Part shown: in pieces, positions 1-64,000 of the stretch
Layout of the letters: each line of letters opens with the position of its first letter
Numbering within the stretch: the first letter of the stretch is position 1
Virus record (IMG/VR): IMGVR_UViG_3300010354_000046
Span: 62,001 to 126,000 of that record
Direction: 5' to 3' (one strand)
DNA from: a virus
DNA length: 64,000 bases
The notes under the pieces: model-generated
Database searches by the model: none
What the model was told of the DNA's origin: nothing
Seen by the model: only the letters and a program-made list of their open reading frames with translations
Made by a program: the position numbers and the translations under genes

Positions 1-768
1 TATTTCTTCCAACGAATGATTATTTTTTCCTATCCAGAAAACAGATTTTTCACGCATTGCGATTTCTTCGGTTAAATTTTTAGGTGTTTCAATAGGGTCA
101 CAAAAATATTGATAACGTATTCGCCTATCATTAATGATTGCCTGTGTTAATGGAGTTTCTAAACCTAAATCTTCTGTAATAGCATTTTGAAAATTTTTGT
201 TGTCAATTGAGCTAATATTGTACTGACTAAAAATTTCCTCTTTTTTCCAAGATTTTATGGTATTGTAATATTCTATTAATTTTTCGTCAACTGAAAATTT
301 ATAAGGTTTAAGAGATTCTACTAACAATACAATATTTTTTTCATCTAGGTCGGCAATGTATAATTTTCCATTAGTAACCGGTTCTAGCCCTGTAATTTTT
401 TTCGTAATTTCTTGCATGATCTTTCGTATGCTACTGGAAAACGTAAATTCTACAATGATCTTTGCATCTTTTTCAGCATTACTAGACAAGTAAATTTTCC
501 TGACAACTTCGATAATTCTAAAAGGCTTTGACCACAGGCCTAACTCTAAAACTTCTTCTAAATTTTTATAGTGCGTTAGAATTTTTTCCTTATTTTCTGT
601 TAAAATTCTAACCAACAGATCTCCTTGATTAGCTGTAAGAAAATTTCCCTGCTTTAAAGAAGAATGTAGACTTGTTAAAACCTTGAAGTCGCGTGTTGTA
701 ACTAAACTTTCCGGTGACGGCTCGCCAGAAGCTATAAAATTTGTAAAAAAATGATCGATAGTTAACAT
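1..768 (-). CDS. Partial protein, possibly N-terminal region of a phage helicase
   Basis: An open frame starts with ATG at 768 on the minus strand and runs without a stop to the window edge, giving about 256 N-terminal residues. The protein starts MLTIDHFFTNFIASGEPSP. Two segments, one reading FLTANQGDLLVRIL and one reading SKPFRIIEVVRKIYL, resemble N-terminal regions I associate with phage superfamily II helicases. No Walker motif is inside the visible part, so this is recollection of a pattern and not proof. The gene follows UvsX, UvsY and the DUF6492-like gene, where a replication or recombination enzyme fits. A consensus-like sigma70 promoter lies directly upstream, with its -10 box only six bases from the ATG, leaving no room for a ribosome binding site. 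The gene itself is certain; the function is weak. Confidence 0.45.
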   Translation of the reverse strand, partial: MLTIDHFFTNFIASGEPSPESLVTTRDFKVLTSLHSSLKQGNFLTANQGDLLVRILTENKEKILTHYKNLEEVLELGLWSKPFRIIEVVRKIYLSSNAEKDAKIIVEFTFSSSIRKIMQEITKKITGLEPVTNGKLYIADLDEKNIVLLVESLKPYKFSVDEKLIEYYNTIKSWKKEEIFSQYNISSIDNKNFQNAITEDLGLETPLTQAIINDRRIRYQYFCDPIETPKNLTEEIAMREKSVFWIGKNNHSLEEI

Positions 769-774
769 AGCTTT

Positions 775-802
775 ATTATAAATGATTTTTTATAATTGTC
801 AA
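775..802 (-). promoter_or_regulatory. Consensus sigma70-type promoter before the helicase-like gene
   Basis: On the minus strand TTGACA (802-797) is followed after 16 bases by TATAAT (780-775). Both hexamers match the bacterial housekeeping consensus exactly. The -10 box ends six bases before the ATG at 768, so the predicted transcript would have almost no leader. It points to early transcription by host polymerase. Confidence 0.7.
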
Positions 803-808
803 CCGGTA

Positions 809-1762
809 TTACTCAAGACGGTATCCGAGATCAAAATGATCAAATAAGGTACTGCCTCTTTCGTGCCGTGTATGGTGTGTCCAAAAAACAGGGTTAAAAG
901 CAGTTTTTACTAATTCTGGATTCAAACAGATATGGTCTACTAATACCTGTTCAATTTTTTCAATTCTTTTTGCATTGTTAGCAATGTACCATCGATGAAA
1001 GGATACACTTTTATAAAAATCACTTTTAATGATTGAACAATCGATATCAATATCAGCATTGGGCCACATAAATTTAGTGTTATTGCCATTGCTCCAACAA
1101 TTTTCATTAATATTTGATAAATCTTCGGCAAAATCACTAAAGTATCGATATAAGATAAATTCGCTTACTTCTTTTATGTTTGTCACATAAGGATCAAATA
1201 CACGATTAATGTCTAATGATTGTAAAAGTTTTTTGACGTTTGAAGTTTTACAGCGAAATGGAGTTGCCGGAGCCCAAAACCAGCTAGGAGTAGTGGAACC
1301 GGTAACTTTTTGACATAAATTTGCAAAATTAAAATAAATTTGCAACTCTGGAGCCATTACGTCTTGTAATTTTACAGAGCCTTGTAACGGCTTGTAAATT
1401 AAATTATTTCCTTCAGGCGATCCCCATTCGTTAAGATTGACATTTCGTAATAGAATGTCTTTGCTGTCGAGTAAAAGGTAAGATTCTTCCGAAATTTTCT
1501 CAGAGATTACAAACTTTAATACCTGTTGCCTGATATACCCTGGAAGATGGTTAATTAAAATTAAATTTTTTGCTTCTAATAATTCTAAAGTGTGATTAGT
1601 GTATAATGGTCGGAATAGGTCCTCCCATTCTTTTATTGATTTTTTAGAATTTTCGACAATAACGTAGTGTGTGTGACGACCTTGAAGGAATTTGTTGATA
1701 CTATAGGACTGTAGTCTAGCAATTTCGATATCTCGGTCGCACGTTACTGTTACAAGAGCCAT
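809..1762 (-). CDS. DUF6492-like glycosyltransferase-type protein
   Basis: The 317-residue protein begins MALVTVTCDRDIEIARLQ and has the segment LLLDSKDILLRN near residue 97. This opening strand, followed by a mid-protein acidic 'LDSKD' loop, is what I recall of the DUF6492 family, thought to have a glycosyltransferase-A-like fold. The LDSKD acidic pair would be the metal/sugar-nucleotide site, by analogy with DxD motifs. No membrane segment or signal peptide is evident. The start codon shares one base with the UvsY stop (TAATG), so the gene is translationally coupled to the recombination operon, an odd place for a sugar-transfer enzyme. Possible roles are DNA-base glycosylation or surface-glycan modification; neither can be chosen from sequence. 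Family call moderate, substrate unknown. Confidence 0.5.
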   Translation of the reverse strand: MALVTVTCDRDIEIARLQSYSINKFLQGRHTHYVIVENSKKSIKEWEDLFRPLYTNHTLELLEAKNLILINHLPGYIRQQVLKFVISEKISEESYLLLDSKDILLRNVNLNEWGSPEGNNLIYKPLQGSVKLQDVMAPELQIYFNFANLCQKVTGSTTPSWFWAPATPFRCKTSNVKKLLQSLDINRVFDPYVTNIKEVSEFILYRYFSDFAEDLSNINENCWSNGNNTKFMWPNADIDIDCSIIKSDFYKSVSFHRWYIANNAKRIEKIEQVLVDHICLNPELVKTAFNPVFWTHHTRHERGSTLFDHFDLGYRLE

Positions 1763-2217
1763 TATAAAGAAGCATCTTCCATTCCTGCAACACGCAACTT
1801 AACAATATTAGTAATCTGCCACTGTTTCTGGTCTAAGGCTTTAGTAATACCCAACCATTTGTTGCGTAACAGAGCAAATTCGTTAATAATCTTCTCAAAA
1901 TCTACAACGTCGGCTTCGCCCTCCACAAACTTTTCACAGTCTCTGGAGGACAAAGCTCGTTGATAGTTTTCTAAGTATTTTCTAAAGTGTTGACTCTTAA
2001 GTCGACGGAGCTCGATATTTAAATATTCCAAAATTGCTTCAATTTCCTGAAGCTGACTAAATCTTTGTTCAACAATTCCAGGCATCGAAGCTGCCGCTCG
2101 TTCAACATTACCTGTAATGCGACATTCTAACCTTGCATCTTGCAATTCAGTGTTAAAAAAGTCAACAGCATCAGGAATATGCGATATATCTTTTGAAATT
2201 TTTGTATACCAGCTCAT
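1762..2217 (-). CDS. uvsY: UvsY-like recombination mediator
   Basis: A 151-residue, largely helical, charged protein. It has the LRRLKSQHFRKYLENYQRAL segment (about residues 68-87) and the C-terminal stretch KWLGITKALDQKQWQITNIV that I associate with UvsY of marine T4-like phages. T4 UvsY (137 residues) is close in length. UvsY loads UvsX recombinase onto ssDNA coated with gp32. All three partners are encoded here within 3 kb on the same strand, which supports the call strongly. Start and stop overlap both neighbours by one base (TAATG junctions), so it is co-translated with the small acidic protein upstream and the DUF6492-like gene downstream. Confidence 0.75.
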   Translation of the reverse strand: MSWYTKISKDISHIPDAVDFFNTELQDARLECRITGNVERAAASMPGIVEQRFSQLQEIEAILEYLNIELRRLKSQHFRKYLENYQRALSSRDCEKFVEGEADVVDFEKIINEFALLRNKWLGITKALDQKQWQITNIVKLRVAGMEDASL

Positions 2218-2462
2218 TAGAACTCTAATTCTTTATAATCGTCGTCGTCTTCTTCGTCTTCTTCATCTAGGTAATACTCTATAGCCTGGTCAAGTACGCT
2301 GTCAACGCCCATAGCACTTTGCATGACACGGTCGCTAACACCATAATCTGCTAAAAGATCTACATAGCGTTCGGCTGCTGCCTCAATTTGTTTCTTTTCG
2401 ATGAAATCGCTAAACAGCATCCAAACATCACCAATTTGAGATTCATTCAACATGTTCTTCAT
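2217..2462 (-). CDS. Small acidic protein between uvsX and uvsY
   Basis: This 81-residue protein has a helical N-terminal part (starting MKNMLNESQIGDVWMLFSDF) and a very acidic C-terminus with a run of Asp/Glu (EEDEEDDDDYKE). It overlaps the 3' end of uvsX by 20 bases, and its stop shares a base with the uvsY start, so expression is locked to both recombination genes. I do not recognise a named family. Acidic tails on phage ssDNA-metabolism proteins often mimic DNA or contact recombinases; a regulatory or accessory role for UvsX/UvsY is inference from position only. Confidence 0.7.
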   Translation of the reverse strand: MKNMLNESQIGDVWMLFSDFIEKKQIEAAAERYVDLLADYGVSDRVMQSAMGVDSVLDQAIEYYLDEEDEEDDDDYKELEF

Positions 2463-3501
2463 TCTCCTCAGGAACGGTAGTTGTAGGTTTGATATGAAAT
2501 TTTTCCATTATCATATCTAATTTATCATCTTTCCATTCTTTTCGGTAGAATTTGAACTCTTCTCCAGTCTCTGGGTCAACCCACTTGAGTCTATTACCTT
2601 CTTGCTTGAGCAAACCTTCCTTCTCAAACAAATCGACAACACCACTATAAGGATTCATGCCTGTTTCATAAGGAATCTTAACTTGAACACCTTCAAAAGG
2701 TTTAGCATAGCGTGTTTTCATAATTTTACATGCCGCACGAATACCGTTTACTTCTGAAACCTTGTTGCCATCTTCGTCTTCTTTGAGTTTTAGCTTCTTC
2801 ATCGCAACTACAATGCTAGATGCATAGATAAAACCTTGTCCGCCTGAAATTTTATCATCGGGATCGAACATATCTTGACTAGCGTATGTGTGATTAGTGG
2901 CAACTAGTCCAATGTTTAGTGAACCAAACATGTTTACACAGTTACGAACAAGTGCTGTCAGTGCTTTAGGCTTACGACCCATGTCACCTTTCAAATCGCC
3001 TGCTTCAAACTGATTAACGTCAGTAGGTGTTAGCAACATACCGAGCGAGTCAACTACAAACAAGACCTTTGGTCGTGTTTCTTCAGGCATTTCTTTGTAT
3101 TCTTTGATAAACTCGTTAATAGTTTTAGCAACATCGTCAATCATTGCCATATTAAGTTTGAGTAGCTTGTCTTCGCTAGTATCGACGCCAAGTGCCTTAA
3201 GCCATTCTTCGTCGAGCGCATTTTCGCTATCAATCAAGACAACATAAATGCCCTGTGCTTGTGCATTTTTAACAATATTGCCAGAGCAAATGTAAGACTT
3301 ACCTGCACCAGACTCACCCGCAAATACCGTGACTTTACCTAGAGGAATACCTCTGTGGAAATCACCACTAATAAGATAATTTAAGGCGTAATTGCCTGTG
3401 CTAACCCAGTCTGTAGGATCTGTAAATCCTACGCTAAGTCCGTCAATAGACTTAGTCAAAGTTTTTCTAAATTTCGATAAATCGAAGGCTTTTGTAGCCA
3501 T
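2443..3501 (-). CDS. uvsX: UvsX RecA-like recombinase
   Basis: A 352-residue RecA/UvsX-family ATPase that forms filaments on ssDNA and drives strand exchange for recombination-dependent replication and repair. Walker A is GESGAGKS at residues 62-69. Walker B is the hydrophobic strand ending in Asp151 (KVLFVVDSLGML). A later segment with KTRYAKPFEGVQ fits the DNA-binding loop region of UvsX proteins. Length is near T4 UvsX (about 390). The start has a strong Shine-Dalgarno (AGGAG, seven bases before the ATG). It lies downstream of gp32, separated by a stem-loop region, and overlaps the next small gene by 20 bases. Confidence 0.95.
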   Translation of the reverse strand: MATKAFDLSKFRKTLTKSIDGLSVGFTDPTDWVSTGNYALNYLISGDFHRGIPLGKVTVFAGESGAGKSYICSGNIVKNAQAQGIYVVLIDSENALDEEWLKALGVDTSEDKLLKLNMAMIDDVAKTINEFIKEYKEMPEETRPKVLFVVDSLGMLLTPTDVNQFEAGDLKGDMGRKPKALTALVRNCVNMFGSLNIGLVATNHTYASQDMFDPDDKISGGQGFIYASSIVVAMKKLKLKEDEDGNKVSEVNGIRAACKIMKTRYAKPFEGVQVKIPYETGMNPYSGVVDLFEKEGLLKQEGNRLKWVDPETGEEFKFYRKEWKDDKLDMIMEKFHIKPTTTVPEENEEHVE

Positions 3502-3524
3502 AGTTATTCTCCTAAAATAGATAA

Positions 3525-3560
3525 CTTGGGCGTACGGTGATCAACCCGCAGAGGCCCAAG
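3525..3560 (-). other. Stem-loop between gp32 and uvsX
   Basis: CTTGGGC (3525-3531) is the inverted repeat of GCCCAAG (3554-3560), with a 22-base loop that contains further pairing potential (GGT/ACC around a TGATCA). On the minus strand it follows the gp32 stop by about seven bases and precedes the uvsX ribosome binding site. No clean T-run follows, so it may be an attenuator, processing site or RNA-stability element, and not a strong terminator. Confidence 0.45.
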
Positions 3561-3567
3561 CCGTGTT

Positions 3568-4542
3568 TTACTTTTGACGATTGCGGATCATTGCCAAGAT
3601 GTCTTGTGCTCGGCTATCGCCACCGCCTGTGCTTGCAGGTGCTTCTGCTTTAGATGCAGGTGCTTCTGCTTTAGGAGTTGCTTTTGGTGCAGGTTCATCT
3701 TCGAAATCATCGGCTGCTGCCTTTGATGTTTTAGCCTGCGGATCACCAGTTGCGGCGCTCATTCCTGCTGGTTTGAAATACTGACCCCAACGATCCATGT
3801 CATATGCTTCACCATCAACAGATGCTTCGAACATTTCTTTCATTACCTTAAGCTCAACATCTGTTGGCTTCTTAGGTAAGAAATCGTTCAAATTAAACAA
3901 ACCATGTTGTTTAATTGCTGTTTGTTCATCATCGCTTAGTGGACGCTCACGACGCGACCATGTTGATGTAGAGTAATCGGCATAACCGCCTTTACTACCC
4001 TTTTTCATACGGAAGTCTAATCCATGTACAAAGTCAGTTGGCAAATCTTCCAATTCTGGATCAACCAGCGCAGAACGAATCAATTGGAAAATCTGTGGTC
4101 CGATAATGAATCGGCGAATTGGGTTTTCAGGGTGTTCTGTTTCCTTTAAACCATCCTCAACAACAAAACCTTGGAAGATGTAACTACGCTTTTTCCAGTA
4201 TTTACGACCCATGTCTTCTAGACTAGGATCCTTAAACCAAGGACGAACCTCGCTCAGAATGGGACAAGTTTCTCCGTACATTTCCATGCAAGGAACATTA
4301 ACTACTACTGGTTTGCTTTCTGATTCACCTTTTACGCCTGCGAACGGCAATTTGATCATTGCTCGTTCAACCCAGAAAAAAGTGTTGTCGGTGTTACCAT
4401 CTGGTAAGAATCGCAGAACGGATTCGCTACCTTCTTTTAGATTCCAGAACGGATAAATTGAATTATCTCCGCCTGTTCTTTCTCCTGAACCTTTTTGTTC
4501 AGATGCCTTAAGTTTTGCTCTAATTTCAGCCAAAGTTGCCAT
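3568..4542 (-). CDS. 32: gp32-like single-stranded DNA-binding protein
   Basis: A 324-residue T4 gp32-type ssDNA-binding protein. The N-terminus (MATLAEIRAKLKASEQKG) is basic and helical, like the cooperativity region of gp32. The core includes NSIYPFWNLKEGSESVLRFL, the opening strand of the OB fold, and a Cys pair (PCMEMYGETCPI) where T4 gp32 has zinc ligands. The C-terminal third is acidic then Ala/Pro-rich, the usual flexible protein-interaction tail, ending in DILAMIRNRQK. A longer in-frame start at 4617 exists, but the ATG at 4542 has AGGAG seven bases upstream, and the extra codons run back through the leader to the edge of the terminator hairpin, so 4542 is chosen. It coats replication ssDNA and works with UvsX and UvsY just downstream. 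Confidence 0.9.
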   Translation of the reverse strand: MATLAEIRAKLKASEQKGSGERTGGDNSIYPFWNLKEGSESVLRFLPDGNTDNTFFWVERAMIKLPFAGVKGESESKPVVVNVPCMEMYGETCPILSEVRPWFKDPSLEDMGRKYWKKRSYIFQGFVVEDGLKETEHPENPIRRFIIGPQIFQLIRSALVDPELEDLPTDFVHGLDFRMKKGSKGGYADYSTSTWSRRERPLSDDEQTAIKQHGLFNLNDFLPKKPTDVELKVMKEMFEASVDGEAYDMDRWGQYFKPAGMSAATGDPQAKTSKAAADDFEDEPAPKATPKAEAPASKAEAPASTGGGDSRAQDILAMIRNRQK

Positions 4543-4603
4543 AATTTTCTCCTTTATTAGCCTTTGTTTTTTATGTGCCTTTATTTGTTGAAACCTATCA
4601 ACA

Positions 4604-4635
4604 AAAAACGCATACATGTTATTGTATGCGTTTTT
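4604..4635 (-). terminator. Rho-independent terminator upstream of gp32
   Basis: A 13-bp perfect stem, AAAAACGCATACA (4604-4616) with TGTATGCGTTTTT (4623-4635), has a 6-base loop. On the minus strand the stem's 3' arm ends in a T-run, so it would end transcripts of the 4673-6004 gene before gp32. A T-run also follows on the plus strand, so it could work both ways. Confidence 0.8.
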
Positions 4636-4649
4636 ATTTAGTCTTGCAA
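4621..4649 (-). promoter_or_regulatory. Candidate sigma70 promoter for gp32, overlapping the terminator
   Basis: On the minus strand TTGCAA (4649-4644) and TACAAT (4626-4621) are separated by exactly 17 bases, close to the -35/-10 consensus. The predicted start falls inside the terminator hairpin, giving gp32 a leader of roughly 70 bases. This would allow gp32 to be expressed independently of the structural genes upstream. Confidence 0.4.
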
Positions 4650-4672
4650 GAACTTTTTTGTTCTAAATGTGA

Positions 4673-6004
4673 TTATCTATGATTTACTATGCTCAAAATT
4701 CTTTGTAATTCTGAGTAACCGGTTGATTCGGGCATTACTCCATATTGACCGGTAATATTACCCATAGCATCAACGCTGGAGTCCATAGTGTTGGCAGCGC
4801 CACCGGCTGGTGCAGCTCTACCCGGCAATGTCTTTTGTTGGGCAGCTTGGCCAGCTGGTTTTTTGGTGTCAGCCATCTTTACTGCATATTTTTTGCCCTT
4901 CCACATGAACTCCTTTTCACCTTTAGCTCTAGCATCTGCAAATGCTTTACCAAATGGCATAGCATCTCGGTTAGCTGGTGCAGCTGGTGCAGCTGGTGCA
5001 GCCGGTGCAGCTGGTTGGGCAGCTTGGCCACTTGGTGCGGCTGCGCCAGGGTTATATAAATCTCCTGTTTCGGAATTTTTCTTAACATTTGGATTTATTT
5101 TGCCTGTGTCATCGCTAACATCTAGTCCTGTTGCTTGACCTTGTGCATTTACTGCATTGCCGCTTAGTCCCTGAGCAGCTAGTCCTTTGTCAGCTTCTTT
5201 CTTTTTAGCAGCAGTCCAATCAGCAGTTGCTTGTGCTTGAGTAGCAGGTTCAACAAAATTAGGATCTCCTGCGCTTACTACATTGCCATTTTCATCTTTA
5301 GTAAATCCTGGCATTAAGTTGCCTTCATCGTCAACAGATCCCGGTGGTGTTCCAGCCGGTGTTGCAGGCGCTGCTGCTGGCGCTGGTTCTGTCGCTGGCT
5401 GCGCGGCCTGTCCAGCTGGTAGTCGAGTTTTATTTGCAAAAGCATTTGGAGTACCGGCAGTATTTGCACCTGCTTCAGCATCCATTCTATCGGCAATTCG
5501 ACTAGCTTGTGCTGCGGCATCTGGTGTAGCTGCCGGTGCTGCTGCCGTTGGTGCTTGTGCTGGTGCCGCCGCTGGTGCTTGGGCTTGTGCTGGTGCTTGT
5601 GCAGGTGCCGCTGGCGCTGCCGCTACGGTTGCCTTAAACCCTAAACGTTTAGCAATTTGTTGGCTTTCGGGATCAGTAAAGTAACTTATAGGTACAGAAT
5701 CTTTTCCTAACATTTTCTTTACAAGATACGGGTCTTGCGGATCAACTCCGCCTAACTTTTGCTTTTGATCTGGTGTAAGCCCGGCCGATGAACCTGCAGG
5801 AGTTCCGCTAGTTACTGCGGCTCCGCTGCCACTTTTTACTGTGCCACCTGAACCTGTTTTTACTGCATTTGTAGGAGCGTTCATGGTAACACCATTAACA
5901 GTTTGTGTTTGTACTGGTTGACTTGGATCAGCAGGTAGCGTAACTTTTTCTGCTATTAAATCTTTTTCAGTAACTAAGTTAATATAATCTCTTATAGATT
6001 TCAT
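4673..6004 (-). CDS. Ala/Pro/Gln-rich low-complexity protein with capsid-targeting-like N-terminus
   Basis: A 443-residue protein dominated by Ala, Pro, Gln, Gly and Thr, with runs of AAPAAPAAP type across residues 130-180, 210-235 and 325-345. No enzyme motif is visible. The N-terminus reads MKSIRDYINLVTEKDLIAEK, which resembles the capsid targeting sequences of T4 internal proteins (MKTYQEFIAEA type) and contains IAE, a plausible gp21-protease site of the I/L-x-E form. Low complexity plus this leader would suit an internal head or scaffold protein; this is inference. It ends just before a strong terminator. The long open frames on the opposite strand here come from the GC-rich Ala/Pro codons. 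Confidence 0.6.
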   Translation of the reverse strand: MKSIRDYINLVTEKDLIAEKVTLPADPSQPVQTQTVNGVTMNAPTNAVKTGSGGTVKSGSGAAVTSGTPAGSSAGLTPDQKQKLGGVDPQDPYLVKKMLGKDSVPISYFTDPESQQIAKRLGFKATVAAAPAAPAQAPAQAQAPAAAPAQAPTAAAPAATPDAAAQASRIADRMDAEAGANTAGTPNAFANKTRLPAGQAAQPATEPAPAAAPATPAGTPPGSVDDEGNLMPGFTKDENGNVVSAGDPNFVEPATQAQATADWTAAKKKEADKGLAAQGLSGNAVNAQGQATGLDVSDDTGKINPNVKKNSETGDLYNPGAAAPSGQAAQPAAPAAPAAPAAPANRDAMPFGKAFADARAKGEKEFMWKGKKYAVKMADTKKPAGQAAQQKTLPGRAAPAGGAANTMDSSVDAMGNITGQYGVMPESTGYSELQRILSIVNHR

Positions 6005-6006
6005 GT

Positions 6007-8523
6007 TTATTTCCCGAAGTTAATTTTTTGCATAATCGCCTTCATCATATCTGCTGGATTCATTTGTCCTCCAGGAAATTGGATGTTTTGATTAGGTACT
6101 TGTCCTTGAGCTTTATTCAAAGCGCCGCCGACTTTTCTTTGTAGAACTTGTTGAATTTGATCAGGATTGCCAAAGTCTAACACATCGTCGTCTGTATCAT
6201 CATCACCAAATTTAGGTAATTTAAATTTCATGTTATTGGCTTGTCCAACTGCATCGTCGTAGCTAGCTGGTTTGCCGTTAACCATTCCAGAACTTGTGTT
6301 TGTTTGTGCAATCTTTGCACCTGGGTCCTTTTGTATGTTACCCATCATCTGTTGCATTTGACCCATCATACTATCAAAGTCAGGCATGCTACCAGTTTCG
6401 TCAACTGCCATCTCTGGTTTTTGGACTCCTGCTAGTCTCAGTACATTTTGCTGTTCGTCTCCGCTAGGATCTTTCATATCAATAAATTTCAATACCTTGA
6501 TTAAATCTTCTTCTGTAGCACCTTCGAACATGCCGTCTTCGAATGCTTTTTTCAATTTAATTTTGATACGCATACCGCCTAATGGAAAATTTCCCTTTTC
6601 TTTGTTGTAGAATCCGCTAACATACTTTAGCATTGCTAGTAAACCTGATTCTTCTGCTTGTTCTTCAAAACCACACTCCATTGGAGTCATGCCACATTCT
6701 TTGATAGCATCGTGTAACGTCATTTCTTTATGACCAAAATCCAGTTTTGTATCTAGCTTTGCTCCAGCTGATTTTGCTTTTTGAATAGCTTTCATTAGAC
6801 CTTGCTTGGCTAAATGTTTAGCACTAGAATGTCCTTGCCCATGTTTACCTGCAAGAGCATTAGGATTTTTCCTTGGAGGATCAGCATCAAATGGAGGATC
6901 TTCATTCTCTGCCACAGGTGCCGGTGTTGCAGGTGCTGCTGGTGCTGCCGCGGCTGCTGGTTCTGCTGGTGCCGCTGGTGCCGCTGGCGCTGCAGGTTCT
7001 GCTGGAGGAGCTTCTGGAGCTGCCGCCATAGGTTCAGCAGGGGCTTCTGGTGCAGGCATAGCACTACCTTCAAAGTCTAACTGTGTCGCAACTTCTGGAT
7101 CTTGTTCTTGCACAAAATCTTGTATCATAGATCTTACATCTAGGTCTGGATCTAAGTCAGCTAGTTGCTCTAAAAATTTAGGATCGTCGATGAAACCTCT
7201 AATTGTATCTACTGCTGTACCAGCAGGAAGCTCTTGACTTAAAACTTGATCATTAAAATCTTGGATTGCATTTTGTTGGACTTTTTCATCTTTACTGAAT
7301 AGTAAATTTTGGCCTTGAGCATTGGCCATATCTTCCCCAACAAGGCTATCCATGAAGTTTTCAAATGTATCTTCAATGTCTTCTTTCTTGTGGCTCTTAT
7401 AGCCTTTATTTTTCATCCAATTAGTTAAAGCATATGGATTATCAATATCTTTATGCTTCTTCATAGCCTTAACTGTGCCTTCCCAGCCTTTTGGAGCTTC
7501 TTCGGCAACGTCTACGTCAGTTTCAAACCACTCATGTGTAATTTCTTTAACCGGTAGTTCGGACTCATCAATAAACTTATAAATGTAAGGAAATACTGAT
7601 TTTAATTCTTCGTTGAATGTTCTTAGAGTCAATCTGTCAACTAAATGATTAACTACTGCTTCGGGGATTTCTTGTTCTTCTTGTTCTTGAAAACTTTCAA
7701 CATATTGTTCATAGAAAGCAGGGCGCTGTAGCTTGTGAATTGTTTCTTTAATTTGATCAATTCTTTCTAAGACGCGGTCAGTGACTACTCCCATTGCTTC
7801 ACTAATTTGTTCCTGGCGTGTTACATACCCTTTAAATTTTCTTAAATGCGCCAATTCCTCACTTAAACTACAGATATGCTTTCCTAGTCCATCGTACGGG
7901 TTGCCACCATGTTTGATATGTTCAGCTAATGCACGAGCGCCGTTGATATGTTTAGATGGATATTTGAATCTTTCACCAACTGCATTTTCAATATAAATGC
8001 ATTCAATATGCATTGTACGTCCAGCTGGAAGATCTAAATTAATTGGTTGACTATGTTTAATAATCAAACGTGCTTCGCCTAGGTCCTGATAGCTCATTCT
8101 ATTGGTACCGTACATCTTGTTTTCCATAATTAAATCTTCCTTGGGTTTAGCTTGAAATTGATAATCTCTCTTGTCTAATTCGCTTTTTCCAATATTCTGT
8201 ACGTCAAAATTTAACAAGCGAACTTTTGCAAATTTTCTAAATGATTTGATAAAATCGTAGGCATGGCCTTTTAAATTATTATCATCGTCGACTAAATCTC
8301 CGCTGATCTGCATAACAATGCCATCTTCTTCGTCTAGTGTGATAGCAACAGTTCCTAACGGTTCTCCGTCTTCTACATATTCGAATTCAAAAAATCTTGC
8401 ATTAGGAATGTCAGCTTTTTTGCTCAAAATGTTGCCTTCTTCGTCGCCGAAGGTAATGTCAGGAAAACGAACTTGTATTTTCCCGTATAAGTCTTTTGCA
8501 ATTTTATCTAAATTAGAGTCCAT
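6007..8523 (-). CDS. Large head-region protein next to the terminase gene
   Basis: Predicted 838 residues from the ATG at 8523 (MDSNLDKIAKDLYGKIQVRF). A longer in-frame start at 8595 would overlap the terminase gene and is less likely. The N-terminal half is mixed alpha/beta and charged. An Ala/Pro-rich linker (APAAPAAPAEPAAA type) lies near residues 515-565. After it comes a more conserved-looking block with HGQGHSSAKHLAKQG and ECGMTPMECGF, then a Met/Gln-rich C-terminus (MGQMQQMMGNIQ; MKAIMQKINFG). I do not recognise a named family. Its position between terminase and other head genes suggests a virion or assembly protein. A GATAAATA motif sits four bases before the ATG, and there is no Shine-Dalgarno. 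Confidence 0.6.
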   Translation of the reverse strand: MDSNLDKIAKDLYGKIQVRFPDITFGDEEGNILSKKADIPNARFFEFEYVEDGEPLGTVAITLDEEDGIVMQISGDLVDDDNNLKGHAYDFIKSFRKFAKVRLLNFDVQNIGKSELDKRDYQFQAKPKEDLIMENKMYGTNRMSYQDLGEARLIIKHSQPINLDLPAGRTMHIECIYIENAVGERFKYPSKHINGARALAEHIKHGGNPYDGLGKHICSLSEELAHLRKFKGYVTRQEQISEAMGVVTDRVLERIDQIKETIHKLQRPAFYEQYVESFQEQEEQEIPEAVVNHLVDRLTLRTFNEELKSVFPYIYKFIDESELPVKEITHEWFETDVDVAEEAPKGWEGTVKAMKKHKDIDNPYALTNWMKNKGYKSHKKEDIEDTFENFMDSLVGEDMANAQGQNLLFSKDEKVQQNAIQDFNDQVLSQELPAGTAVDTIRGFIDDPKFLEQLADLDPDLDVRSMIQDFVQEQDPEVATQLDFEGSAMPAPEAPAEPMAAAPEAPPAEPAAPAAPAAPAEPAAAAAPAAPATPAPVAENEDPPFDADPPRKNPNALAGKHGQGHSSAKHLAKQGLMKAIQKAKSAGAKLDTKLDFGHKEMTLHDAIKECGMTPMECGFEEQAEESGLLAMLKYVSGFYNKEKGNFPLGGMRIKIKLKKAFEDGMFEGATEEDLIKVLKFIDMKDPSGDEQQNVLRLAGVQKPEMAVDETGSMPDFDSMMGQMQQMMGNIQKDPGAKIAQTNTSSGMVNGKPASYDDAVGQANNMKFKLPKFGDDDTDDDVLDFGNPDQIQQVLQRKVGGALNKAQGQVPNQNIQFPGGQMNPADMMKAIMQKINFGK

Positions 8524-8527
8524 GTTA

Positions 8528-8535
8528 TATTTATC
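8528..8535 (-). promoter_or_regulatory. Late-promoter-like GATAAATA abutting a start codon
   Basis: GATAAATA on the minus strand matches the NATAAATA late -10 element known for marine T4-like phages. It overlaps the terminase stop codon and ends four bases before the ATG at 8523. Confidence 0.4.
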
Positions 8536-10126
8536 AGAAGCCAGATGAAATGAATATAGGCAACGGAGCTTCGAAATCTTCGTCCGAATGCTCAAGATTT
8601 AGCCTTTCAAAGATAGCAGGTTCCCATTCTGCTAAAACTACAGTCATACGAACTATCAGCAACAATGCCGCTACTAAGTCATCATTTTGGCCTTCTTTTG
8701 CCTTAAATGTGACTCCGTGAGCAATATAAGTTTTAAGTTCGCTTATCAAAATTTTGCTGTTAATAGTCATTTTTTCTTCTTCAATGAAGTACTTTAATCG
8801 ACTACAAGCACTAATTTTATTTCCATGAGTAGTATTAAAACCTTTACGAAATTTACGAACATGCCCTTTTCTTTGTGGTTCGCTTAGGAATAGCCCTGGA
8901 AAAGTTTCTTCTCCTAAATTAGCAATAACTACTAGGGCGCTTTCTCCCAACGTGTTATTTTCCACACTCCAGTATATAGAGTTAGAATATGAAGTACCTA
9001 TTTCGTCTTGTATATATCTAAGCACATCTCGTAATAATTTTACTTGATCTTGGACGATAGTTAAGTTATGTTGCCATTCAGCACATTGCATCATACTAGG
9101 TAATTCAAATACTTGTATGCCGGCATAGTCGCCGCCGGTACCTAAACTAGGATCTAAAGCTATGATATATGTATTACCAGGTGTAGGTTTCTTGTACCAG
9201 CGAACCTGTCCCATCTTAAACTGAGGTTCGCGACCTGTTAATGCTGCTAGTTTGAGACTATTAATTAATGTTTCATCGTAGATTAAGAATTCGCAACCAT
9301 ATTCTCGACGGAAGCGTTCTTCACCAATGCGGCCCATTTCTTCTTCCCGCCACTGATTATCTCTATCTGGATGTTCGTGCCATTCGGCTCTGAATCCGTG
9401 AAATCCGTTACGACCCGTTCCGTCGTCTTTTTCGTTACCGTAACTGTCGTATAAGTCTTGTGATTCTTTCCAAATATTAGCAAATGTATCTTCATCACTA
9501 TTTGGAGTAGATGTAATAATCGCCTTACCACCTGTCGCTAGTGTAGGAGAAATGGAGGTCCAAAATTCTTCGGCAATGTTAGGCTGCACAAACGCAAACT
9601 CATCGCAGTATAGTAACGAAATAGACATACCACGACCTGTTGTGCCTGTTGTTGTTTGACTTACTATACGTGATCCGTTGTCAAATTCAATGCTACCTTT
9701 ATTATAACTTATAACACCAGATCTAATAAAATCGGGGCATAATTCGTATCCATAACGTATACGTTGCATAATTTCCTGAGCACCTGTATATTTGTGCGCG
9801 GCCACTAACACCGTTTGATCTGGATGAAACATTGCATACCATAACAAATAACCCGCAGCACATGTAGTCTTCCCCGATTGGCGCGGCATCATGTTTATAT
9901 TAAAACGATAATCATGATAACTATGCAATAACCTTACTTGATAGTCGTAAGGTTCAAATTTAACTTTACCTTTAGTAGGATGTTGTATATGAAAAAAGTT
10001 TTTAACAAAGTGCATGTACCCTTCTATGGGGTCAGCACACTTTAACAAGTGCTCGACTTGTTGTTCACTGAATGTTTCTTTAGTATGCGCCTTTTTAGTT
10101 AGGACGCCGTCTAGACTTTTTGCCAT
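8534..10126 (-). CDS. 17: Terminase large subunit (gp17-like)
   Basis: Predicted 530 residues. It is the ATPase-nuclease motor that packages DNA and cuts concatemers. Counting from the ATG at 10126: Walker A MPRQSGKTT at about 80-88, Walker B LLYCDEFAF with Asp175-Glu176, and a 'TTTGTTGRG' coupling segment just before it. The nuclease half shows ALDPSLGTGGD (Asp325), SVENN (Glu389) and the late acidic pair in GQNDDLVAAL (about 503), the RuvC/RNase H-like triad of T4 gp17. A longer frame to 10177 translates straight through a terminator hairpin, so it is rejected as the start. No clear Shine-Dalgarno is seen. Unlike T4, gp16 is not immediately adjacent: two head-region genes intervene. Confidence 0.95.
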   Translation of the reverse strand: MAKSLDGVLTKKAHTKETFSEQQVEHLLKCADPIEGYMHFVKNFFHIQHPTKGKVKFEPYDYQVRLLHSYHDYRFNINMMPRQSGKTTCAAGYLLWYAMFHPDQTVLVAAHKYTGAQEIMQRIRYGYELCPDFIRSGVISYNKGSIEFDNGSRIVSQTTTGTTGRGMSISLLYCDEFAFVQPNIAEEFWTSISPTLATGGKAIITSTPNSDEDTFANIWKESQDLYDSYGNEKDDGTGRNGFHGFRAEWHEHPDRDNQWREEEMGRIGEERFRREYGCEFLIYDETLINSLKLAALTGREPQFKMGQVRWYKKPTPGNTYIIALDPSLGTGGDYAGIQVFELPSMMQCAEWQHNLTIVQDQVKLLRDVLRYIQDEIGTSYSNSIYWSVENNTLGESALVVIANLGEETFPGLFLSEPQRKGHVRKFRKGFNTTHGNKISACSRLKYFIEEEKMTINSKILISELKTYIAHGVTFKAKEGQNDDLVAALLLIVRMTVVLAEWEPAIFERLNLEHSDEDFEAPLPIFISSGF

Positions 10127-10143
10127 AACATTATTTACATAAA

Positions 10144-10168
10144 AAAAGCCACCATTTAGGTGGCTTTT
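10144..10168 (-). terminator. Rho-independent terminator upstream of the terminase gene
   Basis: AAAAGCCACC (10144-10153) pairs with GGTGGCTTTT (10159-10168) around a 5-base loop. On the minus strand the stem ends in seven Ts. It would stop transcripts from the 10202-10888 gene before the terminase gene, allowing its level to differ from the genes upstream. Confidence 0.8.
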
Positions 10169-10201
10169 GGTGGGCACTTAATCTACCCGAGCTGCACTGA
10201 T

Positions 10202-10888
10202 TCAGTCGTCCAAGTCGCCGCGATCTTTTGCAGACTTTAACATGTCAATGCGATCTTTGTAACCTTTGATACCTGGTTTAATATCCTTGGCGGCTTTCTT
10301 TTCGCCTGCTGTAGGGTTCTTAATGTGCTTCATCGTTGTCTTTTCTTGATGACTAGCTTCTTTGATTGCTTCATATTGCCCTGCTAGCTTGTCAACTAGT
10401 GATTCCATATGTGCTTTTGGTAAACCTGTCTGACGTGTTCTGTGATCGCCGAGGTTAGCTGATAGATCATTGCTCGGTGGATTTAAGACATCGTCCATTT
10501 CATATGTGTCTGGCTCGACAGGATTAGCAAAAGATTCTGCTGCATCAATGTCTAACATGTCTGCATCGTCGGCCATGCCAATAATAACATCTTTAGCATC
10601 ATCACCTGTGCTGCCAGCAGCGTCTTCAATATTTCTTAAAATATCCATCAAGTCACGAATACCGCCTTTGCCTGACCCATTCATGCTGACATTCATTGTC
10701 ACGCTATCACTTTGCTTTGGTGCATGAGGCATCATATCCATGCCACATTCTTCCATTTCTGCATCTCCGATAAGAAGCTTGTCACCCATAGGCATATCAC
10801 CGCATTCCGATGCAGGCATAGATGGTGGTGCCATCTGGGCACCTTCGTCTAAGTCCCTTAGTTTAGTAATTAATTGTTCTAAATTCAT
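10202..10888 (-). CDS. Conserved-type head-region protein, Met/Asp-rich
   Basis: 228 residues, acidic and Met-rich in the first half (DMPMGDKLLIGDAEMEECGM), with a GSGKGGIRDLMDILRNIED segment near residue 72 and a basic C-terminal tail. I know similar proteins only as uncharacterised products in marine T4-like phages. The N-terminus MNLEQLITKLRDLDEGAQ contains LDE followed by Gly, matching the L-x-E/G consensus for the T4 gp21 prohead protease; this would suit an internal head protein (inference). Shine-Dalgarno AAGGA precedes the start. It overlaps the upstream gene by four bases and is followed by a terminator. Confidence 0.6.
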   Translation of the reverse strand: MNLEQLITKLRDLDEGAQMAPPSMPASECGDMPMGDKLLIGDAEMEECGMDMMPHAPKQSDSVTMNVSMNGSGKGGIRDLMDILRNIEDAAGSTGDDAKDVIIGMADDADMLDIDAAESFANPVEPDTYEMDDVLNPPSNDLSANLGDHRTRQTGLPKAHMESLVDKLAGQYEAIKEASHQEKTTMKHIKNPTAGEKKAAKDIKPGIKGYKDRIDMLKSAKDRGDLDD

Positions 10889-11454
10889 TTTTTAGTTCCT
10901 TTTCTAGGGTCAGGATTTTTAACTTTACCTAAAGGACTTGCTGAAGATTCTTTCTTAGGTTCTTTAACTTTATACTCTTCTAGTTCTGCTTTATTTTTAG
11001 TAAGGTCTTTTAGTAGTTTCATTTTTTGTGTTTCACCGACTAACTTTTGACCTTCAGAGCTAGCATCATAATCCTGTGTTAATACAGCTTCTCCAGATTT
11101 TTCCTTATTAGCTGTATTAATTTCAATTTCTCTTTCTTCAAGAGGGTTTCTAACTTTGATCCTACTTTCTGCAACGTTTAAGTTTCCACTTAAACTTGCA
11201 CGTACTTGTTGGCTTGTAGCAGGATACGCTAATTTAACATCAAAGATTGTAACTGGAATATTTTTTTGTTCTGGAAAGTCGGTGTATTGTTCTGCAATTG
11301 GCAAGCTCTTTCCGCCAGAACAACTTTCTACTTTATAAGTTGCAAGAGCTTGTTTAATTTTTGCAGAGCAATCTTTTGGGCAGTCGCCCGCGATTTTAAT
11401 TTTAAACTCGTAAACTTTTTTACCTTCGGTCAAATATTCTTTGAATGATTTCAT
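10885..11454 (-). CDS. Head-region protein with capsid-targeting-like leader
   Basis: 189 residues beginning MKSFKEYLTEGKKVYEFKIK. The leader matches the style of T4 capsid targeting sequences, and LTE followed by Gly fits a prohead-protease site. The body has an alpha/beta look, with FKIKIAGDCPKDCSAKIKQAL and a later DFPEQKNIPVTIFDVKLAYP strand pattern, then a Lys/Glu-rich tail (KEPKKESSASPLGK). I do not recognise the family. An AATAAATA late-type motif lies upstream (11472-11479) and an AGGA Shine-Dalgarno precedes the ATG. It overlaps the next gene by four bases (ATGA), so the two are probably co-expressed and may act together in head assembly. Confidence 0.6.
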   Translation of the reverse strand: MKSFKEYLTEGKKVYEFKIKIAGDCPKDCSAKIKQALATYKVESCSGGKSLPIAEQYTDFPEQKNIPVTIFDVKLAYPATSQQVRASLSGNLNVAESRIKVRNPLEEREIEINTANKEKSGEAVLTQDYDASSEGQKLVGETQKMKLLKDLTKNKAELEEYKVKEPKKESSASPLGKVKNPDPRKGTKK

Positions 11455-11471
11455 AGCGTAATCCTAATACT

Positions 11472-11479
11472 ATATTTAT
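11472..11479 (-). promoter_or_regulatory. Late-promoter-like AATAAATA
   Basis: Minus-strand AATAAATA overlaps the end of the gp16 gene and is followed by AGTATTAGGATTACGCT and the ATG at 11454. Spacing allows a start about 10 bases before the ATG with an AGGA ribosome binding site. Confidence 0.45.
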
Positions 11480-11952
11480 TTCATACTCTTTAATTTTTCA
11501 AGTAAGCTATTGCGATCTGTTACAATATATCCGTCACCACTTAGAGTAACACCATTATCTTCGTTAGCTTCTTGATCGAGTTTTTGCTTTTTAAGCTGAA
11601 GTTCTACCATTTTTAATTTTTTATCTAGTTTTGCTGATTTAGCATCAATGGCATTTTTAAGCATACTGGCTGCAACTTCAAACAAACGCCCGCTATAACG
11701 TGCTTCAACATTCATGCCCAAATCCATGATATCGTCGTAGGCATCAGTTGCTTTTCTAGCTAATTCGTCTAGTTCATTATCCGCCATTGAGCCCAGGCCT
11801 TCTACTTGTGGTAATGCGGCTGCAATTTTATCAAATTCAGCAGCATCTCTTAGAAATGATTCCGGCTTTGCTACTGCGGTTTTCTTTTCTTCTTCCTTAA
11901 TAATTTTTTTACTTTCAGGAAGGTTTAAGATTTCTTCAAGTTTCTTAGTCAT
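11476..11952 (-). CDS. 16: Terminase small subunit (gp16-like)
   Basis: 158 residues with the pattern of marine T4-like gp16: LPQVEGLGSMADNELDELAR near residues 48-67, then NVEARYSGRLFEVAASML and AKLDKKLKMVELQLKKQKLD. This long amphipathic helix builds the ring that recognises DNA and regulates the gp17 motor. The length matches T4 gp16 (164). The N-terminus is highly charged (KIIKEEEKKTAV). The gene lies after gp4 in the transcription order and before two head-region genes and gp17. Confidence 0.85.
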   Translation of the reverse strand: MTKKLEEILNLPESKKIIKEEEKKTAVAKPESFLRDAAEFDKIAAALPQVEGLGSMADNELDELARKATDAYDDIMDLGMNVEARYSGRLFEVAASMLKNAIDAKSAKLDKKLKMVELQLKKQKLDQEANEDNGVTLSGDGYIVTDRNSLLEKLKSMK

Positions 11953-11966
11953 ACAATTACTTATGC

Positions 11967-12398
11967 TTACACTTTATCGAATATATCATTTTCATTTAAG
12001 ATTCTGAATCGGATACCCTGTTGCTTGCACCAATTATTTGCCGCTTGCCATTTAGCTTGATTTTTTACAAATTGTGCCTGATTATATTTGTTTTTTCCAA
12101 CACGTTCGAGTATTGTTTGACTGGCGGGTTTAATTTCAATAAGCTCAACGATTAGTCTACCGCGTTTATCTAAATACTGTATAAAAAAATCTGGAACATA
12201 TATGGTTTGTCTTCCTGTTAACGGATCTCTGTAAGGAATTTGTATGGCTTCGCTAGCCCACTTTTGTACATTTTCATTGGTATCGCAAAACCGCATGAAT
12301 GTCCATTCCCAACTACTTCTGTATACAGGAATTTTGTTTCCAACGTATTTTTCTGGGCGAGTCATGGTAAACTTACCCTTAGCAAATTTACCGGCCAT
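11967..12398 (-). CDS. 4: Head completion protein gp4-like (PD-(D/E)xK nuclease fold)
   Basis: 143 residues. The N-terminus (MAGKFAKGKFTMTRPEKYVG) and the block YRSSWEWTFMRFCDTNENV are typical of T4 gp4/50 head-completion proteins. The core shows VPDFFIQYLDKRGR followed by LIEIKP, the PD...ExK arrangement of a nuclease fold. In T4, gp4 acts late on filled heads, preparing DNA ends and enabling tail joining. It sits in a compact run with gp16 and the tube-initiator gene. Start and length fit the family. Confidence 0.85.
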   Translation of the reverse strand: MAGKFAKGKFTMTRPEKYVGNKIPVYRSSWEWTFMRFCDTNENVQKWASEAIQIPYRDPLTGRQTIYVPDFFIQYLDKRGRLIVELIEIKPASQTILERVGKNKYNQAQFVKNQAKWQAANNWCKQQGIRFRILNENDIFDKV

Positions 12399-12400
12399 AA

Positions 12401-12763
12401 TTAGACTAGGATATTTCTAGAATCGTAGTTATCAGTAACGGGCGCTACTCGATAACCCAACAAGCTAGTTTTTTCCCTATACGAATTTAAAATTTGTGCT
12501 ACTACTTGGCTTAATTGTATTGCATTTAATTTTTTTAAACTATCAACTAACTCAAATACATTAATATTATCTAGTCTTGCTTGATTTAATAAAACTATGC
12601 TTGTGCTTCTTGCACTATCCAAATCAAATCCATTTTTTAAAAAGAACCCTACTACTGCATCAATTTGATTGCTAGGAAAGGTAATCTCATGATCAAAAAA
12701 TTTGTCAAAGAACTGTTTAACGTCGTCTGGTTGTTCTGATGGTAAGTTGTTTACTGTAGACAT
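12401..12763 (-). CDS. Small conserved-type assembly-region protein
   Basis: 120 residues, mostly helical, containing FDKFFDHEITFPSNQIDAVV, LDSARSTSIVLLNQARLDNI and a C-terminal SLLGYRVAPVTDNYDSRNIL. I recall proteins of this shape beside gp4 and tube genes in marine T4-like phages, with no agreed function. Two- and four-base gaps to its neighbours show it is in the same transcription unit. No Shine-Dalgarno is obvious, so translation may depend on coupling. A virion or assembly role is inferred from context only. Confidence 0.6.
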   Translation of the reverse strand: MSTVNNLPSEQPDDVKQFFDKFFDHEITFPSNQIDAVVGFFLKNGFDLDSARSTSIVLLNQARLDNINVFELVDSLKKLNAIQLSQVVAQILNSYREKTSLLGYRVAPVTDNYDSRNILV

Positions 12764-12767
12764 GATT

Positions 12768-13754
12768 TTAAGCTAAATTAACTGGTTTGGCAACTGTAAC
12801 ATTTGTAGTTGAAGATTGCGGAAAAGATACTCCTGCTATACCGCTAACACCTTGTTGAGATGTGTTTACCGTAGAAATGCCAGGTGAGCCAGCGACATTT
12901 TTTCCCTGGGTGTTTTGATAAGTGTTAATGCTCTGATAAGCATTTGCATAAAATGCTTCGGCATTATTTTTTAAATTGTTGCTGTCGTTAAAGCTGGGCG
13001 AGACTGTTGTTGGGGCCACACCTGTTAGTGGGCTAGGAGTTTGGTCATAATGTTCCACTCCAAACCCTACTACACTTTGGGTATCAACGGTGCCAACATT
13101 ATACTCAACAGCTTCGTATGCCAATGTCATTGTTTGGTCATGCGGTGTTGCGCTTTGAGCGTAATCAACTTTATTATGTGACCAACTAGTTATGATAGGA
13201 TTAATAAGTTTGTAACTGACAAACTCGTGTCTTGCCATTTGATAAATTATGATATAGTTAAAAAATGGTCTATCACTTCCGTTATCAAGTCCGTAAGGTG
13301 CTACAATACTATTAAAATTCTTTGTAGCTGTTTTGGCAAATGCACCACCTTTTCCTGCACTCTTACTATCAGCATAATAGTAACTGTAATAGTTTTGCCA
13401 TAACTGATTTATAACACCCATGTTATCGTCGTGGAATACAACATTAATATCTTTATATTTGTGAGTTATTTGTATTCTCTTTTTTCTATTATACTGGTTA
13501 ACTGTTTCAGCAGTAATATCGTACCCTGGAAGATCTATGTTTTTAACCAACATGCCAATTTCGTTTTTATGGCGTTGCACTAAGTTTATATCTTTGCATG
13601 CTGATTCATTGATGTTGAATGCTACGTGAAATAGAAATTTTTGTTTAGGAGCAAGTCTAAACTGATCGTCCGTAAATAGTCGGGCAGCATGTTGAGGATC
13701 CCGTAATAAAATTACCGGATCTGGTTTAAGTGCATTAGTAGGTGTAAAGGCCAT
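12768..13754 (-). CDS. Tail-tube-like baseplate tube initiator (gp48/gp54-like)
   Basis: 328 residues with a tail-tube-fold style core: FLFHVAFNIN, then GMLVKNIDLPGYDITAETVNQYN, HKYKDINVVFHDD and LAYEAVEYNVGTV. T4 gp48 and gp54, which polymerise on the baseplate and start the gp19 tube, share this fold and are of similar size (364 and 320). The alternative is a second tube-like protein. The C-terminus (after about residue 230) is Ser/Thr/Asn/Gly-rich and probably extended. An AATAAATA motif lies five bases upstream of the ATG, and no Shine-Dalgarno is visible. A terminator separates it from gp19 upstream. Confidence 0.55.
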   Translation of the reverse strand: MAFTPTNALKPDPVILLRDPQHAARLFTDDQFRLAPKQKFLFHVAFNINESACKDINLVQRHKNEIGMLVKNIDLPGYDITAETVNQYNRKKRIQITHKYKDINVVFHDDNMGVINQLWQNYYSYYYADSKSAGKGGAFAKTATKNFNSIVAPYGLDNGSDRPFFNYIIIYQMARHEFVSYKLINPIITSWSHNKVDYAQSATPHDQTMTLAYEAVEYNVGTVDTQSVVGFGVEHYDQTPSPLTGVAPTTVSPSFNDSNNLKNNAEAFYANAYQSINTYQNTQGKNVAGSPGISTVNTSQQGVSGIAGVSFPQSSTTNVTVAKPVNLA

Positions 13755-13759
13755 AATAA

Positions 13760-13767
13760 TATTTATT
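13760..13767 (-). promoter_or_regulatory. Late-promoter-like AATAAATA abutting the tube-initiator start
   Basis: Minus-strand AATAAATA ends five bases before the ATG at 13754 and follows the gp19 terminator. It is a plausible new late start, though transcripts would be almost leaderless. Confidence 0.4.
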
Positions 13768-13807
13768 CAAAGAATAAACTGGGTATATTATAGATATCTA
13801 TAAAAAA

Positions 13808-13824
13808 GCCCGCTTAGAGCGGGC
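13808..13824 (-). terminator. Rho-independent terminator after gp19
   Basis: GCCCGCT (13808-13814) pairs with AGCGGGC (13818-13824) around a 3-base loop. On the minus strand six Ts follow. It lies about 14 bases beyond the gp19 stop codon. Confidence 0.85.
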
Positions 13825-13837
13825 AATTTTAAAAATA

Positions 13838-14464
13838 TTAAGCTCTTGCACCTGCCGATGTAGCAGCAGTACCTTGTAATCTTCCAGTTGGTGCTGCGGC
13901 ACCGCCTAAAGTTTGAATACAGTTATCAGGTTGAATTGTTAAGTCAATTGTCATGATATCTTGTGCGCCATAGCTCAATGCATTATAGTTAGCTTGTTGT
14001 ACATAACATCCGTAGCATTCCCATGTTTCTAGGACTGCTGGAGTATGTGTACCGTTACCGCCGTCAAGCATTTCAATACGCATTAAGAACTTGTAGTCGC
14101 CGCCTGCGGCTGCTGAACTTTGTTCAAAATAGTCGAATTGTTTTTGCATTTGTTCGCCGACTAGCTTGCTTACTGCACCAGTTACATCGTCACGCAATTT
14201 AACTGTGAAAGTATTCCACTTTGGACGACCTGCATAGTTAATTGTTGAATTGTACACCATGATGGTTTGGTTATCTTGTTGTACATTTGGACGGGCAGCT
14301 TCGCTGACCTGTTTTGTTAGTTCTGTTGTAGGGCTACTTACACCAAAGTTCTCAAACATAATTCTAAAACGATATTTGAGCTTAGGCATTAACAAGCCTT
14401 GCGTACTAGAGCTTTGGTCCGATGCTAGTGGAACTGTGAATTTTGATAAACTTGCGATTGCCAT
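13838..14464 (-). CDS. 19: Tail tube protein gp19
   Basis: 208 residues, close to T4 gp19 (163) plus a C-terminal Ala/Gly extension. Recognisable tube-fold segments are LMPKLKYRFRIMFENFG, TIMVYNSTINYAGRPKWNTF, VKLRDDVTGAVSKL and a YGCYVQQANYNALSYGAQDI block, typical of gp19 in T4-like phages. It polymerises into the inner tail tube. Shine-Dalgarno GGAG is seven bases upstream. The gene follows gp18 sheath directly (17-base gap) and ends in a strong terminator, as expected for an abundant structural product. Confidence 0.9.
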   Translation of the reverse strand: MAIASLSKFTVPLASDQSSSTQGLLMPKLKYRFRIMFENFGVSSPTTELTKQVSEAARPNVQQDNQTIMVYNSTINYAGRPKWNTFTVKLRDDVTGAVSKLVGEQMQKQFDYFEQSSAAAGGDYKFLMRIEMLDGGNGTHTPAVLETWECYGCYVQQANYNALSYGAQDIMTIDLTIQPDNCIQTLGGAAAPTGRLQGTAATSAGARA

Positions 14465-14481
14465 TTGTTATGCTCCGTTAA

Positions 14482-17451
14482 TTATTTTAGACCTTTAATT
14501 TCACCAGTGTTCTTTAAGCGTAGTGGAATGTAGATAAATTCAACTGCCTTAACTGGTTCAATCGCAATATCTAAGTAGAGTTCGTTGCGATCGATTCTTG
14601 AAGGTGTATTATTGCTTGAATCACAGACTACAATGTAATCATACAATGCTCGTTGACCTACTAGCTCAAGTAATAAACTTTCTGCTGCACCTTTTAGCTC
14701 ATCTCGTGTAATTTTATCGTTAGGTTCAAAAATGTATGGCTTAGCCAATATTGACAACTGACGACGTAGGTACACAACTAAACGTGCTACGTTTATACGA
14801 TCTAAGGCACTTGCATTCTTTGCTCGAGTCTTTTGACCGTAGTTTACTAGACCAACACCCGTTAAGAATGTAATTGGATTAATCTTAGCGTCATACAATG
14901 TATCACGTTGTCCAGTATTAAATGCAACTGATTGGAATTCGCCTTCGCTTGTGATATAGCCAACTGCTGTTGCGTTAGTAATACCACCACGACGTGTTCC
15001 TGCTGGCGCAAACCAAGGATAAGCAACTTGATCGTTTAGCGCAATAGTACGTAACATCATGTGACTTGGAGGAACTGCAATGTTATTTCCAATGTTGTCA
15101 CTTGAGTAACCCCATGGATAGAACATAGCCATGTACTCGTCAAAACTAGTGGCTCCTTTGTCATTATCTTCTAATGCACCTGCGGTGTTATTGCCCCAGT
15201 TACTGATACTTGTTGCATCTGGTGTTAAACGTGCTGGTGTATCCCCAACAATGAATGCTGTTAAACCTCTATCGTAATTTAAGCTAATCATTTCGCCAAT
15301 TAACTCAGGATATCCTGGAGTAGCAATTAAGTTAAAGATACGTGATTCTTCGTCGCGGATTTGTTGGTTACTATTAACAACTGCTTGGAGTTTTTGTACT
15401 ACACACTTGCGTTGTGCAAATCTACCAAATGTTCCTGAACCGTCTTCATTGTTAGCAGCTTCGCTAACCCAACGGTGTGGATAGTATGTAGACATCGATT
15501 CATCGCCTGCTCTTGCATTGTCTGCATCAACATCGATATAGTTCTTAACAAAACGCTTGACGTTAAACCCTGAACGACGTAAGTTCCATAACAACATACC
15601 ACGTGGGTATAGTGCTGGATCTGGTGCATCTGGATCTAAGAAATCGCTGCTTAATAAATCTTTAATGCTACTTGCAGCTTCTTCTGCATTTGCACCTTGT
15701 GCTGTCCAACGTGCATCGCGGAATAAAATTCCTTCGTCGGTTGTTTGGTCGGTTTTGTCAACTAAGACCCACTTACCGCCCATTCTGCGATAAACTAGTG
15801 GGAAGTTTTCTAAATCAGCTGTGCTAATCCATAAATCATTATCAACTAGTGCTGTGCCATCACTTTGTAATGTTGGAGCACTGGCGCTTACTTGTGGACC
15901 GTTAGGATCTGTAGTTGGGAATTTATTTAGATAACCCTCCCAATCGCTTCCATTGTGTACCATGATATCAACCTCATCAATAGTGCTGTTGTACCATAGT
16001 CTGCCGTCTGCTGGAATATCAACTGGTTCATCTGGACCAATTTTAGCCATTGCATCTCCAACAACTAACGGTGTCCATAATGTGGCTAAGAAACGAAGGT
16101 TTGTTGGTGTTACTCCTGGACTGTCAAAACGATTAGTAGCTGCAAAAATATTTTTTGTAAATCCAGTACCTGTCATTCCTGTGAATTCAAAATCACCGCC
16201 TAGTTTATGAGTAATTGTTACATAACCTAACGCATCAACTGTGGCTGTTAGATTCGTAAACCCTGCATTGTTAAATGCAGTAGCAAAAGCATTACCTGTT
16301 GTAACTATGTCTGCTGGAGTAGCATTTCCTGCTGATGTAAAGCTAATAGTTTCTGTATTCCATGAACCATCAACTAAACTTTCTAACACAGTTGCGCCAG
16401 TTGCGCCAGTACCACTAATTGCAGTAACCTGTGTTACTGAAGTGCTGCCTGTGCCATTACGTGCCCAAATTTTGAAACTGCAATGAGCTGTTGAATTAAA
16501 TCGAACGTATGTTGCACCTAGTGCAAGGTTAGAGCCGCCTCCAATAGGATCAAGGCCCGCAAGTGCTTTAGCACCGTCTGCATAGATTGGAGCTGCTTGC
16601 TTAAGCCATGCGCCTGTTGCTAAATTATATCGTTTAACATTATAGTTAGCACCTTTATTTGGCGTTGTTGTCTTGACCCAAACAGAACCGTCTCCGGCTG
16701 TTGCAGTTCCTTTCCAATCAGGAATGTTTGTATGGGAAGCAACAGATAAAATCTTATCAAGACCTGCTTGTGTTGCCCATGTTGTTGTACCTACTTCAAT
16801 CCAAACACCGCCCGTTTTAAACCATAGTGTAACGTCGTTGATTGAAGCATCGGCAGCATTTTCTAAACATACTACTGCGTATTCTCCATTTGCACCAATT
16901 GATGATTTTGGAGTATAATCTTCGCCGCCAAAGTCGGAAACTTTAGTAGGATCGGTAATTACAATGGGTGCTTTATTTGTAAAAGTTTGATTTGTTTCGC
17001 TCCACTCAAAAATACCAAACAGCGTATTTTGTGTATCGAACCAAAATGTTCCATCTGCTGGTGCGCCGCTTGGTGCGTCAACAGTTGCATCTAGTTGACC
17101 AAGGTCAACGTCAGCACGTACTACATAAGCGCGATTGCTAACGCCTAAGAAGCTGTATGCTGCTTGCAATCCGTATTCGTTCTGCTCACCTGCATGAATA
17201 GGATTGTTATTAGCGTCTGTCTTAAAGATAGGTGTTCCAAACGTATCTCCAAGATCTTTTTGACTTGTTAATAGATAAACGGTACCGGCATTAGCTTTTA
17301 ATGTTCCGGGAGCAATACCTGTTCCTGCACTATTTTGTTTACTTTCTTCAGAAGTAACAATAATTAGAGGAACTGTGCCTGGTGCGGCCGGGGTATAAAA
17401 ACTCTCGTCGATTACTGAAACCGATACGCCTGGTGAACTGAGTTGAGCCAT
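14482..17451 (-). CDS. 18: Contractile tail sheath gp18, unusually long
   Basis: 989 residues, against about 659 in T4. The N-terminus (MAQLSSPGVSVSVIDESFY) and the C-terminal part, with RDTLYDAKINPITFLTGVGLV, RINVARLVVYLRR and IAIEPVKAVEFIYIPLRL, are classic T4-type sheath. The extra length lies between about residues 120 and 590. This insert holds four related short modules of the type D(G/N)xxW...W (near residues 133, 252, 481 and 536: DGTFWFD, DGSVWVK, DGRLWYN, DNDLWIS), probably displayed on the outside of the sheath. Shine-Dalgarno GGAG precedes the ATG, and a CTAAATA motif lies further upstream. It contracts to drive the gp19 tube into the cell. Confidence 0.95.
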   Translation of the reverse strand: MAQLSSPGVSVSVIDESFYTPAAPGTVPLIIVTSEESKQNSAGTGIAPGTLKANAGTVYLLTSQKDLGDTFGTPIFKTDANNNPIHAGEQNEYGLQAAYSFLGVSNRAYVVRADVDLGQLDATVDAPSGAPADGTFWFDTQNTLFGIFEWSETNQTFTNKAPIVITDPTKVSDFGGEDYTPKSSIGANGEYAVVCLENAADASINDVTLWFKTGGVWIEVGTTTWATQAGLDKILSVASHTNIPDWKGTATAGDGSVWVKTTTPNKGANYNVKRYNLATGAWLKQAAPIYADGAKALAGLDPIGGGSNLALGATYVRFNSTAHCSFKIWARNGTGSTSVTQVTAISGTGATGATVLESLVDGSWNTETISFTSAGNATPADIVTTGNAFATAFNNAGFTNLTATVDALGYVTITHKLGGDFEFTGMTGTGFTKNIFAATNRFDSPGVTPTNLRFLATLWTPLVVGDAMAKIGPDEPVDIPADGRLWYNSTIDEVDIMVHNGSDWEGYLNKFPTTDPNGPQVSASAPTLQSDGTALVDNDLWISTADLENFPLVYRRMGGKWVLVDKTDQTTDEGILFRDARWTAQGANAEEAASSIKDLLSSDFLDPDAPDPALYPRGMLLWNLRRSGFNVKRFVKNYIDVDADNARAGDESMSTYYPHRWVSEAANNEDGSGTFGRFAQRKCVVQKLQAVVNSNQQIRDEESRIFNLIATPGYPELIGEMISLNYDRGLTAFIVGDTPARLTPDATSISNWGNNTAGALEDNDKGATSFDEYMAMFYPWGYSSDNIGNNIAVPPSHMMLRTIALNDQVAYPWFAPAGTRRGGITNATAVGYITSEGEFQSVAFNTGQRDTLYDAKINPITFLTGVGLVNYGQKTRAKNASALDRINVARLVVYLRRQLSILAKPYIFEPNDKITRDELKGAAESLLLELVGQRALYDYIVVCDSSNNTPSRIDRNELYLDIAIEPVKAVEFIYIPLRLKNTGEIKGLK

Positions 17452-17481
17452 ATTAGAATCTCCATGAATACAATTCTTAAT

Positions 17482-17489
17482 GTATTTAG
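17482..17489 (-). promoter_or_regulatory. Late-promoter-like CTAAATA upstream of the sheath gene
   Basis: Minus-strand CTAAATAC lies 31 bases before the sheath ATG and upstream of its GGAG ribosome binding site, the spacing expected of a T4-type late -10 element. Confidence 0.4.
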
Positions 17490-17555
17490 TGGATTTTGGT
17501 ATTTTGGCTAGGTTATAAGCCCTGAAAAAGGGATAGAAAAGGTGTAAATATTTGT

Positions 17556-17891
17556 ATGAGACCTTTATGCAAGTGCGGGCAAAGGCCTGCGGCAGTGAAT
17601 TATTATAAAAATGGACGGGCTTATTACCGTAGCCAATGTGAATCCTGTCTTAAAGGCGGGTTATTCTCTGGTATCCCTCGTTGGCAGCGAGCAGGATATA
17701 AAATGAAAAACACTTGCGACAAATGCGGGTTTAAAAGTCCACACAAAGAAGTGTTCAATGTATTTCATGTAGACGGCGATTTAAATAATTGCCGTCCAGC
17801 TAATCTTAAGACTGTGTGTGCAAACTGTCAACGAGTCCTGCATAAAGAGGGCGTTCGTTGGCGTCAAGGGGATCTTGTACCAGACCTTTAA
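17556..17891 (+). CDS. HNH-type endonuclease
   Basis: 111 residues with two zinc-knuckle-like pairs: CKCGQ at the N-terminus with CESC near residue 33, then CDKCGF and CANCQ. The segment HVDGDLNNCRPANLKTVCANC is the HNH core, with the 'D(L)NN..P.NL' asparagine turn typical of these nucleases. It is alone on the plus strand inside a minus-strand block and overlaps the 3' end of the gp1 kinase gene by 86 bases in convergent orientation. Free-standing HNH genes in T4-like phages often behave as selfish homing endonucleases; some serve packaging or recombination instead. AAAAGG upstream could act as ribosome binding site. Confidence 0.8.
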   Translation: MRPLCKCGQRPAAVNYYKNGRAYYRSQCESCLKGGLFSGIPRWQRAGYKMKNTCDKCGFKSPHKEVFNVFHVDGDLNNCRPANLKTVCANCQRVLHKEGVRWRQGDLVPDL

Positions 17892-18498
17892 CTTGGTCAA
17901 ACAGATTTTCAATACTACCGTTATTGTCCAGTACGGCATCAAAATCCGTGCCAACCCATGCAGTTTCGCTAGCATGAATTTTATACTTGGCCATCCTGTC
18001 TTTAGCTATGGCCCAACCAATATGACGATTTCCTTTATTAACGGCTACTGCGTCTTCGTACCACTCGGGTTCGTCACCGCGAACTACACGTATAACTCTG
18101 CCGCCAGCATTTCTGATACTTTTAATTTCGTTAGGAAAACGGCAGTCGGAGATTACAATATCGTCTTTGCTAGTACGTAGTTTATTTTCAAGGGCAGCAA
18201 TCCAAATATCATCGTGGAAGGCTTTACGGCATACTTCTGTGCCCCAATACTGTAAAATCCAACGAGGAGTAATATCCATACCCAACCGATTACTCCACCA
18301 CTCGTCACGTTGTTCTCGCCATTCACGGGCTTGTTTTGTGCGCCCTTCTAGCATAGTTCTATCCCAGCCAAAAACATGGGCTACAGCGTCTTTTAGGCTG
18401 TTAGCAAAACTTTCTCGTCTAAATCCATGGTAATTAACCAGGTAATCAGCAATGGTATCTTTGCCCGAACCAATGAACCCGCAAACGCCAATAATCAT
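17806..18498 (-). CDS. 1: Deoxynucleoside monophosphate kinase gp1-like
   Basis: 230 residues with the P-loop GFIGSGKDT at residues 7-15 and the body pattern of T4 gp1 (REWREQRDEWWSNRLG; RWILQYWGTEVCRKAFHDDIW; IVISDCRFPNEI). It phosphorylates dNMPs to dNDPs for phage DNA synthesis in the cytoplasm. The C-terminal 29 residues or so are encoded in the stretch shared with the convergent HNH gene. The ribosome binding site (GGGGG, five bases before the ATG) lies in one arm of a long inverted repeat, so translation may be damped by RNA structure. Confidence 0.9.
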   Translation of the reverse strand: MIIGVCGFIGSGKDTIADYLVNYHGFRRESFANSLKDAVAHVFGWDRTMLEGRTKQAREWREQRDEWWSNRLGMDITPRWILQYWGTEVCRKAFHDDIWIAALENKLRTSKDDIVISDCRFPNEIKSIRNAGGRVIRVVRGDEPEWYEDAVAVNKGNRHIGWAIAKDRMAKYKIHASETAWVGTDFDAVLDNNGSIENLFDQVKGLVQDPLDANERPLYAGLVDSLHTQS

Positions 18499-18502
18499 AA
18501 GA

Positions 18503-18547
18503 ACCCCCGTAATTTCTGCTAGTATATAACAAAAAGATTACGGGGGT
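18503..18547 (-). promoter_or_regulatory. Inverted repeat covering the gp1 ribosome binding site
   Basis: ACCCCCGTAAT (18503-18513) is perfectly repeated in inverse at ATTACGGGGGT (18537-18547) with a 23-base loop. On minus-strand RNA the 3' arm contains the GGGGG Shine-Dalgarno of the gp1 gene. The hairpin begins 10 bases after the gp13 stop, so it could also protect or end gp13 mRNA, although no T-run follows. Confidence 0.6.
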
Positions 18548-18557
18548 CAAGAATTTT

Positions 18558-19349
18558 TTAGCCAATAATAAATGTGTAAGGAACCCCGCCTGGGACTAAG
18601 TCAAGTATTTCTTTTTCGAGCTTTTCAATTTCTTGATTGCCTGCGGTTTGCAATGCTGTACCATTAAGAGTAATAGGGCTTCCTGGGCCTGCAATACTGC
18701 CAAACTTACTACGGGCTTCGCCTAGCATTAATTTACAAACTGCTAAAGTGTAATCGTACAACCATTGTTTTGCATAAAGATCTTGCAGTAATACAAAATC
18801 AGGCCTATAATTTTGTGTTCGCATTAAAATCTGTTCGCCTTGTGCAAATGGCCTTTGTAAAATAGTTAACATGTGATTAGTAGGATTAAATTTGAATTCA
18901 ATATAGCTACCAAACATTTTACCTACTAGTTTTTGGTAACCTGCAAATAATTCGTATGTTGCAAGCCCGCCCATCATAGTACCGCTTAGTAGATAAGTGT
19001 TAGTGTACGCCAAGTTGAACGGCTCGAACAATGTTCCGCCTGCACCCAAACCACTTCTACTGCCTACTGCCCTTCTAAAAATAGATTGCACATTGATAAT
19101 TTCATTAGGAAGCCTGTATTCATTAACATCTTGTTGCAGTTCTAAAAAGCTATAACTTTCTTCAACTGCATTACTGCTACGTTGTCTAAATTTTGTTAAG
19201 GCGCGATCTAGTGCAATTTCCATGTGTTTAGGATCTAACTCGACGTCAACCATACCATCGCCTAGCATGGTTTTAACGTAATCAAACACTTTGTTACGTT
19301 CAATTAAACTTGTAGATTCGCTAGGATCTTGTGGATAAGTATCTGCCAT
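18558..19349 (-). CDS. 13: Neck protein gp13-like
   Basis: 263 residues. It contains VELDPKHMEIALDRALTKFR, a QQDVNEYRLPNEIINVQSIF segment, KFNPTNHMLTILQRPF and LMLGEARSKFGSIAGPGSPI, a pattern I associate with gp13 of marine T4-like phages. gp13 and gp14 form the head-tail neck below the portal. Identity as gp13 and not gp14 is supported by the gp14-like gene just across the divergent intergenic region. Shine-Dalgarno AGGAG precedes the ATG, and CTAAATAT lies upstream. In T4 the two neck genes are co-oriented; here they diverge. Confidence 0.75.
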   Translation of the reverse strand: MADTYPQDPSESTSLIERNKVFDYVKTMLGDGMVDVELDPKHMEIALDRALTKFRQRSSNAVEESYSFLELQQDVNEYRLPNEIINVQSIFRRAVGSRSGLGAGGTLFEPFNLAYTNTYLLSGTMMGGLATYELFAGYQKLVGKMFGSYIEFKFNPTNHMLTILQRPFAQGEQILMRTQNYRPDFVLLQDLYAKQWLYDYTLAVCKLMLGEARSKFGSIAGPGSPITLNGTALQTAGNQEIEKLEKEILDLVPGGVPYTFIIG

Positions 19350-19365
19350 TTTTAGTTCTCCTAGT

Positions 19366-19373
19366 ATATTTAG
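19366..19373 (-). promoter_or_regulatory. Late-promoter-like CTAAATAT for gp13
   Basis: It lies in the 42-base region between the divergent gp13 and gp14 genes, upstream of the gp13 AGGAG ribosome binding site. Confidence 0.45.
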
Positions 19374-19378
19374 CTGGC

Positions 19379-19386
19379 GATAAATA
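19379..19386 (+). promoter_or_regulatory. Late-promoter-like GATAAATA for gp14
   Basis: Plus-strand GATAAATA ends five bases before the gp14 ATG at 19392. No Shine-Dalgarno intervenes, so a transcript from it would be almost leaderless. Confidence 0.5.
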
Positions 19387-19391
19387 TCATT

Positions 19392-20825
19392 ATGCCACGA
19401 TTATCCTTATATAGACCCGAACGAGGGCAAGACTACAAATTCATAGATCGTCAGATTTCTGAGATGTTTCAGGCTGGCGGCACGGACATTTATTTGCACA
19501 AATATCTGGGTCCTAAAAATCCTACGGAAGGGACTGCTGATCAACCCGTGTATGATGCTGTTAAAGAAACAAACATACAAGATTTGCTATTTTTAGAAAA
19601 TCGTGATAGAAAATACGAGTCTGAGATTTATAAACTTAGGACCATTTATGCAGTTCAACAAACCGACTGGAATCTGAGTCAATTTGGACTATTCATAGAT
19701 AACGACACTATTAATATCAGTGTACATATTAACGATATAGTAACAACAATAGGTCGTAAACCTATGTCAGGAGATGTGTTCGAGTTGCCGCATATGAAAG
19801 ACTTATTTGCATTAAACGATTTAAGTTTTGGTATGCCGCGATACTATGTTATTGAAGATGTTACTTTAGAAAGTGCTGGGTATAGCGTTACGTGGTATCC
19901 TCATTTGTATAGATTAAAATGTAAACGTATTGTTGATGCTCAACAATTTGCTGATATACTTGATAAGCCTGCTACCGATGCAGACGGCAATCCAACAGAA
20001 CAATCTTTACGAGAAATTTTAAGCATACACAACAAAGAGCTTGAAATTAATGATGCTATTGTACAACAGGCCGAAGCTGATGCATCTAAGAGCGGATACG
20101 AGACTAGACAATTTTATACACTAGCTGTTGATCCTACAACAGGTAAACCTGTATTGAACACAGCAGACTCTACTGAAATAAACGCCAGTACAATTAGTAC
20201 CTCTAGCAATGCGTTAAATGTTTCATCAAATAATGCAGTTCCGGTAAGAACGGGCTATACTGGATATCTTGTAGGTGACGGTTTTCCAAGTAATGGTTAT
20301 GATTTTGGGTTTGGTATTCAATTTCCAGAAGCGCCAGTCAAAGACGATTTCTATTTACGAACAGATTTTCTTCCTAATAGATTATTCCGTTTCGATGGAT
20401 CACGTTGGGTCAAAGTTGAAGATGCTGTTCGCATGAACATGACTAATACTGATACCCGAAACACGCTTAAAACTAGTTTCATTAATAATAGTAACTACAT
20501 TTATAACGATGCAGTCCAAGATGGCAGCGATTTTGTTGCATTGGAAAAAGGCGACTATATTATAGATACAAATATTAATTTCACTGTTACTAGTTTGTTT
20601 GTAGAATTTAAATTAAGTGTTGTATCATTTGGATTTAAATTGTCCGAGTACTCTCCTCCTTTAATCACAAATAACTTAGGAAAAATTAGGATTACCTTGC
20701 CAGTTGTTAACGATGAGCAATTAGTTATCCCAGAAACTGGTAGCTGGAGAATTACACTATGTAACAATCGAGAAGCGCAGAGACAATCTTTAAGTAAAGT
20801 TTTAAGACCTAAGGCAGATTTATAA
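19392..20825 (+). CDS. 14: Neck protein gp14-like with C-terminal extension
   Basis: 477 residues. Residues 55-190 follow the T4 gp14 plan: ETNIQDLLFLENRDRKYESE, QFGLFIDNDTINISVHINDI, MSGDVFELPHMKDLFALND, and then YYVIEDVT and YRLKCKRI. T4 gp14 is 256 residues; the extra C-terminal part includes Ser/Asn-rich linkers and a D-x-F/W...W module (PVKDDFYLRTDF then FRFDGSRWVKVED). That module resembles the ones inserted in the sheath. The stop overlaps the gp15 start (TAATG). It is the first gene of the plus-strand neck/tail-completion operon. Confidence 0.75.
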   Translation: MPRLSLYRPERGQDYKFIDRQISEMFQAGGTDIYLHKYLGPKNPTEGTADQPVYDAVKETNIQDLLFLENRDRKYESEIYKLRTIYAVQQTDWNLSQFGLFIDNDTINISVHINDIVTTIGRKPMSGDVFELPHMKDLFALNDLSFGMPRYYVIEDVTLESAGYSVTWYPHLYRLKCKRIVDAQQFADILDKPATDADGNPTEQSLREILSIHNKELEINDAIVQQAEADASKSGYETRQFYTLAVDPTTGKPVLNTADSTEINASTISTSSNALNVSSNNAVPVRTGYTGYLVGDGFPSNGYDFGFGIQFPEAPVKDDFYLRTDFLPNRLFRFDGSRWVKVEDAVRMNMTNTDTRNTLKTSFINNSNYIYNDAVQDGSDFVALEKGDYIIDTNINFTVTSLFVEFKLSVVSFGFKLSEYSPPLITNNLGKIRITLPVVNDEQLVIPETGSWRITLCNNREAQRQSLSKVLRPKADL

Positions 20826-22267
20826 TGCAACATTTTTATGACGGACAGATAAGAAGATACCTAACCCAAACAATACGAGTTTTAAGTAACTTTGTAGTAA
20901 AATATGGAGATGGTACTTTAGTTAGAATTCCTGTAGGCTACGGAGATGCTGATCGCCAAGCTGCCAATGTAGTTCGACAAAACACCGGATCATCTCTTAG
21001 TAGTGTTCCAAAAATAAGTGTTTATATATCTGGGTTAGATTTAGACAGTTCACGTTTGGGTGATTCGAGTTATGTTGGGAAAGTTCACATACGAGAACGA
21101 GATATCGATATTGCAACCGACAGATATACTCAAGGCCAGGGACGCAACTACACAGTTGAAAGAATGATGCCTACACCGTTTAAGTTAACCATGAAGGCCG
21201 ATATATGGACTGCCAACACTGATCAAAAATTACAGGTACTTGAACAAATTTTAGTATTATTCAATCCTAGCTTAGAGTTACAAACAACAGACAACTATAT
21301 CGATTGGACTAGTCTTAGCGTCTTAAATCTTTCACAGGTAAATTGGAGTTCAAGGCAAATTCCTGTTGGGACAGATAGTCCTATCGACATTGCTACTCTA
21401 ACTTTTGAAACTCCTATATGGATCAGTCCTCCTGTTAAAGTTAAACATCTTGGGGTTATACACAGTATTATTACTAGCATTTATCAAGACGCAGGTCGTA
21501 GTGATGATGCATACATAGAAGGCTTAGGTCATCCATTAACTTCAGGACAGAGTAATTTTGCAAATCTATTAACCAAAGAAATTGTTACAGTTACAGACTA
21601 TGTTATACAAGTATACAACGGTCAAGCAGTTTTGTTAAAAACAAATGAAGGATATGTTCCGAGAGAACCTGTTCTCGATATCCCTCAACGAAACGGAGTT
21701 CCAATTAATTGGAATGAATTGTTTGACAAATACCCTAAAAAGTATGCACCGGGGTCGACAATGATATTTTTAGTTCAGCCAAACGGGTCTGAAGTTGTTG
21801 GAACTGTACTGATTGATCCAACAAATGAAACAATATTAAAAATTAATTGGGATGCCGATACAAGGCCGCCTGATACCGATTTAGATAGCCCTGGTGACAG
21901 AAGCTCTAATGGCGGCAGAAGTTTAGGAACTTTTGACGCAATTATCGATCCTACAAAAACTTATCCTGGAAGCGGAATGACAAATTTAGAATCAGGAGAC
22001 AGATTTTTAATTATCGAGGATATAGTAGATACAAGTCTTAATGATCCAGTTGCACAAGGTTGGGGCGGGTTCGTTGCAGCAGCAAATGATATTATCGAAT
22101 GGGATGGATCGGCGTGGCAAATAATTTTTGAATCTGCTCAAGAATCTAACACCATGATCTGGCAAACTAATATATACACTGGTATACAATACGTGTGGAA
22201 TGGCGTAATGTGGGCTAAATCATTTGAAGGCGAATACGCACCAGGATCATGGAGAATAGAAATATAA
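20825..22267 (+). CDS. 15: Tail sheath stabiliser and completion protein gp15-like
   Basis: 480 residues. The first 210 residues match the T4 gp15 plan: FYDGQIRRYLTQTIRVLSNF, a VRIPVGYGD strand, MMPTPFKLTMKADIW, LQVLEQILVLFNPSLELQ and LTFETPIWISPPVKV. gp15 caps the sheath and tube and joins the tail to the neck. T4 gp15 is 272 residues; the extension here carries 'IIEWDGSAWQIIFES' and 'YVWNGVMWAKSF' modules like those of gp14 and the sheath. The start shares one base with the gp14 stop, and the Nudix gene starts 19 bases inside its end. Confidence 0.85.
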   Translation: MQHFYDGQIRRYLTQTIRVLSNFVVKYGDGTLVRIPVGYGDADRQAANVVRQNTGSSLSSVPKISVYISGLDLDSSRLGDSSYVGKVHIRERDIDIATDRYTQGQGRNYTVERMMPTPFKLTMKADIWTANTDQKLQVLEQILVLFNPSLELQTTDNYIDWTSLSVLNLSQVNWSSRQIPVGTDSPIDIATLTFETPIWISPPVKVKHLGVIHSIITSIYQDAGRSDDAYIEGLGHPLTSGQSNFANLLTKEIVTVTDYVIQVYNGQAVLLKTNEGYVPREPVLDIPQRNGVPINWNELFDKYPKKYAPGSTMIFLVQPNGSEVVGTVLIDPTNETILKINWDADTRPPDTDLDSPGDRSSNGGRSLGTFDAIIDPTKTYPGSGMTNLESGDRFLIIEDIVDTSLNDPVAQGWGGFVAAANDIIEWDGSAWQIIFESAQESNTMIWQTNIYTGIQYVWNGVMWAKSFEGEYAPGSWRIEI

Positions 22268-22698
22268 ATGATAAAATTATCTGTAGTGGTGCTTTGATTT
22301 ATTCAAGATCCACTCAAAGATTTCTTTTATTACAAAAAGCTCAAGGTAAACATTCAGGCACTTGGGGGCTTGTTGGCGGTACAATGCACGAAGATGAAAA
22401 TCCATGGCAAGGTTTACAACGAGAAATTACCGAAGAAATAGGTAGTATGCCTGAAATAACAAAAACAATACCTTTAGAAACATTTGTCAGCAACGATACT
22501 GTGTTTAATTTTCACACTTATTTGTGTGTAGTTGAAAATGAATTTGTTCCCTTGCTAAGTGACGAGCACTCAGGGTGGGCGTGGTCAACTATGGATTCAA
22601 CACCAAAACCATTACATCAAGGTCTACGTAATAGTTTTAGTAATAAAACAGTAAAGACTAAACTACAAACTGTTTTCAATGTTATGGATTTGATTTAA
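22249..22698 (+). CDS. Nudix hydrolase
   Basis: 149 residues with a complete Nudix box, from GGTMHEDENPW to REITEEIG, matching G-x5-E-x7-RE-x2-EE-x-G. Nudix enzymes cut nucleoside diphosphates linked to another moiety: oxidised dNTPs, ADP-ribose, NDP-sugars, RNA caps. The family member cannot be chosen from sequence. It overlaps the end of gp15 by 19 bases and converges with, and overlaps by 17 bases, the end of the first halogenase gene. It therefore sits at the border of the island and might serve either nucleotide clean-up or nucleotide-sugar turnover. Confidence 0.9.
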   Translation: MENRNINDKIICSGALIYSRSTQRFLLLQKAQGKHSGTWGLVGGTMHEDENPWQGLQREITEEIGSMPEITKTIPLETFVSNDTVFNFHTYLCVVENEFVPLLSDEHSGWAWSTMDSTPKPLHQGLRNSFSNKTVKTKLQTVFNVMDLI

Positions 22699-24163
22699 TA
22701 TAATCGATCCATTGTTTGTGATTCACAGCATTTCTTTTCGTTTGATCTTTAATTAGGTTAATTTTTTCCGAGTAATTTTTTGTTGCGTTATAAAGATGAT
22801 GGTGATCTAAAAATTTCTTTAGCCCTTCTTTATTCTTAATCAGACCGTGACCGTATGCTACACAAGTAAAACTAGTAGATTCAAACATAAATCTATCATT
22901 TGGAATATCTTTACTTGTCAGGACTCCGTAGTTAAATTTTTCTTCCATTTCCAGTATCCATTTGGGTTTATTACCGGTCATGTATCGCCAAAAGTCGCTA
23001 TCTGTGCGGTTGGTGTTATAGAAAAATCTAATATACTTGAAGCTATTTTCATAGATTTCTGACATCGTATTATTATAGTTTCTTTGATCATACGCAAGAT
23101 GTGTTCCTTGAAATAGTCTTGTAAAATTATCAATTTGTATAATTAGATGATGAATACTGGTAGCTTCTAAAGGTTCAACAAATCCGCTAGCAAGACCGAT
23201 AGCAAGACAGTTACCTATCCATTGATTGTTATAGTAGCCGCTTGTAAAATTGATGACTCTATCGCTTTGCAATTCAACATCGTGTGTTTCAACTAACCAT
23301 CGATTAAAATCATTTTTTGCTTCTTCGTCTGTAGTAAATTTACTACTATAAACGTAACCTGTTCCTCGTCTGTTACTTAACGGAACATCAAGAATCCATC
23401 CGTTTTTGCTGGCAGTGGCTGTTGTATACGGAGGTATTTCATTAAAATTTTTAAACAACGGATTGGGTATAGTTTTATTTGTAGGTAACAATTCTGACAT
23501 ATCAATCCAGTCGGCATTGAATTGTTTAATTAAAATACGTTCGTATCCAGAGGCATCAATATAAACATCTCCTCGTATTACTTCTCCTGATTGAAGTTTT
23601 ATATAATCAATAACATTGTCTTTAAGAATTACTTCCGAAACTATTCCGTCAATGGTTTTAATTTTATCTTTAAATTTATTTTCGACATATTTGCTGAAGA
23701 GAGTTGCATCAACATGTAGTGCATGTCGATAGGATAAATCATTTGTACTAGGAATTAAATTATTTTGAAAAAAGAATTGTCCGTAATTATAGCCACCATT
23801 AGCTTGATCTTGCAAGATTTCATAAGCTTCAATGGCGTTGTAATTAAACATCACAGAGTCGATTGCTGCTAAAGATTCGTTGTGAGGAAAGCTGTGATAC
23901 CATTCGGCTCCGGGTTGTGCCCAATCTTTAAATTTAAGCCCTAATTTTATTGTTGCATTACAGTCTCTAATTAAATCTAAAGTAGATATGCCTACAGCTT
24001 TTAAGTATGCATCGAACACCGGAGTTAAACTTTCTCCTACGCCGATTCCTGGTTTTTTATGATCGTAGATTACAGTTATTTCAGCCCGATCGCCCCAGTA
24101 TGATTTAAAATAACTAGAAGCAACTGCTCCGCTTGTTCCTCCACCAATAATGACAATTTTCAT
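22682..24163 (-). CDS. Flavin-dependent tryptophan-halogenase-family enzyme A
   Basis: 493 residues. The FAD-binding GGGTSG is at residues 7-12 and the second nucleotide motif GVGES at 41-45. Lys73 in NATIKLGLKFKDW lines up with catalytic Lys79 of PrnA/RebH. GFVEPLEATSI holds Glu333, equivalent to PrnA Glu346. The halogenase signature WxWxIP is degraded to GWILDVP (255-261), followed by a normal RRGTGYVYS. The chloride-contact pair (PrnA Thr348-Gly349) reads Thr-Ser. The enzyme uses FADH2, O2 and halide to make hypohalite in the known family; whether it still halogenates is open. It is last in the five-gene minus operon, overlapping the previous gene by four bases (ATGA). Confidence 0.85.
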   Translation of the reverse strand: MKIVIIGGGTSGAVASSYFKSYWGDRAEITVIYDHKKPGIGVGESLTPVFDAYLKAVGISTLDLIRDCNATIKLGLKFKDWAQPGAEWYHSFPHNESLAAIDSVMFNYNAIEAYEILQDQANGGYNYGQFFFQNNLIPSTNDLSYRHALHVDATLFSKYVENKFKDKIKTIDGIVSEVILKDNVIDYIKLQSGEVIRGDVYIDASGYERILIKQFNADWIDMSELLPTNKTIPNPLFKNFNEIPPYTTATASKNGWILDVPLSNRRGTGYVYSSKFTTDEEAKNDFNRWLVETHDVELQSDRVINFTSGYYNNQWIGNCLAIGLASGFVEPLEATSIHHLIIQIDNFTRLFQGTHLAYDQRNYNNTMSEIYENSFKYIRFFYNTNRTDSDFWRYMTGNKPKWILEMEEKFNYGVLTSKDIPNDRFMFESTSFTCVAYGHGLIKNKEGLKKFLDHHHLYNATKNYSEKINLIKDQTKRNAVNHKQWIDYIKSNP

Positions 24164-25617
24164 GTATGACTCCTAATTGCCAATAACATTTCTTTATGTG
24201 TTAGCACATCGTCTTGTTCAATTCTATTTGCATTTTCTAAATCTTCTAAAACTTTTAGTACATATTCTTTAGCTTCAACTGGTAGTGTGTCATACTCTTT
24301 TTTAATGCTATTTTGATCAAACAACTGTAGACCGTGAAGAATAAAAATATAGTGTAGTTCTTTAAACAAGACTGATTTCGATATTTTTTCAAAATCATCT
24401 TCAACAGGCATCTTGTATCGCCACACATTCAAATTTTGTTCTAAACTAGGAGGAAGTTTAGTATCGGCAACCTTACGCCAAAATTCTGTGTCTCGACGCG
24501 GACACACAAAATGTAATGTAATAAAATCTCGAATGTTTTCGACTATGTCTCTAAATGACTCGTTGTATTTGTCAATAGCATCTTGATTGTAATTAACTAG
24601 TCTTGTGATTAGCATAAAACATTGCTGTATAGTAGCTCCAATACTGCTTGCTTCGAGCGGTTCAACAAAACTACTACTCAACCCTAACGCACAACAATTT
24701 TTAATCCAAGCATGATCTAATGCGCCTGGTTCAAATTTAATATGTTGTCCTACTGTTATTTCATGACCTAATACTTTTTCAACTTCAATTTTTGCCTGCT
24801 CAGGAGTTAAAAAACTGTCATCAAAAATGTAACCATTGCCCCAACGGCCGTAAGTTGGTGTCCTAAAAAGCCATCCGTAATCCATTGCTTGAGCAAGACT
24901 CCACATATTATAATTTTCTGTATCTGGAGTCTGAAATACGATTGCGCTATTTGTATGAAGATATTCTTTGTGACTTATCCATTTGGCTCCAAGTTTACTA
25001 ATAAGAAACTTTTTAAAACCTGTACAGTCAGCGTAAAAATCGTATTTGTATGTTGCATCTTCACTTTTTAATAAATCTATTCCGTCGTCATTTACTACTA
25101 CTTCTGTTATTTCGTCGTGGTAGATTGTAATTTCTCGATCTAAAGCAATCTTTGTTAGATAGTCATTTAGTTTGAATGTATTGAAATGGTACTGCGCTAC
25201 TGGTGTTCTATTATTATCTAAAAACCACTTTTGCACTTTATTTTCCCAAAAAATTTCTCCAGATAATCTCCGAGAATCCATGCCGTCACTTACAAGTTTA
25301 GCATATATCATAGGATACTTTTTTAACCATACTAGATTGTATCCGTCTTGTATACTATGCATGTAATCGGGTACTCCCCAATTTTTAAAAACAATTCCCA
25401 TCTTCATTGTAGCATCAGTTTCGACTATCATTTCCCCTGTGTTAATGCCTACAAAATCTGCAAATGCACTCCAGTGTTCGGTTGATCCTTCGCCTACTCC
25501 TATAATTCCAATTCGCTTGCTACAAATAATATCGACTTGGTAATTTGGAAACCTTGTTTTAAGTATTAACGCAGAAACAAGTCCGGCTGTTCCGCTTCCA
25601 ACAACTGCAATACGCAT
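24160..25617 (-). CDS. Flavin-dependent tryptophan-halogenase-family enzyme B
   Basis: 485 residues. The motifs are GSGTAG (7-12), GVGEGSTEHW (40-49) and Lys72 in DATMKMGIVFKNW, which aligns with the catalytic Lys. The signature region is GWLFRTP (248-254), with RWGNGYIF after it, in place of GWxWxIP and GTGYVYS. FVEPLEASSI keeps the catalytic Glu (322), while the chloride-contact pair is Ser-Ser. The overall length is normal for the family (about 500-540). The altered signature could mean a different substrate, a different halide, or a shift to monooxygenation. Its start shares one base with the stop of the 25617 gene. It is clearly divergent from A and C, so not a fresh duplication. Confidence 0.8.
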   Translation of the reverse strand: MRIAVVGSGTAGLVSALILKTRFPNYQVDIICSKRIGIIGVGEGSTEHWSAFADFVGINTGEMIVETDATMKMGIVFKNWGVPDYMHSIQDGYNLVWLKKYPMIYAKLVSDGMDSRRLSGEIFWENKVQKWFLDNNRTPVAQYHFNTFKLNDYLTKIALDREITIYHDEITEVVVNDDGIDLLKSEDATYKYDFYADCTGFKKFLISKLGAKWISHKEYLHTNSAIVFQTPDTENYNMWSLAQAMDYGWLFRTPTYGRWGNGYIFDDSFLTPEQAKIEVEKVLGHEITVGQHIKFEPGALDHAWIKNCCALGLSSSFVEPLEASSIGATIQQCFMLITRLVNYNQDAIDKYNESFRDIVENIRDFITLHFVCPRRDTEFWRKVADTKLPPSLEQNLNVWRYKMPVEDDFEKISKSVLFKELHYIFILHGLQLFDQNSIKKEYDTLPVEAKEYVLKVLEDLENANRIEQDDVLTHKEMLLAIRSHT

Positions 25618-26393
25618 TACTTTATACTCCTAAAAGGACATGCATCAGTTTCAAGAGTTTTTATGAATAAATCTCGAGTTTTAGATTGTTTTAAAAATGT
25701 TTTAGCACCAGTCGACACTTGTGTTTTTTTAATCCACTCTTGTTCGCTAATAACTTGTATTTTTAATTCGACTTTTTTATCGGTAAGAGGAATGATGTGG
25801 ACAAGAGGAGTTCCAGCTTTCATAATAAATTCTTGCCTTATATTTGGAATCTCCATAAATGTATGCAAATGTAAACAATGCTGGCTGTTAAAATCAATAA
25901 CACCTCCAGCTGGCGCTAATTTATTAATCCAGAAAGGATCGTTGTTAGTAGTCCAATAGGGTTTTTGTATTAAAAATTTTGTACCAGTGGGTTCTTCTAT
26001 ATGCCATGGAAGCACTATCTTTACATGCTGATATCCATTAAACCCGCTCCATTGTCCGGGCCAGTGACTTTCTAAAGCAAACGGATTATCTGCACTAATA
26101 AAACTATATTTGCCATCAGTATCTATAATAACACTTACGTCAGTCCACAACGGAGCCATGAATCCAGTTTTAAAATAATCAATAACACCCGGGCAACCTT
26201 TAAGCGTTCCTGATGGGATTTTGTGCCTTGCGCCAGTTCCTGGATTTGTTTTTTCTTCGATTGTTTCCAAGGGCAAATCTTTAATCCAACCTGGGTAAAA
26301 TTTCATTGCTGGCATTATGGGTGTTGTTTTAGCAATCATCGAATCGTATGTAAAACAATTCAGTGTTATTTTTGATTTCTTAAAAAAGAACAT
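25617..26393 (-). CDS. Unrecognised island protein
   Basis: 258 residues beginning MFFFKKSKITLNCFTYDS. Readable segments include MKFYPGWIKDLP, LKGCPGVIDYFKTGFMAPLW, FALESHWPGQWSGFNGYQHV and a final DACPFRSIK. It is rich in Trp and Pro, with a likely all-beta, cupin-like strand pattern in the middle; this is impression, not identification. No signal peptide or transmembrane segment is seen. Both junctions share one base with neighbours (TAATG), so it is translated together with halogenase B and a 2OG-oxygenase-like gene and probably acts in the same pathway. Similar uncharacterised proteins occur, to my recollection, in other marine phages. Confidence 0.6.
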   Translation of the reverse strand: MFFFKKSKITLNCFTYDSMIAKTTPIMPAMKFYPGWIKDLPLETIEEKTNPGTGARHKIPSGTLKGCPGVIDYFKTGFMAPLWTDVSVIIDTDGKYSFISADNPFALESHWPGQWSGFNGYQHVKIVLPWHIEEPTGTKFLIQKPYWTTNNDPFWINKLAPAGGVIDFNSQHCLHLHTFMEIPNIRQEFIMKAGTPLVHIIPLTDKKVELKIQVISEQEWIKKTQVSTGAKTFLKQSKTRDLFIKTLETDACPFRSIK

Positions 26394-27043
26394 TATGCAT
26401 CAACTCCTACATTACCGGCAATGCTTATTCTGTAATCGTCGCTAGTATAAAACGGATTAACACTATGCGTCAGAGTTGCTGGAAAAAATAACATTTTTCC
26501 CTCAAACTCCTTGTCTACAGGTATAACCATTCCGCTATGTTGTCCTACTATGTTCGAATAATGAAATGTAAATTTAGAAACACGACGACTCTGGTCATTC
26601 ATATCGGGAAACATTCTGTCTTCGTCTTCTAAATTATAAGGAATTTTAATCCAGATAACAAAGCTAAAAATACCTGTGTGCAAGTGCGGCGGATTAAATT
26701 CATGTTTCTTTTGAAAGTTAACCCATAAATTTTTTAGTTTAAATTTCCTATTATCATTGTAAATGCCAATATCAACTTGAGGAGTGTAGTTCCATTTTTC
26801 ATCGTATAATTTAGTTAACGCAAGAGCTAAAGGCTCAACAGCATTCCAACAATCACTATTGGCAACATATTCGTGGTTTAAGTGACCTAGTAGATTTCTT
26901 TGAAATCCTTGATAAGAATCAAACTTTGATTCAAGCATTTGTTGAACGCTCGAAGTTAATACTTGCATAACATCGTTGGGTACAATTGCATCTATAACCC
27001 CAATGTTTGGTAAATCTCGAAATCTTGTGAGTAAGTTGTTCAT
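26393..27043 (-). CDS. 2OG-Fe(II)-oxygenase-like protein, pair 1 (second copy)
   Basis: 216 residues, a sister of the next gene upstream. LWVNFQKKHEFNPPHLHTG carries His120-x-His122, and FFPATLTHSVNPFYTSDDYRIS carries His193 and Arg205. This is the order of a double-stranded beta-helix oxygenase: HxH in place of HxD, distal His, then the Arg that binds 2-oxoglutarate. The 'FNPPHLHTG..SFVIWIKIPY' layout resembles the 2OG-FeII_Oxy_5 type, where HxH is seen. The substrate is unknown. It overlaps the upstream copy by four bases and shares one base with the downstream gene. The catalytic call is family inference from motif order. Confidence 0.65.
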   Translation of the reverse strand: MNNLLTRFRDLPNIGVIDAIVPNDVMQVLTSSVQQMLESKFDSYQGFQRNLLGHLNHEYVANSDCWNAVEPLALALTKLYDEKWNYTPQVDIGIYNDNRKFKLKNLWVNFQKKHEFNPPHLHTGIFSFVIWIKIPYNLEDEDRMFPDMNDQSRRVSKFTFHYSNIVGQHSGMVIPVDKEFEGKMLFFPATLTHSVNPFYTSDDYRISIAGNVGVDA

Positions 27044-27690
27044 ACTAATCTTAAGTTTCCTGCAACAGATATTCTGTAGTCGTCACTGGTATAAAATGGA
27101 TTTACACTATGATTTAAGTGAGATGGGAATATTGCAATATTTCCTTCAAAATTTTTGTCTATGTTTAATGAATAATTTCTAAGTTGGCCAAGTACGTTGT
27201 TATAATGAAAAGTAAACTTCGATGTTCGTGGGTCGCTGTTACTTACAACAGGAAATACTTTACGCTCGTCGTCTAAATTATAAGGAATGCGAACCCATAT
27301 AACAAAACTTAAAATTCCAGTGTGTGTATGTACAGGATTAAATTCGTATTTTTTTTGAAAATTTACCCATAGATCAGTAAGTCTTAACTGCTTCGGAACT
27401 GTTACATTAAACTGCTCGTCTAGTTCTTGGAAATAATGCCATTTTTCGTCGTACAAATTTGCTAAATGCAAAATAAAAGGCTCGATTTGCGGTATTAAGC
27501 CGTGCATGCCGTATTCGTTGTTCATATGTCCCAGCAGTAAATTTCGATAGTCGAATTCTTTATCAAACCCGCCGTTTAACATTCTATCAATATCTTGATT
27601 TAAGATACTCATTATTTCGTCAGGTACTTGGGCTATTAAAACTCCATATGTTGGAAGCTCCCGAAAATCTATAGAAAGTTGCTTGGTCAT
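27040..27690 (-). CDS. 2OG-Fe(II)-oxygenase-like protein, pair 1 (first copy)
   Basis: 216 residues, the first gene of the minus operon. The metal-site motifs are His121-x-His123 in EFNPVHTHTG, His194 in FPSHLNHSV and Arg206 in DDYRISVAGN. It is collinear with the following gene over its whole length (shared NLLLGH, LYDEKW, LWVNFQKK and SVNPFYTSDDYRIS), so the two arose by tandem duplication, but they have diverged well beyond a recent copy. It is transcribed away from the 85-base divergent region shared with halogenase C. The reaction (hydroxylation, halogenation or other) cannot be read from sequence. Confidence 0.65.
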   Translation of the reverse strand: MTKQLSIDFRELPTYGVLIAQVPDEIMSILNQDIDRMLNGGFDKEFDYRNLLLGHMNNEYGMHGLIPQIEPFILHLANLYDEKWHYFQELDEQFNVTVPKQLRLTDLWVNFQKKYEFNPVHTHTGILSFVIWVRIPYNLDDERKVFPVVSNSDPRTSKFTFHYNNVLGQLRNYSLNIDKNFEGNIAIFPSHLNHSVNPFYTSDDYRISVAGNLRLV

Positions 27691-27747
27691 GTATTATCTC
27701 GTAAGTTTACTATATATCACAATCTCCCGAGTAGGTTTTAGAGTTTA

Positions 27748-27755
27748 GATAAATT
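27748..27755 (+). promoter_or_regulatory. Candidate promoter element for the plus-strand halogenase operon
   Basis: GATAAATT lies 20 bases before the ATG at 27776, with an AAGGA ribosome binding site between (27764-27768). It differs from the late consensus by one base. The 85-base region 27691-27775 must carry promoters for both divergent operons; on the minus strand TATATAG and a weak GAG ribosome binding site are the only candidates I see. Confidence 0.4.
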
Positions 27756-27775
27756 ACATAAACAAGGAAACTCAT

Positions 27776-29371
27776 ATGGACAGAAATAAGACGATTAAAA
27801 AAATAGTTATAGTTGGCGGCGGATCGGCTGGGTGGATGACTGCTGCAACATTAAAACATTTTTTTCCGTTAAATGAAGTAGTTGTTATTGAAAGTCCGGA
27901 TATTCCAATTGTGGGTGTCGGGGAAAGTACATTGGGAGGTATACGTTACTGGACCCAAGCCCTCGGTATTGATGAGAAAGATTTCCTGTCTTACACAAAT
28001 GGGTCGTACAAATTAAGTATTAAATTTACTGATTTTTATGATAAAGATGCAGGGTCTTTCCACTACCCGTTTGGAACGCCTGTGCTTACCGATGCGCCCG
28101 AAGGTCTTAACGAGTGGCAAGCAAAAAAAGTAATTTACCCCGACACGCCTGTGGAAGATTATTGCAGAACATTTTATTCGCAGATGCCTTTGATTGAAGG
28201 TAATAAGTATAGTTTGAATGAAGATGGCGATATTGACGGCTACCGAACTGATTCAGACGTAGCTTACCATTTTGATGCTCAGCTATTTGGAAGATGGCTT
28301 CGTGAACGGTACTGCATTCCGAGAGGAGTACAGCGTACAGAGGATACAGTCGTTGACATCAAAACCAACGACGACGGAATTGAAAAATTAATTTTAAAAT
28401 CAGGCCAAGAAGTTACTGCTGATTTATTTGTTGATTGCACAGGTTGGAAAAGTATGCTGCTAGGCGGTGCTCTTAAAGAACCGTTTACTTCTTATGAAGA
28501 CATGTTGCCAAATAATAGAGCATGGGCGGTACAATTGCCCTATGTAGATCCTGAAAAAGAAATTGAACCGTATACTAATTGTACTGCTATTGGACACGGT
28601 TGGTGTTGGAATATTCCGTTGTGGAGTCGTTTAGGCACTGGGTACGTGTACAGCGACAAGTATATTGACCCCGAAGGCGCTAAAGAAGAATTTAAACAGT
28701 ATCTTATGAGTAATAAGATGACTGTTCCTAGAACCAAAGAACAAGTAGATGCGTTACAGTTCCGTGATATCCAAATGAGAATTGGAATCCATGAACGCAC
28801 ATGGGTTAAGAATGTAGTAGCTATTGGGCTTTCTGCGGGGTTTATCGAACCCTTAGAAAGTAACGGATTGTTCAGCGTTCACGAGTTCCTTATGATGCTG
28901 GTAGCAGCTCTTGAAAGATCTCATACTAGCCAGTGGGACAAAGACGGTTATAACACCGCAACTTTATCTTTATTTAGAAATTTAGCAGAATTTGTAGCAT
29001 TACACTATGCCCTAAGCGGCCGCAATGATACAAACTACTGGGAAGCTATTAGCAAAAAAACATTTGATCCTGGAATGGTCAAGCGTATTCCTACTATTAA
29101 CAGAGGATTTGCAGACCTTGTAGATAAAAAGTTTTTTATGTTTGGACACAATTTACCCGGCGGCATTCATTGTATTGCAACAGGGATGAATTATTTTGTT
29201 ATGAATCGTGCAAACATTATACACGCCGAGTGGAAATTTGGGCATAACGCAAAACGTGTGTTGGATGAATTTATATTCAAAAGAAAATTCCTACAAGATA
29301 AATGGCAACGTGCAGCAGATCGATCTCCGACACTCTATCAATTTTTGAAAAATAAAATTTATAATGACTGA
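27776..29371 (+). CDS. Flavin-dependent halogenase C, full signature
   Basis: 531 residues, the most canonical of the four. Motifs: GGGSAGWM (14-21), GVGEST (47-52), Lys79 in GSYKLSIKF (the same number as catalytic Lys79 of PrnA and RebH), GWCWNIP (275-281, the complete WxWxIP signature) followed by RLGTGYVYSDKY, and GFIEPLESNGL with Glu361. The chloride-contact pair is Asn-Gly. This pattern strongly recalls VirX1, the halogenase of cyanophage Syn10, reported to prefer iodide. It lacks a reductase domain, so FADH2 must come from a separate host or phage flavin reductase. It leads the eight-gene plus operon, with a good Shine-Dalgarno, and overlaps the next gene by eight bases. Confidence 0.93.
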   Translation: MDRNKTIKKIVIVGGGSAGWMTAATLKHFFPLNEVVVIESPDIPIVGVGESTLGGIRYWTQALGIDEKDFLSYTNGSYKLSIKFTDFYDKDAGSFHYPFGTPVLTDAPEGLNEWQAKKVIYPDTPVEDYCRTFYSQMPLIEGNKYSLNEDGDIDGYRTDSDVAYHFDAQLFGRWLRERYCIPRGVQRTEDTVVDIKTNDDGIEKLILKSGQEVTADLFVDCTGWKSMLLGGALKEPFTSYEDMLPNNRAWAVQLPYVDPEKEIEPYTNCTAIGHGWCWNIPLWSRLGTGYVYSDKYIDPEGAKEEFKQYLMSNKMTVPRTKEQVDALQFRDIQMRIGIHERTWVKNVVAIGLSAGFIEPLESNGLFSVHEFLMMLVAALERSHTSQWDKDGYNTATLSLFRNLAEFVALHYALSGRNDTNYWEAISKKTFDPGMVKRIPTINRGFADLVDKKFFMFGHNLPGGIHCIATGMNYFVMNRANIIHAEWKFGHNAKRVLDEFIFKRKFLQDKWQRAADRSPTLYQFLKNKIYND

Positions 29372-29972
29372 TTTATATCCTTTATTTTCTCAGCCGGTAT
29401 TAACTGTTGATACGGACAAATCAAAGCTGGTAGATCTTGTATCTTATTGTGAAAATGTGCTACAATACAGATCTAACGCTGGAGGTAATTTTACTAGTTT
29501 GAATACAAGTGTATTAGATCTTGCCGAGTTCAGTGATGCAAAAGAACTGATTAACAACGCCATTAAAGTATACACCCAAGAAGTAATGTCCTGGACTGAC
29601 GAAGGTTTAAATTTCTTTGTAACTCAATCTTGGGTTAACAAAAATCCAAGAGGAACATGGCATCACGAACATTATCATTTGAATACAGTTTTAAGCGGTG
29701 TATTATATTTGCAAACTGTTGAGAATGATAGTATATCTTTTGTTAACAACTCGAAACCATTTTTTAAGTTTTACCCAACAGTTTCGAATATTTGGAATAG
29801 CGAAAGATTTAATATTGAAGCTAAAGATAATAGAGTAGTGTTATTTCCAAGTGGAATGTTGCACGGCGTGCCTTCGCATAATTCAAACTATAATAGATTT
29901 AGTTTGGCTTTTAACGTGTTTGTTAAAGGAAAAATTGGTAGCAAGGAAAATTTAACATATGTTGAATATTAA
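29364..29972 (+). CDS. 2OG-FeII_Oxy_5-like oxygenase, pair 2 (first copy)
   Basis: 202 residues. TQSWVNKNPRGTW is followed by a histidine-dense stretch (HHEHYHLNT, 100-108), then LSGVLYLQT and, at the end, LFPSGMLHGV with His167 and NRFSLAFN with Arg178. The 'SW.N....G...H.H.N..SG.lYL' layout is that of the 2OG-FeII_Oxy_5 group, with His103-x-His105-x-Asn107 aligning to the usual H-x-H-x-N. It starts inside the last codons of halogenase C, so the two are translated together. The substrate is unknown. Related to the gene at 30919, from which it is separated by the GT9-like gene. Confidence 0.75.
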   Translation: MTDLYPLFSQPVLTVDTDKSKLVDLVSYCENVLQYRSNAGGNFTSLNTSVLDLAEFSDAKELINNAIKVYTQEVMSWTDEGLNFFVTQSWVNKNPRGTWHHEHYHLNTVLSGVLYLQTVENDSISFVNNSKPFFKFYPTVSNIWNSERFNIEAKDNRVVLFPSGMLHGVPSHNSNYNRFSLAFNVFVKGKIGSKENLTYVEY

Positions 29973-29980
29973 GGACTAAG

Positions 29981-30922
29981 ATGAAAAGAAACACAGCATT
30001 TTTAATCAATGGCGGAGCGGGGCGTGTACTGAGTTCCATTCCTGCTTTCGAACTTTACGAAAAAGAAAATCCCGAGGATAATTTTATCATTGTTGTTGAA
30101 GGATTTATGGAGTTATTTAAAGGGCATCCAACTTTATATAAAAGATGTTACGAGTTTAGTCATCGTAATTTATTTGAAGATAAACTACGAGATATGAATT
30201 ATTTTCAGCCTGAGCCTTACCAAGTATGGGAATACTATAATCAAAAAGCTACAATTTCTCAAGCATTTGATATTGCTATTAATAAAAAGGGGCTTCGAGA
30301 AGTACCTAAGCCCACTATTGCTCTTACCACAGAAGAAAATTTAGGGGGCGCTGAAACTCTAAAAAATATTCGCAAAGACTTCAATAATAAAAAAGCCATA
30401 GTTATTCAACCCTTTGGAAGAGGGTCAAATATGAATCATCATGCTCATAATATCGATATGGGCGGTCGATCATTTATGCCCGAACATGCTGCCAAACTGA
30501 TCAAACGCCTACAGAAAAAATATTGTGTTATTGTTATGGACGAAAAACAACACGATTTTAAAGCATTAGGATGTGAAGACGTTGTTGTACAGATGACAGG
30601 AATGACTTTACGTCGATGGATGGGCGTTATTAACTCTGCTAGCTACTTTGTCGGCTGCGATAGTATTGGTCAGCACATTGCGTATGCCTTAGGAAAACCG
30701 GCTACAATTATCATTGGGTCAACATTTAAAGAAAATGTGTCGTACCCTAACGCTAAGAATTTTAATATTATTGACCTAGGTGAAGGCCGTAAAATGTACA
30801 GCCCTATTAGAATGTGTTTTAATGAAATTGCAGATGTTAACAACGATAAACTAATGCACTTAAAAGATTCAGATTATGATAAAATTGTTGCTTCTATCGA
30901 AAACGGAATGAATAAGGTATGA
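29981..30922 (+). CDS. GT9/heptosyltransferase-like glycosyltransferase
   Basis: 313 residues with a two-domain GT-B look. The N-terminus LINGGAGRVLSSIPAFELY resembles the GD.l...P.....k opening of heptosyltransferases. A middle strand IVIQPFGRGSN and the C-terminal VGCDSIGQHIAYALGKPATIIIGST (about 224-248) match the nucleotide-sugar-binding end of family 9 (usual form D.G..H.A...g.p.v.lfG.t). It would transfer a sugar to a glycan or small molecule in the cytoplasm. It is bracketed by the two pair-2 oxygenase genes (8-base gap and 4-base overlap) and followed by a carbamoyltransferase, which usually modifies sugars. Sugar and acceptor are unknown. Confidence 0.7.
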   Translation: MKRNTAFLINGGAGRVLSSIPAFELYEKENPEDNFIIVVEGFMELFKGHPTLYKRCYEFSHRNLFEDKLRDMNYFQPEPYQVWEYYNQKATISQAFDIAINKKGLREVPKPTIALTTEENLGGAETLKNIRKDFNNKKAIVIQPFGRGSNMNHHAHNIDMGGRSFMPEHAAKLIKRLQKKYCVIVMDEKQHDFKALGCEDVVVQMTGMTLRRWMGVINSASYFVGCDSIGQHIAYALGKPATIIIGSTFKENVSYPNAKNFNIIDLGEGRKMYSPIRMCFNEIADVNNDKLMHLKDSDYDKIVASIENGMNKV

Positions 30923-31527
30923 CGTCATTTGAAATTATTCCTTTATTTCCTCAAGCGTTATATAGGGCTGTTTTTCGGCCCTTAACTTCCACTGAGATTG
31001 AAATAATTGATAATTTCCCTGTTGAAAAGCAACAGTTGGGTAATCATACTAGTCATGTACCTTACTTTTTAAACGAACCTGGATTAGAAAATTTAAAAAA
31101 AGATTTAGAAGAGCATATCGATACATATGTAAGAGAAATAATGAAAGTTGACTACAATGTGTATATTACCAATTCTTGGAAAAATTTAACCAAGCCCGGT
31201 GAGCAGCATATGATACACAACCATTCAAACAGCATTATTTCTGGATGTTTGTACCTAAGATCGAGTCACATCCAACCTACTATATCTTTTACTAGAGGAA
31301 ATTTTCCTTATCTGCTTGCATTTGAGCCAACAGAATTTACGCCATTTAACGCATTAGAGTGGACCATTCCGGTTGAGGATAACAATATTATTTTATTCCC
31401 GTCAACTATGCATCATTGTGTAAAGACCAATCAAAGTAACAAAGAAAGAATGAGTCTTGCATTTAATACATTTGTTAGAGGTAACATCAGGACTCAATAT
31501 ACAGGAGCAGATTTAATCTTAAAATAA
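30919..31527 (+). CDS. 2OG-FeII_Oxy_5-like oxygenase, pair 2 (second copy)
   Basis: 202 residues, the same length as the gene at 29364 and alike in plan: NSWKNLTKPGEQHMIHNHSN gives His100-x-His102-x-Asn104, then IISGCLYLRS, LFPSTMHHCV with His166, and ERMSLAFNTFVRGN with Arg177. The N-terminus FEIIPLFPQALY is typical of the group ('lFp.pvy'). It overlaps the GT9 gene by four bases and lies three bases before the carbamoyltransferase gene. Known members of this group are mostly uncharacterised, so the reaction is inferred only as an Fe(II)/2OG oxidation. Confidence 0.75.
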   Translation: MTSFEIIPLFPQALYRAVFRPLTSTEIEIIDNFPVEKQQLGNHTSHVPYFLNEPGLENLKKDLEEHIDTYVREIMKVDYNVYITNSWKNLTKPGEQHMIHNHSNSIISGCLYLRSSHIQPTISFTRGNFPYLLAFEPTEFTPFNALEWTIPVEDNNIILFPSTMHHCVKTNQSNKERMSLAFNTFVRGNIRTQYTGADLILK

Positions 31528-31530
31528 ATT

Positions 31531-33321
31531 ATGAAAAAACCTATTTGGATTGCAGCAATTACTAGAGGGCATAATGCCAGTGTATGTTTACTAAAAGACG
31601 GAGAAATTGTTTTTAGTATTGAAGAAGAGAGATTAAGTCGACACAAATATGACGGCGGTCCTTTTGCTTCGATGATAAAAATTTTAGAATATACGGATAA
31701 ACTTGATTATCTTGTTGTTGCACACACTCAAACATTAGACGACACCGCAGGAAAAATTGACTTCACTGGAGATAACGTTTATACAGGTCTTGCAAGAAAA
31801 CTAGGATTAATCAATCGCAAAGAAAACATTTATAAACATCCACAAGTTATTGATTTAAGTCATATACACCATAAACTTCATGCTGCTTGTGCATTTTATC
31901 GAAGTGGTTTTGAAAATGCAGTTGCAGTTATTGTAGATGGCGCAGGAACATTTTTACCGTTAAGTGTAAACAACGAAGCAGTAATTGGCTGGGAAACAGA
32001 AAGTCTTTACGACTGTTCCTACCCTAGTAATTTTACAACATTATATAAACACATTGGGCTACGAGGACCTAATTCTGGTATGTTAGTTAAGAATTTTGAT
32101 AGTTCAATGTATGACGAGCCTGGTAAAACACACGAAGCGTTTATCACAGACCGTGCAGGTATTACTAAAGTATACGAAGCAGTTACCCAGTACTGTGGAT
32201 GGAGCCCTATTGAAGCCGGTAAAACTATGGGGTTATTTCCATATGGTAACAAAACAGACAAGATACCTAAGTTATTTGACGAATCAAGTGTAAGGCCGGT
32301 ATCGAACAGAAACCTTATTGTTCCTACTTATCCTAACGGTGCTGTGGTTAATCATGGCTTGTTTGAGTATTTAAATGAGCACGAAGCACAAGACATTACA
32401 TATCTTGATAACCGTCGAGACTTAGCTTATGCCTGTCAAACACAAACTCAAGAACAGTCGCTTAAATTAATAAAATATGCTGTTGAAAAAAGCGGGAATA
32501 AAAATGTAGTGTTTAGTGGAGGTTACGGTTTAAATTGTGTTGCCAATTACTATTATCTAAATGAGCTTAGAAAAGACGGTATTAACTTCTACGTTGAACC
32601 TATTAGTAATGATGCTGGAACAGCGATTGGTGCAGCATTAATGTGGTGGCACAAACTTACTAATGATTGTACTATTAGAAAAGGAAAAACACTTTATCTT
32701 GGTCCTAAAAAAACTTATAGTAATGAAGAAATTTATAAGGAAGTTAACAAAGCAAATGTACAGATAAAAGATGCATCTTATGCAGACATTGTCAAGCTGT
32801 TAACAGAAAAAAACATTGTTACACTATTCCAAGGATCTAGTGAAAACGGTCCAAGAGCATTAGGAAATCGTAGTGTACTATTTGACCCTAGGTTTGCAGA
32901 TGGTAAAGACTATGTTAATAATGTAAAACACAGAGAATATTTTAGGCCGTTTGCAGGCAGTATTTTACAAGAATTTGTACACGAATGGTTTGATTTACGT
33001 GGCATGGAGGACACTCCTTTTATGATGTATGCTGTAAATTGCCAACCAGGAGTAGAAGAAAAAATACCAAGTATCATTCATGTCGACGGAACTTGTCGTA
33101 TACAAACAGTAACACAAGAACAAAATTATCATTACTATAATTTGATTAAAGAATTTTATAATCAAACAGGATGTCCAATTATCTTTAATACTAGTTTTAA
33201 CTTAGGTGGTGAACCATTAGTTGAAACATTAGAAGATGCTATATGGACCTTAACAAATTCGGACATTGAATATTTGTTCTTACCTGAGTATAATAAATTA
33301 ATCATTGTTAAAAATAAATGA
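31531..33321 (+). CDS. NodU/CmcH/TobZ-family carbamoyltransferase
   Basis: 596 residues, a full-length two-domain O-carbamoyltransferase. N-terminal Kae1-like domain: RGHNASVCLLKDG (12-24), EEERLSRHKYDGG (31-43), the metal-site HHKLHAACAF (His113 and His117) and IVDGAG (Asp136). Later motifs: VFSGGYGLNCVAN, then SSENGPRALGNRSVLFDPR of the C-terminal YrdC-like carbamoyl-adenylate domain, and FNTSFNLGGEPLV. The family uses carbamoyl phosphate and ATP to carbamoylate hydroxyls on sugars or antibiotics (NodU on Nod factors, TobZ on tobramycin, CmcH on cephem). Next to a glycosyltransferase it most simply decorates a sugar. Three-base gap before, four-base overlap after. Confidence 0.92.
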   Translation: MKKPIWIAAITRGHNASVCLLKDGEIVFSIEEERLSRHKYDGGPFASMIKILEYTDKLDYLVVAHTQTLDDTAGKIDFTGDNVYTGLARKLGLINRKENIYKHPQVIDLSHIHHKLHAACAFYRSGFENAVAVIVDGAGTFLPLSVNNEAVIGWETESLYDCSYPSNFTTLYKHIGLRGPNSGMLVKNFDSSMYDEPGKTHEAFITDRAGITKVYEAVTQYCGWSPIEAGKTMGLFPYGNKTDKIPKLFDESSVRPVSNRNLIVPTYPNGAVVNHGLFEYLNEHEAQDITYLDNRRDLAYACQTQTQEQSLKLIKYAVEKSGNKNVVFSGGYGLNCVANYYYLNELRKDGINFYVEPISNDAGTAIGAALMWWHKLTNDCTIRKGKTLYLGPKKTYSNEEIYKEVNKANVQIKDASYADIVKLLTEKNIVTLFQGSSENGPRALGNRSVLFDPRFADGKDYVNNVKHREYFRPFAGSILQEFVHEWFDLRGMEDTPFMMYAVNCQPGVEEKIPSIIHVDGTCRIQTVTQEQNYHYYNLIKEFYNQTGCPIIFNTSFNLGGEPLVETLEDAIWTLTNSDIEYLFLPEYNKLIIVKNK

Positions 33322-33833
33322 TACAACATTTTTCAGAATTTGTTGAGCCGTGGCTGCATAACAAAGCTAAAGAACAATTGCTGAGTCCTATGCTGGACTG
33401 GAATTTTCCTACATTTGGTGGTCAAGATACTGATATAAAGTATGCTTGTTTTGGTAGATGTGCTCTAAATTTAAGTAAAAATTATGTAAACTGGAATAGA
33501 GTTGAATCGTTAACTTATGTGTTAGATAACTGGTTAGAGCGTAACAAGAATTGGTTTCAAGTTGATCTTGTCGGTAGATGTATAATGAATTTTTATACTC
33601 CGGGCCAGCAAACAGAGTGGCACACAGATAATACTTATAACATGCCAGGACTTTATAGCCTACTGTATTATGTAAATGATGCTGACGGTGGAACAGAATT
33701 TAAGGATCACAAATATTACCACCAGGAAAACACAGGAATATTGTTCGATTCTTATACATTGCATAGACCAATAGTATCTACGGTGCCCCGAAGAATAAGT
33801 GTAAGTTGGATAATTCAAGGACGAGTATTATGA
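33318..33833 (+). CDS. 2OG-Fe(II) oxygenase, prolyl-4-hydroxylase-like, pair 3 (first copy)
   Basis: 171 residues with a canonical facial triad: His102-x-Asp104 in TEWHTDNT, His149 in SYTLHRP and the 2OG-binding Arg158/159 in VPRRISVSWII. LYYVNDADGGTEF is the usual strand-turn between the first His/Asp and the distal His in P4Hc-type enzymes. It overlaps the carbamoyltransferase stop by four bases, and its own stop (ATGA) overlaps halogenase D. Its near-twin lies just beyond halogenase D. It hydroxylates or otherwise oxidises an unknown substrate. Unlike the other two pairs it has HxD, so ordinary hydroxylation is more likely than halogenation. Confidence 0.88.
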   Translation: MIQHFSEFVEPWLHNKAKEQLLSPMLDWNFPTFGGQDTDIKYACFGRCALNLSKNYVNWNRVESLTYVLDNWLERNKNWFQVDLVGRCIMNFYTPGQQTEWHTDNTYNMPGLYSLLYYVNDADGGTEFKDHKYYHQENTGILFDSYTLHRPIVSTVPRRISVSWIIQGRVL

Positions 33834-35017
33834 AAGTTGCAGTATTGGGCGTGGGCACAGCTGGAATTATGTCGCTGTGTCATGCATTACGATGGTTATG
33901 TCCAAAAGACAGTACTGTAACTTCAATATATGATCCCAAGTTTCCAATTTTAGGAATTGGAGAAACATCTCAACCTGGATTCCAAACTTTATTATTTGAG
34001 TCAACCGGTTTCACTTTTTTAGACGATGCTGATAAATTGGATGCAACCATTAAATTAGGTGGAATGTGGAAGAATTGGAGAGACGATGACTTTAATGCGT
34101 GTCTTACTGCACCATCTTATGCTATACATTTTAATAATTTTAAATTGAAAGAATTTTGTTTTTCGAGGTTTAATAAAAAATACCAAAGTAAATTTTTAGT
34201 ATCCGAAGGTAACATAGACAGTATAACTAATGCAGGAACTTGTGTGCTAGTAGTTGTCGACGGCATAGAATATCAATACGACTATGTTATTGATTGTAGA
34301 GGTTATCCTACAGACCTGAGTGAATACTATGTTGTTGAAACTCCAACTGTAAATAGTGCATTGGTAAACATAATTAATGAACCGGGTACATGGAACGCTA
34401 CTGTTAACCAAGCTACAAAGAACGGCTGGATGTTCGGGCTACCTTTACAAACAAGACAAGGGTGGGGATATCTATATAATGATAAACTTACTACAAAAGA
34501 AGAAGCAATAAAAGATATTGAAGAAATCTTTAATAAAGAGAACATAGAATTAAAAGAATTTAAATTTAACAGTTATCATGCTAATACATTTTTTGACGGT
34601 AGAATTTTAAAAAACGGAAACAGGGCGTTCTTTTTTGAACCAATAGAAGGGCAGGCGGGATTTTTTTACGAAATCGCCTTGCGGTATCTTGTAGATTATG
34701 TGTATGGCCAGTGTTCTGTAGCAGATGTTAACAGACACCTTTTAGATGCAGCAAAAGATTTAGAATTATTCATTAATTTTATATATCACGGCGGCAGTAA
34801 GTTTCAAACAACTTATTGGAGTCATATATCAAAAGTGGCTAGAGAAAAACTAAACAACAACGAAAAATGGAATTATATTGTTTCTACCGTGAATAATTAT
34901 TTAAAATTTGGTGGGCAAGAGCCGCCAACTAACACTATAGGTCGTTGGAGTGTTCACCACTGGAAAATGTGGGATAAAAAGTTAGGCTATAATTATTTTT
35001 ATGATAAAAACATTTAA
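33830..35017 (+). CDS. Short flavin-dependent halogenase-family enzyme D
   Basis: 395 residues from the ATG at 33830, chosen over 33806 because AAGGA lies eight bases upstream, the frame then starts MKVAVLGVGTAG, and the start overlaps the preceding stop. It is about 100 residues shorter than A-C, with most of the loss in the middle and C-terminal lobe. It retains GVGTAG (7-12), GIGETSQPG (42-50), Lys75 in DATIKLGGMWKNW and Glu273 in FFEPIEGQAG. The signature is GWMFGLP (199-205), then RQGWGYLYNDK. The chloride-contact pair becomes Gln-Ala, the most altered of the four. A reduced halogenase or a flavin oxidase/monooxygenase are both possible. Confidence 0.75.
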   Translation: MKVAVLGVGTAGIMSLCHALRWLCPKDSTVTSIYDPKFPILGIGETSQPGFQTLLFESTGFTFLDDADKLDATIKLGGMWKNWRDDDFNACLTAPSYAIHFNNFKLKEFCFSRFNKKYQSKFLVSEGNIDSITNAGTCVLVVVDGIEYQYDYVIDCRGYPTDLSEYYVVETPTVNSALVNIINEPGTWNATVNQATKNGWMFGLPLQTRQGWGYLYNDKLTTKEEAIKDIEEIFNKENIELKEFKFNSYHANTFFDGRILKNGNRAFFFEPIEGQAGFFYEIALRYLVDYVYGQCSVADVNRHLLDAAKDLELFINFIYHGGSKFQTTYWSHISKVAREKLNNNEKWNYIVSTVNNYLKFGGQEPPTNTIGRWSVHHWKMWDKKLGYNYFYDKNI

Positions 35018-35513
35018 TAAATTTGTACCCGATTGGCTACACCGCCGGGCGCATGAACAGTTACTAAGCCCGTATGTAGATTGGCACTTTCCTGGAAACG
35101 GGGGCTATTACGGTGACATCGATAAAGCATGTTTTGCTAAATTGTTGTTTGATGAAGAGCGAAATTATTCAGATTTTTCAGGAGTTGATTCTTTAGTTTA
35201 TGTGCTAGAATCTTGGTTAGATCAAAATAAAAGTTGGTTTAAATTTGAAAGATTGAACCGTTGTATATTAAATTTTTATACACCGGGTATGACTATCGGA
35301 TGGCATACAGATCACTCTAATTCTAGGTACCATACATTAATTTATTATGTAAATGACAGCGACGGAGGAACTGAGTTCGAGACTGTCAAAGTCCCACATA
35401 GAGAAAATTCCGGTGTTATATTAAAATCAAAGGACTCACATAAAAATATGGAGTCCTCTGTTCCGCGACGCATAAGTGTCGCATGGATTTTAGTCGGCGA
35501 TATTATGGATTAG
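35001..35513 (+). CDS. 2OG-Fe(II) oxygenase, prolyl-4-hydroxylase-like, pair 3 (second copy)
   Basis: 170 residues, collinear with the gene at 33318 (both contain LLSP, DGGTEF and VPRRIS at matching positions). Triad: His102-x-Asp104 in IGWHTDHS, His147 in KSKDSHKN, Arg156/157 in SVPRRISVAW. It begins 17 bases inside the end of halogenase D and is the last gene of the plus operon, overlapping the end of the tail-assembly chaperone gene by 11 bases in convergent orientation. The two copies bracket halogenase D, suggesting that an oxygenase-halogenase unit was duplicated or inserted here. Confidence 0.88.
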   Translation: MIKTFNKFVPDWLHRRAHEQLLSPYVDWHFPGNGGYYGDIDKACFAKLLFDEERNYSDFSGVDSLVYVLESWLDQNKSWFKFERLNRCILNFYTPGMTIGWHTDHSNSRYHTLIYYVNDSDGGTEFETVKVPHRENSGVILKSKDSHKNMESSVPRRISVAWILVGDIMD

Positions 35514-36030
35514 TAGCTTTGCCCCACTTGTCCTCAGGATTCCAAGGTGCTTTGGGCCAAGGTACTCCAAGATGGCTTTTAAGTTTTGTCAAATCAATAT
35601 TATCTGTCATATCTCTTAGAGCCTGTCGATAATCGGCCCATGCTTGCTTATCTTCTGGACTCAGTGGACTATCAGGCATTTGTGTCCAATCACTCGTAAC
35701 AAATTTATGTAATCGTTGTCCGTGTATCCATCGGCGATATTTTTCTCCCGGGCTAATTTCTGTAAATACCCAAGTTTGTTCAATACTACCATCAGGATTT
35801 TTTACAATTTCTCCCGGAGCAACTTCTTCCCATTCTTCTACTATCGGAGGATAGGCGTTTTTAATTTCGACAATACTTTGAGAAGCCAGTAACCCAGGAG
35901 TTAACTCGTTGAAAGTCAACACCCTGGTTTGAGGATCTTCAATAGCAAATAAATGTCTTACATTTTCTTCGATTAAGGGAGGGCCCGATGGCAACCCGTC
36001 TTCGTCAATGTACGTGTAAAGTTTCTGCAT
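35503..36030 (-). CDS. Phage tail assembly chaperone-like protein
   Basis: 175 residues. The C-terminus has the signature of phage tail-fibre assembly chaperones: KFVTSDWTQMPDSPLSPED, WADYRQALRDMTDNID and VPWPKAPWNP (usual form 'R...L..sDwtqlpD.pl...q.aW..YRqaLRdiP......WP..P'). The N-terminal half is a short beta-rich region likely to contact the fibre. It follows the fibre gene at 36062 with a GGAG ribosome binding site, the usual fibre-then-chaperone order. It would help fold or trimerise that fibre. The gene is read toward, and slightly overlaps, the island's last oxygenase gene. Confidence 0.8.
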   Translation of the reverse strand: MQKLYTYIDEDGLPSGPPLIEENVRHLFAIEDPQTRVLTFNELTPGLLASQSIVEIKNAYPPIVEEWEEVAPGEIVKNPDGSIEQTWVFTEISPGEKYRRWIHGQRLHKFVTSDWTQMPDSPLSPEDKQAWADYRQALRDMTDNIDLTKLKSHLGVPWPKAPWNPEDKWGKATNP

Positions 36031-36061
36031 TCATAACTCCATTATACGTTATATTTAAAAA

Positions 36062-38386
36062 TTAACCCGATGAATTAGGGTAAGTTCTGGTTGCTGGCCA
36101 TACAATTCGAACGGCGCCTTTGCCGCCCCAACCTCCTCCGTGTGATGTGCCACCGCCGCCACCACCGCCACCATAGAAGCCACCGCAATTATAACCATGG
36201 CCGTTACCGTTAGCCCATGGCTCGCCTGCAAGTCCGCATGTTCCGTTAGATCCAAACTGGCCGCCAGTTCCTGTAGAATGCCCGTTAAACGGACTGCCGC
36301 AAGCACCGTTATTACCTTGAGCACAAATGCCAGTGCCACCGCCACCACCAGTTCCATAAGTTGAACTATGATGTGAGCCAGCTGATCCGCCACCGCCGTA
36401 GCATCCAGTGTGGCCAGAGTTACTATACCAGCACTGATTTGGACCGTAGCCACCACCGCCACCACCGCCACCAGCGGTGTTAGGGAATGTAATAGTTCCT
36501 GGCCCGCCTGGCCCGCCATTACAGCCACAACCGGTACAGCAACCGCAATGTCCGCCGCCACCAATAATACCTGGGAAGCATGAATATCCGCCAGCTGATT
36601 GACTCCAGCAGCCGCCGTTACCAACTTGAACGGTATAGCTTGAGCCGCTGCTAACAGAAATACTATTTTGATATGTTAATCCGCCGCCGCCGCCGCCACA
36701 AACAGCCCAGCCGTAATAGCCTCCACCGCCAGCACCAATAACAGCAACGTTAACAGAGTTAACACCAGCTGGAGCGGTCCATGTATATGATTGTGTACCA
36801 CCGTTTTGGTTAGATTGGGCACCTTCATATAAGCTAGCACCTGGTGGAGGAGGGGCAATACTAAATGCTGAAATAACGCAAATACATTGGAAACACATAC
36901 AGAATCCGCAGCCGCAACTTAAACACTGGCAGCATAGCGCACTTTGTCCGCTAACTTGTAAGTAACCTAATGTACCATGGCTTGTTAAGCTAGAAGCTGT
37001 AACGTTAGATGCTAGTGTACCGCCTTGGATACAGCAAGCAACTGTTGTGTTAGCACACACAGAACAGTTAACGTTAAAGTTACTTGGGTTCCAAACATAA
37101 GCATCGCTTGAACTGTTTGCTCCCCATAACCATGTTGGTTGTCCAGACTGTCCGTTCCAGTGGAATGCTTGTGTTGTACTATCGTTATACAAGCGACCTG
37201 CTGTACATGCACATCCACCAATGTTCATACTTGCTGCTAAACCGCTAAAGTTAGTAGCAGTAAATGTTGGAGCAGCTCCGCTGTTGATGTTTTGTGGTAA
37301 GCTAATTGTAATATTACCAGTTGCTGCACTAACGCTAACTTGGTTAGTTGTACCAGCTAAACTTAGTACACCAGTATTTGTTAGTGTAACAGATCCACTT
37401 GGGCCACTAATTGTACCACCACCAGACATACCTGTGCCAGCACTGACTGTTACACTGGTTAACACACGATTGTTATTGTCAGTAACGTTGCTACTAAAGC
37501 TACCAGTTGTTGCACTAATACCAGCACCAAAAGTTCCTGAGCTAGCAACGTTTAAGATGCCGCCTGCACGAATGTTTTCACTTACACCTAACCCACCAGT
37601 AATTACTAACGAACCGGTAGAAGTACTTGAACTACCAATGTTTGCAGTAATATTAGACTGTGCATTAGCTTGAAATGTTGTAAAGTTACCTGCTGCTCTT
37701 GTAGTAGCACCAATACGCATATTATCAATATCGCCCGTGCCGCCAGAACTGATAGTAATTGCAGCACTACCTGTTGTAGTATGACTTTGGTTGTTTGCGC
37801 CAGTGTTAGCAACAATTGCACCAGTAAATGTAGCTGTACTGTTAGCGGCCAATGTTGTAAATGCACCAGTACCACGTGTAGTAGCACCAATGTTCACATT
37901 ATCCATTGTACCAGTACCAGCAGATGTAATTGTAACACTACCGCCTGTTGATGGAGTAATTGTAACGTTTGAACCACTTGGGTTCATTGTGATTGGGCCA
38001 CCGTTTGCAGTAAACCCGCCGTTCATGTTAACAGCACCACTAAATGTAGCACCAGTACGAGTAATATTTCCACCCTCGTTGTTTGTTACCATGTAATTAG
38101 TACCATCAGATACTATTGTAAATGATGAGTTATGGGGAATTGTTTGCGATGTTGCGGATGTAAATCCGTTACCCATAATAACACCAGTTGGCGTTGTAAT
38201 TGTACAGTTGCCTCCTGTGTTATTATAAAATGTTTGTGACCAACCTTGAGAATATGCTGGTGTAACTACTGTTACAGCATATCCCGGTGTTCCGGTCATT
38301 GTTATGATGCTACCATTGATTGCATATGTAAACGTGGTAGCACCGGTAACAGTTAAGTATAACGATACTGTATTATAACGTGCCAT
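36062..38386 (-). CDS. Tail fibre/adhesin with Cys-pentad and Gly-rich C-terminal domains
   Basis: 774 residues. The N-terminal 100 residues and a Gly/Thr/Ser-rich shaft (110-380) contain repeated 'IGATTRGTGAFTT' type steps, typical of trimeric fibre shafts. Around 405-440 a 'QAFHWNGQSGQPTWLWG' motif appears, common in phage fibres. Next is a cysteine-dense block (about 485-503) with four successive C-x-C-x-x pentads, then a Pro hinge. The last 220 residues are glycine-rich with 5-8 Gly runs and more Cys, resembling the polyglycine-II receptor-binding tips of T4-like gp38 adhesins. A chaperone gene follows. Likely the distal receptor-binding fibre. Cysteine is abundant: about 37 residues across the protein. 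Confidence 0.8.
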   Translation of the reverse strand: MARYNTVSLYLTVTGATTFTYAINGSIITMTGTPGYAVTVVTPAYSQGWSQTFYNNTGGNCTITTPTGVIMGNGFTSATSQTIPHNSSFTIVSDGTNYMVTNNEGGNITRTGATFSGAVNMNGGFTANGGPITMNPSGSNVTITPSTGGSVTITSAGTGTMDNVNIGATTRGTGAFTTLAANSTATFTGAIVANTGANNQSHTTTGSAAITISSGGTGDIDNMRIGATTRAAGNFTTFQANAQSNITANIGSSSTSTGSLVITGGLGVSENIRAGGILNVASSGTFGAGISATTGSFSSNVTDNNNRVLTSVTVSAGTGMSGGGTISGPSGSVTLTNTGVLSLAGTTNQVSVSAATGNITISLPQNINSGAAPTFTATNFSGLAASMNIGGCACTAGRLYNDSTTQAFHWNGQSGQPTWLWGANSSSDAYVWNPSNFNVNCSVCANTTVACCIQGGTLASNVTASSLTSHGTLGYLQVSGQSALCCQCLSCGCGFCMCFQCICVISAFSIAPPPPGASLYEGAQSNQNGGTQSYTWTAPAGVNSVNVAVIGAGGGGYYGWAVCGGGGGGLTYQNSISVSSGSSYTVQVGNGGCWSQSAGGYSCFPGIIGGGGHCGCCTGCGCNGGPGGPGTITFPNTAGGGGGGGGYGPNQCWYSNSGHTGCYGGGGSAGSHHSSTYGTGGGGGTGICAQGNNGACGSPFNGHSTGTGGQFGSNGTCGLAGEPWANGNGHGYNCGGFYGGGGGGGGTSHGGGWGGKGAVRIVWPATRTYPNSSG
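36878..36935 (-). repeat. Segment encoding four C-x-C-x-x pentapeptide repeats
   Basis: On the minus strand the codons read CQCLS, CGCGF, CMCFQ, CICVI in direct succession, giving Cys at alternate spacings of two and three residues for about 20 residues. The x positions differ, so this is a maintained pattern, not a slippage repeat. Confidence 0.75.
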
Positions 38387-38401
38387 TTTTTATCCTAATC
38401 C

Positions 38402-38722
38402 TTATGATGTTGAAGTTTCAATACCATAAACGGTGCAGCCAACGTTAGCTGCGCTTGAATATACTACAATATTTAGTCCAGCATTTAATACCAAACCTGT
38501 ACGCTCAAATACACCAAGCGGAACAATAACTGTATCATACTCAATGTACTCTTGTGCATTAGGTGTTGCTGTTGTAGAAATTGCTAGTCGTATTGTACAT
38601 GCGGTAGTATTTCTATTTGTTAATGAGACATTCAGTACAGTATAGTACCCTGTTGGTACTGTATAAACTGTAGTTAGCGTAGTTGCTGGAACCGCCGAAA
38701 CGCCTAATCTTCCTGTTGCCAT
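38402..38722 (-). CDS. Small tail-fibre-associated virion protein
   Basis: 106 residues, all-beta in appearance (VYTVPTGYYTVLNVSLTNRN; IRLAISTT; GLVLNAGLNIVVYSSAANVG), beginning MATGRLGVSAVPATTLT. This shape, a small jelly-roll-like protein next to a fibre gene, is common in marine phages and may decorate or cap a fibre. It shares the look of the 116-residue protein at 57310. Shine-Dalgarno GGAG is present, and short gaps to both fibre genes indicate co-transcription. No named family recognised. Confidence 0.6.
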   Translation of the reverse strand: MATGRLGVSAVPATTLTTVYTVPTGYYTVLNVSLTNRNTTACTIRLAISTTATPNAQEYIEYDTVIVPLGVFERTGLVLNAGLNIVVYSSAANVGCTVYGIETSTS

Positions 38723-38739
38723 GTTTTATTTCTCCAATT

Positions 38740-41700
38740 TTATCTTGATAAAAAGAATCCAAGGGCAACGGGAGCTCCGTCAATGCCGCCTGTAAAATTC
38801 ATTTTTGCTGTCACGTTTAATTGTCCGCCACTTGTAGTAGAAATCGTGTTATTAGCAATATACACGACACCTGCCGTTAGTGTATTTACGTTCAATTGGC
38901 TTAAACCGCCACCAATTTGGGCAGTAATGTAACTCTTAATTGCCCTCTGTGTTGGTAAAATATTATCACTATTTGCTGTAAAGTACGGATCTGTACTAAA
39001 CTGTGTAATAGTTGCACTTCCAACACCTAAACTCAAACCACTTAACTGCAAGGATTGTAGTCCCGACAAGTTGAAAGCGTTAGCGTTCAATGTAGCTGTA
39101 CCTGTTGCCTGCTGCACTCCAAACAAGTTACCAACGTTAAAGTTACCGTCTTGGTCAGTACTTGTAAAGAACACACGACCACCGTTAGTTGCCAATGTTT
39201 GCTTGTTAATATCAGCTAAACTTGGATCAACATATGGGTAATTGGTCCTTGCCTGGTTTCCAGTACCGATGTATAAGAAATCATGTCCAGTTAATCGAAC
39301 CTGACTATACTTAATTGTCATAGTCATACGGTTTAAATACCCCGGAGCATTATACACCGTTAAAGCTGGACTAATTTGGAACACCGCAGTATAATTTCCA
39401 GCTCCTGTAGGAGGCATAGAAAGAATATTACTAATTGTAACTAATTTATAGTATTCTCCAGGAATACTTGCAAACGAAACGTTCGAACCAGCTTTTGGAA
39501 TGTCAAACAAGTTAGTAACTGCAATAAAGTTACTTGCTTGATAGAAATCCGCACGACCGTCACCTGTCAATAGTGCAGTTGCAGTAGTGTTCAATGTACC
39601 TCTGTTAGTAAATGTTGGGTTACCAAGAACACCATCGCCCATTCTTGCTCTAATAGGAGCAGCTACAGTATCATTAGGATCAATGATAGTTTGTATTGGA
39701 GCAGCCTTATATGCACCAGACAAACCTGTTGTAGTATTTAAAATAACAGAAGTTGCGCTACCAGGTGTTGCACTTACTTTAAATTGTGTACTGGTAATAG
39801 TTGAACCAATGACATAATAAGTTACATCAGTTGTTAAACCATAACTGTCTAAACCTGTAAATTCAACTGGTTGACTGTCTACAAGATTAGTTGTGTTATC
39901 AGTAGTAATTAAATTTGTAGTTGCAGTTGTGGCTGTGACACTACCGTATGGATATCCAGAACCAGGTTCAATCATTCGAATTTCTTGTATATTTCCAGAT
40001 TGTGCTCTAATTCTTCCTAGTGCTTGGGCGCCAGTTCTCATTGAAGCTGCAATTTGTCCGCTATTAGAAGCTACCGCAACCCAAATAGGCTGGCTATTAG
40101 GATTACCAAATGCAATACCTTGCCATTGACTTGAACTTGGCATAGCCCTTACAGTCCAGTTAATGCCGTCAGGGCTTGTAGCACATATATTTGTTCCTGT
40201 GGCAATTGCAAAGAACAGTCCTTGGCCGTAACTAACCCTAGTCCATGTTTGACTTGAACTTAACACGCTAGTAGCGGTTCCAGTTGCTGTACTAACAGCA
40301 TACCAATTTGCACCAAAATCTAAACTGTAGGCTACGCGGCCTGTCGCTGCAAGAGCAACAAATCGTCCGTTTCCGTAAGCAAGGCTAGTCCATGTAGTAC
40401 TTGCAGGCAATGCTCCTCCAGCAGTCCAACTTGAACCGTTAGTACTATATGCTGTAGCAGTATTTCCTGTACTAATTGCAACAAAAGTTGAGCCGCCATA
40501 TTCGACCGCACTATATGTGCCTGCGCCCAAAGTTGGAATTGTTCTAGAAACCCAGTTAGATATAACACTACCAGTACTTGCTGCGCTAGCTGTGCCGCCT
40601 ACAGCAACGTATATGCCACCACCATATGCAGTATCTGCAAAAGTTGTAGCTGGTAATGTTCCTCCAGTTGTCCAGTTAGCACTAACCGCAGAGCTTCCTA
40701 GTAAGTATGCTGTGCTAGTTGTGCCTGGAATTATTGAAACAAATGCAGCAGTAGTGTCATTAATTGTTACTGTTGGTACACTAGTGTAACCTGAACCACC
40801 ATCTGTAACATTAATTTGATATACTCCGTATGAACTAGTAGTTAGTACAGATATAGCTGTTGCTTGACTTGTAGCGCCGCCACCACTTAGTGTAACAGTT
40901 GGTGGAACTAAATATCCTCGCCCGTAAGTGTTAACTGTTATATAAGTAACTCTATCAGTTACAGCAGTAACAGTTGGTGCTGTTAGATATCCAGATCCGT
41001 AACTGCCTCCATCAGCTGGCTCAACGCTGACACTGACAATTGCTCCATTTAGTACTGTAGCTACACCTACTGCATTAGATCCAGTAGCACTGGTAAACAC
41101 AATAGTCGGTGGGCTAGTGTATCCAAAACCACCATTGACAACAGTAATACTAGCTACTTGATCTGCACCTGCTGCACCGGTTGAGTTAGCTGTTCCTAGA
41201 ACTGCTGTTAAAACTGCACCAGTACCTCCCAAACCACCTACTGTAGCAGTAGCAGTTGCACCTTGGCCGCCGCCGTATACTGGTTGAGTCCATGCGCCGC
41301 TGCTTGGCAGAGTTCCGCCTGCGGTCCATGTAGTACCGTTCGTGCTATACGATGTAGCTGTTCCATTAGCTAAAGCAATAAATCGATCTTTAGCGTAATA
41401 TACAGCACCCCAAGTTGTTGTAGCACTTAAAGTTCTTGCTGTAGCAGTATAACCTGGAGCAGTATAATTAATACGAGGTTCAATAATGTATGTTGTGGTT
41501 AAATCTAAAGGAGTAACCAATGGAGTACCAGGAACAACATGATCCCACCCTGCTTCATACAATGTTACAGATCCAGTTGCTGTTGATAGAGTAGGAGATC
41601 CTCCACCTTGTGATGTTGATACTGTAAACTGAGTTGCACTACTAATTGCGGTGACATAGTAAAGTGTATTAGCAGTTAATCCACCAATAGCACCGTTAAG

Positions 41701-44700
41701 ATAAATTTGTTGATTAACATATAATGTGCCAGTACTTGCAACAGTAATCAAGTTTGTAGTTACTGTTGTATTTGTAATGGTTAACGGAGTAAAGCTATCT
41801 TTATAAACTTTAGCAACTTTAGAACCATTGCTATAATCTAAAATATTAGCGTATTGTCCGACACCAGAACCAGCAGTAATATGAACACGCATGCCAACAT
41901 ATGCAGTACTCAACGCAGTATCAGTTGCACTAATGGTAATTGTTGATAAATCACCGCCCTGTGCAGCATTAATAGCAGTTCCGTAATTCTGTCCGCCGTA
42001 GCCATTGCCGTCATTTTTATCAATTAATCGTGTTTCATAAACAGCATCGTCTCTAAATTCGTCGCCAATTGAAACTACGTTAAATCCGCTGCCGCTAACT
42101 GCTACGTCAACGTTGGAGTAAGACTGACCTGCATTTAAGTATTCAAATCGATAAACTTTATTAATACCGTCTGTAATAACATTCTGCACTAGTGCCTGTG
42201 CAGATCTATTATCTAGATTTGCATATAAAGGAATTTCAGTACTATCGGTTCCTTCAGCAATAACACCGTATACACCATAAGAGCTATTGCCGTTAGTTGC
42301 TCGCATACGTCCGCCAAGTTCTGCCAAGTAACCTGAATAGCTGTAGTAACAGAATACTGAAACTAATTCAGTTAACGACTGAGAACCTGTACACCATACA
42401 CCAATTCCGTCTGAAAGAATTGTTGTATAGTCATTGGCAACAATAGATCTGTTGCCGCCTGCATGTATTGCGCCGTCAATCTTCATACCAGTACAGCCTG
42501 TTCCAAACAGAGACACGTTTTGGCAATAACAGCTTCTTTCTAATACCCAGGCTGCGCTATCGTTTGGTCCAAATCCTGGATCCAAGCTAGTATATGCGCC
42601 AGCAGTTGGTCGTTTAGTTCCGTAATCGTTTTCTTCTGTCAAATCACCGTTTAGTCCGTTAACTGTCATGTTACGAATACCGCAGGCGTTTCTTACATAG
42701 AACATGTCTGATAGTGCAGAACCCTCAACAGCATTTTTGTAAAGTCTTGCAGCACGTAATGATTTATAATTTCCTGTCCATTGTAAATCATATACAAGTG
42801 CTAATACAAATTCTTTCATATCACGCTGGCAAGCAGTTGCATCAAACTTATAACGAACTGTTAGACTTGGACTTGCAACTGTGCTAAGAGTCACAGGAGT
42901 TCCTCCAAGTGTAGTTGCAACAGTAAAGGAAGAATTACTTGGAGTAGTTGCAACATAATATGTTGTTGCAATAGAAATGCCTCCTGCACTAACTCCAGTG
43001 AATATTACTGGATCATTGATAGATAAATTATGAGGAGCAGACATTGTTATAGCAGAAATACTAATACTAGCAATTGCGCCACCGTAATTTTCTGTTACAT
43101 AAGCAGAAGCTTCTGCTGCTAAGAAATCTGCGTTAGCTCGAAGAATTTCTGCACCTTTAATAGTACTTAGAGTATTGTTGTATGTTACAGTACCGTAAGT
43201 TTCAACAACATCACTAATTCCTTGATCAACAATCTTAATAAATGCTGCCATTAATGCACGAGATTGTGCTTTTTGTGTTGGATAATTGACTAGAGATGTG
43301 GAAATCAACGTTCTTAAATATCTAAAAGTAGCTACAGTTGCTCGCTTTTGCTCTCCGATTACTTTTGAAGCTTGTGCTCTGTAATAACTCATAGCTGCTT
43401 TTACTGTTTGGAAATTACTTCCTAACATAAAGTCATAACCGATTGCATCAACAACATACCCTATATCTCTCAAACATGTGCTCGAGTTATAAACAAGTGT
43501 TGGATAATTAGTTGAAATAAAAGAACTAATATTTCCTTTAATTGTTGTAAGAGTGCCGTTTAATATGGTAAACGCATTTACCGCTGTGGCACTTACTTGA
43601 CTAAATGTAGGAACAATAGTTGTTTCTGCGGTAATAGTTAAACCAGTTCCGTTAGACAATGTTGTAATTGGTGTTCCTGCAAAACTAGTAGAAACAGTAA
43701 ATGTAGTAGTCAACGGCGTACTTACAACATAGTATGTTGTACCAGATACTAATCCACTATTAGAAGTTTGAGGAACAATAATATCACCAACTTTAAGTCC
43801 GTGTGCTGAGCCAGTTGTTAATGTTGTGCCACCTGCAATAGTTGTAATTGTAACAGTTGGTACTCCTGTTGTATCGCCTAAATCAATGATATTGGTGATA
43901 ATATCAACAAGTACACCAAGTTGTGTTGCTGCGCCAGCTGATCCGTTTACTTGCAATACATCTTTACGAGTCTGTGCAACTGTTCCTTGATAAGGACTTG
44001 ATGCGTATCCAGTTACTGAAACAGAATCAACTGCAATGGCCTGCACTAACGCTTTTAGATATGCGTATGCTGCAAGTGTTGCGGTTTTTTCGCTCGAATA
44101 AACTTGTAATGTTCCAAAAGAGTAATATGCTTTTCCAGCCATTTTGCTAGCATATGTACCGCCGTATTTTAAATCATAGACTAATGCATCAATGATATAA
44201 CCTACATCTTCTGAACATTTAGCAGAGCTATATTCAAGAGCTGGATATGCAGAACTTAAATAAGCAATAATTTCAGATTTAATAAATTCTTTATTATCGT
44301 TAATTAATGTCTCGGCGCCTGCAAATCCGCTGTTAATATTTGATGGATTTGGCCATACAAAGTCAACAACAGCACCGCCTTTAATATATTTTGTTACATC
44401 TGTTAAAATTTTCTGTGCTTGAACAGTAGCACCAGAAGATGCAATAGCCGATGCTTTGTATTTCATGAAATGGATTGCGCCAAGACATGCATCTTTTTGG
44501 CTTGAAATTACGTATTCGGCAGATGTTGTTGGTCTATAATAGGCCATACCAGCTTTAATTGCGTTAAAGTTGGTACCTAAAAGCATATCGTACCTAATTG
44601 CATCAACTATTAAACCAGCATCTCTGTTTGATAGCGCAGTATCAAAAGAAACTTCTTGATAGAACTTTTTAATCCAAGCAGTTGCATCTGATTGGATTTC

Positions 44701-47700
44701 AGATTTAGCAGCCACTAATGCGTCCGATGCTGTTTGTAAACTAGTGGAAACCCATGTTAAGCAAGGCTCAATGCTGGCAGGAGCAACACCGTTATTGATA
44801 TAGTCGATGACATTCTGAACACGATCCTGCATAAAAGTACCTGCATACGGGCCGCCGAGACCAACTGTACCAGTAGTAACTTGTGTTTCAGTATTTCCTG
44901 GACTAACAGTTACAGCTAATTTATTTGCAATCTGTCCGACAATCACTTTTAGACGTGTTAGGCCAGCTATTTCTGCTGGCTTTGTTGCCAGAGGAATAAC
45001 TAGTAAATTGTTGGAGAAATAAGCACTTCCTGCAATTAAACTTTGTCTGTTTCCACCGTATGTAACATCGTGTCTTACTGCATCTAAAATAAATCCAATA
45101 TCTTCAAGGCAAGATGCTTTTTGTGCGGCGGTAAATCCGTTCCAAATAGTATCATACCCGTTTGTAGGATCTGCTAACCACGCACTAATTTCAGCTTTGA
45201 TAAATGCATAATTTTGTAATACTTGTGCTCTTGAATCACCGTAACTTAAGGTATCACCTGTTGTGTTTCCTGTAGTTGCATAAGCAGTATGAATCAAAGT
45301 TGTATTATAATTTGTTGGGTTTGGCATTACAAGTGTTGGAACTGCTGTCAAACCAGATGCTAAGATATCATAAACTATTTGGGTTGATTTTTCAATTGCA
45401 GTAGCAGCATCGGCGCTGCCATTAGACCCCATAGGCAATGTTGTGATTTGTAACTCATCATTACCAGTTGTAGGTGTTATTGTTGTATTTGAAATAATGT
45501 CTGGTAATAAAGATTTTACTCTGTTAATAGCAGAAATAGTTTTTGATTTATCACTGACCAGTATTGATACTGGCGCAGCAGGCTGCACGACACTAGTCCT
45601 TAATTCGTCACCGACTAGTGCTGTGAATTCAGGGACATATATTGGAAGAATTTCATTATATGTCCCTGTTTTAATCATTATGGTAGTGTTTGGCTTAGTT
45701 GATGTTGGTAATGCAGTAGCGGATCCTTGATTTAGTGCTACGTCAATTAAATCAACTAACCCTGATAATTGTGCCAACGCAGTTGGTTCACTTGTAAATG
45801 CCCCGTCAATAATTTGTTGGGCACGATTTGCAATGCTGATACCGTTAAGTGCCTGGTAGTTGTTTGAAGGAGCAGTATTTGATAAAACGTTTCCTAGTAA
45901 CGTTTTAAGGTACACATGCGATTGAACAAAATTAGGAATTCTATATCTTGTTGTGGTTGTAACAAATGCATTTCCTGCTGCTGTAAAATATGCTCGGCCG
46001 GCAGCAACAGTTTTATTTGTGCCGCCGCGAGTTAAATCATATACAATTGCATCGTATATGATACCAGCATCTCGTTCAGTTTTTGTTCTATCATAATCTA
46101 ATCTACCAGTCATTGTACCAGTAGCTGATCCTGTCAATGCTCTAACAACACCACCATACGTATTACTAATTGTAAAATGTGTATTATCGATAATTGTTTT
46201 TACATAATAAACTGTGCCTAATGTAATACCGCCTAATGCAGTACCGCTAAACACAATCGGCATATTAAGATTTAATCCTGCGGTAGAATCGCAAGTAAAT
46301 TCATAAGTGCCATTATCGTGAGAAGTAATGTTAGTTTGGCATGTATAATACAGATAGTTATCAACTTCTTTCAAAATGAACTGTTTATTTCTTTGCAATA
46401 AATTTTTTGCTTGAGGATTTAGGTAACCTTCTTCAATCTGTTTACATGCATAACGAACTGTTTTCCATGGTTTGTCGATTGTTAAGCCGCTGGCTGGTGC
46501 TGGTTCATCTCTTCCAAGTGGACCAACATAAACTAAATTATTAATTAAACCGTAATTTGCCCAAGCAGGGAAACCGTCTGTACTACGTAAAATTTGTCCG
46601 TCGACGCCAACTGGTAATCTAGTTGGTCCATTGGCACCGTAATAAATCATATCTCCGGTGGTTGTTAGTACATTAACCTCTGAACCAATAGTTAAAATGT
46701 TCCAATAGCTAGCTGTAATATCATTATCTGGCCTATTTCCATTAGCAGCAGTATGCGATACAACACACACATAACTGTTTCCGCCAAATAACACTACATC
46801 ACCTAGTACATATACCGTTCCGCTATTCCATGTTGCGCTACGGCCGCTCCACGTAAATGTGCTTATTAATCCGCCTACTCCAATACCAGTAACGGTAATT
46901 AAAAGATCGTTGGCTGGAGTAATACCACCTAGCGAAGATCCTAATATTTTAATTACATTAGTAGCAGCATAGCCTAAACCTTCTTGTCCTGACACAAGTG
47001 ACACAGAGTAAACTGTTCCCGAGCGTGTAACATCAAATTGTGCTCCTGTGCCAACACCAGAAACATTAGTTCCAGTTAAAGCTGTATAGGTTTGAGGATT
47101 ATTAGTCCAAAAGAAGCCGCTGTTTAATCGGCTCCAGTAAGAAGCATTCGGTGGCTGTTCTCCTGTATTGTCTGCTGATGCAACGTAGGTGTATCCATGT
47201 AGTCTTACTACGTCACCAACTTTATAAGCAGTGGCAATGTCCCATTCGCTACGGAAGTTAAAACCGGTAGTAAAAACATCCCAGTCGCTAGGGTTAGTAG
47301 TTGGTTGTTTATTAGTATTATTTGTTTTAGCAATATAACTGTAACCACCATAAGTGACTGTGTCGCCTATTTGGTATGTTGTTGAGCTGTTCCAGCTATT
47401 TTCAAATTCAAAACCTTCAGTAAATTGTGCCCATTTTGTTCCGTCAAATGATGCAGCAGAAGTATGATGAGTTGTACAAATCCATGTGCCTGCACCGTAT
47501 TTTACAACGTCATTAATTTTATACCTGACGCTTGCACCACTCCAGTTTCCAAGATATATAATACCTTGATTAAATATTTCCCATTTATTTTGATCGGCTT
47601 CTAGTCCGTTTGAGACTGTAGCTGCACTCACGTGAGGAATGGCGCAGATATAGACAAAACCTCCATAAGAAACAAAGTCATTAAGTGCGTATCTTGTTCC

Positions 47701-48315
47701 GGTATTCCATGCACCTCTATAATTAAACGCCTCTGCAAATGCGGTCCATAAATCTTGGGTTGCTTCTAGTCCGCCAAATGTATAAACGTCGCCACCGCTG
47801 ACATACGGAGCAGTAAAAGGAGTGGCAAATGTTACACTAGATGTTGTAGATGCTGTAACTGTATGTTCACCGTTATATGCTGCCGGATCCATTCCAGAAA
47901 CTGTAATTTTTGATCCTGGTGGAAATGGGGTTGGAGTAACTGTAGCAAAAGTTATTGTTGCTTTTCCTGCATTTAACGAAAGACCAGTTGCACTAACTGT
48001 AGTTGGTATTAGCCCAGCAGAAGTATGCGGAGCATCGCAAATATAAACAATACCGCCATACTTAACTTGGTCGCCAGCATCGTACTCTTCGTTTGGTTGC
48101 CAGTCGCCTCTCCAAGTTGTGCCGTCTGCAACCACGTTCCATTTAGTAGGAATGGCTGTAAGATCTGTAGCAAAATGTGCGCTAGCCACGTGATTTACAA
48201 CGCAGATATAGCTCTTACCACCCTTACTGATCACATCGTCGATAGCGTAAGTTTGTCCGGTGGTCCATGCACCTTGCCATACAAATCGAATTCTACCTAA
48301 TTTAAATTCTGCCAT
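38740..48315 (-). CDS. Giant tail fibre/baseplate-associated protein (3191 residues)
   Basis: Domain order: residues 1-545 hold seven carbohydrate-binding-like modules of about 50-75 residues (pattern W...YxxxDxVxYGGxxYxC, e.g. YAIDDVISKGGKSYIC). A middle region (about 760-1850) carries six copies of a motif DAxxYDxxxGG/Sxxxxxx(A)GxAYY. Then a beta-helix-like part (CGIRNMTVNGLNG; GCTGMKIDGAIHAGG), a stretch of Gly-rich 'GSGYTSPPTV' and sialidase-like 'YSTNGTTWTAGG...GNGRFVAL' repeats, and a C-terminal block with RLTGHDFLYIGTGN and RVFFTSTDQDGNFNVGNLFG shared with the 48366 gene. A GATAAATA promoter motif and AAGGA ribosome binding site precede it. Likely an elongated adsorption structure that binds glycans. 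Confidence 0.8.
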   Translation of the reverse strand: MAEFKLGRIRFVWQGAWTTGQTYAIDDVISKGGKSYICVVNHVASAHFATDLTAIPTKWNVVADGTTWRGDWQPNEEYDAGDQVKYGGIVYICDAPHTSAGLIPTTVSATGLSLNAGKATITFATVTPTPFPPGSKITVSGMDPAAYNGEHTVTASTTSSVTFATPFTAPYVSGGDVYTFGGLEATQDLWTAFAEAFNYRGAWNTGTRYALNDFVSYGGFVYICAIPHVSAATVSNGLEADQNKWEIFNQGIIYLGNWSGASVRYKINDVVKYGAGTWICTTHHTSAASFDGTKWAQFTEGFEFENSWNSSTTYQIGDTVTYGGYSYIAKTNNTNKQPTTNPSDWDVFTTGFNFRSEWDIATAYKVGDVVRLHGYTYVASADNTGEQPPNASYWSRLNSGFFWTNNPQTYTALTGTNVSGVGTGAQFDVTRSGTVYSVSLVSGQEGLGYAATNVIKILGSSLGGITPANDLLITVTGIGVGGLISTFTWSGRSATWNSGTVYVLGDVVLFGGNSYVCVVSHTAANGNRPDNDITASYWNILTIGSEVNVLTTTGDMIYYGANGPTRLPVGVDGQILRSTDGFPAWANYGLINNLVYVGPLGRDEPAPASGLTIDKPWKTVRYACKQIEEGYLNPQAKNLLQRNKQFILKEVDNYLYYTCQTNITSHDNGTYEFTCDSTAGLNLNMPIVFSGTALGGITLGTVYYVKTIIDNTHFTISNTYGGVVRALTGSATGTMTGRLDYDRTKTERDAGIIYDAIVYDLTRGGTNKTVAAGRAYFTAAGNAFVTTTTRYRIPNFVQSHVYLKTLLGNVLSNTAPSNNYQALNGISIANRAQQIIDGAFTSEPTALAQLSGLVDLIDVALNQGSATALPTSTKPNTTIMIKTGTYNEILPIYVPEFTALVGDELRTSVVQPAAPVSILVSDKSKTISAINRVKSLLPDIISNTTITPTTGNDELQITTLPMGSNGSADAATAIEKSTQIVYDILASGLTAVPTLVMPNPTNYNTTLIHTAYATTGNTTGDTLSYGDSRAQVLQNYAFIKAEISAWLADPTNGYDTIWNGFTAAQKASCLEDIGFILDAVRHDVTYGGNRQSLIAGSAYFSNNLLVIPLATKPAEIAGLTRLKVIVGQIANKLAVTVSPGNTETQVTTGTVGLGGPYAGTFMQDRVQNVIDYINNGVAPASIEPCLTWVSTSLQTASDALVAAKSEIQSDATAWIKKFYQEVSFDTALSNRDAGLIVDAIRYDMLLGTNFNAIKAGMAYYRPTTSAEYVISSQKDACLGAIHFMKYKASAIASSGATVQAQKILTDVTKYIKGGAVVDFVWPNPSNINSGFAGAETLINDNKEFIKSEIIAYLSSAYPALEYSSAKCSEDVGYIIDALVYDLKYGGTYASKMAGKAYYSFGTLQVYSSEKTATLAAYAYLKALVQAIAVDSVSVTGYASSPYQGTVAQTRKDVLQVNGSAGAATQLGVLVDIITNIIDLGDTTGVPTVTITTIAGGTTLTTGSAHGLKVGDIIVPQTSNSGLVSGTTYYVVSTPLTTTFTVSTSFAGTPITTLSNGTGLTITAETTIVPTFSQVSATAVNAFTILNGTLTTIKGNISSFISTNYPTLVYNSSTCLRDIGYVVDAIGYDFMLGSNFQTVKAAMSYYRAQASKVIGEQKRATVATFRYLRTLISTSLVNYPTQKAQSRALMAAFIKIVDQGISDVVETYGTVTYNNTLSTIKGAEILRANADFLAAEASAYVTENYGGAIASISISAITMSAPHNLSINDPVIFTGVSAGGISIATTYYVATTPSNSSFTVATTLGGTPVTLSTVASPSLTVRYKFDATACQRDMKEFVLALVYDLQWTGNYKSLRAARLYKNAVEGSALSDMFYVRNACGIRNMTVNGLNGDLTEENDYGTKRPTAGAYTSLDPGFGPNDSAAWVLERSCYCQNVSLFGTGCTGMKIDGAIHAGGNRSIVANDYTTILSDGIGVWCTGSQSLTELVSVFCYYSYSGYLAELGGRMRATNGNSSYGVYGVIAEGTDSTEIPLYANLDNRSAQALVQNVITDGINKVYRFEYLNAGQSYSNVDVAVSGSGFNVVSIGDEFRDDAVYETRLIDKNDGNGYGGQNYGTAINAAQGGDLSTITISATDTALSTAYVGMRVHITAGSGVGQYANILDYSNGSKVAKVYKDSFTPLTITNTTVTTNLITVASTGTLYVNQQIYLNGAIGGLTANTLYYVTAISSATQFTVSTSQGGGSPTLSTATGSVTLYEAGWDHVVPGTPLVTPLDLTTTYIIEPRINYTAPGYTATARTLSATTTWGAVYYAKDRFIALANGTATSYSTNGTTWTAGGTLPSSGAWTQPVYGGGQGATATATVGGLGGTGAVLTAVLGTANSTGAAGADQVASITVVNGGFGYTSPPTIVFTSATGSNAVGVATVLNGAIVSVSVEPADGGSYGSGYLTAPTVTAVTDRVTYITVNTYGRGYLVPPTVTLSGGGATSQATAISVLTTSSYGVYQINVTDGGSGYTSVPTVTINDTTAAFVSIIPGTTSTAYLLGSSAVSANWTTGGTLPATTFADTAYGGGIYVAVGGTASAASTGSVISNWVSRTIPTLGAGTYSAVEYGGSTFVAISTGNTATAYSTNGSSWTAGGALPASTTWTSLAYGNGRFVALAATGRVAYSLDFGANWYAVSTATGTATSVLSSSQTWTRVSYGQGLFFAIATGTNICATSPDGINWTVRAMPSSSQWQGIAFGNPNSQPIWVAVASNSGQIAASMRTGAQALGRIRAQSGNIQEIRMIEPGSGYPYGSVTATTATTNLITTDNTTNLVDSQPVEFTGLDSYGLTTDVTYYVIGSTITSTQFKVSATPGSATSVILNTTTGLSGAYKAAPIQTIIDPNDTVAAPIRARMGDGVLGNPTFTNRGTLNTTATALLTGDGRADFYQASNFIAVTNLFDIPKAGSNVSFASIPGEYYKLVTISNILSMPPTGAGNYTAVFQISPALTVYNAPGYLNRMTMTIKYSQVRLTGHDFLYIGTGNQARTNYPYVDPSLADINKQTLATNGGRVFFTSTDQDGNFNVGNLFGVQQATGTATLNANAFNLSGLQSLQLSGLSLGVGSATITQFSTDPYFTANSDNILPTQRAIKSYITAQIGGGLSQLNVNTLTAGVVYIANNTISTTSGGQLNVTAKMNFTGGIDGAPVALGFFLSR
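42771..46055 (-). repeat. Six-copy protein motif D-A-x-x-Y-D-x-x-x-G within the giant fibre gene
   Basis: Copies are encoded near 46040 (DAIVYDLTRGG), 45070 (DAVRHDVTYGG), 44590 (DAIRYDMLLGT), 44175 (DALVYDLKYGG), 43435 (DAIGYDFMLGS) and 42788 (LALVYDLQWTG). Spacing is irregular, about 140 to 320 codons. The paralogue at 48366 has only one copy, near 55105. Confidence 0.7.
46680..48300 (-). repeat. Seven carbohydrate-binding-like modules (giant protein 1)
   Basis: These encode N-terminal modules with conserved Trp, Tyr, Asp-x-Val and Gly-Gly-x-x-Tyr positions, resembling the chitin-binding CBM5/12 pattern. Examples are WQPNEEYDAGDQVKYGG, WNTGTRYALNDFVSYGG and WNSGTVYVLGDVVLFGG. Confidence 0.65.
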
Positions 48316-48338
48316 TTTATTTCATTCCTTTGACATAA

Positions 48339-48346
48339 TATTTATC
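48339..48346 (-). promoter_or_regulatory. Late-promoter-like GATAAATA for giant protein 1
   Basis: Minus-strand GATAAATA lies 23 bases before the ATG at 48315, with AAGGA between. This is the best-spaced late promoter candidate in the window. Confidence 0.55.
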
Positions 48347-48365
48347 ATAGCTTAAAATATGCTAC

Positions 48366-51300
48366 TTATTGGAAATTTCTTCCGTTAAAACCTTTGCTAG
48401 TACCGTTTCTTACAAAAAATTGTAAGGCAGGTAAGTCTCCATCGACGCCGGCAAATTGACCTTTGATGTTAACTTTGCTTAACATACGAACTTGCCAACC
48501 AGCTTGCCCTTCTGCGATGGTACTTGTTATCTTATCAGGACCTCCTACTACAACTGTACCAGCTGTTAACTGTCCTGTAAATGTATTAGCACCACCCTGG
48601 CTCAAACGGCCTGCTAAGTAAGCCTTGATGGCTCGCTGTGTTGGAAGGATACTATTACTATTGGCAAGGAAAGATGTATCAGTACTAAAAGCTGTAATAA
48701 TAACTTGGTTATTACCTACACTAACGCCGCCAAGTTTCAATTGTGACAAGCCAGTTAATCCAAATTGGCTTGCACTTAAGGTTACAATACCCGTTGCTTG
48801 TTCAACACCAAATAGACCACCAACACTGAAGTTACCGTCTTGGTCAGTTGAGCTATAGAACACACGACCATTATTGCTTTCAACAGTATAGTTAGACTGA
48901 TTTAAGTTTGTATCAATTGGGAACCCTGGATAATTTGATTGGTAAGTGTTACCATAACCAATATTTAAAAAGTCGTGGTTGGTTAAACGTACCTGGCTAT
49001 ACTTCTCTCTAACTGTAAAAGATGTAGTATGCTCCGGTGTGGTGGATGTATCCAGCGCCGGACTAACTGTGAGTTGTACTGTAAGGTTAGGTGCGGTCGA
49101 TCCGTACAATGCTGTAGAACTTGTTACTTTATAAATCTGAGTATTGGCTCCAACAAATTGCAAGTTAGAACCTGGTGTAGGTAATTTACTTACATTTTTA
49201 GCATATAAAGTTGTGCCAATTTGATAGTTATCGGCGTATCCGCCACCAGCAATTGTAATAGCAGTAGAAGTTGTATTATAGTTTGTACCTCTTGATACAA
49301 ATGTCGGGCCGGCTAGCGATCCGCTACCAAGTCGAGCAATCAAAGTTGCATCTGAGCTATTATTCGGATCGGTGTAGGATACTGTTGGAACTCCATTATA
49401 ATTCGATCCTGGCTCCCATAATGTAATAGAACTAATTTCAGAATTATAAACACTTGGGCGTCCTTGTGCTCTACAACCTGCAAAGGTATTTGTTGAAAAT
49501 CCTGTTGAGGAAATAGAAATAAATGTGCCTACATTTGAAGATGTTGGAACCCCGTAAGTCGACACCATTCCAATACCTGTTGTAGTAATAGTCCTTTGTT
49601 TCCAAAGAATCCCGTCTTCGCTGGTATATCCTATAGCACTATTATCATTGAGTGCTAGATAAACTCCTTGCCCGTAACTAACAGTGGTAGCAGTTATAGT
49701 ATACGGAGACGCATACCAAGTTATTCCATCTAAACTATAGGCTGGATTTGTACTTGTACTAGACACAGCTACAAATTTATTGTTACCGTATGTAACTTTT
49801 GACCATGTAGAACTTACTGGTAATGCGTTACTTGTAACGATCCAAGTGATTCCGTTAGTACTAATAGCAACATCTCTAGAATTATTTGCTATAGCAACAA
49901 ATTTTCCTTGACCGTATGTGATGCTAGACCATGCTAGTTGTGTTATTCCAGAACCAAGCGCCCATGTAGCTCCAAAATTTGTTGAGTATGCTGGCTGAGA
50001 TCCGCTACCTGCAACTGCTGTTCCTGCAACTGTAACAGATGAAACGCCACCTGCAAGTACAGTACCTACAGTTAACGTTAAATCATTAGCAGGTGATGCT
50101 CCACCAAGACTAGTTCCTAGTACTCTAATAGTATCACTAACTGCATAACCAGTTCCTGGAGTAGTTATAACCACACGGTATGAAGTTCCAAATCTTCTAA
50201 CAGTAACTTTACAGCCTGATCCGCTACTACTTACATTTGATGTAGCTAAATCGTAATATGCAGCTCCGCTAGATAAGGCAATAAACTTACCATTGCCGTA
50301 TATTAATTGAGTCCAACCGCTTAGACTTGGTAAATTTGATAGCAACCAACTATTTCCGTCGCTGTTTGAATAAATCACCTGAGATCCGCTTCCAGTGCCG
50401 CTAAAACTAATTAATACAACAAAACCATTTCCTGCTGCAACAGATGTCCATTGAGATGTAACAGGTAATGTTATCTGAACATAACTTCCGCCGTTTTGTG
50501 ATCTTACTAAAGAATTTCCATAGTCTGATGTGACATAAAAATATCCGTTTCCAAATGCTATTGCATTGTAAACACTTGTGCTTGCGCCGCCAAGGCTTAC
50601 TACAGAAGCTTGGTTAAACGCTGGCTCGCTAAATGTAAGTCTTGGTTCTATAAAATATGTACTTGTTGAATCAAACAACGGTGTATCAGGTGTTCCTGGG
50701 TTAATGTTATCCCATCCAACTTGTGCCACTTGCATATAGCCGGTGCCGCTAGTTAGTGTCACATTAGTTGCTCCGCCCGAAGTACTTGCAATTGTAAAAT
50801 AATTAGTTGCTCCTGTTGTAATAGTTCTGATATAATATGTTGTAGCGGATGTTACTCCTCCAAATAATGGAGTAGAGAACGTACCAGTCATACTACCAGT
50901 TCCGCCGTCTAATAATAATTTAGTCGATGTAGTTGTGCCAACCATCGACCCAGTTGCTGTTGTTAATGCAACATCTGCGCCAGTAGTTCTACAAATAATA
51001 TTTCCAGTTGCAGTATTAAGGGTCACGGCTGGACCGCTAGGTACAGCACTAACTGTGAACGAAGTACTATTGTTAATAACAGAAATATAGTATACTTGTT
51101 CTGCAACTAATCCGCCAAACGCTGTACCAGTAAACATCACAGGATTATTCAGTACAAATCCTGCTGTAGATGTAACTGTGATTAGATTACTTCCAGTACT
51201 TGTTGCAGTGGCAGTTGTAGTGATTATACTTGTAGAGACAGTAAACTGTGTTGAATTTGGTCTATTGCTGATGTAATACTTTGTTATTTCTGAAATGTTG

Positions 51301-54300
51301 CCAAATCCTGTACCAACAAAATATATTGGATTTAACGGAATTAAAGATGTAGTATCAGGTAATCCAGAAAGTGTAATTAAATTTGTGCCCGTTGTTGTAT
51401 TAGTAATAGATATACTTAAAAGAGAAGCTGAAATTGTAAATGTGTTGCTATTAATAACATCATTAACATAATAATAGGTTCCAACAGTTATCGATGTTCC
51501 AATTGTAGTTCCTGTAAATTGAATTGCAAAGTTTGGAAACATATTAGTTGTTGAAGCTGTTAAGTAACCGGTATTAGCAGGATAATTTAAAGACATAGTA
51601 CCTGTAGCACTTACTAGTGTCCAAATAACTCCGCCAAATGTTGTTGATATTTGTATCTTTGTACCGTCAACAATGTTGGCTACATAATATGTATAACCTG
51701 CCGTAATCTGACCAAATGTTGTGCCGGTAAAACTAATAGGCATATTAACAGCCAACTGAGCTGTACTGGTTACAGTAATTGTATTGCTTAATCCGCCAAT
51801 TGTTTCAGTAGCTGTAATCTGATTTTGACTTATTGCTGTTACAGTTGTGGTGAAGAATTTTGGAATAAATTGAACTGGTTGATTAACATACAAAGAATTA
51901 ACATCTTCTCCTGTACTTAATGTAAATCTGTTTGTCCCCGAGGCTGTTTGATTAATTAATAACGGAGTAAATGATTCTTTAAGAACATATGCATCTTTAG
52001 TCACAGGATTAAAGCTAGAGATGTAGCCATATTGCCCTGCGCCTAGTCCGCTGGTAACTAACAACCTCATACCAATGTATGTATTTGCCGTTGCTACATC
52101 CGATTGTGCTAATGTTAAGTAGCCAACACCGCTATTACCGCCTTGGGCATTATTATTTGCTGTGATAAAGCCGCTACCGCCGTCGGTAATAATAGTTTGA
52201 TATATTGCTTGAGATCTAGTTTCATTTCCAATTAACAATGCACCAGAACCGGCACCTGTAACACGAATATTTGCAAAAGCTGTATATGTGTTAGTTGTAG
52301 CATTTTCTAAATAGTAATTTGTAATGGCCCAGCTACCAACTTCGATCTGTGCTCCGTAAAATATAGTCGAACCAGAAACTCCATTTCGACCTCTAGGATA
52401 TATTCTAAATTGCAAAGTTGTATTAAGTCCAGTTACATCATATATGCCAAAACTAAATCTGTACCAACCATTAACATTAGTCGGAGTTGCTTTTACCAAG
52501 GACGGAATTGCTCCAACAGAATCCACGCTTGTCCCTGTAACTGCTCCTGTAACCCAGTTATAGTTTACAGAACTTGTAACTGTACTTGATCCGCTATAGA
52601 TAGCATAGATATCAAAATTACTTGCAGTACCTGGTTTAGCATATATGCTGAATGTATAATATTGAGTTGTTCCAGAAGGAACAAGACCATTAGATGTAAC
52701 AGTTAGTACAGAACTTGGAGGTTGGATACTAGCAACAGTAATTGTTAAATCGTTAACTCCTGTTATCCCGCCAAATGTATTACCAGTAATTAATATCTGA
52801 TTACCTTGAACATAGCCTGAACCTTGATTATTAACTGTTACAACATATCCTCCCGGTGTGGTAGTAATGTCAAATGTTGCTCCAATGCCAGTACCGTTAA
52901 GGTTTAGTCCAGACACGTTTGTGTAAACTTTGCCGCTGGCAGGTATTGATATATTTTGATAGATATAACTTGTATCAGTAATACTAGTGTTTCCTAAGAT
53001 TGTCCATGCTTCTGCAGATCCAAAAGGAGATAAAGAGTTTTGGAACAAAATTGCATTTCCGTCATTAGTCCAGCTGGCTCCTATAAAGTTATTAGTATAA
53101 GTGAGCATGTTGGTCACAGGAATATTATAGTCACTACCAGAGTTTGTATACTGAACTTTTAAAATTTGTGCGTTTGAGCCAAAAGAACTTACCGCAGCAG
53201 CAGATGCTTGCTGAGATCTGTTATCAACACTTCCTGTGGTCGGTATTTCGTTAGGATCAAATCCTTCTGATAGTACACCGTACTCTCCGTAAGAGCTATT
53301 ACCGTTTGTTGCGCGGCTTCTTCCACCGTTTTCTGATAGATAGCCTGCATAGCAAAAGTAAGCAAAAACAGAAACTGCTTCGACTAATGCTTCGCCGCCA
53401 TACACCCATACGCCAACACCGTCGCTTAAAACTTGTGTAAAGTCGTTACACACAACTGAGTGTTGTCCACCATTATGTATTGTTGAATCAACTTTTAATC
53501 CAACTGCGCCGGCCCCAAAATTTGTACAGTTCTGAATATAAGGAGATTTTCTAATAATCCACGCACTAGTATCGTCGGGGTCGGTGCCCGGATCTAGTGC
53601 TGTACAAGATCCACCTGTTGGTCTTCTAGTCCCGTAAATATTTTCGTCCGACAAGGTACCTAACATTCCACTAAATGTCATATTACGCATAGTTGTTCCG
53701 TTGCGTAATCTAAACATATCGCCTAATGCTCCGCCTCCGTACACATACATAAATCCATTTTCTGTTGTTAGGTTAACTGCAATACCTTGCTGGCTTGTAG
53801 TAGTGACTCCAGGGACAGCACCAGAACCAGTATCGCTAAATGTGATAGTTCCCGAAGGGGTAGAATCAACTGCCGCAGATAATGTTATAGTTGTTTGTGC
53901 AAATTGCGGAGTATTTTCTTCAATGTTGAGAACCTTTTGATTGCTTGTAATTCCTGTTCCAGAAACTTCCATGCCGTAGTGAATAACATTTAGAATAGAA
54001 TCAACTACAATTTGATCAGCTGTAGCGCCTGCCTGTAAATAATTTGAAGTGGCGTTAACTGGTTTTTGTATAGTGACTACAGGGTTATCTGTATAGCCAG
54101 ACCCTGGAGCGGTGATTGTGTAACTTAATACACTACCAGTAGTAGCATCAACGACTGGACTAACTGTTGCAGTATATCCTCCGGCTGTTTCTGGTGCCGA
54201 AACAACTGCACTTAATCCTTGGCTATAACCAGATCCTGCGGTTCCTAGCGCCACGGTTGCTAAAGAGTCTCCGAAGACTCTTACCTTAAACGAAGTTGGT

Positions 54301-56897
54301 GTAATAGACGAGCCAATTACATAGTAGTTTCTTCCAGAGACTAAATTTCCAAAAACAGTATTAATATAAGTTATTCCAGAAGCACTACTTACAGGATTTA
54401 ACGACACGAACTGAACTCGAGTTCCTTCGTGCATATTAGTCGTTGAGCCAACATGAATTGTATTGACTCCGCCACCAATTGTTCTTGTTGCAAGTAAATT
54501 AACACCGTTAGCAGGTCTAACTGTTACTCCGCGGAGTTCATCTCCAACGATAGAAGTGTTTGCTGGAACAATGATTGGAATATTTTCGTCATATGTTCCA
54601 GATTTTACCTGAATTGTTACTGTAACATTGTCGTTAGCTCTAGGTATGCTTGAAACTAATCCCGTAGTAAATGCTGTTACAATAATACTTTGTAAAGATG
54701 CTGTTTTAGAAATAGCAGCACCTTCGGCTGTGTAGCTATTATTAATTACCTGATTAATGATGCTAGCAGGTGTTGTTGTTAGTTCCCATTGAGTAGGTGA
54801 TGTGTCAGGCTGGTTATTATTGTTGCTACTGACCAAGCTCTTATACCAATCTCCGTCATAGAATACCACGTCGTTAACTGCATAGTTTGTAATTGCAGCC
54901 CATGTTTTATTTTCAATTTGATAATTTAATGTAGGTGCAGTATTAGATAAAACGCTCTGAGTTACACTAAACAAGTAATTTATGACTGCTGTAAATTGTG
55001 TAATTCCTGCGGCTACACCAGGTGTTGTAAATTTATTACCTGATATTAAATCAAAATATGTTAGGGTATTTCCAACAGTCTGACTTGTGCCGCCGCGTGA
55101 CAAATCGTAAACTAGTGCATCGATTGTATACCTAGAATCACGCTTTGTTTTAAACTCATTCATTAACGGCTGCGCTGATGAGAATGGAGGAATGTTATTA
55201 GCACGTTGATATTTCATCCACTCATATGCTTCAGTGACAATAAATTCTTTATTTTGGTCTATTAAGTATTTGGCGCTTTGATTGTAGAATCCAGCTCTTA
55301 CTCTGTCACATGCGTATTTGATAGTCCTCCAAGGAATATCCCAAGTAGTTCCTCTATCTGGAGCATCGATTCCGTTAGTGGCAACATAAAACACGTTAGG
55401 GGTAATAAAAATAGACGACCATGTAGGAAATTCGTTAACAGATTTAAGAATATTAGATTCTGGACCAATTGGAATTGCAACACTTGATCCGTTTAAAAAA
55501 CTAACCATTTCGCCATTTTCGTTCAGTGCGTTGTAAATATCATTTTGCAAAAACAAGACCCAGTATTGATTTGTAGTATCGTTATCTGGTCTATTAATTA
55601 CCGAAGAAGTATGATACTGAACACATTTATAGCTGGCGTTTTTCCACATTGCAATATCACCGACGTGATATACGGTGGTTAACGACCATTTAAATTTCCA
55701 TGTAGTTCCAGGAACTACCATTTTCCAATATGTGTAGTTTATGCCAGTAAATGATAAACTTTGACCGTTAATTGGTGAGCCGTCGGGTGATTCATTAATT
55801 GTAACTTGATTAGTTCCAACGGTCCTGACAATTTGTCCTCGACTAAATCCAGTGCCTTTAATAAACATACCTGGAACAATTCCCGAAGCCGATGCAAGAT
55901 TTACCTGTACTCCTGTGCTACCAGATGCCACATAAGTAGTGTTAATGATAACCGCAGTTGGGCGTTGGTTTAAGCTATCGGCAATAGCAACAAATAATTG
56001 ACCGCTTACTCTTACAACGTCTCCAATTTTATATTCTGTTACACTAGACCATTCTTGTTGTAATTCATAACCTTGTGTAAACAACGACCAGCTCACAGGA
56101 TCTGTAGATGGTGTGTTTCCAACGTTGTTAACAATGTTAGAAATGTATGAATATCCCCCATATACTACAATATCGCCGGCTTGATACACCGTGGTTTCGT
56201 CCCAAGTGCCGCCAAACTCTACTCCTGGCATCCACAGATCCCATTTTAACGGATCAAATGGATCTGCTGATAAGTGGCCTTCTGTGCAAATATATAGTTC
56301 TGGTCCTAACTTAGCAACATCACCAAGTTTATATCTAAATGCTAGAGGATTATATTCGCCCCTGTAGGCAATGTTATTGACTAAAATTTCCCAGTTGGCT
56401 AGGTCATATTCTAGTCCAAGAATTGTAGTCGGTGCTGATGTATGTGCTGTGCTGCATCGGTAAACCCGGCCTCCGTAACGAACAATGTCTCCTACCCCGT
56501 AGCCAGTATTTTGAACCCAAGCATGTTGCCATGTTGTAAACACACCGTATACGTCCCAGTAATAAGGGTCAAAGGTAGTAGCAGATGTGTGGCCTTCTTT
56601 ACAAATATATGCATTTCCGCCGTAGATAATAATATTTCCAATAGTGTACGAAATACCTGGCTCCCATGCTCCTCTCCATGTATGGCCGTCTAGCATTAGA
56701 GTCCAGTATGGCTGCGGCGAACCATCTTCACCGGTATTATTGAGGTCGTTATTAAAAACGCTGCCTGCTGTATGTGCAGTTAAACATACATACGAACGAC
56801 CGTTTTCACTAACCACTGCGTCTTTAGCGTAAACTGTTCCTGTTTGCCAGATACCTTTCCAGGTAAAACGCAATCTGTCAATTTTAAATTCTGCCAT
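48366..56897 (-). CDS. Giant tail fibre/baseplate-associated protein (2843 residues)
   Basis: Paralogue of the 38740 gene. The N-terminus MAEFKIDRLRFTWKGIWQTG mirrors MAEFKLGRIRFVWQGAWTTG. It has six to seven carbohydrate-binding-like modules (1-450), one copy of the DALVYDLSRGG motif, a beta-helix segment (TIQVKSGTYDENIPIIVPAN; TMRNMTFSGMLG), and a region of tandem 'ITVTSTA...PVxFTGTxFGxxxxxxxYYVxxI...TxFTIS' units (about 1650-2050). It then has sialidase-like 'GNGKFIALSS' repeats and the shared C-terminal RLTNHDFLNIGYGN and RVFYSSTDQDGNFSVGGLFG block. Residues between 1250 and 1560 contain a Thr/Gly-rich insert not seen in the paralogue. A GAGG ribosome binding site precedes it. Likely a second long adsorption protein. 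Confidence 0.8.
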   Translation of the reverse strand: MAEFKIDRLRFTWKGIWQTGTVYAKDAVVSENGRSYVCLTAHTAGSVFNNDLNNTGEDGSPQPYWTLMLDGHTWRGAWEPGISYTIGNIIIYGGNAYICKEGHTSATTFDPYYWDVYGVFTTWQHAWVQNTGYGVGDIVRYGGRVYRCSTAHTSAPTTILGLEYDLANWEILVNNIAYRGEYNPLAFRYKLGDVAKLGPELYICTEGHLSADPFDPLKWDLWMPGVEFGGTWDETTVYQAGDIVVYGGYSYISNIVNNVGNTPSTDPVSWSLFTQGYELQQEWSSVTEYKIGDVVRVSGQLFVAIADSLNQRPTAVIINTTYVASGSTGVQVNLASASGIVPGMFIKGTGFSRGQIVRTVGTNQVTINESPDGSPINGQSLSFTGINYTYWKMVVPGTTWKFKWSLTTVYHVGDIAMWKNASYKCVQYHTSSVINRPDNDTTNQYWVLFLQNDIYNALNENGEMVSFLNGSSVAIPIGPESNILKSVNEFPTWSSIFITPNVFYVATNGIDAPDRGTTWDIPWRTIKYACDRVRAGFYNQSAKYLIDQNKEFIVTEAYEWMKYQRANNIPPFSSAQPLMNEFKTKRDSRYTIDALVYDLSRGGTSQTVGNTLTYFDLISGNKFTTPGVAAGITQFTAVINYLFSVTQSVLSNTAPTLNYQIENKTWAAITNYAVNDVVFYDGDWYKSLVSSNNNNQPDTSPTQWELTTTPASIINQVINNSYTAEGAAISKTASLQSIIVTAFTTGLVSSIPRANDNVTVTIQVKSGTYDENIPIIVPANTSIVGDELRGVTVRPANGVNLLATRTIGGGVNTIHVGSTTNMHEGTRVQFVSLNPVSSASGITYINTVFGNLVSGRNYYVIGSSITPTSFKVRVFGDSLATVALGTAGSGYSQGLSAVVSAPETAGGYTATVSPVVDATTGSVLSYTITAPGSGYTDNPVVTIQKPVNATSNYLQAGATADQIVVDSILNVIHYGMEVSGTGITSNQKVLNIEENTPQFAQTTITLSAAVDSTPSGTITFSDTGSGAVPGVTTTSQQGIAVNLTTENGFMYVYGGGALGDMFRLRNGTTMRNMTFSGMLGTLSDENIYGTRRPTGGSCTALDPGTDPDDTSAWIIRKSPYIQNCTNFGAGAVGLKVDSTIHNGGQHSVVCNDFTQVLSDGVGVWVYGGEALVEAVSVFAYFCYAGYLSENGGRSRATNGNSSYGEYGVLSEGFDPNEIPTTGSVDNRSQQASAAAVSSFGSNAQILKVQYTNSGSDYNIPVTNMLTYTNNFIGASWTNDGNAILFQNSLSPFGSAEAWTILGNTSITDTSYIYQNISIPASGKVYTNVSGLNLNGTGIGATFDITTTPGGYVVTVNNQGSGYVQGNQILITGNTFGGITGVNDLTITVASIQPPSSVLTVTSNGLVPSGTTQYYTFSIYAKPGTASNFDIYAIYSGSSTVTSSVNYNWVTGAVTGTSVDSVGAIPSLVKATPTNVNGWYRFSFGIYDVTGLNTTLQFRIYPRGRNGVSGSTIFYGAQIEVGSWAITNYYLENATTNTYTAFANIRVTGAGSGALLIGNETRSQAIYQTIITDGGSGFITANNNAQGGNSGVGYLTLAQSDVATANTYIGMRLLVTSGLGAGQYGYISSFNPVTKDAYVLKESFTPLLINQTASGTNRFTLSTGEDVNSLYVNQPVQFIPKFFTTTVTAISQNQITATETIGGLSNTITVTSTAQLAVNMPISFTGTTFGQITAGYTYYVANIVDGTKIQISTTFGGVIWTLVSATGTMSLNYPANTGYLTASTTNMFPNFAIQFTGTTIGTSITVGTYYYVNDVINSNTFTISASLLSISITNTTTGTNLITLSGLPDTTSLIPLNPIYFVGTGFGNISEITKYYISNRPNSTQFTVSTSIITTTATATSTGSNLITVTSTAGFVLNNPVMFTGTAFGGLVAEQVYYISVINNSTSFTVSAVPSGPAVTLNTATGNIICRTTGADVALTTATGSMVGTTTSTKLLLDGGTGSMTGTFSTPLFGGVTSATTYYIRTITTGATNYFTIASTSGGATNVTLTSGTGYMQVAQVGWDNINPGTPDTPLFDSTSTYFIEPRLTFSEPAFNQASVVSLGGASTSVYNAIAFGNGYFYVTSDYGNSLVRSQNGGSYVQITLPVTSQWTSVAAGNGFVVLISFSGTGSGSQVIYSNSDGNSWLLSNLPSLSGWTQLIYGNGKFIALSSGAAYYDLATSNVSSSGSGCKVTVRRFGTSYRVVITTPGTGYAVSDTIRVLGTSLGGASPANDLTLTVGTVLAGGVSSVTVAGTAVAGSGSQPAYSTNFGATWALGSGITQLAWSSITYGQGKFVAIANNSRDVAISTNGITWIVTSNALPVSSTWSKVTYGNNKFVAVSSTSTNPAYSLDGITWYASPYTITATTVSYGQGVYLALNDNSAIGYTSEDGILWKQRTITTTGIGMVSTYGVPTSSNVGTFISISSTGFSTNTFAGCRAQGRPSVYNSEISSITLWEPGSNYNGVPTVSYTDPNNSSDATLIARLGSGSLAGPTFVSRGTNYNTTSTAITIAGGGYADNYQIGTTLYAKNVSKLPTPGSNLQFVGANTQIYKVTSSTALYGSTAPNLTVQLTVSPALDTSTTPEHTTSFTVREKYSQVRLTNHDFLNIGYGNTYQSNYPGFPIDTNLNQSNYTVESNNGRVFYSSTDQDGNFSVGGLFGVEQATGIVTLSASQFGLTGLSQLKLGGVSVGNNQVIITAFSTDTSFLANSNSILPTQRAIKAYLAGRLSQGGANTFTGQLTAGTVVVGGPDKITSTIAEGQAGWQVRMLSKVNIKGQFAGVDGDLPALQFFVRNGTSKGFNGRNFQ
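50740..51960 (-). repeat. Tandem 60-70-residue beta units in giant protein 2
   Basis: Five or six successive units share 'NxITVxSTAxxxxNxPVxFTGTxFGxxxxxxxYYVxxIxxxTxFTIS'. Single copies of the same unit also appear in giant protein 1, near its beta-rich middle. Confidence 0.6.
55555..56890 (-). repeat. Carbohydrate-binding-like modules (giant protein 2)
   Basis: N-terminal module series like that of giant protein 1, e.g. WEPGISYTIGNIIIYGGNAY, WVQNTGYGVGDIVRYGGRVY and WSSVTEYKIGDVVRVSGQLF. The conserved Trp-Tyr-Asp-Val pattern points to a glycan-binding fold. Confidence 0.65.
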
Positions 56898-56924
56898 TTT
56901 ATAAATTCCTCAATAATCTAATAT

Positions 56925-57299
56925 TTAACTAATAATCTGTGTTGGATCGTAGGTATATGCTTGATTAACTCTTACAACAAAGTTACCATTACTGTCTAAA
57001 TAATAAAAAATATTTTTATTATCCCATCGGTACTGATCCCAATATAGGTTGTCATACGGACGGCTGTGATCTTCGGCCAGGCGTCCGTCAAAAAAATCAA
57101 CACCGTATTCAAAATCGGAAAAATCTTCCGTACTAGCGCCGGGAGTATTGATAACAATAGTTCCTGTATCTTTTAACTGATCAATTTTAGCAAAATATAA
57201 TGTACCGTCGTCGGTTCTTCTTAAGGCGTAAAAATAACGAGGATTTCCGCCTCCAAGTAAATCTGATTGGTTAACTTCTCCGCCAACATAATATGTCAT
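56925..57299 (-). CDS. Small conserved-type virion protein
   Basis: 124 residues starting MTYYVGGEVNQSDLLGGGNP, acidic and aromatic-rich, with FEYGVDFFDGRLAEDHSRPY and QYRWDNKNIFYYLDSNGNF. Similar proteins occur beside fibre genes in marine T4-like phages, to my recollection, with no function assigned. AAGGA precedes the start, and it lies between the giant fibre gene and two other structural genes with short gaps. Virion role inferred from context. Confidence 0.6.
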   Translation of the reverse strand: MTYYVGGEVNQSDLLGGGNPRYFYALRRTDDGTLYFAKIDQLKDTGTIVINTPGASTEDFSDFEYGVDFFDGRLAEDHSRPYDNLYWDQYRWDNKNIFYYLDSNGNFVVRVNQAYTYDPTQIIS

Positions 57300-57309
57300 A
57301 ATTTATTCC

Positions 57310-57660
57310 TTAAACAATATCTACGTAACTCATTACCAGGTCGAGAGCATCGGCGGTATTTGATACAACGTACATTTTCATATCCCCGGCTAAGATAAGT
57401 TTTTCGCCACCGTTAATAACCCTTAAACTTTGATTAGGTGGAACAATAACATCTTTTACATAGTACGCTTCTGCAAGAACACTATTTGGGGGTGTAGGAC
57501 TTAGTTGCTCTAAGCGAATAGATGCCAATACAATGCCGCTAGTCAAGTTCGATAAACTTAAACCAATTACTGTACTTCTAGTGTTTGTAGTTACACTAAT
57601 AACTTCGACTTCGGTTGTTCCGATGTTTTGTTCTAATTTATTTTTAAAAAATGATGCCAT
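57310..57660 (-). CDS. Small beta-rich virion protein
   Basis: 116 residues. Sequence such as VEVISVTTNTRSTVIGLSLS, SGIVLASIRLEQL and KDVIVPPNQSLRVINGGEKLIL gives a strand-rich, jelly-roll-like profile, the same style as the 106-residue protein at 38402. Its start lies within a few bases of the fibre gene's stop at 57664. Probably a fibre- or baseplate-associated structural protein; no named family recognised. Confidence 0.6.
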   Translation of the reverse strand: MASFFKNKLEQNIGTTEVEVISVTTNTRSTVIGLSLSNLTSGIVLASIRLEQLSPTPPNSVLAEAYYVKDVIVPPNQSLRVINGGEKLILAGDMKMYVVSNTADALDLVMSYVDIV

Positions 57661-57663
57661 AAT

Positions 57664-60600
57664 TTATCCAAATAATAATGCAGTAACAATTCCAATGTCG
57701 GTAGCTTCTGCTGTTGTTACGCCGCCGCTTTGACCTGCAACACTGGTCCATGTGACTCCGTTGTATACTTCTACTAATTCTAGAACTGTATTAAACCGAA
57801 TCATTCCAAGTTCTGTTATACCCGGCCTATCATTTAACGAATCTCCAGCAGGAATAACAACACCGCCAGTTCCTGCAATTCGAACATAACCTCCAGAAGT
57901 TTGAATAAATTCTGTAACTCCGCCCGAAGTAACATTGGTTATAGTGTTATTTCTAAATCGTAAATTTCCAATCCTGACGCCACCGGCTCCTGTAGTTAAT
58001 AAATTTAAATCTGTTCCGCTAACAGTTGTAGTTATTGTATCTTGTTGTATATCAATGTTGTTGGTTTGTATTCTGTCTGTTTGAAGTTTAGTAGCATCAA
58101 GAGTTGCTTTTACAACATTGTTGATATAAAATCGAATAATATTGTCAGCAGTTCCTGGTGCTAACTCAGGAGTAATTTTTGTTACTCCGGCAACATCAAT
58201 TACGCCGCCCAGCGATTGCCAATAGCTACCTGTCCAGCCTTCGTACCAATTAAAATCAGTATTGTATCGGATCATTCCAGTTGCAGGTGTTCCAGGTCTT
58301 TCGCTAGTATTTCCTACTGGAATTTTAAAACTTTGATTACTATTAATATTAACAATACCAGTACCTTGTGGAGTTAATACAATATCTGAATTAGTAACAG
58401 TACTAGAAATATTATTGTCAGAAACCTGTATTCCTTCAAATATAATATTACCTGTTCCATTAGCTTGAAATTCTAAATCTGTATTGGTAGTGGTAGTGGA
58501 TATTGTGTTATTTTCAATTCTTATTACTGGTAATTGCAAGTAACCTGTTCCAGTAATATTTCCAGTTACACTGGTATTTCCGCTGGTAATAAAACTACCT
58601 GTTTGATTTATATCGCCAGTTTGTGTAACTGTGCCAACAATAGTTGTGTTCTTTAGATAGCTTGTGCCAGTTGTGACCGTAAAATTATTTGTTACAGTTA
58701 AATTTTGATCTATCTGTACATTGTTATTTGGAAAATAAACTTCGCCAGTTCCATTAGCTGTTAGTAATAAGTCCGTGTCAGTTGCAGTTCCTTGAATTGT
58801 ATTGGTACTAATATTAATGCCGTTCAAATTAGCATTATTAACGTACACATCTTTCCATCTTAAATTAGGGCTGGCAGAACCTAAATTATAAAAATTATTA
58901 ATCGATGGAATCATATTGGAACCAATACTAGCAACAAAATTCATTGTATCGCCACTAGAGCTTCCTAATGTTGTATTACCATTTACAAGGGTGTTTCCTG
59001 TAACTGTTAAATTTCCTGTTACAAATGTATTATTTTGTAAATTAATTTCTCCACTATTAGCAACAACATTTACGTCGCCAAAGTTACTTTGAATTGTATT
59101 TCCAGTAATTGTAATATTACCAGTTGTAACTTCTGTTGGGCTCAGTGTTGTAGTATTAGTACCGTCACTAAATGTAATACCAGATAATGTTGTGATGCTT
59201 AAATTTTCTCCTGAAAATAACACATCTCCTGTTTTTTGATTTACATAAAAACTGTCACCAACTCTGAAGTTGCCTTCGTTATCAACGCTGGTGTAATAAA
59301 TTTTAGCGCGATTTAATTTTACAACTTCATTAGCTTCTATACGATCGTTAGGATCGTTAGCTAGTGATTTTCCTGATCCCACGTAGGCAAAATTTTGGCT
59401 AATTAAGTAAGCCAAACATCCGTCACCGTCGCCGTAAGCTCCATATACTCCATAAACACAGGCACTTCCAATGCTACGGAATTCTGCTCCAAAGTCTTGA
59501 TAGTTTGCAAAATTGATCCTAGTCGAAAGACCACCTGCATTTGTTCTTATATCCTGTAATGTTACACCATCATCTAATACTACAGTACTATTATTTGCGC
59601 CGTTAAAATGTAGCAATAGTACTGTTGATGTATCACCAGTTAAGGCAACAGTTGACGGGATAAATGTGGTCGAGTATCGACCTATTCCTTTTGTTATTCT
59701 AACATCGTCAATGTATCCTGCAAATCCGTAAGCACCTGCTGGGTCAGCGCCAATTCGAACTCCCCTTTGAGCATAGTTATTTGTATCAGTATAGTCTAAT
59801 CCTACTTGTCCGCCATTAACAAATGCTCGTGTAACACCACTAGTTCTAGATAATGCTATATGGTTCCATTGATTCTGTTGAACTAGGCCAGCTGCTCCAA
59901 TTCTAAAATTAAAATTGTAATAGAAATAGAGCTGATCAAGATTATTAATTCCTATAATAATTCCGCCACCGTCGCCCGGAGTTGTTGTTCTTAAATCAAA
60001 AAGTGTCCTATAACTACCAGTTGTTGTTGGATATACCCATGCTTCTATTGTAAAATCACCTGTGCCAAATTCAAAATCTGGCTGGCTAGTTGCCGAGATA
60101 TAATCGCCAGTCCCGTCTAAATACAGGCTTGAAACACCAAACTTTTTCTGTGCAGTTAATAATTTAGCATTACCGGCAACTGCAATAGGCTTTCCTAATC
60201 GATCTTCTAGTGTCTCAAATCCAACACATTTTCCAGTTAACGAAATGTAGTTTCCATCGATACTGGAAATTGTGCCCGATGCTAAAATTGTTGTACCATC
60301 TGTATCATAATAAGTAACGGTGTTTCCAACAGCCCATGTGCCTGTTCGATTATCAATTCTTAATATTGTTTTTCCAGAACCAGATTTACCAGTTGTACCG
60401 CTAATTAAGTGGATGCCTTTATCAGCAAAATAGCTAAAACTGTTTAACCATTCAACCCTAGTGCCGTTAGTTGCCTTAATTGCGCTTTGGGCCGGAACAA
60501 TAAATGTCACGCTATGAAATAAACAAGCAACTTCTATACTTGTAGAACTTACTACACTACCGTCTAAATAGGCACCTTGGCCTGCGTCGCCGGAGTCATA

Positions 60601-61710
60601 GCCGTAAGGATCTGTTGGGGAAGTGGTACTGCCTGTTGTAATAACTGTTACGTTTCTAACATATGGGCTTCGGCTGGCGGTAACCATGCCTGGAGCAAAT
60701 TTAAATGCGTATCCAGTGTCGTTTACTGAATTGTATCGAAATCCTGATATACTCAGATCTTCTACTGTAGTTTGTCCGTTAAGTAAAATTGCATCTTTAT
60801 CTATCGTTCCTACCGTTGGTTGAATTTTTACGGATCGGATTCCTGCGCCTCGTAGTGTAACACCTGCAGGAATTGTTAATGGAAATATTTCTGTGTATGT
60901 TCCTGGATAAACAAAAACTTGGTCGCCTGCTGCGGCTTGACTTAGTGCATATTTGATTGTTGCAAACGGAGCATGTTCGTGATTACCGTTATATGTATTG
61001 TTACCGTTTTCAGCAACGTACCAAATACTTCCTTGTGGCAAAGTAAGTTCAATACCGTTACCGATAATATTAGTAGCAGTTAATGTATCTGTTACAACAT
61101 TGTTGGAGTAAACAGTTCTCCAAGATTTTCCGCTTCCAAGCGGGCCTGATCCTAAATCCCATGTGTTATTATCGTCTGGGATAATGTTACTATTAATGTC
61201 TGCATTAAAAACAATATTGTCAGTATTTGCATCTCCCAACTGAATATCGCCGTCTGCTGTAATAGTTCCTGTAGCGTGTAAATCACCGTTAACTAGCATA
61301 TTAGCATTGACATTAACTTCGCCGGTTCCGGTTGTTTCTATTACAAGATCTGTATTAGTGCCTAATGTTTCGATTACATTAGTTGAAAGTTGTAAGTTAC
61401 CTGTTTGTATTTTACCCTGATATACTACAGGATTAGTTCCGCTTGGGGTTAGATTAATTACATTATTTGAGCTAGCAATAGTATTACCGCTAATAGTAAA
61501 ACTAGCAATTGTTGCTTCTTGAGAAACTTCTAAGTTGGTTGTTCTTGCAGTTCCGTTGATCTGCAACTCGTTGGTAGGAGTAGTGGTCTTTACACCAATT
61601 CGGCCATTAATAACATCAATATAGAGTAGGTCGGTCTCAAAGGCAAGGTTAACTCCTTGACGGAGCAGGTTTGCCTTTAAGAGCGGACCCGTAATACGAC
61701 CAAGTGCCAT
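57664..61710 (-). CDS. Tail fibre with beta-helix and LamG-like domains (1348 residues)
   Basis: The N-terminus MALGRITGPLLKANLLRQGV and GRIGVKTTTPTNELQING are typical of phage fibre proteins that join a shaft. Shaft repeats ('ISGNTIASSNNVINLTPSGT' style) run to 225. A beta-helix-like part follows (228-440; HAPFATIKYALSQAAAGDQV and TIPAGVTLRGAGIRSVKI). A LamG/concanavalin-like lectin domain lies at about 520-710 (LYLDGTGDYIS; FTIEAWVYP; WNHIALSRTSG; GYIDDVRITKG). Next come a Gly-rich loop (VYGVYGAYGDGDG) and further shaft to the C-terminus, with a conserved VPAGDSLNDRPGITELGMIRFN end. Strong AGGAG ribosome binding site. Likely a sugar-binding side or tail fibre. Confidence 0.85.
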   Translation of the reverse strand: MALGRITGPLLKANLLRQGVNLAFETDLLYIDVINGRIGVKTTTPTNELQINGTARTTNLEVSQEATIASFTISGNTIASSNNVINLTPSGTNPVVYQGKIQTGNLQLSTNVIETLGTNTDLVIETTGTGEVNVNANMLVNGDLHATGTITADGDIQLGDANTDNIVFNADINSNIIPDDNNTWDLGSGPLGSGKSWRTVYSNNVVTDTLTATNIIGNGIELTLPQGSIWYVAENGNNTYNGNHEHAPFATIKYALSQAAAGDQVFVYPGTYTEIFPLTIPAGVTLRGAGIRSVKIQPTVGTIDKDAILLNGQTTVEDLSISGFRYNSVNDTGYAFKFAPGMVTASRSPYVRNVTVITTGSTTSPTDPYGYDSGDAGQGAYLDGSVVSSTSIEVACLFHSVTFIVPAQSAIKATNGTRVEWLNSFSYFADKGIHLISGTTGKSGSGKTILRIDNRTGTWAVGNTVTYYDTDGTTILASGTISSIDGNYISLTGKCVGFETLEDRLGKPIAVAGNAKLLTAQKKFGVSSLYLDGTGDYISATSQPDFEFGTGDFTIEAWVYPTTTGSYRTLFDLRTTTPGDGGGIIIGINNLDQLYFYYNFNFRIGAAGLVQQNQWNHIALSRTSGVTRAFVNGGQVGLDYTDTNNYAQRGVRIGADPAGAYGFAGYIDDVRITKGIGRYSTTFIPSTVALTGDTSTVLLLHFNGANNSTVVLDDGVTLQDIRTNAGGLSTRINFANYQDFGAEFRSIGSACVYGVYGAYGDGDGCLAYLISQNFAYVGSGKSLANDPNDRIEANEVVKLNRAKIYYTSVDNEGNFRVGDSFYVNQKTGDVLFSGENLSITTLSGITFSDGTNTTTLSPTEVTTGNITITGNTIQSNFGDVNVVANSGEINLQNNTFVTGNLTVTGNTLVNGNTTLGSSSGDTMNFVASIGSNMIPSINNFYNLGSASPNLRWKDVYVNNANLNGINISTNTIQGTATDTDLLLTANGTGEVYFPNNNVQIDQNLTVTNNFTVTTGTSYLKNTTIVGTVTQTGDINQTGSFITSGNTSVTGNITGTGYLQLPVIRIENNTISTTTTNTDLEFQANGTGNIIFEGIQVSDNNISSTVTNSDIVLTPQGTGIVNINSNQSFKIPVGNTSERPGTPATGMIRYNTDFNWYEGWTGSYWQSLGGVIDVAGVTKITPELAPGTADNIIRFYINNVVKATLDATKLQTDRIQTNNIDIQQDTITTTVSGTDLNLLTTGAGGVRIGNLRFRNNTITNVTSGGVTEFIQTSGGYVRIAGTGGVVIPAGDSLNDRPGITELGMIRFNTVLELVEVYNGVTWTSVAGQSGGVTTAEATDIGIVTALLFG
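59580..60150 (-). other. LamG-like lectin domain coding region
   Basis: Codes for a concanavalin-like jelly roll (residues about 520-710 of the 1348-residue fibre). The motif order LYLDG, DFTIEAWVYP, LFDLR, WNHIALSR, FVNG and GYIDDVRI is typical of LamG_3 domains used in glycan recognition. Confidence 0.75.
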
Positions 61711-61776
61711 TCGCTCTCCTTACCCCGTGTTTCACGGTTAACCACCTTACATTGCGGGTTTACCACAGTTTAACCA

Positions 61777-61800
61777 TACAAGAAATGGTCGTTTCTTGTA
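61777..61800 (-). other. Stem-loop between the two fibre genes
   Basis: TACAAGAAA (61777-61785) pairs perfectly with TTTCTTGTA (61792-61800) around a 6-base loop. On the minus strand it follows the upstream fibre stop by 27 bases and has no T-run, so it may be a processing or stability hairpin ahead of the AGGAG ribosome binding site of the 1348-residue fibre. Confidence 0.45.
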
Positions 61801-61827
61801 ATCACAAGTATTTATCGGAATTTGGTT

Positions 61828-64000
61828 TTAACCTAGGATCACTGCCCAAAGATTCATAATTTCGTCTACCTGCTCTTCTGAGGCAGCGCCGCTGGACCCA
61901 ATTGCTGGAATCCAAGTAGTGTTATTAAAAACTTCTAGATATTCAAGCTCTGTATTATATCTAACTTCTCCAAGTTCAGGAGTTAGGCGCCGACCTGAAC
62001 TATCTCCTGCTGGGAACACCACTGCGTTTACACCGTTAAATTTAACGTACCCTTGTCCTGTTGTTGCTAGTGTTATGGCTCCTGAACTTAAATTATTAAA
62101 ATATACATCATCAATAGTGATATTATTAATGTTAGTGATACCTGTATCCGGTGATAAAAATAAATCTAGTGAATTTAATTTTTGTATGTTGTTGGAAATA
62201 TCAATATTTCCAACGTGCCAGCCAGTTGAATAAAATTTAGTAGCGTCAATGGATGCGTGTACACTTCCAGTTATTCCAAATCGAATAGTATTGTCCGATG
62301 CACCTGGTGTTAGTTCTGCTGTGACAAATGTTGAGTTTACAGCGCCAAATGTAATTGTTGACCCAGTTAATATATTACCGCTAATTGGTTTACTAAGTGT
62401 GACACTTGTACTGGTTTTTGAAGAAATAACTGTTCCTGGTTGTATATTTACTGCGGTCACTGCTTGTCCTACTTGAAGACCGCTGATAAATGTAAAATTT
62501 AATACAACAGGACCAAATGTAACTAGGCCCGTTGCCGAAGTTGCGGCAGGAGTATCCAATGTTATAATACTTCCTACAATGTTTATTATTGTAGAGCCTG
62601 CTACCAGCCCAGGGCCAGAAACTACTTTATAACCAATTGACAACCCAGCGGTACTAATAACTTGTATATCCGCTAGTCCTGCTGTCACAGACAATGTGCC
62701 GACTGCAAGAGTAGTTTTTGTTGTAGTAGTTATAAAACTAGCATTAGATGTATTATAACTGTAAACACTATTAAAACTAACTAGTCCGTTAGGAGCATAC
62801 CCTTCATATCTATTATAGACATTATTAAAACGGATTTCTCCAATATTTTCTATTGTTTTATTAGAATTTGAACCTACTGGAATCTTAACTGCTTTTGTAG
62901 AACTTACTGAAGTATTTCCAGTACCATTGGGTGTTAGTATGATAGATTTTTGTTGGGTTGTAGTAGCTGCTGACCAATTGTTTAAAATTTCGTTGTTTGA
63001 AAATTTAATTTTTTCAACATTAACATTGCCCGTACCATTTGCACTAAAAATTAAATTTTGATCCGTCGCTTGATTAGAAATTATATTGTTATATAGGCGT
63101 ATATTAGGAACTTCAAAATAACTAGTATTCCCTGTTATTGTTATGTTATTATTTGAAAATAATCCTATGATATCGGTGTTGCCTGTTTGATTTATATTCC
63201 CGGTTAATAAAACATTTCCTGAAATATCGACATCTTGTAAACTAGTTATTCCTGAAGATACTGTAAACTGATTGTCAACTGTTAAGTTATTATCTATTTG
63301 TAAATTATTAGATGGAAATTTAATCTTACCAATTCCGTTTGCTAAAAATTCTAAATCAGTATTTGTTGTTTTAGTTGTAATTTCATTAGAAGTTATTTCG
63401 GTGATTCCGTCAATATTAAACAAGTTAGAATACATTGTATTCCATCGTTTTGATAATGAACCTAAGTAATATTGATCATTAATCCCGGGATAAAAATCCT
63501 GGGTAAAATGCGAAACAAAAGAAACAATGTCAAAATTATTAGAACCGAATGTTATATCTCCGTTCAGTATTAAATCCCCGCTTGTTTCTAAACTTTCAGC
63601 AAGATTTAAATTTGTATTAAGATATGTGCTGGCAGCACCCCCATAAGCTAAGAAGTTAACTGGGCCAGTAATGGATCCAATAGTATTATCATATATTCTT
63701 ATATTTCCTGTCTGTACAAATTGTTCATTAATAATAGTTGAGCTAGTAGGACCTTCTAATGTAATATTACCGCCAGAAATAATATTAATACTCTGTGCAT
63801 CAAAAGCTATCCTTCCAGTTTCTTGACTTACATAAAATATACTGCCTACCCGTATGTCGCCGAGTTGATCTGTACTTTCAAAGTACATGTGGCCGCTATT
63901 AAGTTCTATTATTTCATTTGCTTGAATAGTTAACGATGGATCGTTGGTTAAATCTTTGCCGTTGCCAATATATCCAAAATTGTGAGCCATAATATAGCCC
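61828..64000 (-). CDS. Partial tail fibre, paralogue of the 1348-residue fibre
   Basis: The first ATG in view (63990) is not the real start. The frame stays open to the window edge, and its residues (GYI-MAHNFGYIGNGKDLTNDP) align with the interior of the neighbouring fibre (AYLISQNFAYVGSGKSLANDP, near its residue 770). So an N-terminal part of several hundred residues lies outside. The visible 724 residues are shaft-like ('NGNGTG...FSANGTGNVNVEKIKFSNN') with one beta unit (LSVTAGLADIQVISTAGLSIG) and the same C-terminal ending (FPAGDSSGRRLTPELGEVRYN) as its neighbour. Probably another subunit or alternative of the same fibre family. Confidence 0.8.
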   Translation of the reverse strand, partial: GYIMAHNFGYIGNGKDLTNDPSLTIQANEIIELNSGHMYFESTDQLGDIRVGSIFYVSQETGRIAFDAQSINIISGGNITLEGPTSSTIINEQFVQTGNIRIYDNTIGSITGPVNFLAYGGAASTYLNTNLNLAESLETSGDLILNGDITFGSNNFDIVSFVSHFTQDFYPGINDQYYLGSLSKRWNTMYSNLFNIDGITEITSNEITTKTTNTDLEFLANGIGKIKFPSNNLQIDNNLTVDNQFTVSSGITSLQDVDISGNVLLTGNINQTGNTDIIGLFSNNNITITGNTSYFEVPNIRLYNNIISNQATDQNLIFSANGTGNVNVEKIKFSNNEILNNWSAATTTQQKSIILTPNGTGNTSVSSTKAVKIPVGSNSNKTIENIGEIRFNNVYNRYEGYAPNGLVSFNSVYSYNTSNASFITTTTKTTLAVGTLSVTAGLADIQVISTAGLSIGYKVVSGPGLVAGSTIINIVGSIITLDTPAATSATGLVTFGPVVLNFTFISGLQVGQAVTAVNIQPGTVISSKTSTSVTLSKPISGNILTGSTITFGAVNSTFVTAELTPGASDNTIRFGITGSVHASIDATKFYSTGWHVGNIDISNNIQKLNSLDLFLSPDTGITNINNITIDDVYFNNLSSGAITLATTGQGYVKFNGVNAVVFPAGDSSGRRLTPELGEVRYNTELEYLEVFNNTTWIPAIGSSGAASEEQVDEIMNLWAVILG

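Follow-up and report, generated by a model that had tools for sequence, protein, structure and literature searches.

A Chemical-Tailoring Island Next to the Tail-Fibre Genes of a Large Aquatic Bacterial Virus

Comparison with Described Phage Gene Clusters

The closest described system is the ten-gene cluster of cyanophage S-SSM6a, which combines carbamoyltransferases, a halogenase, and 2OG enzymes; its predicted role is secondary-metabolite synthesis or capsule decoration (Iyer et al. 2021, PMC7824862). The same clustering of carbamoyltransferase, halogenase, and 2OG genes in a phage is found in the island analysed here, at positions 22682-35513 of the window (the whole stretch of 64,000 nucleotides studied), and because a related cyanophage cluster had already been described (PMC7824862), the island is regarded as an enlarged form of a known cluster type. 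A preliminary description of this DNA had considered that an identical cluster of described function might exist; a relative is indeed known, but its function is predicted and, with one halogenase, it is not identical. The S-SSM6a/S-SSM7 island (family Kyanoviridae) shares the GT9-carbamoyltransferase pair, with 66% identity in the carbamoyltransferase, as well as 2OG and halogenase genes and a location between fibre and neck genes. However, its single halogenase, against four here, follows the carbamoyltransferase instead of preceding it, and its gene set extends to heptose-type sugar genes and a predicted methyltransferase gene. The HemK-like methylase, cupin, and HAD phosphatase of the S-SSM6a type are absent from the 13 genes of the present island, and a cupin is encoded in a separate sugar operon.

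Other phages resemble the island in part. P-SSM2 and S-CAM1 carry GT9 and carbamoyltransferase genes with kinase, nucleotidyltransferase, cupin, and epimerase genes between tail-fibre genes; their clusters have no halogenase inside and keep the sugar genes contiguous, while the present record separates them by about 61 kb. Pelagibacter phage HTVC008M has four 2OG genes and a gene labelled 'ferrochelatase' beside gp13-15, and another 2OG gene and a halogenase adjoining the terminase genes; it differs in being split between two places, with no GT9-carbamoyltransferase pair in that region. The 5hmC carbamoyltransferase system of the MetaGPA phages (PMC8670742) likewise uses a PF02543 + PF16861 phage carbamoyltransferase, but it has DNA as its target and a hydroxymethylase partner of a kind not found in this record.

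Organization of the Island

The locus is a chemical-tailoring island of 13 genes in a large aquatic bacterial virus, encoding four halogenases of family PF04820, six 2OG oxygenases, and single copies of a carbamoyltransferase, a GT9 glycosyltransferase, and a phrog_7084 protein (Table 1). Five ORFs on the minus strand (22682-27690) and eight on the plus strand (27776-35513) overlap or nearly do so, forming two operons that diverge from an 85-bp gap, so the ORFs bear out the earlier claim of thirteen genes in two divergent, overlapping operons. The proposed enzyme set was recovered as well, by Pfam for the halogenases, 2OG oxygenases, and carbamoyltransferase and by predicted fold for the GT9 enzyme, and the location between tail-completion and tail-fibre genes agrees with the gp15-like and Nudix genes on one side and the Phage_tail_APC and fibre genes on the other. 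The Nudix gene is probably a lineage gene and not part of the island system; the gp15-Nudix pair also occurs in Pseudomonas phage Cassandra, without the island at that place.

Table 1. Features of the island and its flanks (positions in the window).
Feature	Position	Strand	Evidence
gp15-like tail sheath stabiliser (flank)	20825-22267	+	PF16724 E 2.6e-23; phrog_11196
Nudix hydrolase, overlaps gp15, abuts island	22249-22698	+	PF00293
Halogenase 1 (493 aa)	22682-24163	-	PF04820 E 4e-89
Halogenase 2 (485 aa)	24160-25617	-	PF04820 E 2e-80
phrog_7084 protein (258 aa)	25617-26393	-	phrog_7084 E 3.8e-27
2OG oxygenase a (PF13759)	26393-27043	-	Pfam; HxH...H...R
2OG oxygenase b (PF13759), first gene of minus operon	27040-27690	-	Pfam
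Putative divergent promoter region	27691-27775		Motif on both sides; conserved in relatives
Halogenase 3 (531 aa), VirX1-like, first core gene	27776-29371	+	PF04820 E 4e-106
2OG oxygenase c (PF13759), core	29364-29972	+	Pfam
GT9 heptosyltransferase-fold glycosyltransferase, core	29981-30922	+	phrog_8954; AF2 + Foldseek
2OG oxygenase d (PF13759), core	30919-31527	+	Pfam
O-carbamoyltransferase, NodU/TobZ type, core	31531-33321	+	PF02543 + PF16861
2OG oxygenase e (PF13640-like)	33318-33833	+	HxD...H...R
Halogenase 4, short form (403 aa, TTG start)	33806-35017	+	PF04820 E 5e-26
2OG oxygenase f (PF13640)	35001-35513	+	Pfam; HxD...H...R
Tail-fibre assembly chaperone-like (Phage_tail_APC)	35503-36030	-	PF16778 E 1e-12; phrog_4912
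Gly/Cys-rich tail fibre	36062-38386	-	phrog_4474; weak Gly_rich_2
Giant tail fibre (3191 aa)	38740-48315	-	phrog_9851 E 2e-152

Phage Lineage and Conservation of the Island

Terminase and gp15 are closest to those of PA5oct/Atu_ph07-type jumbo phages, the closest isolates for gp15 being Phosso, Atu_ph07, and PA5oct-like phages. A cyanophage origin was ruled out by these relatives and by the absence of psbA. No isolate was matched in a near-DNA search.

Database searches and neighbourhood mapping, as the preliminary description had suggested, located the core beside fibre genes on 14 other metagenomic contigs (15 with the window), which amount to fewer independent cases because several are near-duplicates of one another. 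The core order is fixed (halogenase 3, 2OG, GT9, 2OG, carbamoyltransferase), additional halogenases and 2OG oxygenases are swappable, and the number of halogenases ranges from two to five; the earlier remark that no phage with four family members plus these other enzymes was known does not make the island unique, given these relatives. For isolates in the phage collection, at most three halogenase places per record were found among the matches listed (S-RIM44). Contigs L006, L007, and L014 repeat the arrangement from end to end, L006 lacking halogenase 4 and L007 having one extra. An assembly join between phage and bacterial DNA, considered earlier as a possible artefact, was rejected, as these independent contigs span both edges with the same gene order. 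In a dN/dS comparison, the island proteins were conserved and silent sites were saturated, so selection can be described only as 'purifying'. The arrangement is not due to chance, since the three contigs repeat it and the proteins are conserved despite saturated silent sites. The view of the island as a stable cassette lacking a scaffold enzyme, not random cargo, is supported in the form of a conserved tailoring cassette.

Predicted Enzymes of the Island

The PF04820 proteins are assigned as flavin-dependent halogenases, with halogenation as their predicted function. All four match PF04820 above the cut-off and retain the catalytic Lys (K79) and Glu (E346) and an intact GxGxxG flavin site; among their relatives, the Lys is present in 132/132 and the Glu in 131/132. 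The WxWxIP motif is complete in halogenase 3 only, the second Trp being Leu, Phe, and Phe in halogenases 1, 2, and 4. They fall into four distinct clades, and each clade is maintained across phages as a set of orthologues. Halogenase 1 forms its own clade (nearest isolate S-SRM01, 40%), as does halogenase 2 (S-H38 and P-SSM2, about 42%), and halogenase 4 is nearest to S-SSM5/S-MS29 (44% over 97%). Halogenase 3 is a relative of the cyanophage halogenase VirX1, its best PDB match (6qgm, E 1e-94, aligned over residues 7-425), differing in that the VirX1-like gene is here one of four halogenases. Substrates of PF04820 enzymes are mostly small aromatics, and VirX1 assays reportedly involved small-molecule substrates. 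No flavin reductase was found in the record.

Metal- and 2OG-ligand positions are kept in all six 2OG oxygenases. The two PF13640-type enzymes, one just under the curated Pfam cut-off and one over it, show the canonical HxD...H...R motif, and the four PF13759 enzymes have HxH...H...R instead, as do the PF13759-like structures 2rg4/3bvc. The PF13640-type enzymes also match phrog_274, whose label, 'DNA endonuclease V', is misleading. Three pairs had been described; two of them stand, each at 49% identity (a/b and e/f), and the third reaches 33%, so the pairs are unequal. The phrog_7084 protein, from a family of unknown function, is a recurrent partner of halogenases; its AF2 model (pLDDT 78.6) gave a weak, partial dUTPase-like fold match (TMq about 0.37).

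The carbamoyltransferase is full-length, with N (Kae1-like) and C (YrdC-like) domains; its structural relatives are PDB 7xb6, GdmN, and TobZ, and it was aligned to 7xb6 and 9s2t. The GT9 gene lies directly upstream of it in 76/77 loci. GT9 enzymes are mostly LPS builders. By Pfam, the island GT9 reached only 5e-4, below the cut-off, and its AF2 model (pLDDT 90.6) matched GT9, WaaC, WaaF, and TibC in Foldseek, with E down to 4e-11 (3tov). As modelled, the enzyme has the fold of ADP-heptose transferases, among them TibC, a GT9-fold heptosyltransferase that acts on protein (PMC4358343). The likeness to TibC/BAHT protein heptosyltransferases is at the level of the GT-B/GT9 fold, with about 10% identity, as distinct from the dodecamer, iron finger, and catalytic Asp of TibC, and an adhesin role is proposed here.

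The same record contains the sugar kinase/nucleotidyltransferase/cupin/epimerase operon. Matching sugar genes are contiguous with the GT9-carbamoyltransferase pair in S-SSM7 and, flanked by tail-fibre genes, in P-SSM2 and S-CAM1. The operon suggests a nucleotide sugar as the GT9 donor; judged from its gene content, the donor would not need to come from the host.

Fibre-Side Synteny and a Promoter-Like Element

The distance from the core to a Gly-rich tail fibre or the fibre chaperone (APC) is 1.0-3.7 kb in all contigs; L010/L011 lack the gp15/Nudix side but retain the fibre side. A fibre-family gene was present within 8 kb of all 44 carbamoyltransferase loci whose flanks extended for 6 kb or more on both sides, whether or not neck genes were there too. 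Such adjacency can be passive, because insertions concentrate at the tail-fibre regions of T4-like phages.

A shared upstream element also connects the island and the fibres. GATATATA and GATAAATT occur within the intergenic gap at -28 of the minus and plus operons, respectively, and GATAAATA at -31 of the giant tail-fibre gene. In most relatives, both island operons are preceded, at about -30, by a GATAAATA-like element, which was found for 18/26 island leaders (0.57 expected) and also precedes the Gly-rich fibre of L010 and a tail-spike-like gene. Leaving out the island, at which the motif was first seen, it is still enriched (4/76 vs. 0.37 expected, P 6e-4), in small numbers, two of the four genes concerned being uncharacterised ORFs of 94 and 167 aa. 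The window contains no copy of the canonical T4 late motif TATAAATA (9.3 expected), which made this motif unusable, and the GATAAATA-like element was used instead; scans for sigma-70-type promoters and terminators gave counts at chance level. The island is thus apparently switched on together with the tail-fibre genes from a late-type putative promoter element.

Proposed Role and Alternative Explanations

Since the island lies beside the fibre genes and is apparently co-expressed with them, it may decorate the phage's own host-binding fibres. Three substrates had been offered earlier, and of these the synteny and the promoter-like element point to phage structural proteins and not to a host metabolite or a surface glycan or lipid. 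The best reading, held with moderate confidence, is a system expressed late, with the tail genes, through which the phage's own fibres receive sugar, carbamoyl, hydroxyl, and halogen groups. The proposed substrate is the Gly/Cys-rich fibre, whose N half is Thr/Ser-rich (30% Thr+Ser), and the giant fibre is the alternative. The sugar operon would supply a nucleotide-activated, heptose-type sugar, which GT9 would transfer to tail-fibre Ser/Thr in the manner of TibC on autotransporter adhesins; a hydroxyl of this sugar would be capped by the carbamoyltransferase, and side chains exposed at the Gly-rich tip would be hydroxylated and halogenated by the 2OG oxygenases and the flavin halogenases, the latter with reduced flavin from the host. 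The fibres could become more stable, bind receptors differently, or gain chemical diversity as adhesins. More tentatively, and with a rather low probability, a jumbo-type phage lineage equips its receptor-binding fibres with halogens, hydroxyls, and a carbamoylated sugar, and a modular set of halogenase orthologues swapped between phages constitutes an adhesin chemical-diversity system; virion proteins would then be halogenated enzymatically. Single halogenase, 2OG, and carbamoyltransferase genes of marine phages have long been unexplained 'auxiliary metabolic genes'; with its fixed core, its place beside the fibre genes, its late-type promoter element, and a sugar-donor operon elsewhere in the record, the island allows the testable proposal that phages chemically mature their adhesins. 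If this proposal is true, host-range prediction would change because fibre sequence would not suffice, and a source of enzymes halogenating or hydroxylating intact proteins would be available.

Remodelling of a host envelope glycan (LPS or capsule) in the infected cell, perhaps as a means of superinfection exclusion or of adjusting lysis, is a rather unlikely alternative in which the sugar operon and GT9 would lengthen the glycan and the carbamoyltransferase and other enzymes would decorate it. Several of the genes (GT9, kinase, nucleotidyltransferase, and epimerases) are of LPS type, and P-SSM2-type cyanophage clusters have been interpreted in this way (PMC7824862); however, the island has no visible lipid-carrier, flippase, polymerase, or ligase gene, halogenases and 2OG oxygenases are not usual LPS tools, and the fibre-side location and the promoter-like element common to tail genes point elsewhere. 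The fibre-linked synteny is left unexplained by conversion of a host metabolite into a halogenated, glycosylated, and carbamoylated antibiotic, signal, or toxin, which is considered unlikely: scaffold enzyme, transporter, and resistance gene are all absent from the island, and a benefit late in lytic infection is not obvious, although natural products are tailored by the same enzyme types, the closest solved carbamoyltransferases include natural-product enzymes, and a secondary metabolite was predicted for the S-SSM6a cluster (Iyer et al. 2021, PMC7824862).

DNA hypermodification, with oxidised bases glycosylated and carbamoylated against restriction, appears highly improbable. A phage carbamoyltransferase does make 5-carbamoyloxymethylcytosine (PMC8670742), but in that study carbamoyltransferases with unrelated flanks, such as glycosyltransferases, were those of unmodified contigs. 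Moreover, a thymidylate synthase-type hydroxymethylase partner (PF00303) was not found in the record, which is possibly a fragment, Tet_JBP gave no match in a search run without a positive control, and halogenases would have no role in such a scheme. Finally, variable genes without a shared function could be tolerated as cargo between neck and fibre genes, the PF04820 proteins perhaps being plain monooxygenases. Cyanomyoviruses have a hyperplastic region between structural genes (PMC2984593), and the island is absent at the same place in a PA5oct-like phage; yet this explanation is very unlikely given the fixed core order in 15 contigs, the near-constant GT9-carbamoyltransferase pair, and the distinct orthologous halogenase clades with their catalytic residues kept.

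Gene Content and Conservation of the Island

ORF calls and family matches bore out the thirteen genes that the preliminary description had placed at window 22682-35513. They form two operons diverging from an 85-bp gap (27691-27775), with five genes on the minus strand running leftwards (halogenases 1 and 2, an unknown protein, and two 2OG oxygenases) and eight on the plus strand, in the order halogenase 3, 2OG, GT9, 2OG, carbamoyltransferase, 2OG, halogenase 4, and 2OG. The four halogenases (PF04820) share only 27-30% pairwise identity; all retain the catalytic Lys and Glu and are predicted to be halogenating. The oxygenases show identities of 49% (pairs a/b and e/f) and 33% (c/d), with HxH...H...R found in all four PF13759 members, as in the aligned structures 2rg4 and 3bvc, and HxD...H...R retained in both PF13640-type members. 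The phrog_274 label “DNA endonuclease V”, which matches the 2OG genes at 33318-33833 and 35001-35513, is probably wrong for many records, as are the denV labels used in cyanophage records, because its matches are intact 2OG oxygenases. The 2OG f gene of the nearest relative (L014:15134-15646) is split by a stop into 66 and 103 aa.

A scan of IMG/VR with six window proteins, together with local profile searches, gave 172 mapped loci. The order halogenase-2OG-GT9-2OG-carbamoyltransferase was found in 14 contigs besides the window (15 in total, some near-duplicates of one another); this core is fixed, and the variable portion consists of additional halogenases (two to five per contig in those 14) and 2OGs (two to six). 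In a quick tree of 132 halogenases, with some long branches, each of the four from the window fell into a supported clade of its own together with orthologues from other phages. In 76 of 77 loci, some of them in phages without a nearby halogenase, GT9 precedes the carbamoyltransferase in the same orientation by no more than 1 kb. Compared with L014, the island proteins are 81-95% identical (67% for halogenase 1) despite mostly saturated silent sites, so the genes are under purifying selection; together with the core fixed in 15 contigs, this agrees with the earlier suggestion of a stable pathway rather than random cargo.

Phage Lineage and Tail-Fiber Neighborhood

The source record, a 141.6-kb IMG/VR virus entry of which the window spans 62001-126000, is probably a fragment; L011, a contig with the same core, reaches 345 kb. 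The terminase shares 55% identity with its counterparts in PA5oct-type Pseudomonas jumbo phages and 50% with those of Phosso and Atu_ph07, gp15 has the same relatives, and no psbA was found in the record. A cyanophage identity was therefore rejected, and these affinities place the phage, as judged from its genes, among the jumbo myoviruses of proteobacteria.

The core lies 1.0-3.7 kb from the fiber side (APC chaperone or Gly-rich fiber) in 14/14 contigs. The neck side varies more: in L010 and L011 the island sits between fiber genes, and both gp15 and Nudix genes are missing from the 10 kb on either side. Pseudomonas phage Cassandra carries the structural gene-gp15-Nudix unit without any island. 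All 44 carbamoyltransferase loci flanked by 6 kb or more on each side had a fiber-family gene within 8 kb, and only eight of them also had a neck gene within that distance; these counts are not independent because the loci, of three arrangement types, are interrelated. Gly makes up 35% and Cys about 6% of the distal 244 residues of the fiber at window 36062-38386, a Cys content unusually high among virion proteins. The gp15-like protein (window 20825-22267) has, by eye in translation, a Trp-rich C-terminal extension past the T4 gp15 domain.

Proposed Sugar Chemistry and Putative Late Promoter

The predicted GT9 model (pLDDT 90.6) matches by fold GT9 3tov, WaaC, WaaF, and TibC, the last of which heptosylates serines on autotransporter adhesins (PMC4358343). 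A nucleotide-sugar operon lies about 61 kb upstream of the island in the same record, whereas in the cyanophages P-SSM2, S-CAM1, and S-SSM7 similar sugar genes, annotated there as heptose genes, are contiguous with GT9-carbamoyltransferase. Sugar decoration followed by carbamoylation is therefore the best supported chemistry; the sugar would be of the heptose type.

The T4 late motif TATAAATA was absent from the whole window against 9.3 occurrences expected by shuffling, as if avoided. In relatives, most island operons are preceded by GATA(A/T)(A/G)T(A/T) around position -30 (18 of 26 leaders, 0.57 expected). Of the 76 leader genes outside the island, 4 carry it between -40 and -13, where 0.37 would be expected (P 6e-4). 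It may represent a lineage-specific late promoter.

Positions of promoter-like elements and additional gene sets in the record (L179 and L180 are loci within it)
Feature	Position	Content
Nucleotide-sugar operon, outside window	record 20523-23640 (L179:523-3640)	epimerase, PfkB kinase, cytidylyltransferase-like, cupin, epimerase
Looser modifying set, outside window	record 49199-59901 (L180)	PF13640 and two PF13759 oxygenases, lone Carbam_trans_N protein (317 aa), phrog_7084 fragment
GATA(A/T)(A/G)T(A/T)	-31 of 3191-aa fiber gene	
GATA(A/T)(A/G)T(A/T)	-13 of neck gene at 19392	
GATA(A/T)(A/G)T(A/T)	-30 of tail-spike-like gene	
GATA(A/T)(A/G)T(A/T)	-51 of 908-aa gene adjoining portal gene	

Possible Targets of the Island Enzymes

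The reading we favor, with about even confidence, is that the island enzymes decorate the phage’s own fibers, the candidate substrate. Peptide-bound Trp has a precedent as a PF04820 substrate in MibH of lanthipeptide biosynthesis. Virion proteins decorated by phage enzymes are also precedented, with glycans on mycobacteriophage capsid and tail-tube subunits (Freeman et al. 2023, as summarized in PMC12619734). For the S-SSM6a cluster, already described by Iyer et al. 2021 (PMC7824862), a role in making a secondary metabolite or in decorating capsule was predicted; in the present phage a host-envelope glycan seems a doubtful target, and a small metabolite a rather unlikely one. That the island is passive cargo of an insertion hot spot appears improbable. 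Modification of DNA, known from a phage carbamoyltransferase acting on hydroxymethylcytosine (PMC8670742), is more improbable still, as that enzyme works with a thymidylate synthase-type partner, but no such gene was found in the 141.6-kb record.

Cyanophage prnA, carbamoyltransferase, and 2OG genes were tabulated by Sullivan et al. 2010 (PMC3037559). New relative to earlier descriptions are a lineage outside the cyanophages, the halogenase count, a core whose order is fixed in 15 contigs, the pairing of GT9 and carbamoyltransferase together with a donor operon, and a promoter-like element that the island shares with tail genes. The looser set of modifying genes elsewhere in the record is interspersed with DnaB- and Toprim-type replication genes.

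Follow-up and report, generated by a model that had tools for sequence, protein, structure and literature searches.

Tandem cysteine pairs below a predicted Pam3-like head probably clamp the strands of a viral tail fibre

Introduction

Among the closest described counterparts of the fibre studied here is gp24 of cyanophage Pam3 (PDB 7YPX, 7YFW), a trimeric protein with TNF-like and glycine-rich domains that needs a dedicated chaperone, gp25, with which it forms a 3:3 complex (PMC9608196). In that account, the largest contribution to gp24 trimerisation comes from a helical domain ahead of the head (PMC9608196). Other distal fibres and spikes are described with different devices: the needle of T4 gp37 holds seven iron atoms along its length (PMC6957217) and gp37 has HxH motifs (PMC11705849), and the report on gp124, the trimeric tailspike of the myophage Milano, lists disulfides 24-24, 24-26 and 26-26 for a single CxC (Cys24, Cys26) that lies close to the N-terminus and beside the attachment to the baseplate (PMC10811340). 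Outside the phage world, the cysteines of metallothioneins are described as clustered in CC, CxC and CxxC motifs (PMC10119931).

Here we analyse a viral DNA stretch of 64,000 nucleotides (positions 62,001 to 126,000 of IMG/VR record IMGVR_UViG_3300010354_000046; the window), in which a tail-fibre gene encodes four tandem CxC pairs just ahead of a Cys-rich head. A phage fibre with a glycine-rich head and a chaperone is known; the tandem CxC neck and the Cys-rich head appear to be new, and we found no report of a cysteine ladder in a phage fibre in the openly licensed literature. The initial annotation knew of no such ladder in phage fibres and pointed out that these fold in the reducing cytoplasm; this is no bar, since the trimeric Milano tailspike is listed as having inter-chain CxC disulfides (PMC10811340).

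Results

Fibre gene and cysteine ladder

The four successive C-x-C-x-x pentads that the initial annotation reported are present in one open frame: CQCLS-CGCGF-CMCFQ-CICVI occupies residues 486-505, with an extra Cys just ahead, which puts the ladder cysteines at 485, 486, 488, 491, 493, 496, 498, 501 and 503 (Table 1). The pentads account for eight of these Cys, which on the minus strand run from 36931 to 36878. The coding frame of 36062-38386 is confirmed by a 773-aa relative (L001), and both flanks of the ladder can be aligned with more distant relatives, which supports the same frame. Residues 481-515 contain no charged residue and no His, and the spacers between the cysteines are hydrophobic.

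Table 1. Features of the fibre locus, in window coordinates.
Feature	Position	Strand	Basis
Tail-fibre protein carrying the pentads (774 aa, 30 Cys)	36062..38386	-	Open frame; L001 full-length, 92% identical; phrog_4474, E 2.4e-27
Module of the shaft ahead of the ladder (residues 392-456); additional Cys at 392, 394, 441, 444, 451 and 452	37019..37213	-	Alignment
Cys ladder, residues 485-503, C-CQCLS-CGCGF-CMCFQ-CIC	36878..36934	-	Translation, pattern scan, Cys counts
Predicted head at the C-terminus (from about residue 514 to 774), with a TNF-like beta-sandwich, a glycine-rich domain and 14 Cys	36065..36847	-	AlphaFold2, structure match, Cys conservation
Downstream neighbour (175 aa), a probable chaperone of tail-fibre assembly	35503..36030	-	PF16778 Phage_tail_APC, E 1.1e-12; phrog_4912 tail fiber assembly, E 1.2e-10
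Small tail-fibre-like protein, 106 aa, just upstream	38402..38722	-	phrog_11338 tail fiber protein, E 1.8e-8

Cysteine makes up 3.9% of the fibre, against 0.85% (177 of 20,747 residues) over 43 chosen window ORFs, and the fibre is a clear outlier among the large ORFs; the 8.1% of a 111-aa ORF at 17556-17891 is higher still. Across the same 43 ORFs, CxC occurs seven times in the fibre and once each in the 111-aa ORF and a 3191-aa ORF. Within the window, a three-pentad DNA pattern hits this place alone (two overlapping matches), and it gave no match in 100 shuffles; about 4e-9 four-pentad matches are expected from the composition of the protein. Given nine clustered cysteines, the exact arrangement has a P of 3e-5 to 2e-4, and an any-lag periodicity test, made after the fact, gives P 0.01 to 0.07. 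The cysteine cluster is thus far beyond chance and, the cluster granted, the strict period of five is moderately so.

A period of five is also that of pentapeptide repeats, in which residues i-2 and i point inward. Each chain might accordingly form one coil of a square beta-helix of this kind with both cysteines of every pentad inside, an arrangement that C-x-C-x-x matches and for which four pentads supply exactly one coil. It is highly improbable: at E up to 1, Pfam gave no pentapeptide-repeat match for the fibre, one coil on its own would be unusual, and the number of pentads varies among relatives.

Head fold and placement of the neck

The AlphaFold2 head model, made from 12 related heads, shows a beta-sandwich with block means of up to pLDDT 84; the glycine-rich loops of the head model have low pLDDT, and the whole-model mean is 46.9. 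For residues 380-774, modelled as a single chain, the mean is 37.5 and the ladder lies at about 22-28, so that we use only the head sandwich of these models. Its best match is the Pam3 fibre (7ypx_A; Z 10.0, 133 residues, rmsd 3.1, 29% identity; VIA-align), whose chains rank first (Z 10.0 and 9.4), followed by the Bxb1 tail tip (7.8) and ALK/LTK glycine-rich domains (6.6-7.7), with the remaining rows at 4.5 or below; Foldseek pairs the head with the Pam3 fibre at E 0.018-0.023. As in gp24, the modelled TNF-like sandwich continues into glycine-rich loops. The predicted head fold is Pam3 gp24-like, in a model of medium confidence.

Profiles cover the same region. phrog_4474, a family of unknown function, matches residues 429-772, that is, head and neck, and also matches four of five further proteins scanned (the exception is L181); PF21722 Gly_rich_2 stays below its gathering cut-off of 24.3 bits in both the fibre (16.9) and a relative, L151 (20.0).

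Where does this leave the pentads, which the initial annotation had placed in the fibre tip? They are not at the tip. The head alignment starts at residue 77 of the Pam3 protein, which in the window fibre falls about 11 residues past the last ladder Cys. Because a Pam3-like head follows from about residue 514, the ladder would form the neck between shaft and head, at the site of Pam3's trimerising helices; this placement is our reading of two alignments. The window fibre thus resembles gp24 in a TNF-like and glycine-rich head at the fibre end and in an adjoining chaperone-family gene, and differs from it in what precedes the head, a long shaft and then a Cys ladder where gp24 has a helical bundle.

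Neighbouring genes

The gene after the fibre matches PF16778 and tail-fibre-assembly phrogs, as expected of a dedicated chaperone of the Pam3 type, and ORFs of similar size adjoin and follow the fibre in L003, L007 and L009. The Pam3-like head and this adjoining gene bear out the identification of the protein as a fibre. Further along the window, two very long adjacent structural ORFs (38740-48315, 3191 aa, and 48366-56897, 2843 aa) have similar N-termini (MAEFK...), and 14482-17451 encodes a tail sheath whose nearest sequence in the phage collection is from Agrobacterium phage Atu_ph07 (46% over 87%). Beside the tail genes, 22682-35513 holds a run of ORFs that we take to resemble oxidoreductases, oxygenases and a carbamoyltransferase.

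The ladder in relatives

We compared 12 distinct heads, namely that of the window fibre together with the distinct Cys-rich ones from the loci that relative searches found; L156-L186 (31 of 47 loci), which are more distant glycine-rich proteins and mostly Cys-poor, were left unaligned. Three of the 12 necks carry CxCxxCxC, one of them cut by a contig end; three others have CxC at different spacings, and six are without CxC. The closest, L001, reads C-CQCLS-CGCGT-CICFG-CITTQ and keeps eight of the nine ladder Cys, that is, three and a half pentads: the ninth (503) is a one-residue gap, and a Cys is gained at 509. Over the whole shaft it keeps 15 of 16 Cys, including these eight, despite spacer changes F495T, M497I and Q500G. 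In L006, the truncated one, CACFQ-CLCIV is left, and its four ladder Cys align with window Cys. A different neck is common to L002, L245 and L246, with CVC, CFC and CFC plus a single C at wider matching positions; between L002 and L245, all 12 shaft Cys are kept. The same head sits on a neck that is CxC-free in L143, L146, L149, L150, L151 and L155; three of these necks (L143, L149, L151) contain a He_PIG Ig-like domain, and those of L146 and L155 have no Pfam match.

At the level of sequence, the ladder motif is partly conserved. The shaft retention in L001, set beside its three and a half pentads, indicates that conservation is stronger for the CxC unit than for the number of four pentads; the range of counts (four, three and a half, at least two, then other spacings or none) makes the regular ladder no general rule, and the six CxC-free necks imply that a cysteine staple is dispensable. 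The initial annotation named, as results that would refute it, close homologues with unconserved Cys or with a random number of pentads. L001 and L006 mostly keep the Cys, so that neither came about cleanly, but the number of pentads is not fixed.

Could the cysteines merely be small hydrophobic filler in a tight neck, free thiols whose pentads are an accident of one lineage? Three findings fit this explanation: in other fibres the corresponding upstream sites hold residues such as Ala, Ser, Tyr and Thr; L001 has already lost half of pentad 4; and six necks are CxC-free, three of them with an Ig-like domain. We nevertheless consider it unlikely: CxC pairs accumulate in two different neck types and persist there, Cys is rare elsewhere in window proteins, and, of the 29 Cys common to L001 and the window fibre, eight have a changed codon and still encode Cys.

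Cysteines of the shaft module and the head

In two pairs (window fibre and L001; L002 and L245), 27 of 28 shaft Cys are kept, versus 273 of 320 Ala, Ser and Thr (Fisher one-sided P 0.077); a stronger retention of shaft Cys is suggestive only. The cysteines of the upstream module look acquired. An alignment of 34 rows was drawn from 56 loci after removal of duplicates and of loci that lacked a clean match to the module; with the window fibre and L188 (the same protein as L001) excluded, the six module sites in the 32 other fibres hold one Cys in 192 cells, three of which are gaps. By this alignment, Cys has been acquired in the window fibre's module.

The head carries a conserved set of Cys too: four occur in all 12 heads, and a further eight are present in 10 or 11 of the 12. 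In L151 (the same protein as L009), seven otherwise conserved head Cys are absent together and other Cys are gained; this joint loss may reflect linked pairs or a cluster. Some relatives have odd numbers of head Cys (13, 15), a poor fit to full intra-chain pairing. The same Cys-rich head also occurs in record G001 (345369 bases), a 345-kb virus, and so crosses genome-size classes.

Wider searches

A DNA scan of viral contigs for four pentads returned at least 120 stretches. Among the stretches listed, which contain 286 in-frame matches, a longer frame overlaps in another reading in all except L055 (861 aa) and L135 (123 aa), which makes them look like out-of-frame low-complexity DNA; by eye, no fibre like the window's was among them. 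In genome contigs, 588 stretches fit a pattern and none was confirmed, and searches for further ladder relatives brought up no contig beyond those in which the ladder was known. In the isolated-phage collection there was a single weak match, in Ochrobactrum phage vB_OspM_OC and to the shaft module only, and none to the head in a BLAST search that masks low complexity; a head profile matched neither this phage nor Atu_ph07, and a phrog_4474 scan matched neither of two phages, nor the controls. PDB sequence searches with the head, the whole protein and two ladder peptides (window, L006) gave no usable match, NCBIfam nothing for the fibre, and Rfam nothing in 35000-39000.

Two other ORFs with clustered Cys came to light. 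L181 encodes, at 3438-5015, a different glycine-rich phage protein of 526 aa with about 41 Cys, including CCHCVC and CHIVCVC, and no Pfam or PHROG match. The window's own record, near 4734 of G000:C1 (L257, 814-1794), has a 326-aa ORF with a metallothionein-like CPTCDCKPCEC followed by a charged run.

Discussion

What would the four tandem Cys pairs below the head do? They probably clamp the fibre strands, by disulfides or by bound metal. At a probability of about 0.45, we favour a trimeric fibre in which neck cysteines of the three chains are cross-linked, most likely as inter-chain disulfides made after lysis. The fibre would be a trimer ending in a Pam3 gp24-like receptor-binding head; the pentads would be the neck that joins shaft to head, where gp24 has its trimerising helical bundle; the cysteines of three chains would meet there; disulfides would form in the oxidising exterior once the cell has lysed; and the cross-links would hold the glycine-rich head as a stable trimer.

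We place disulfide ahead of metal for two reasons: (i) CxC disulfides are listed for Milano gp124; and (ii) the whole distal fibre of the window virus, head included, is Cys-rich. With its seven CxC, the window fibre would share with gp124 a CxC in a trimeric receptor-binding protein; the single CxC given for gp124 lies at the attachment end, whereas the four tandem pairs lie beside the distal head. Against disulfides stand the low pLDDT of the ladder, the six CxC-free necks, the P of 0.077 for retention and the odd numbers of head Cys. The geometry sets a further demand: with a period of five, CxC pairs that follow one another along a plain beta strand would face alternate sides, so that the simple column of stacked Cys rings proposed in the initial annotation would require every repeat to contain a bulge or a turn.

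The same cysteines might instead take up Zn(II), Cu(I) or Fe while the fibre folds in the cytoplasm. The result would be a metal-thiolate staple, with cysteine in the role that HxH has at the iron sites of T4 gp37. A 2-3-2-3 spacing of Cys is more typical of metal-thiolate proteins, and CxCxxCxC is the spacing in SmtA and vertebrate metallothionein (MT). T4 gp37 is a precedent for a fibre trimer built round metal, such a site would form in a reducing cytoplasm, and the L006 ladder fragment matches PF02069, prokaryotic metallothionein (E 0.0034). That match covers 13 residues only and scores 18 bits against a cut-off of 33, the window and L001 ladders have no PF02069 match, and no PDB chain matches the window or L006 ladder peptides. 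Hydrophobic spacers and the lack of charge or His around the ladder argue mildly against a classic metallothionein cluster, and this explanation is doubtful.

The likenesses are correspondingly partial. As in the distal T4 fibre, so far as its motifs are described, x-separated pairs of (here putative) ligands are repeated along the protein; they are Cys instead of His, the head is different, and none of the 11 His of the window fibre forms an HxH motif (translation read by eye). With metallothioneins (PF02069, vertebrate MT) the ladder shares its spacing but is embedded in a fibre of 774 aa, between hydrophobic spacers and short of the PF02069 cut-off. A bolder version, in which a metallothionein-like ladder takes up several metal ions among the three chains, is rather unlikely; loading with metal inside the host cell would then lock the receptor-binding head, and might trigger it too, and the virion would leave the cell with thiolate-bound metal.

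Under either chemistry, disulfide or metal, this fibre is a small and recombinantly tractable case: beside its receptor-binding head, cysteines may do the work of helices, or of HxH iron sites, in clamping the trimer. If disulfides close the neck, as we favour, what is listed for Milano would hold at the distal end of a fibre as well, and the fibre would seem to mature after lysis; if metal does, the ladder would parallel the iron needle of T4, with cysteine as the ligand.
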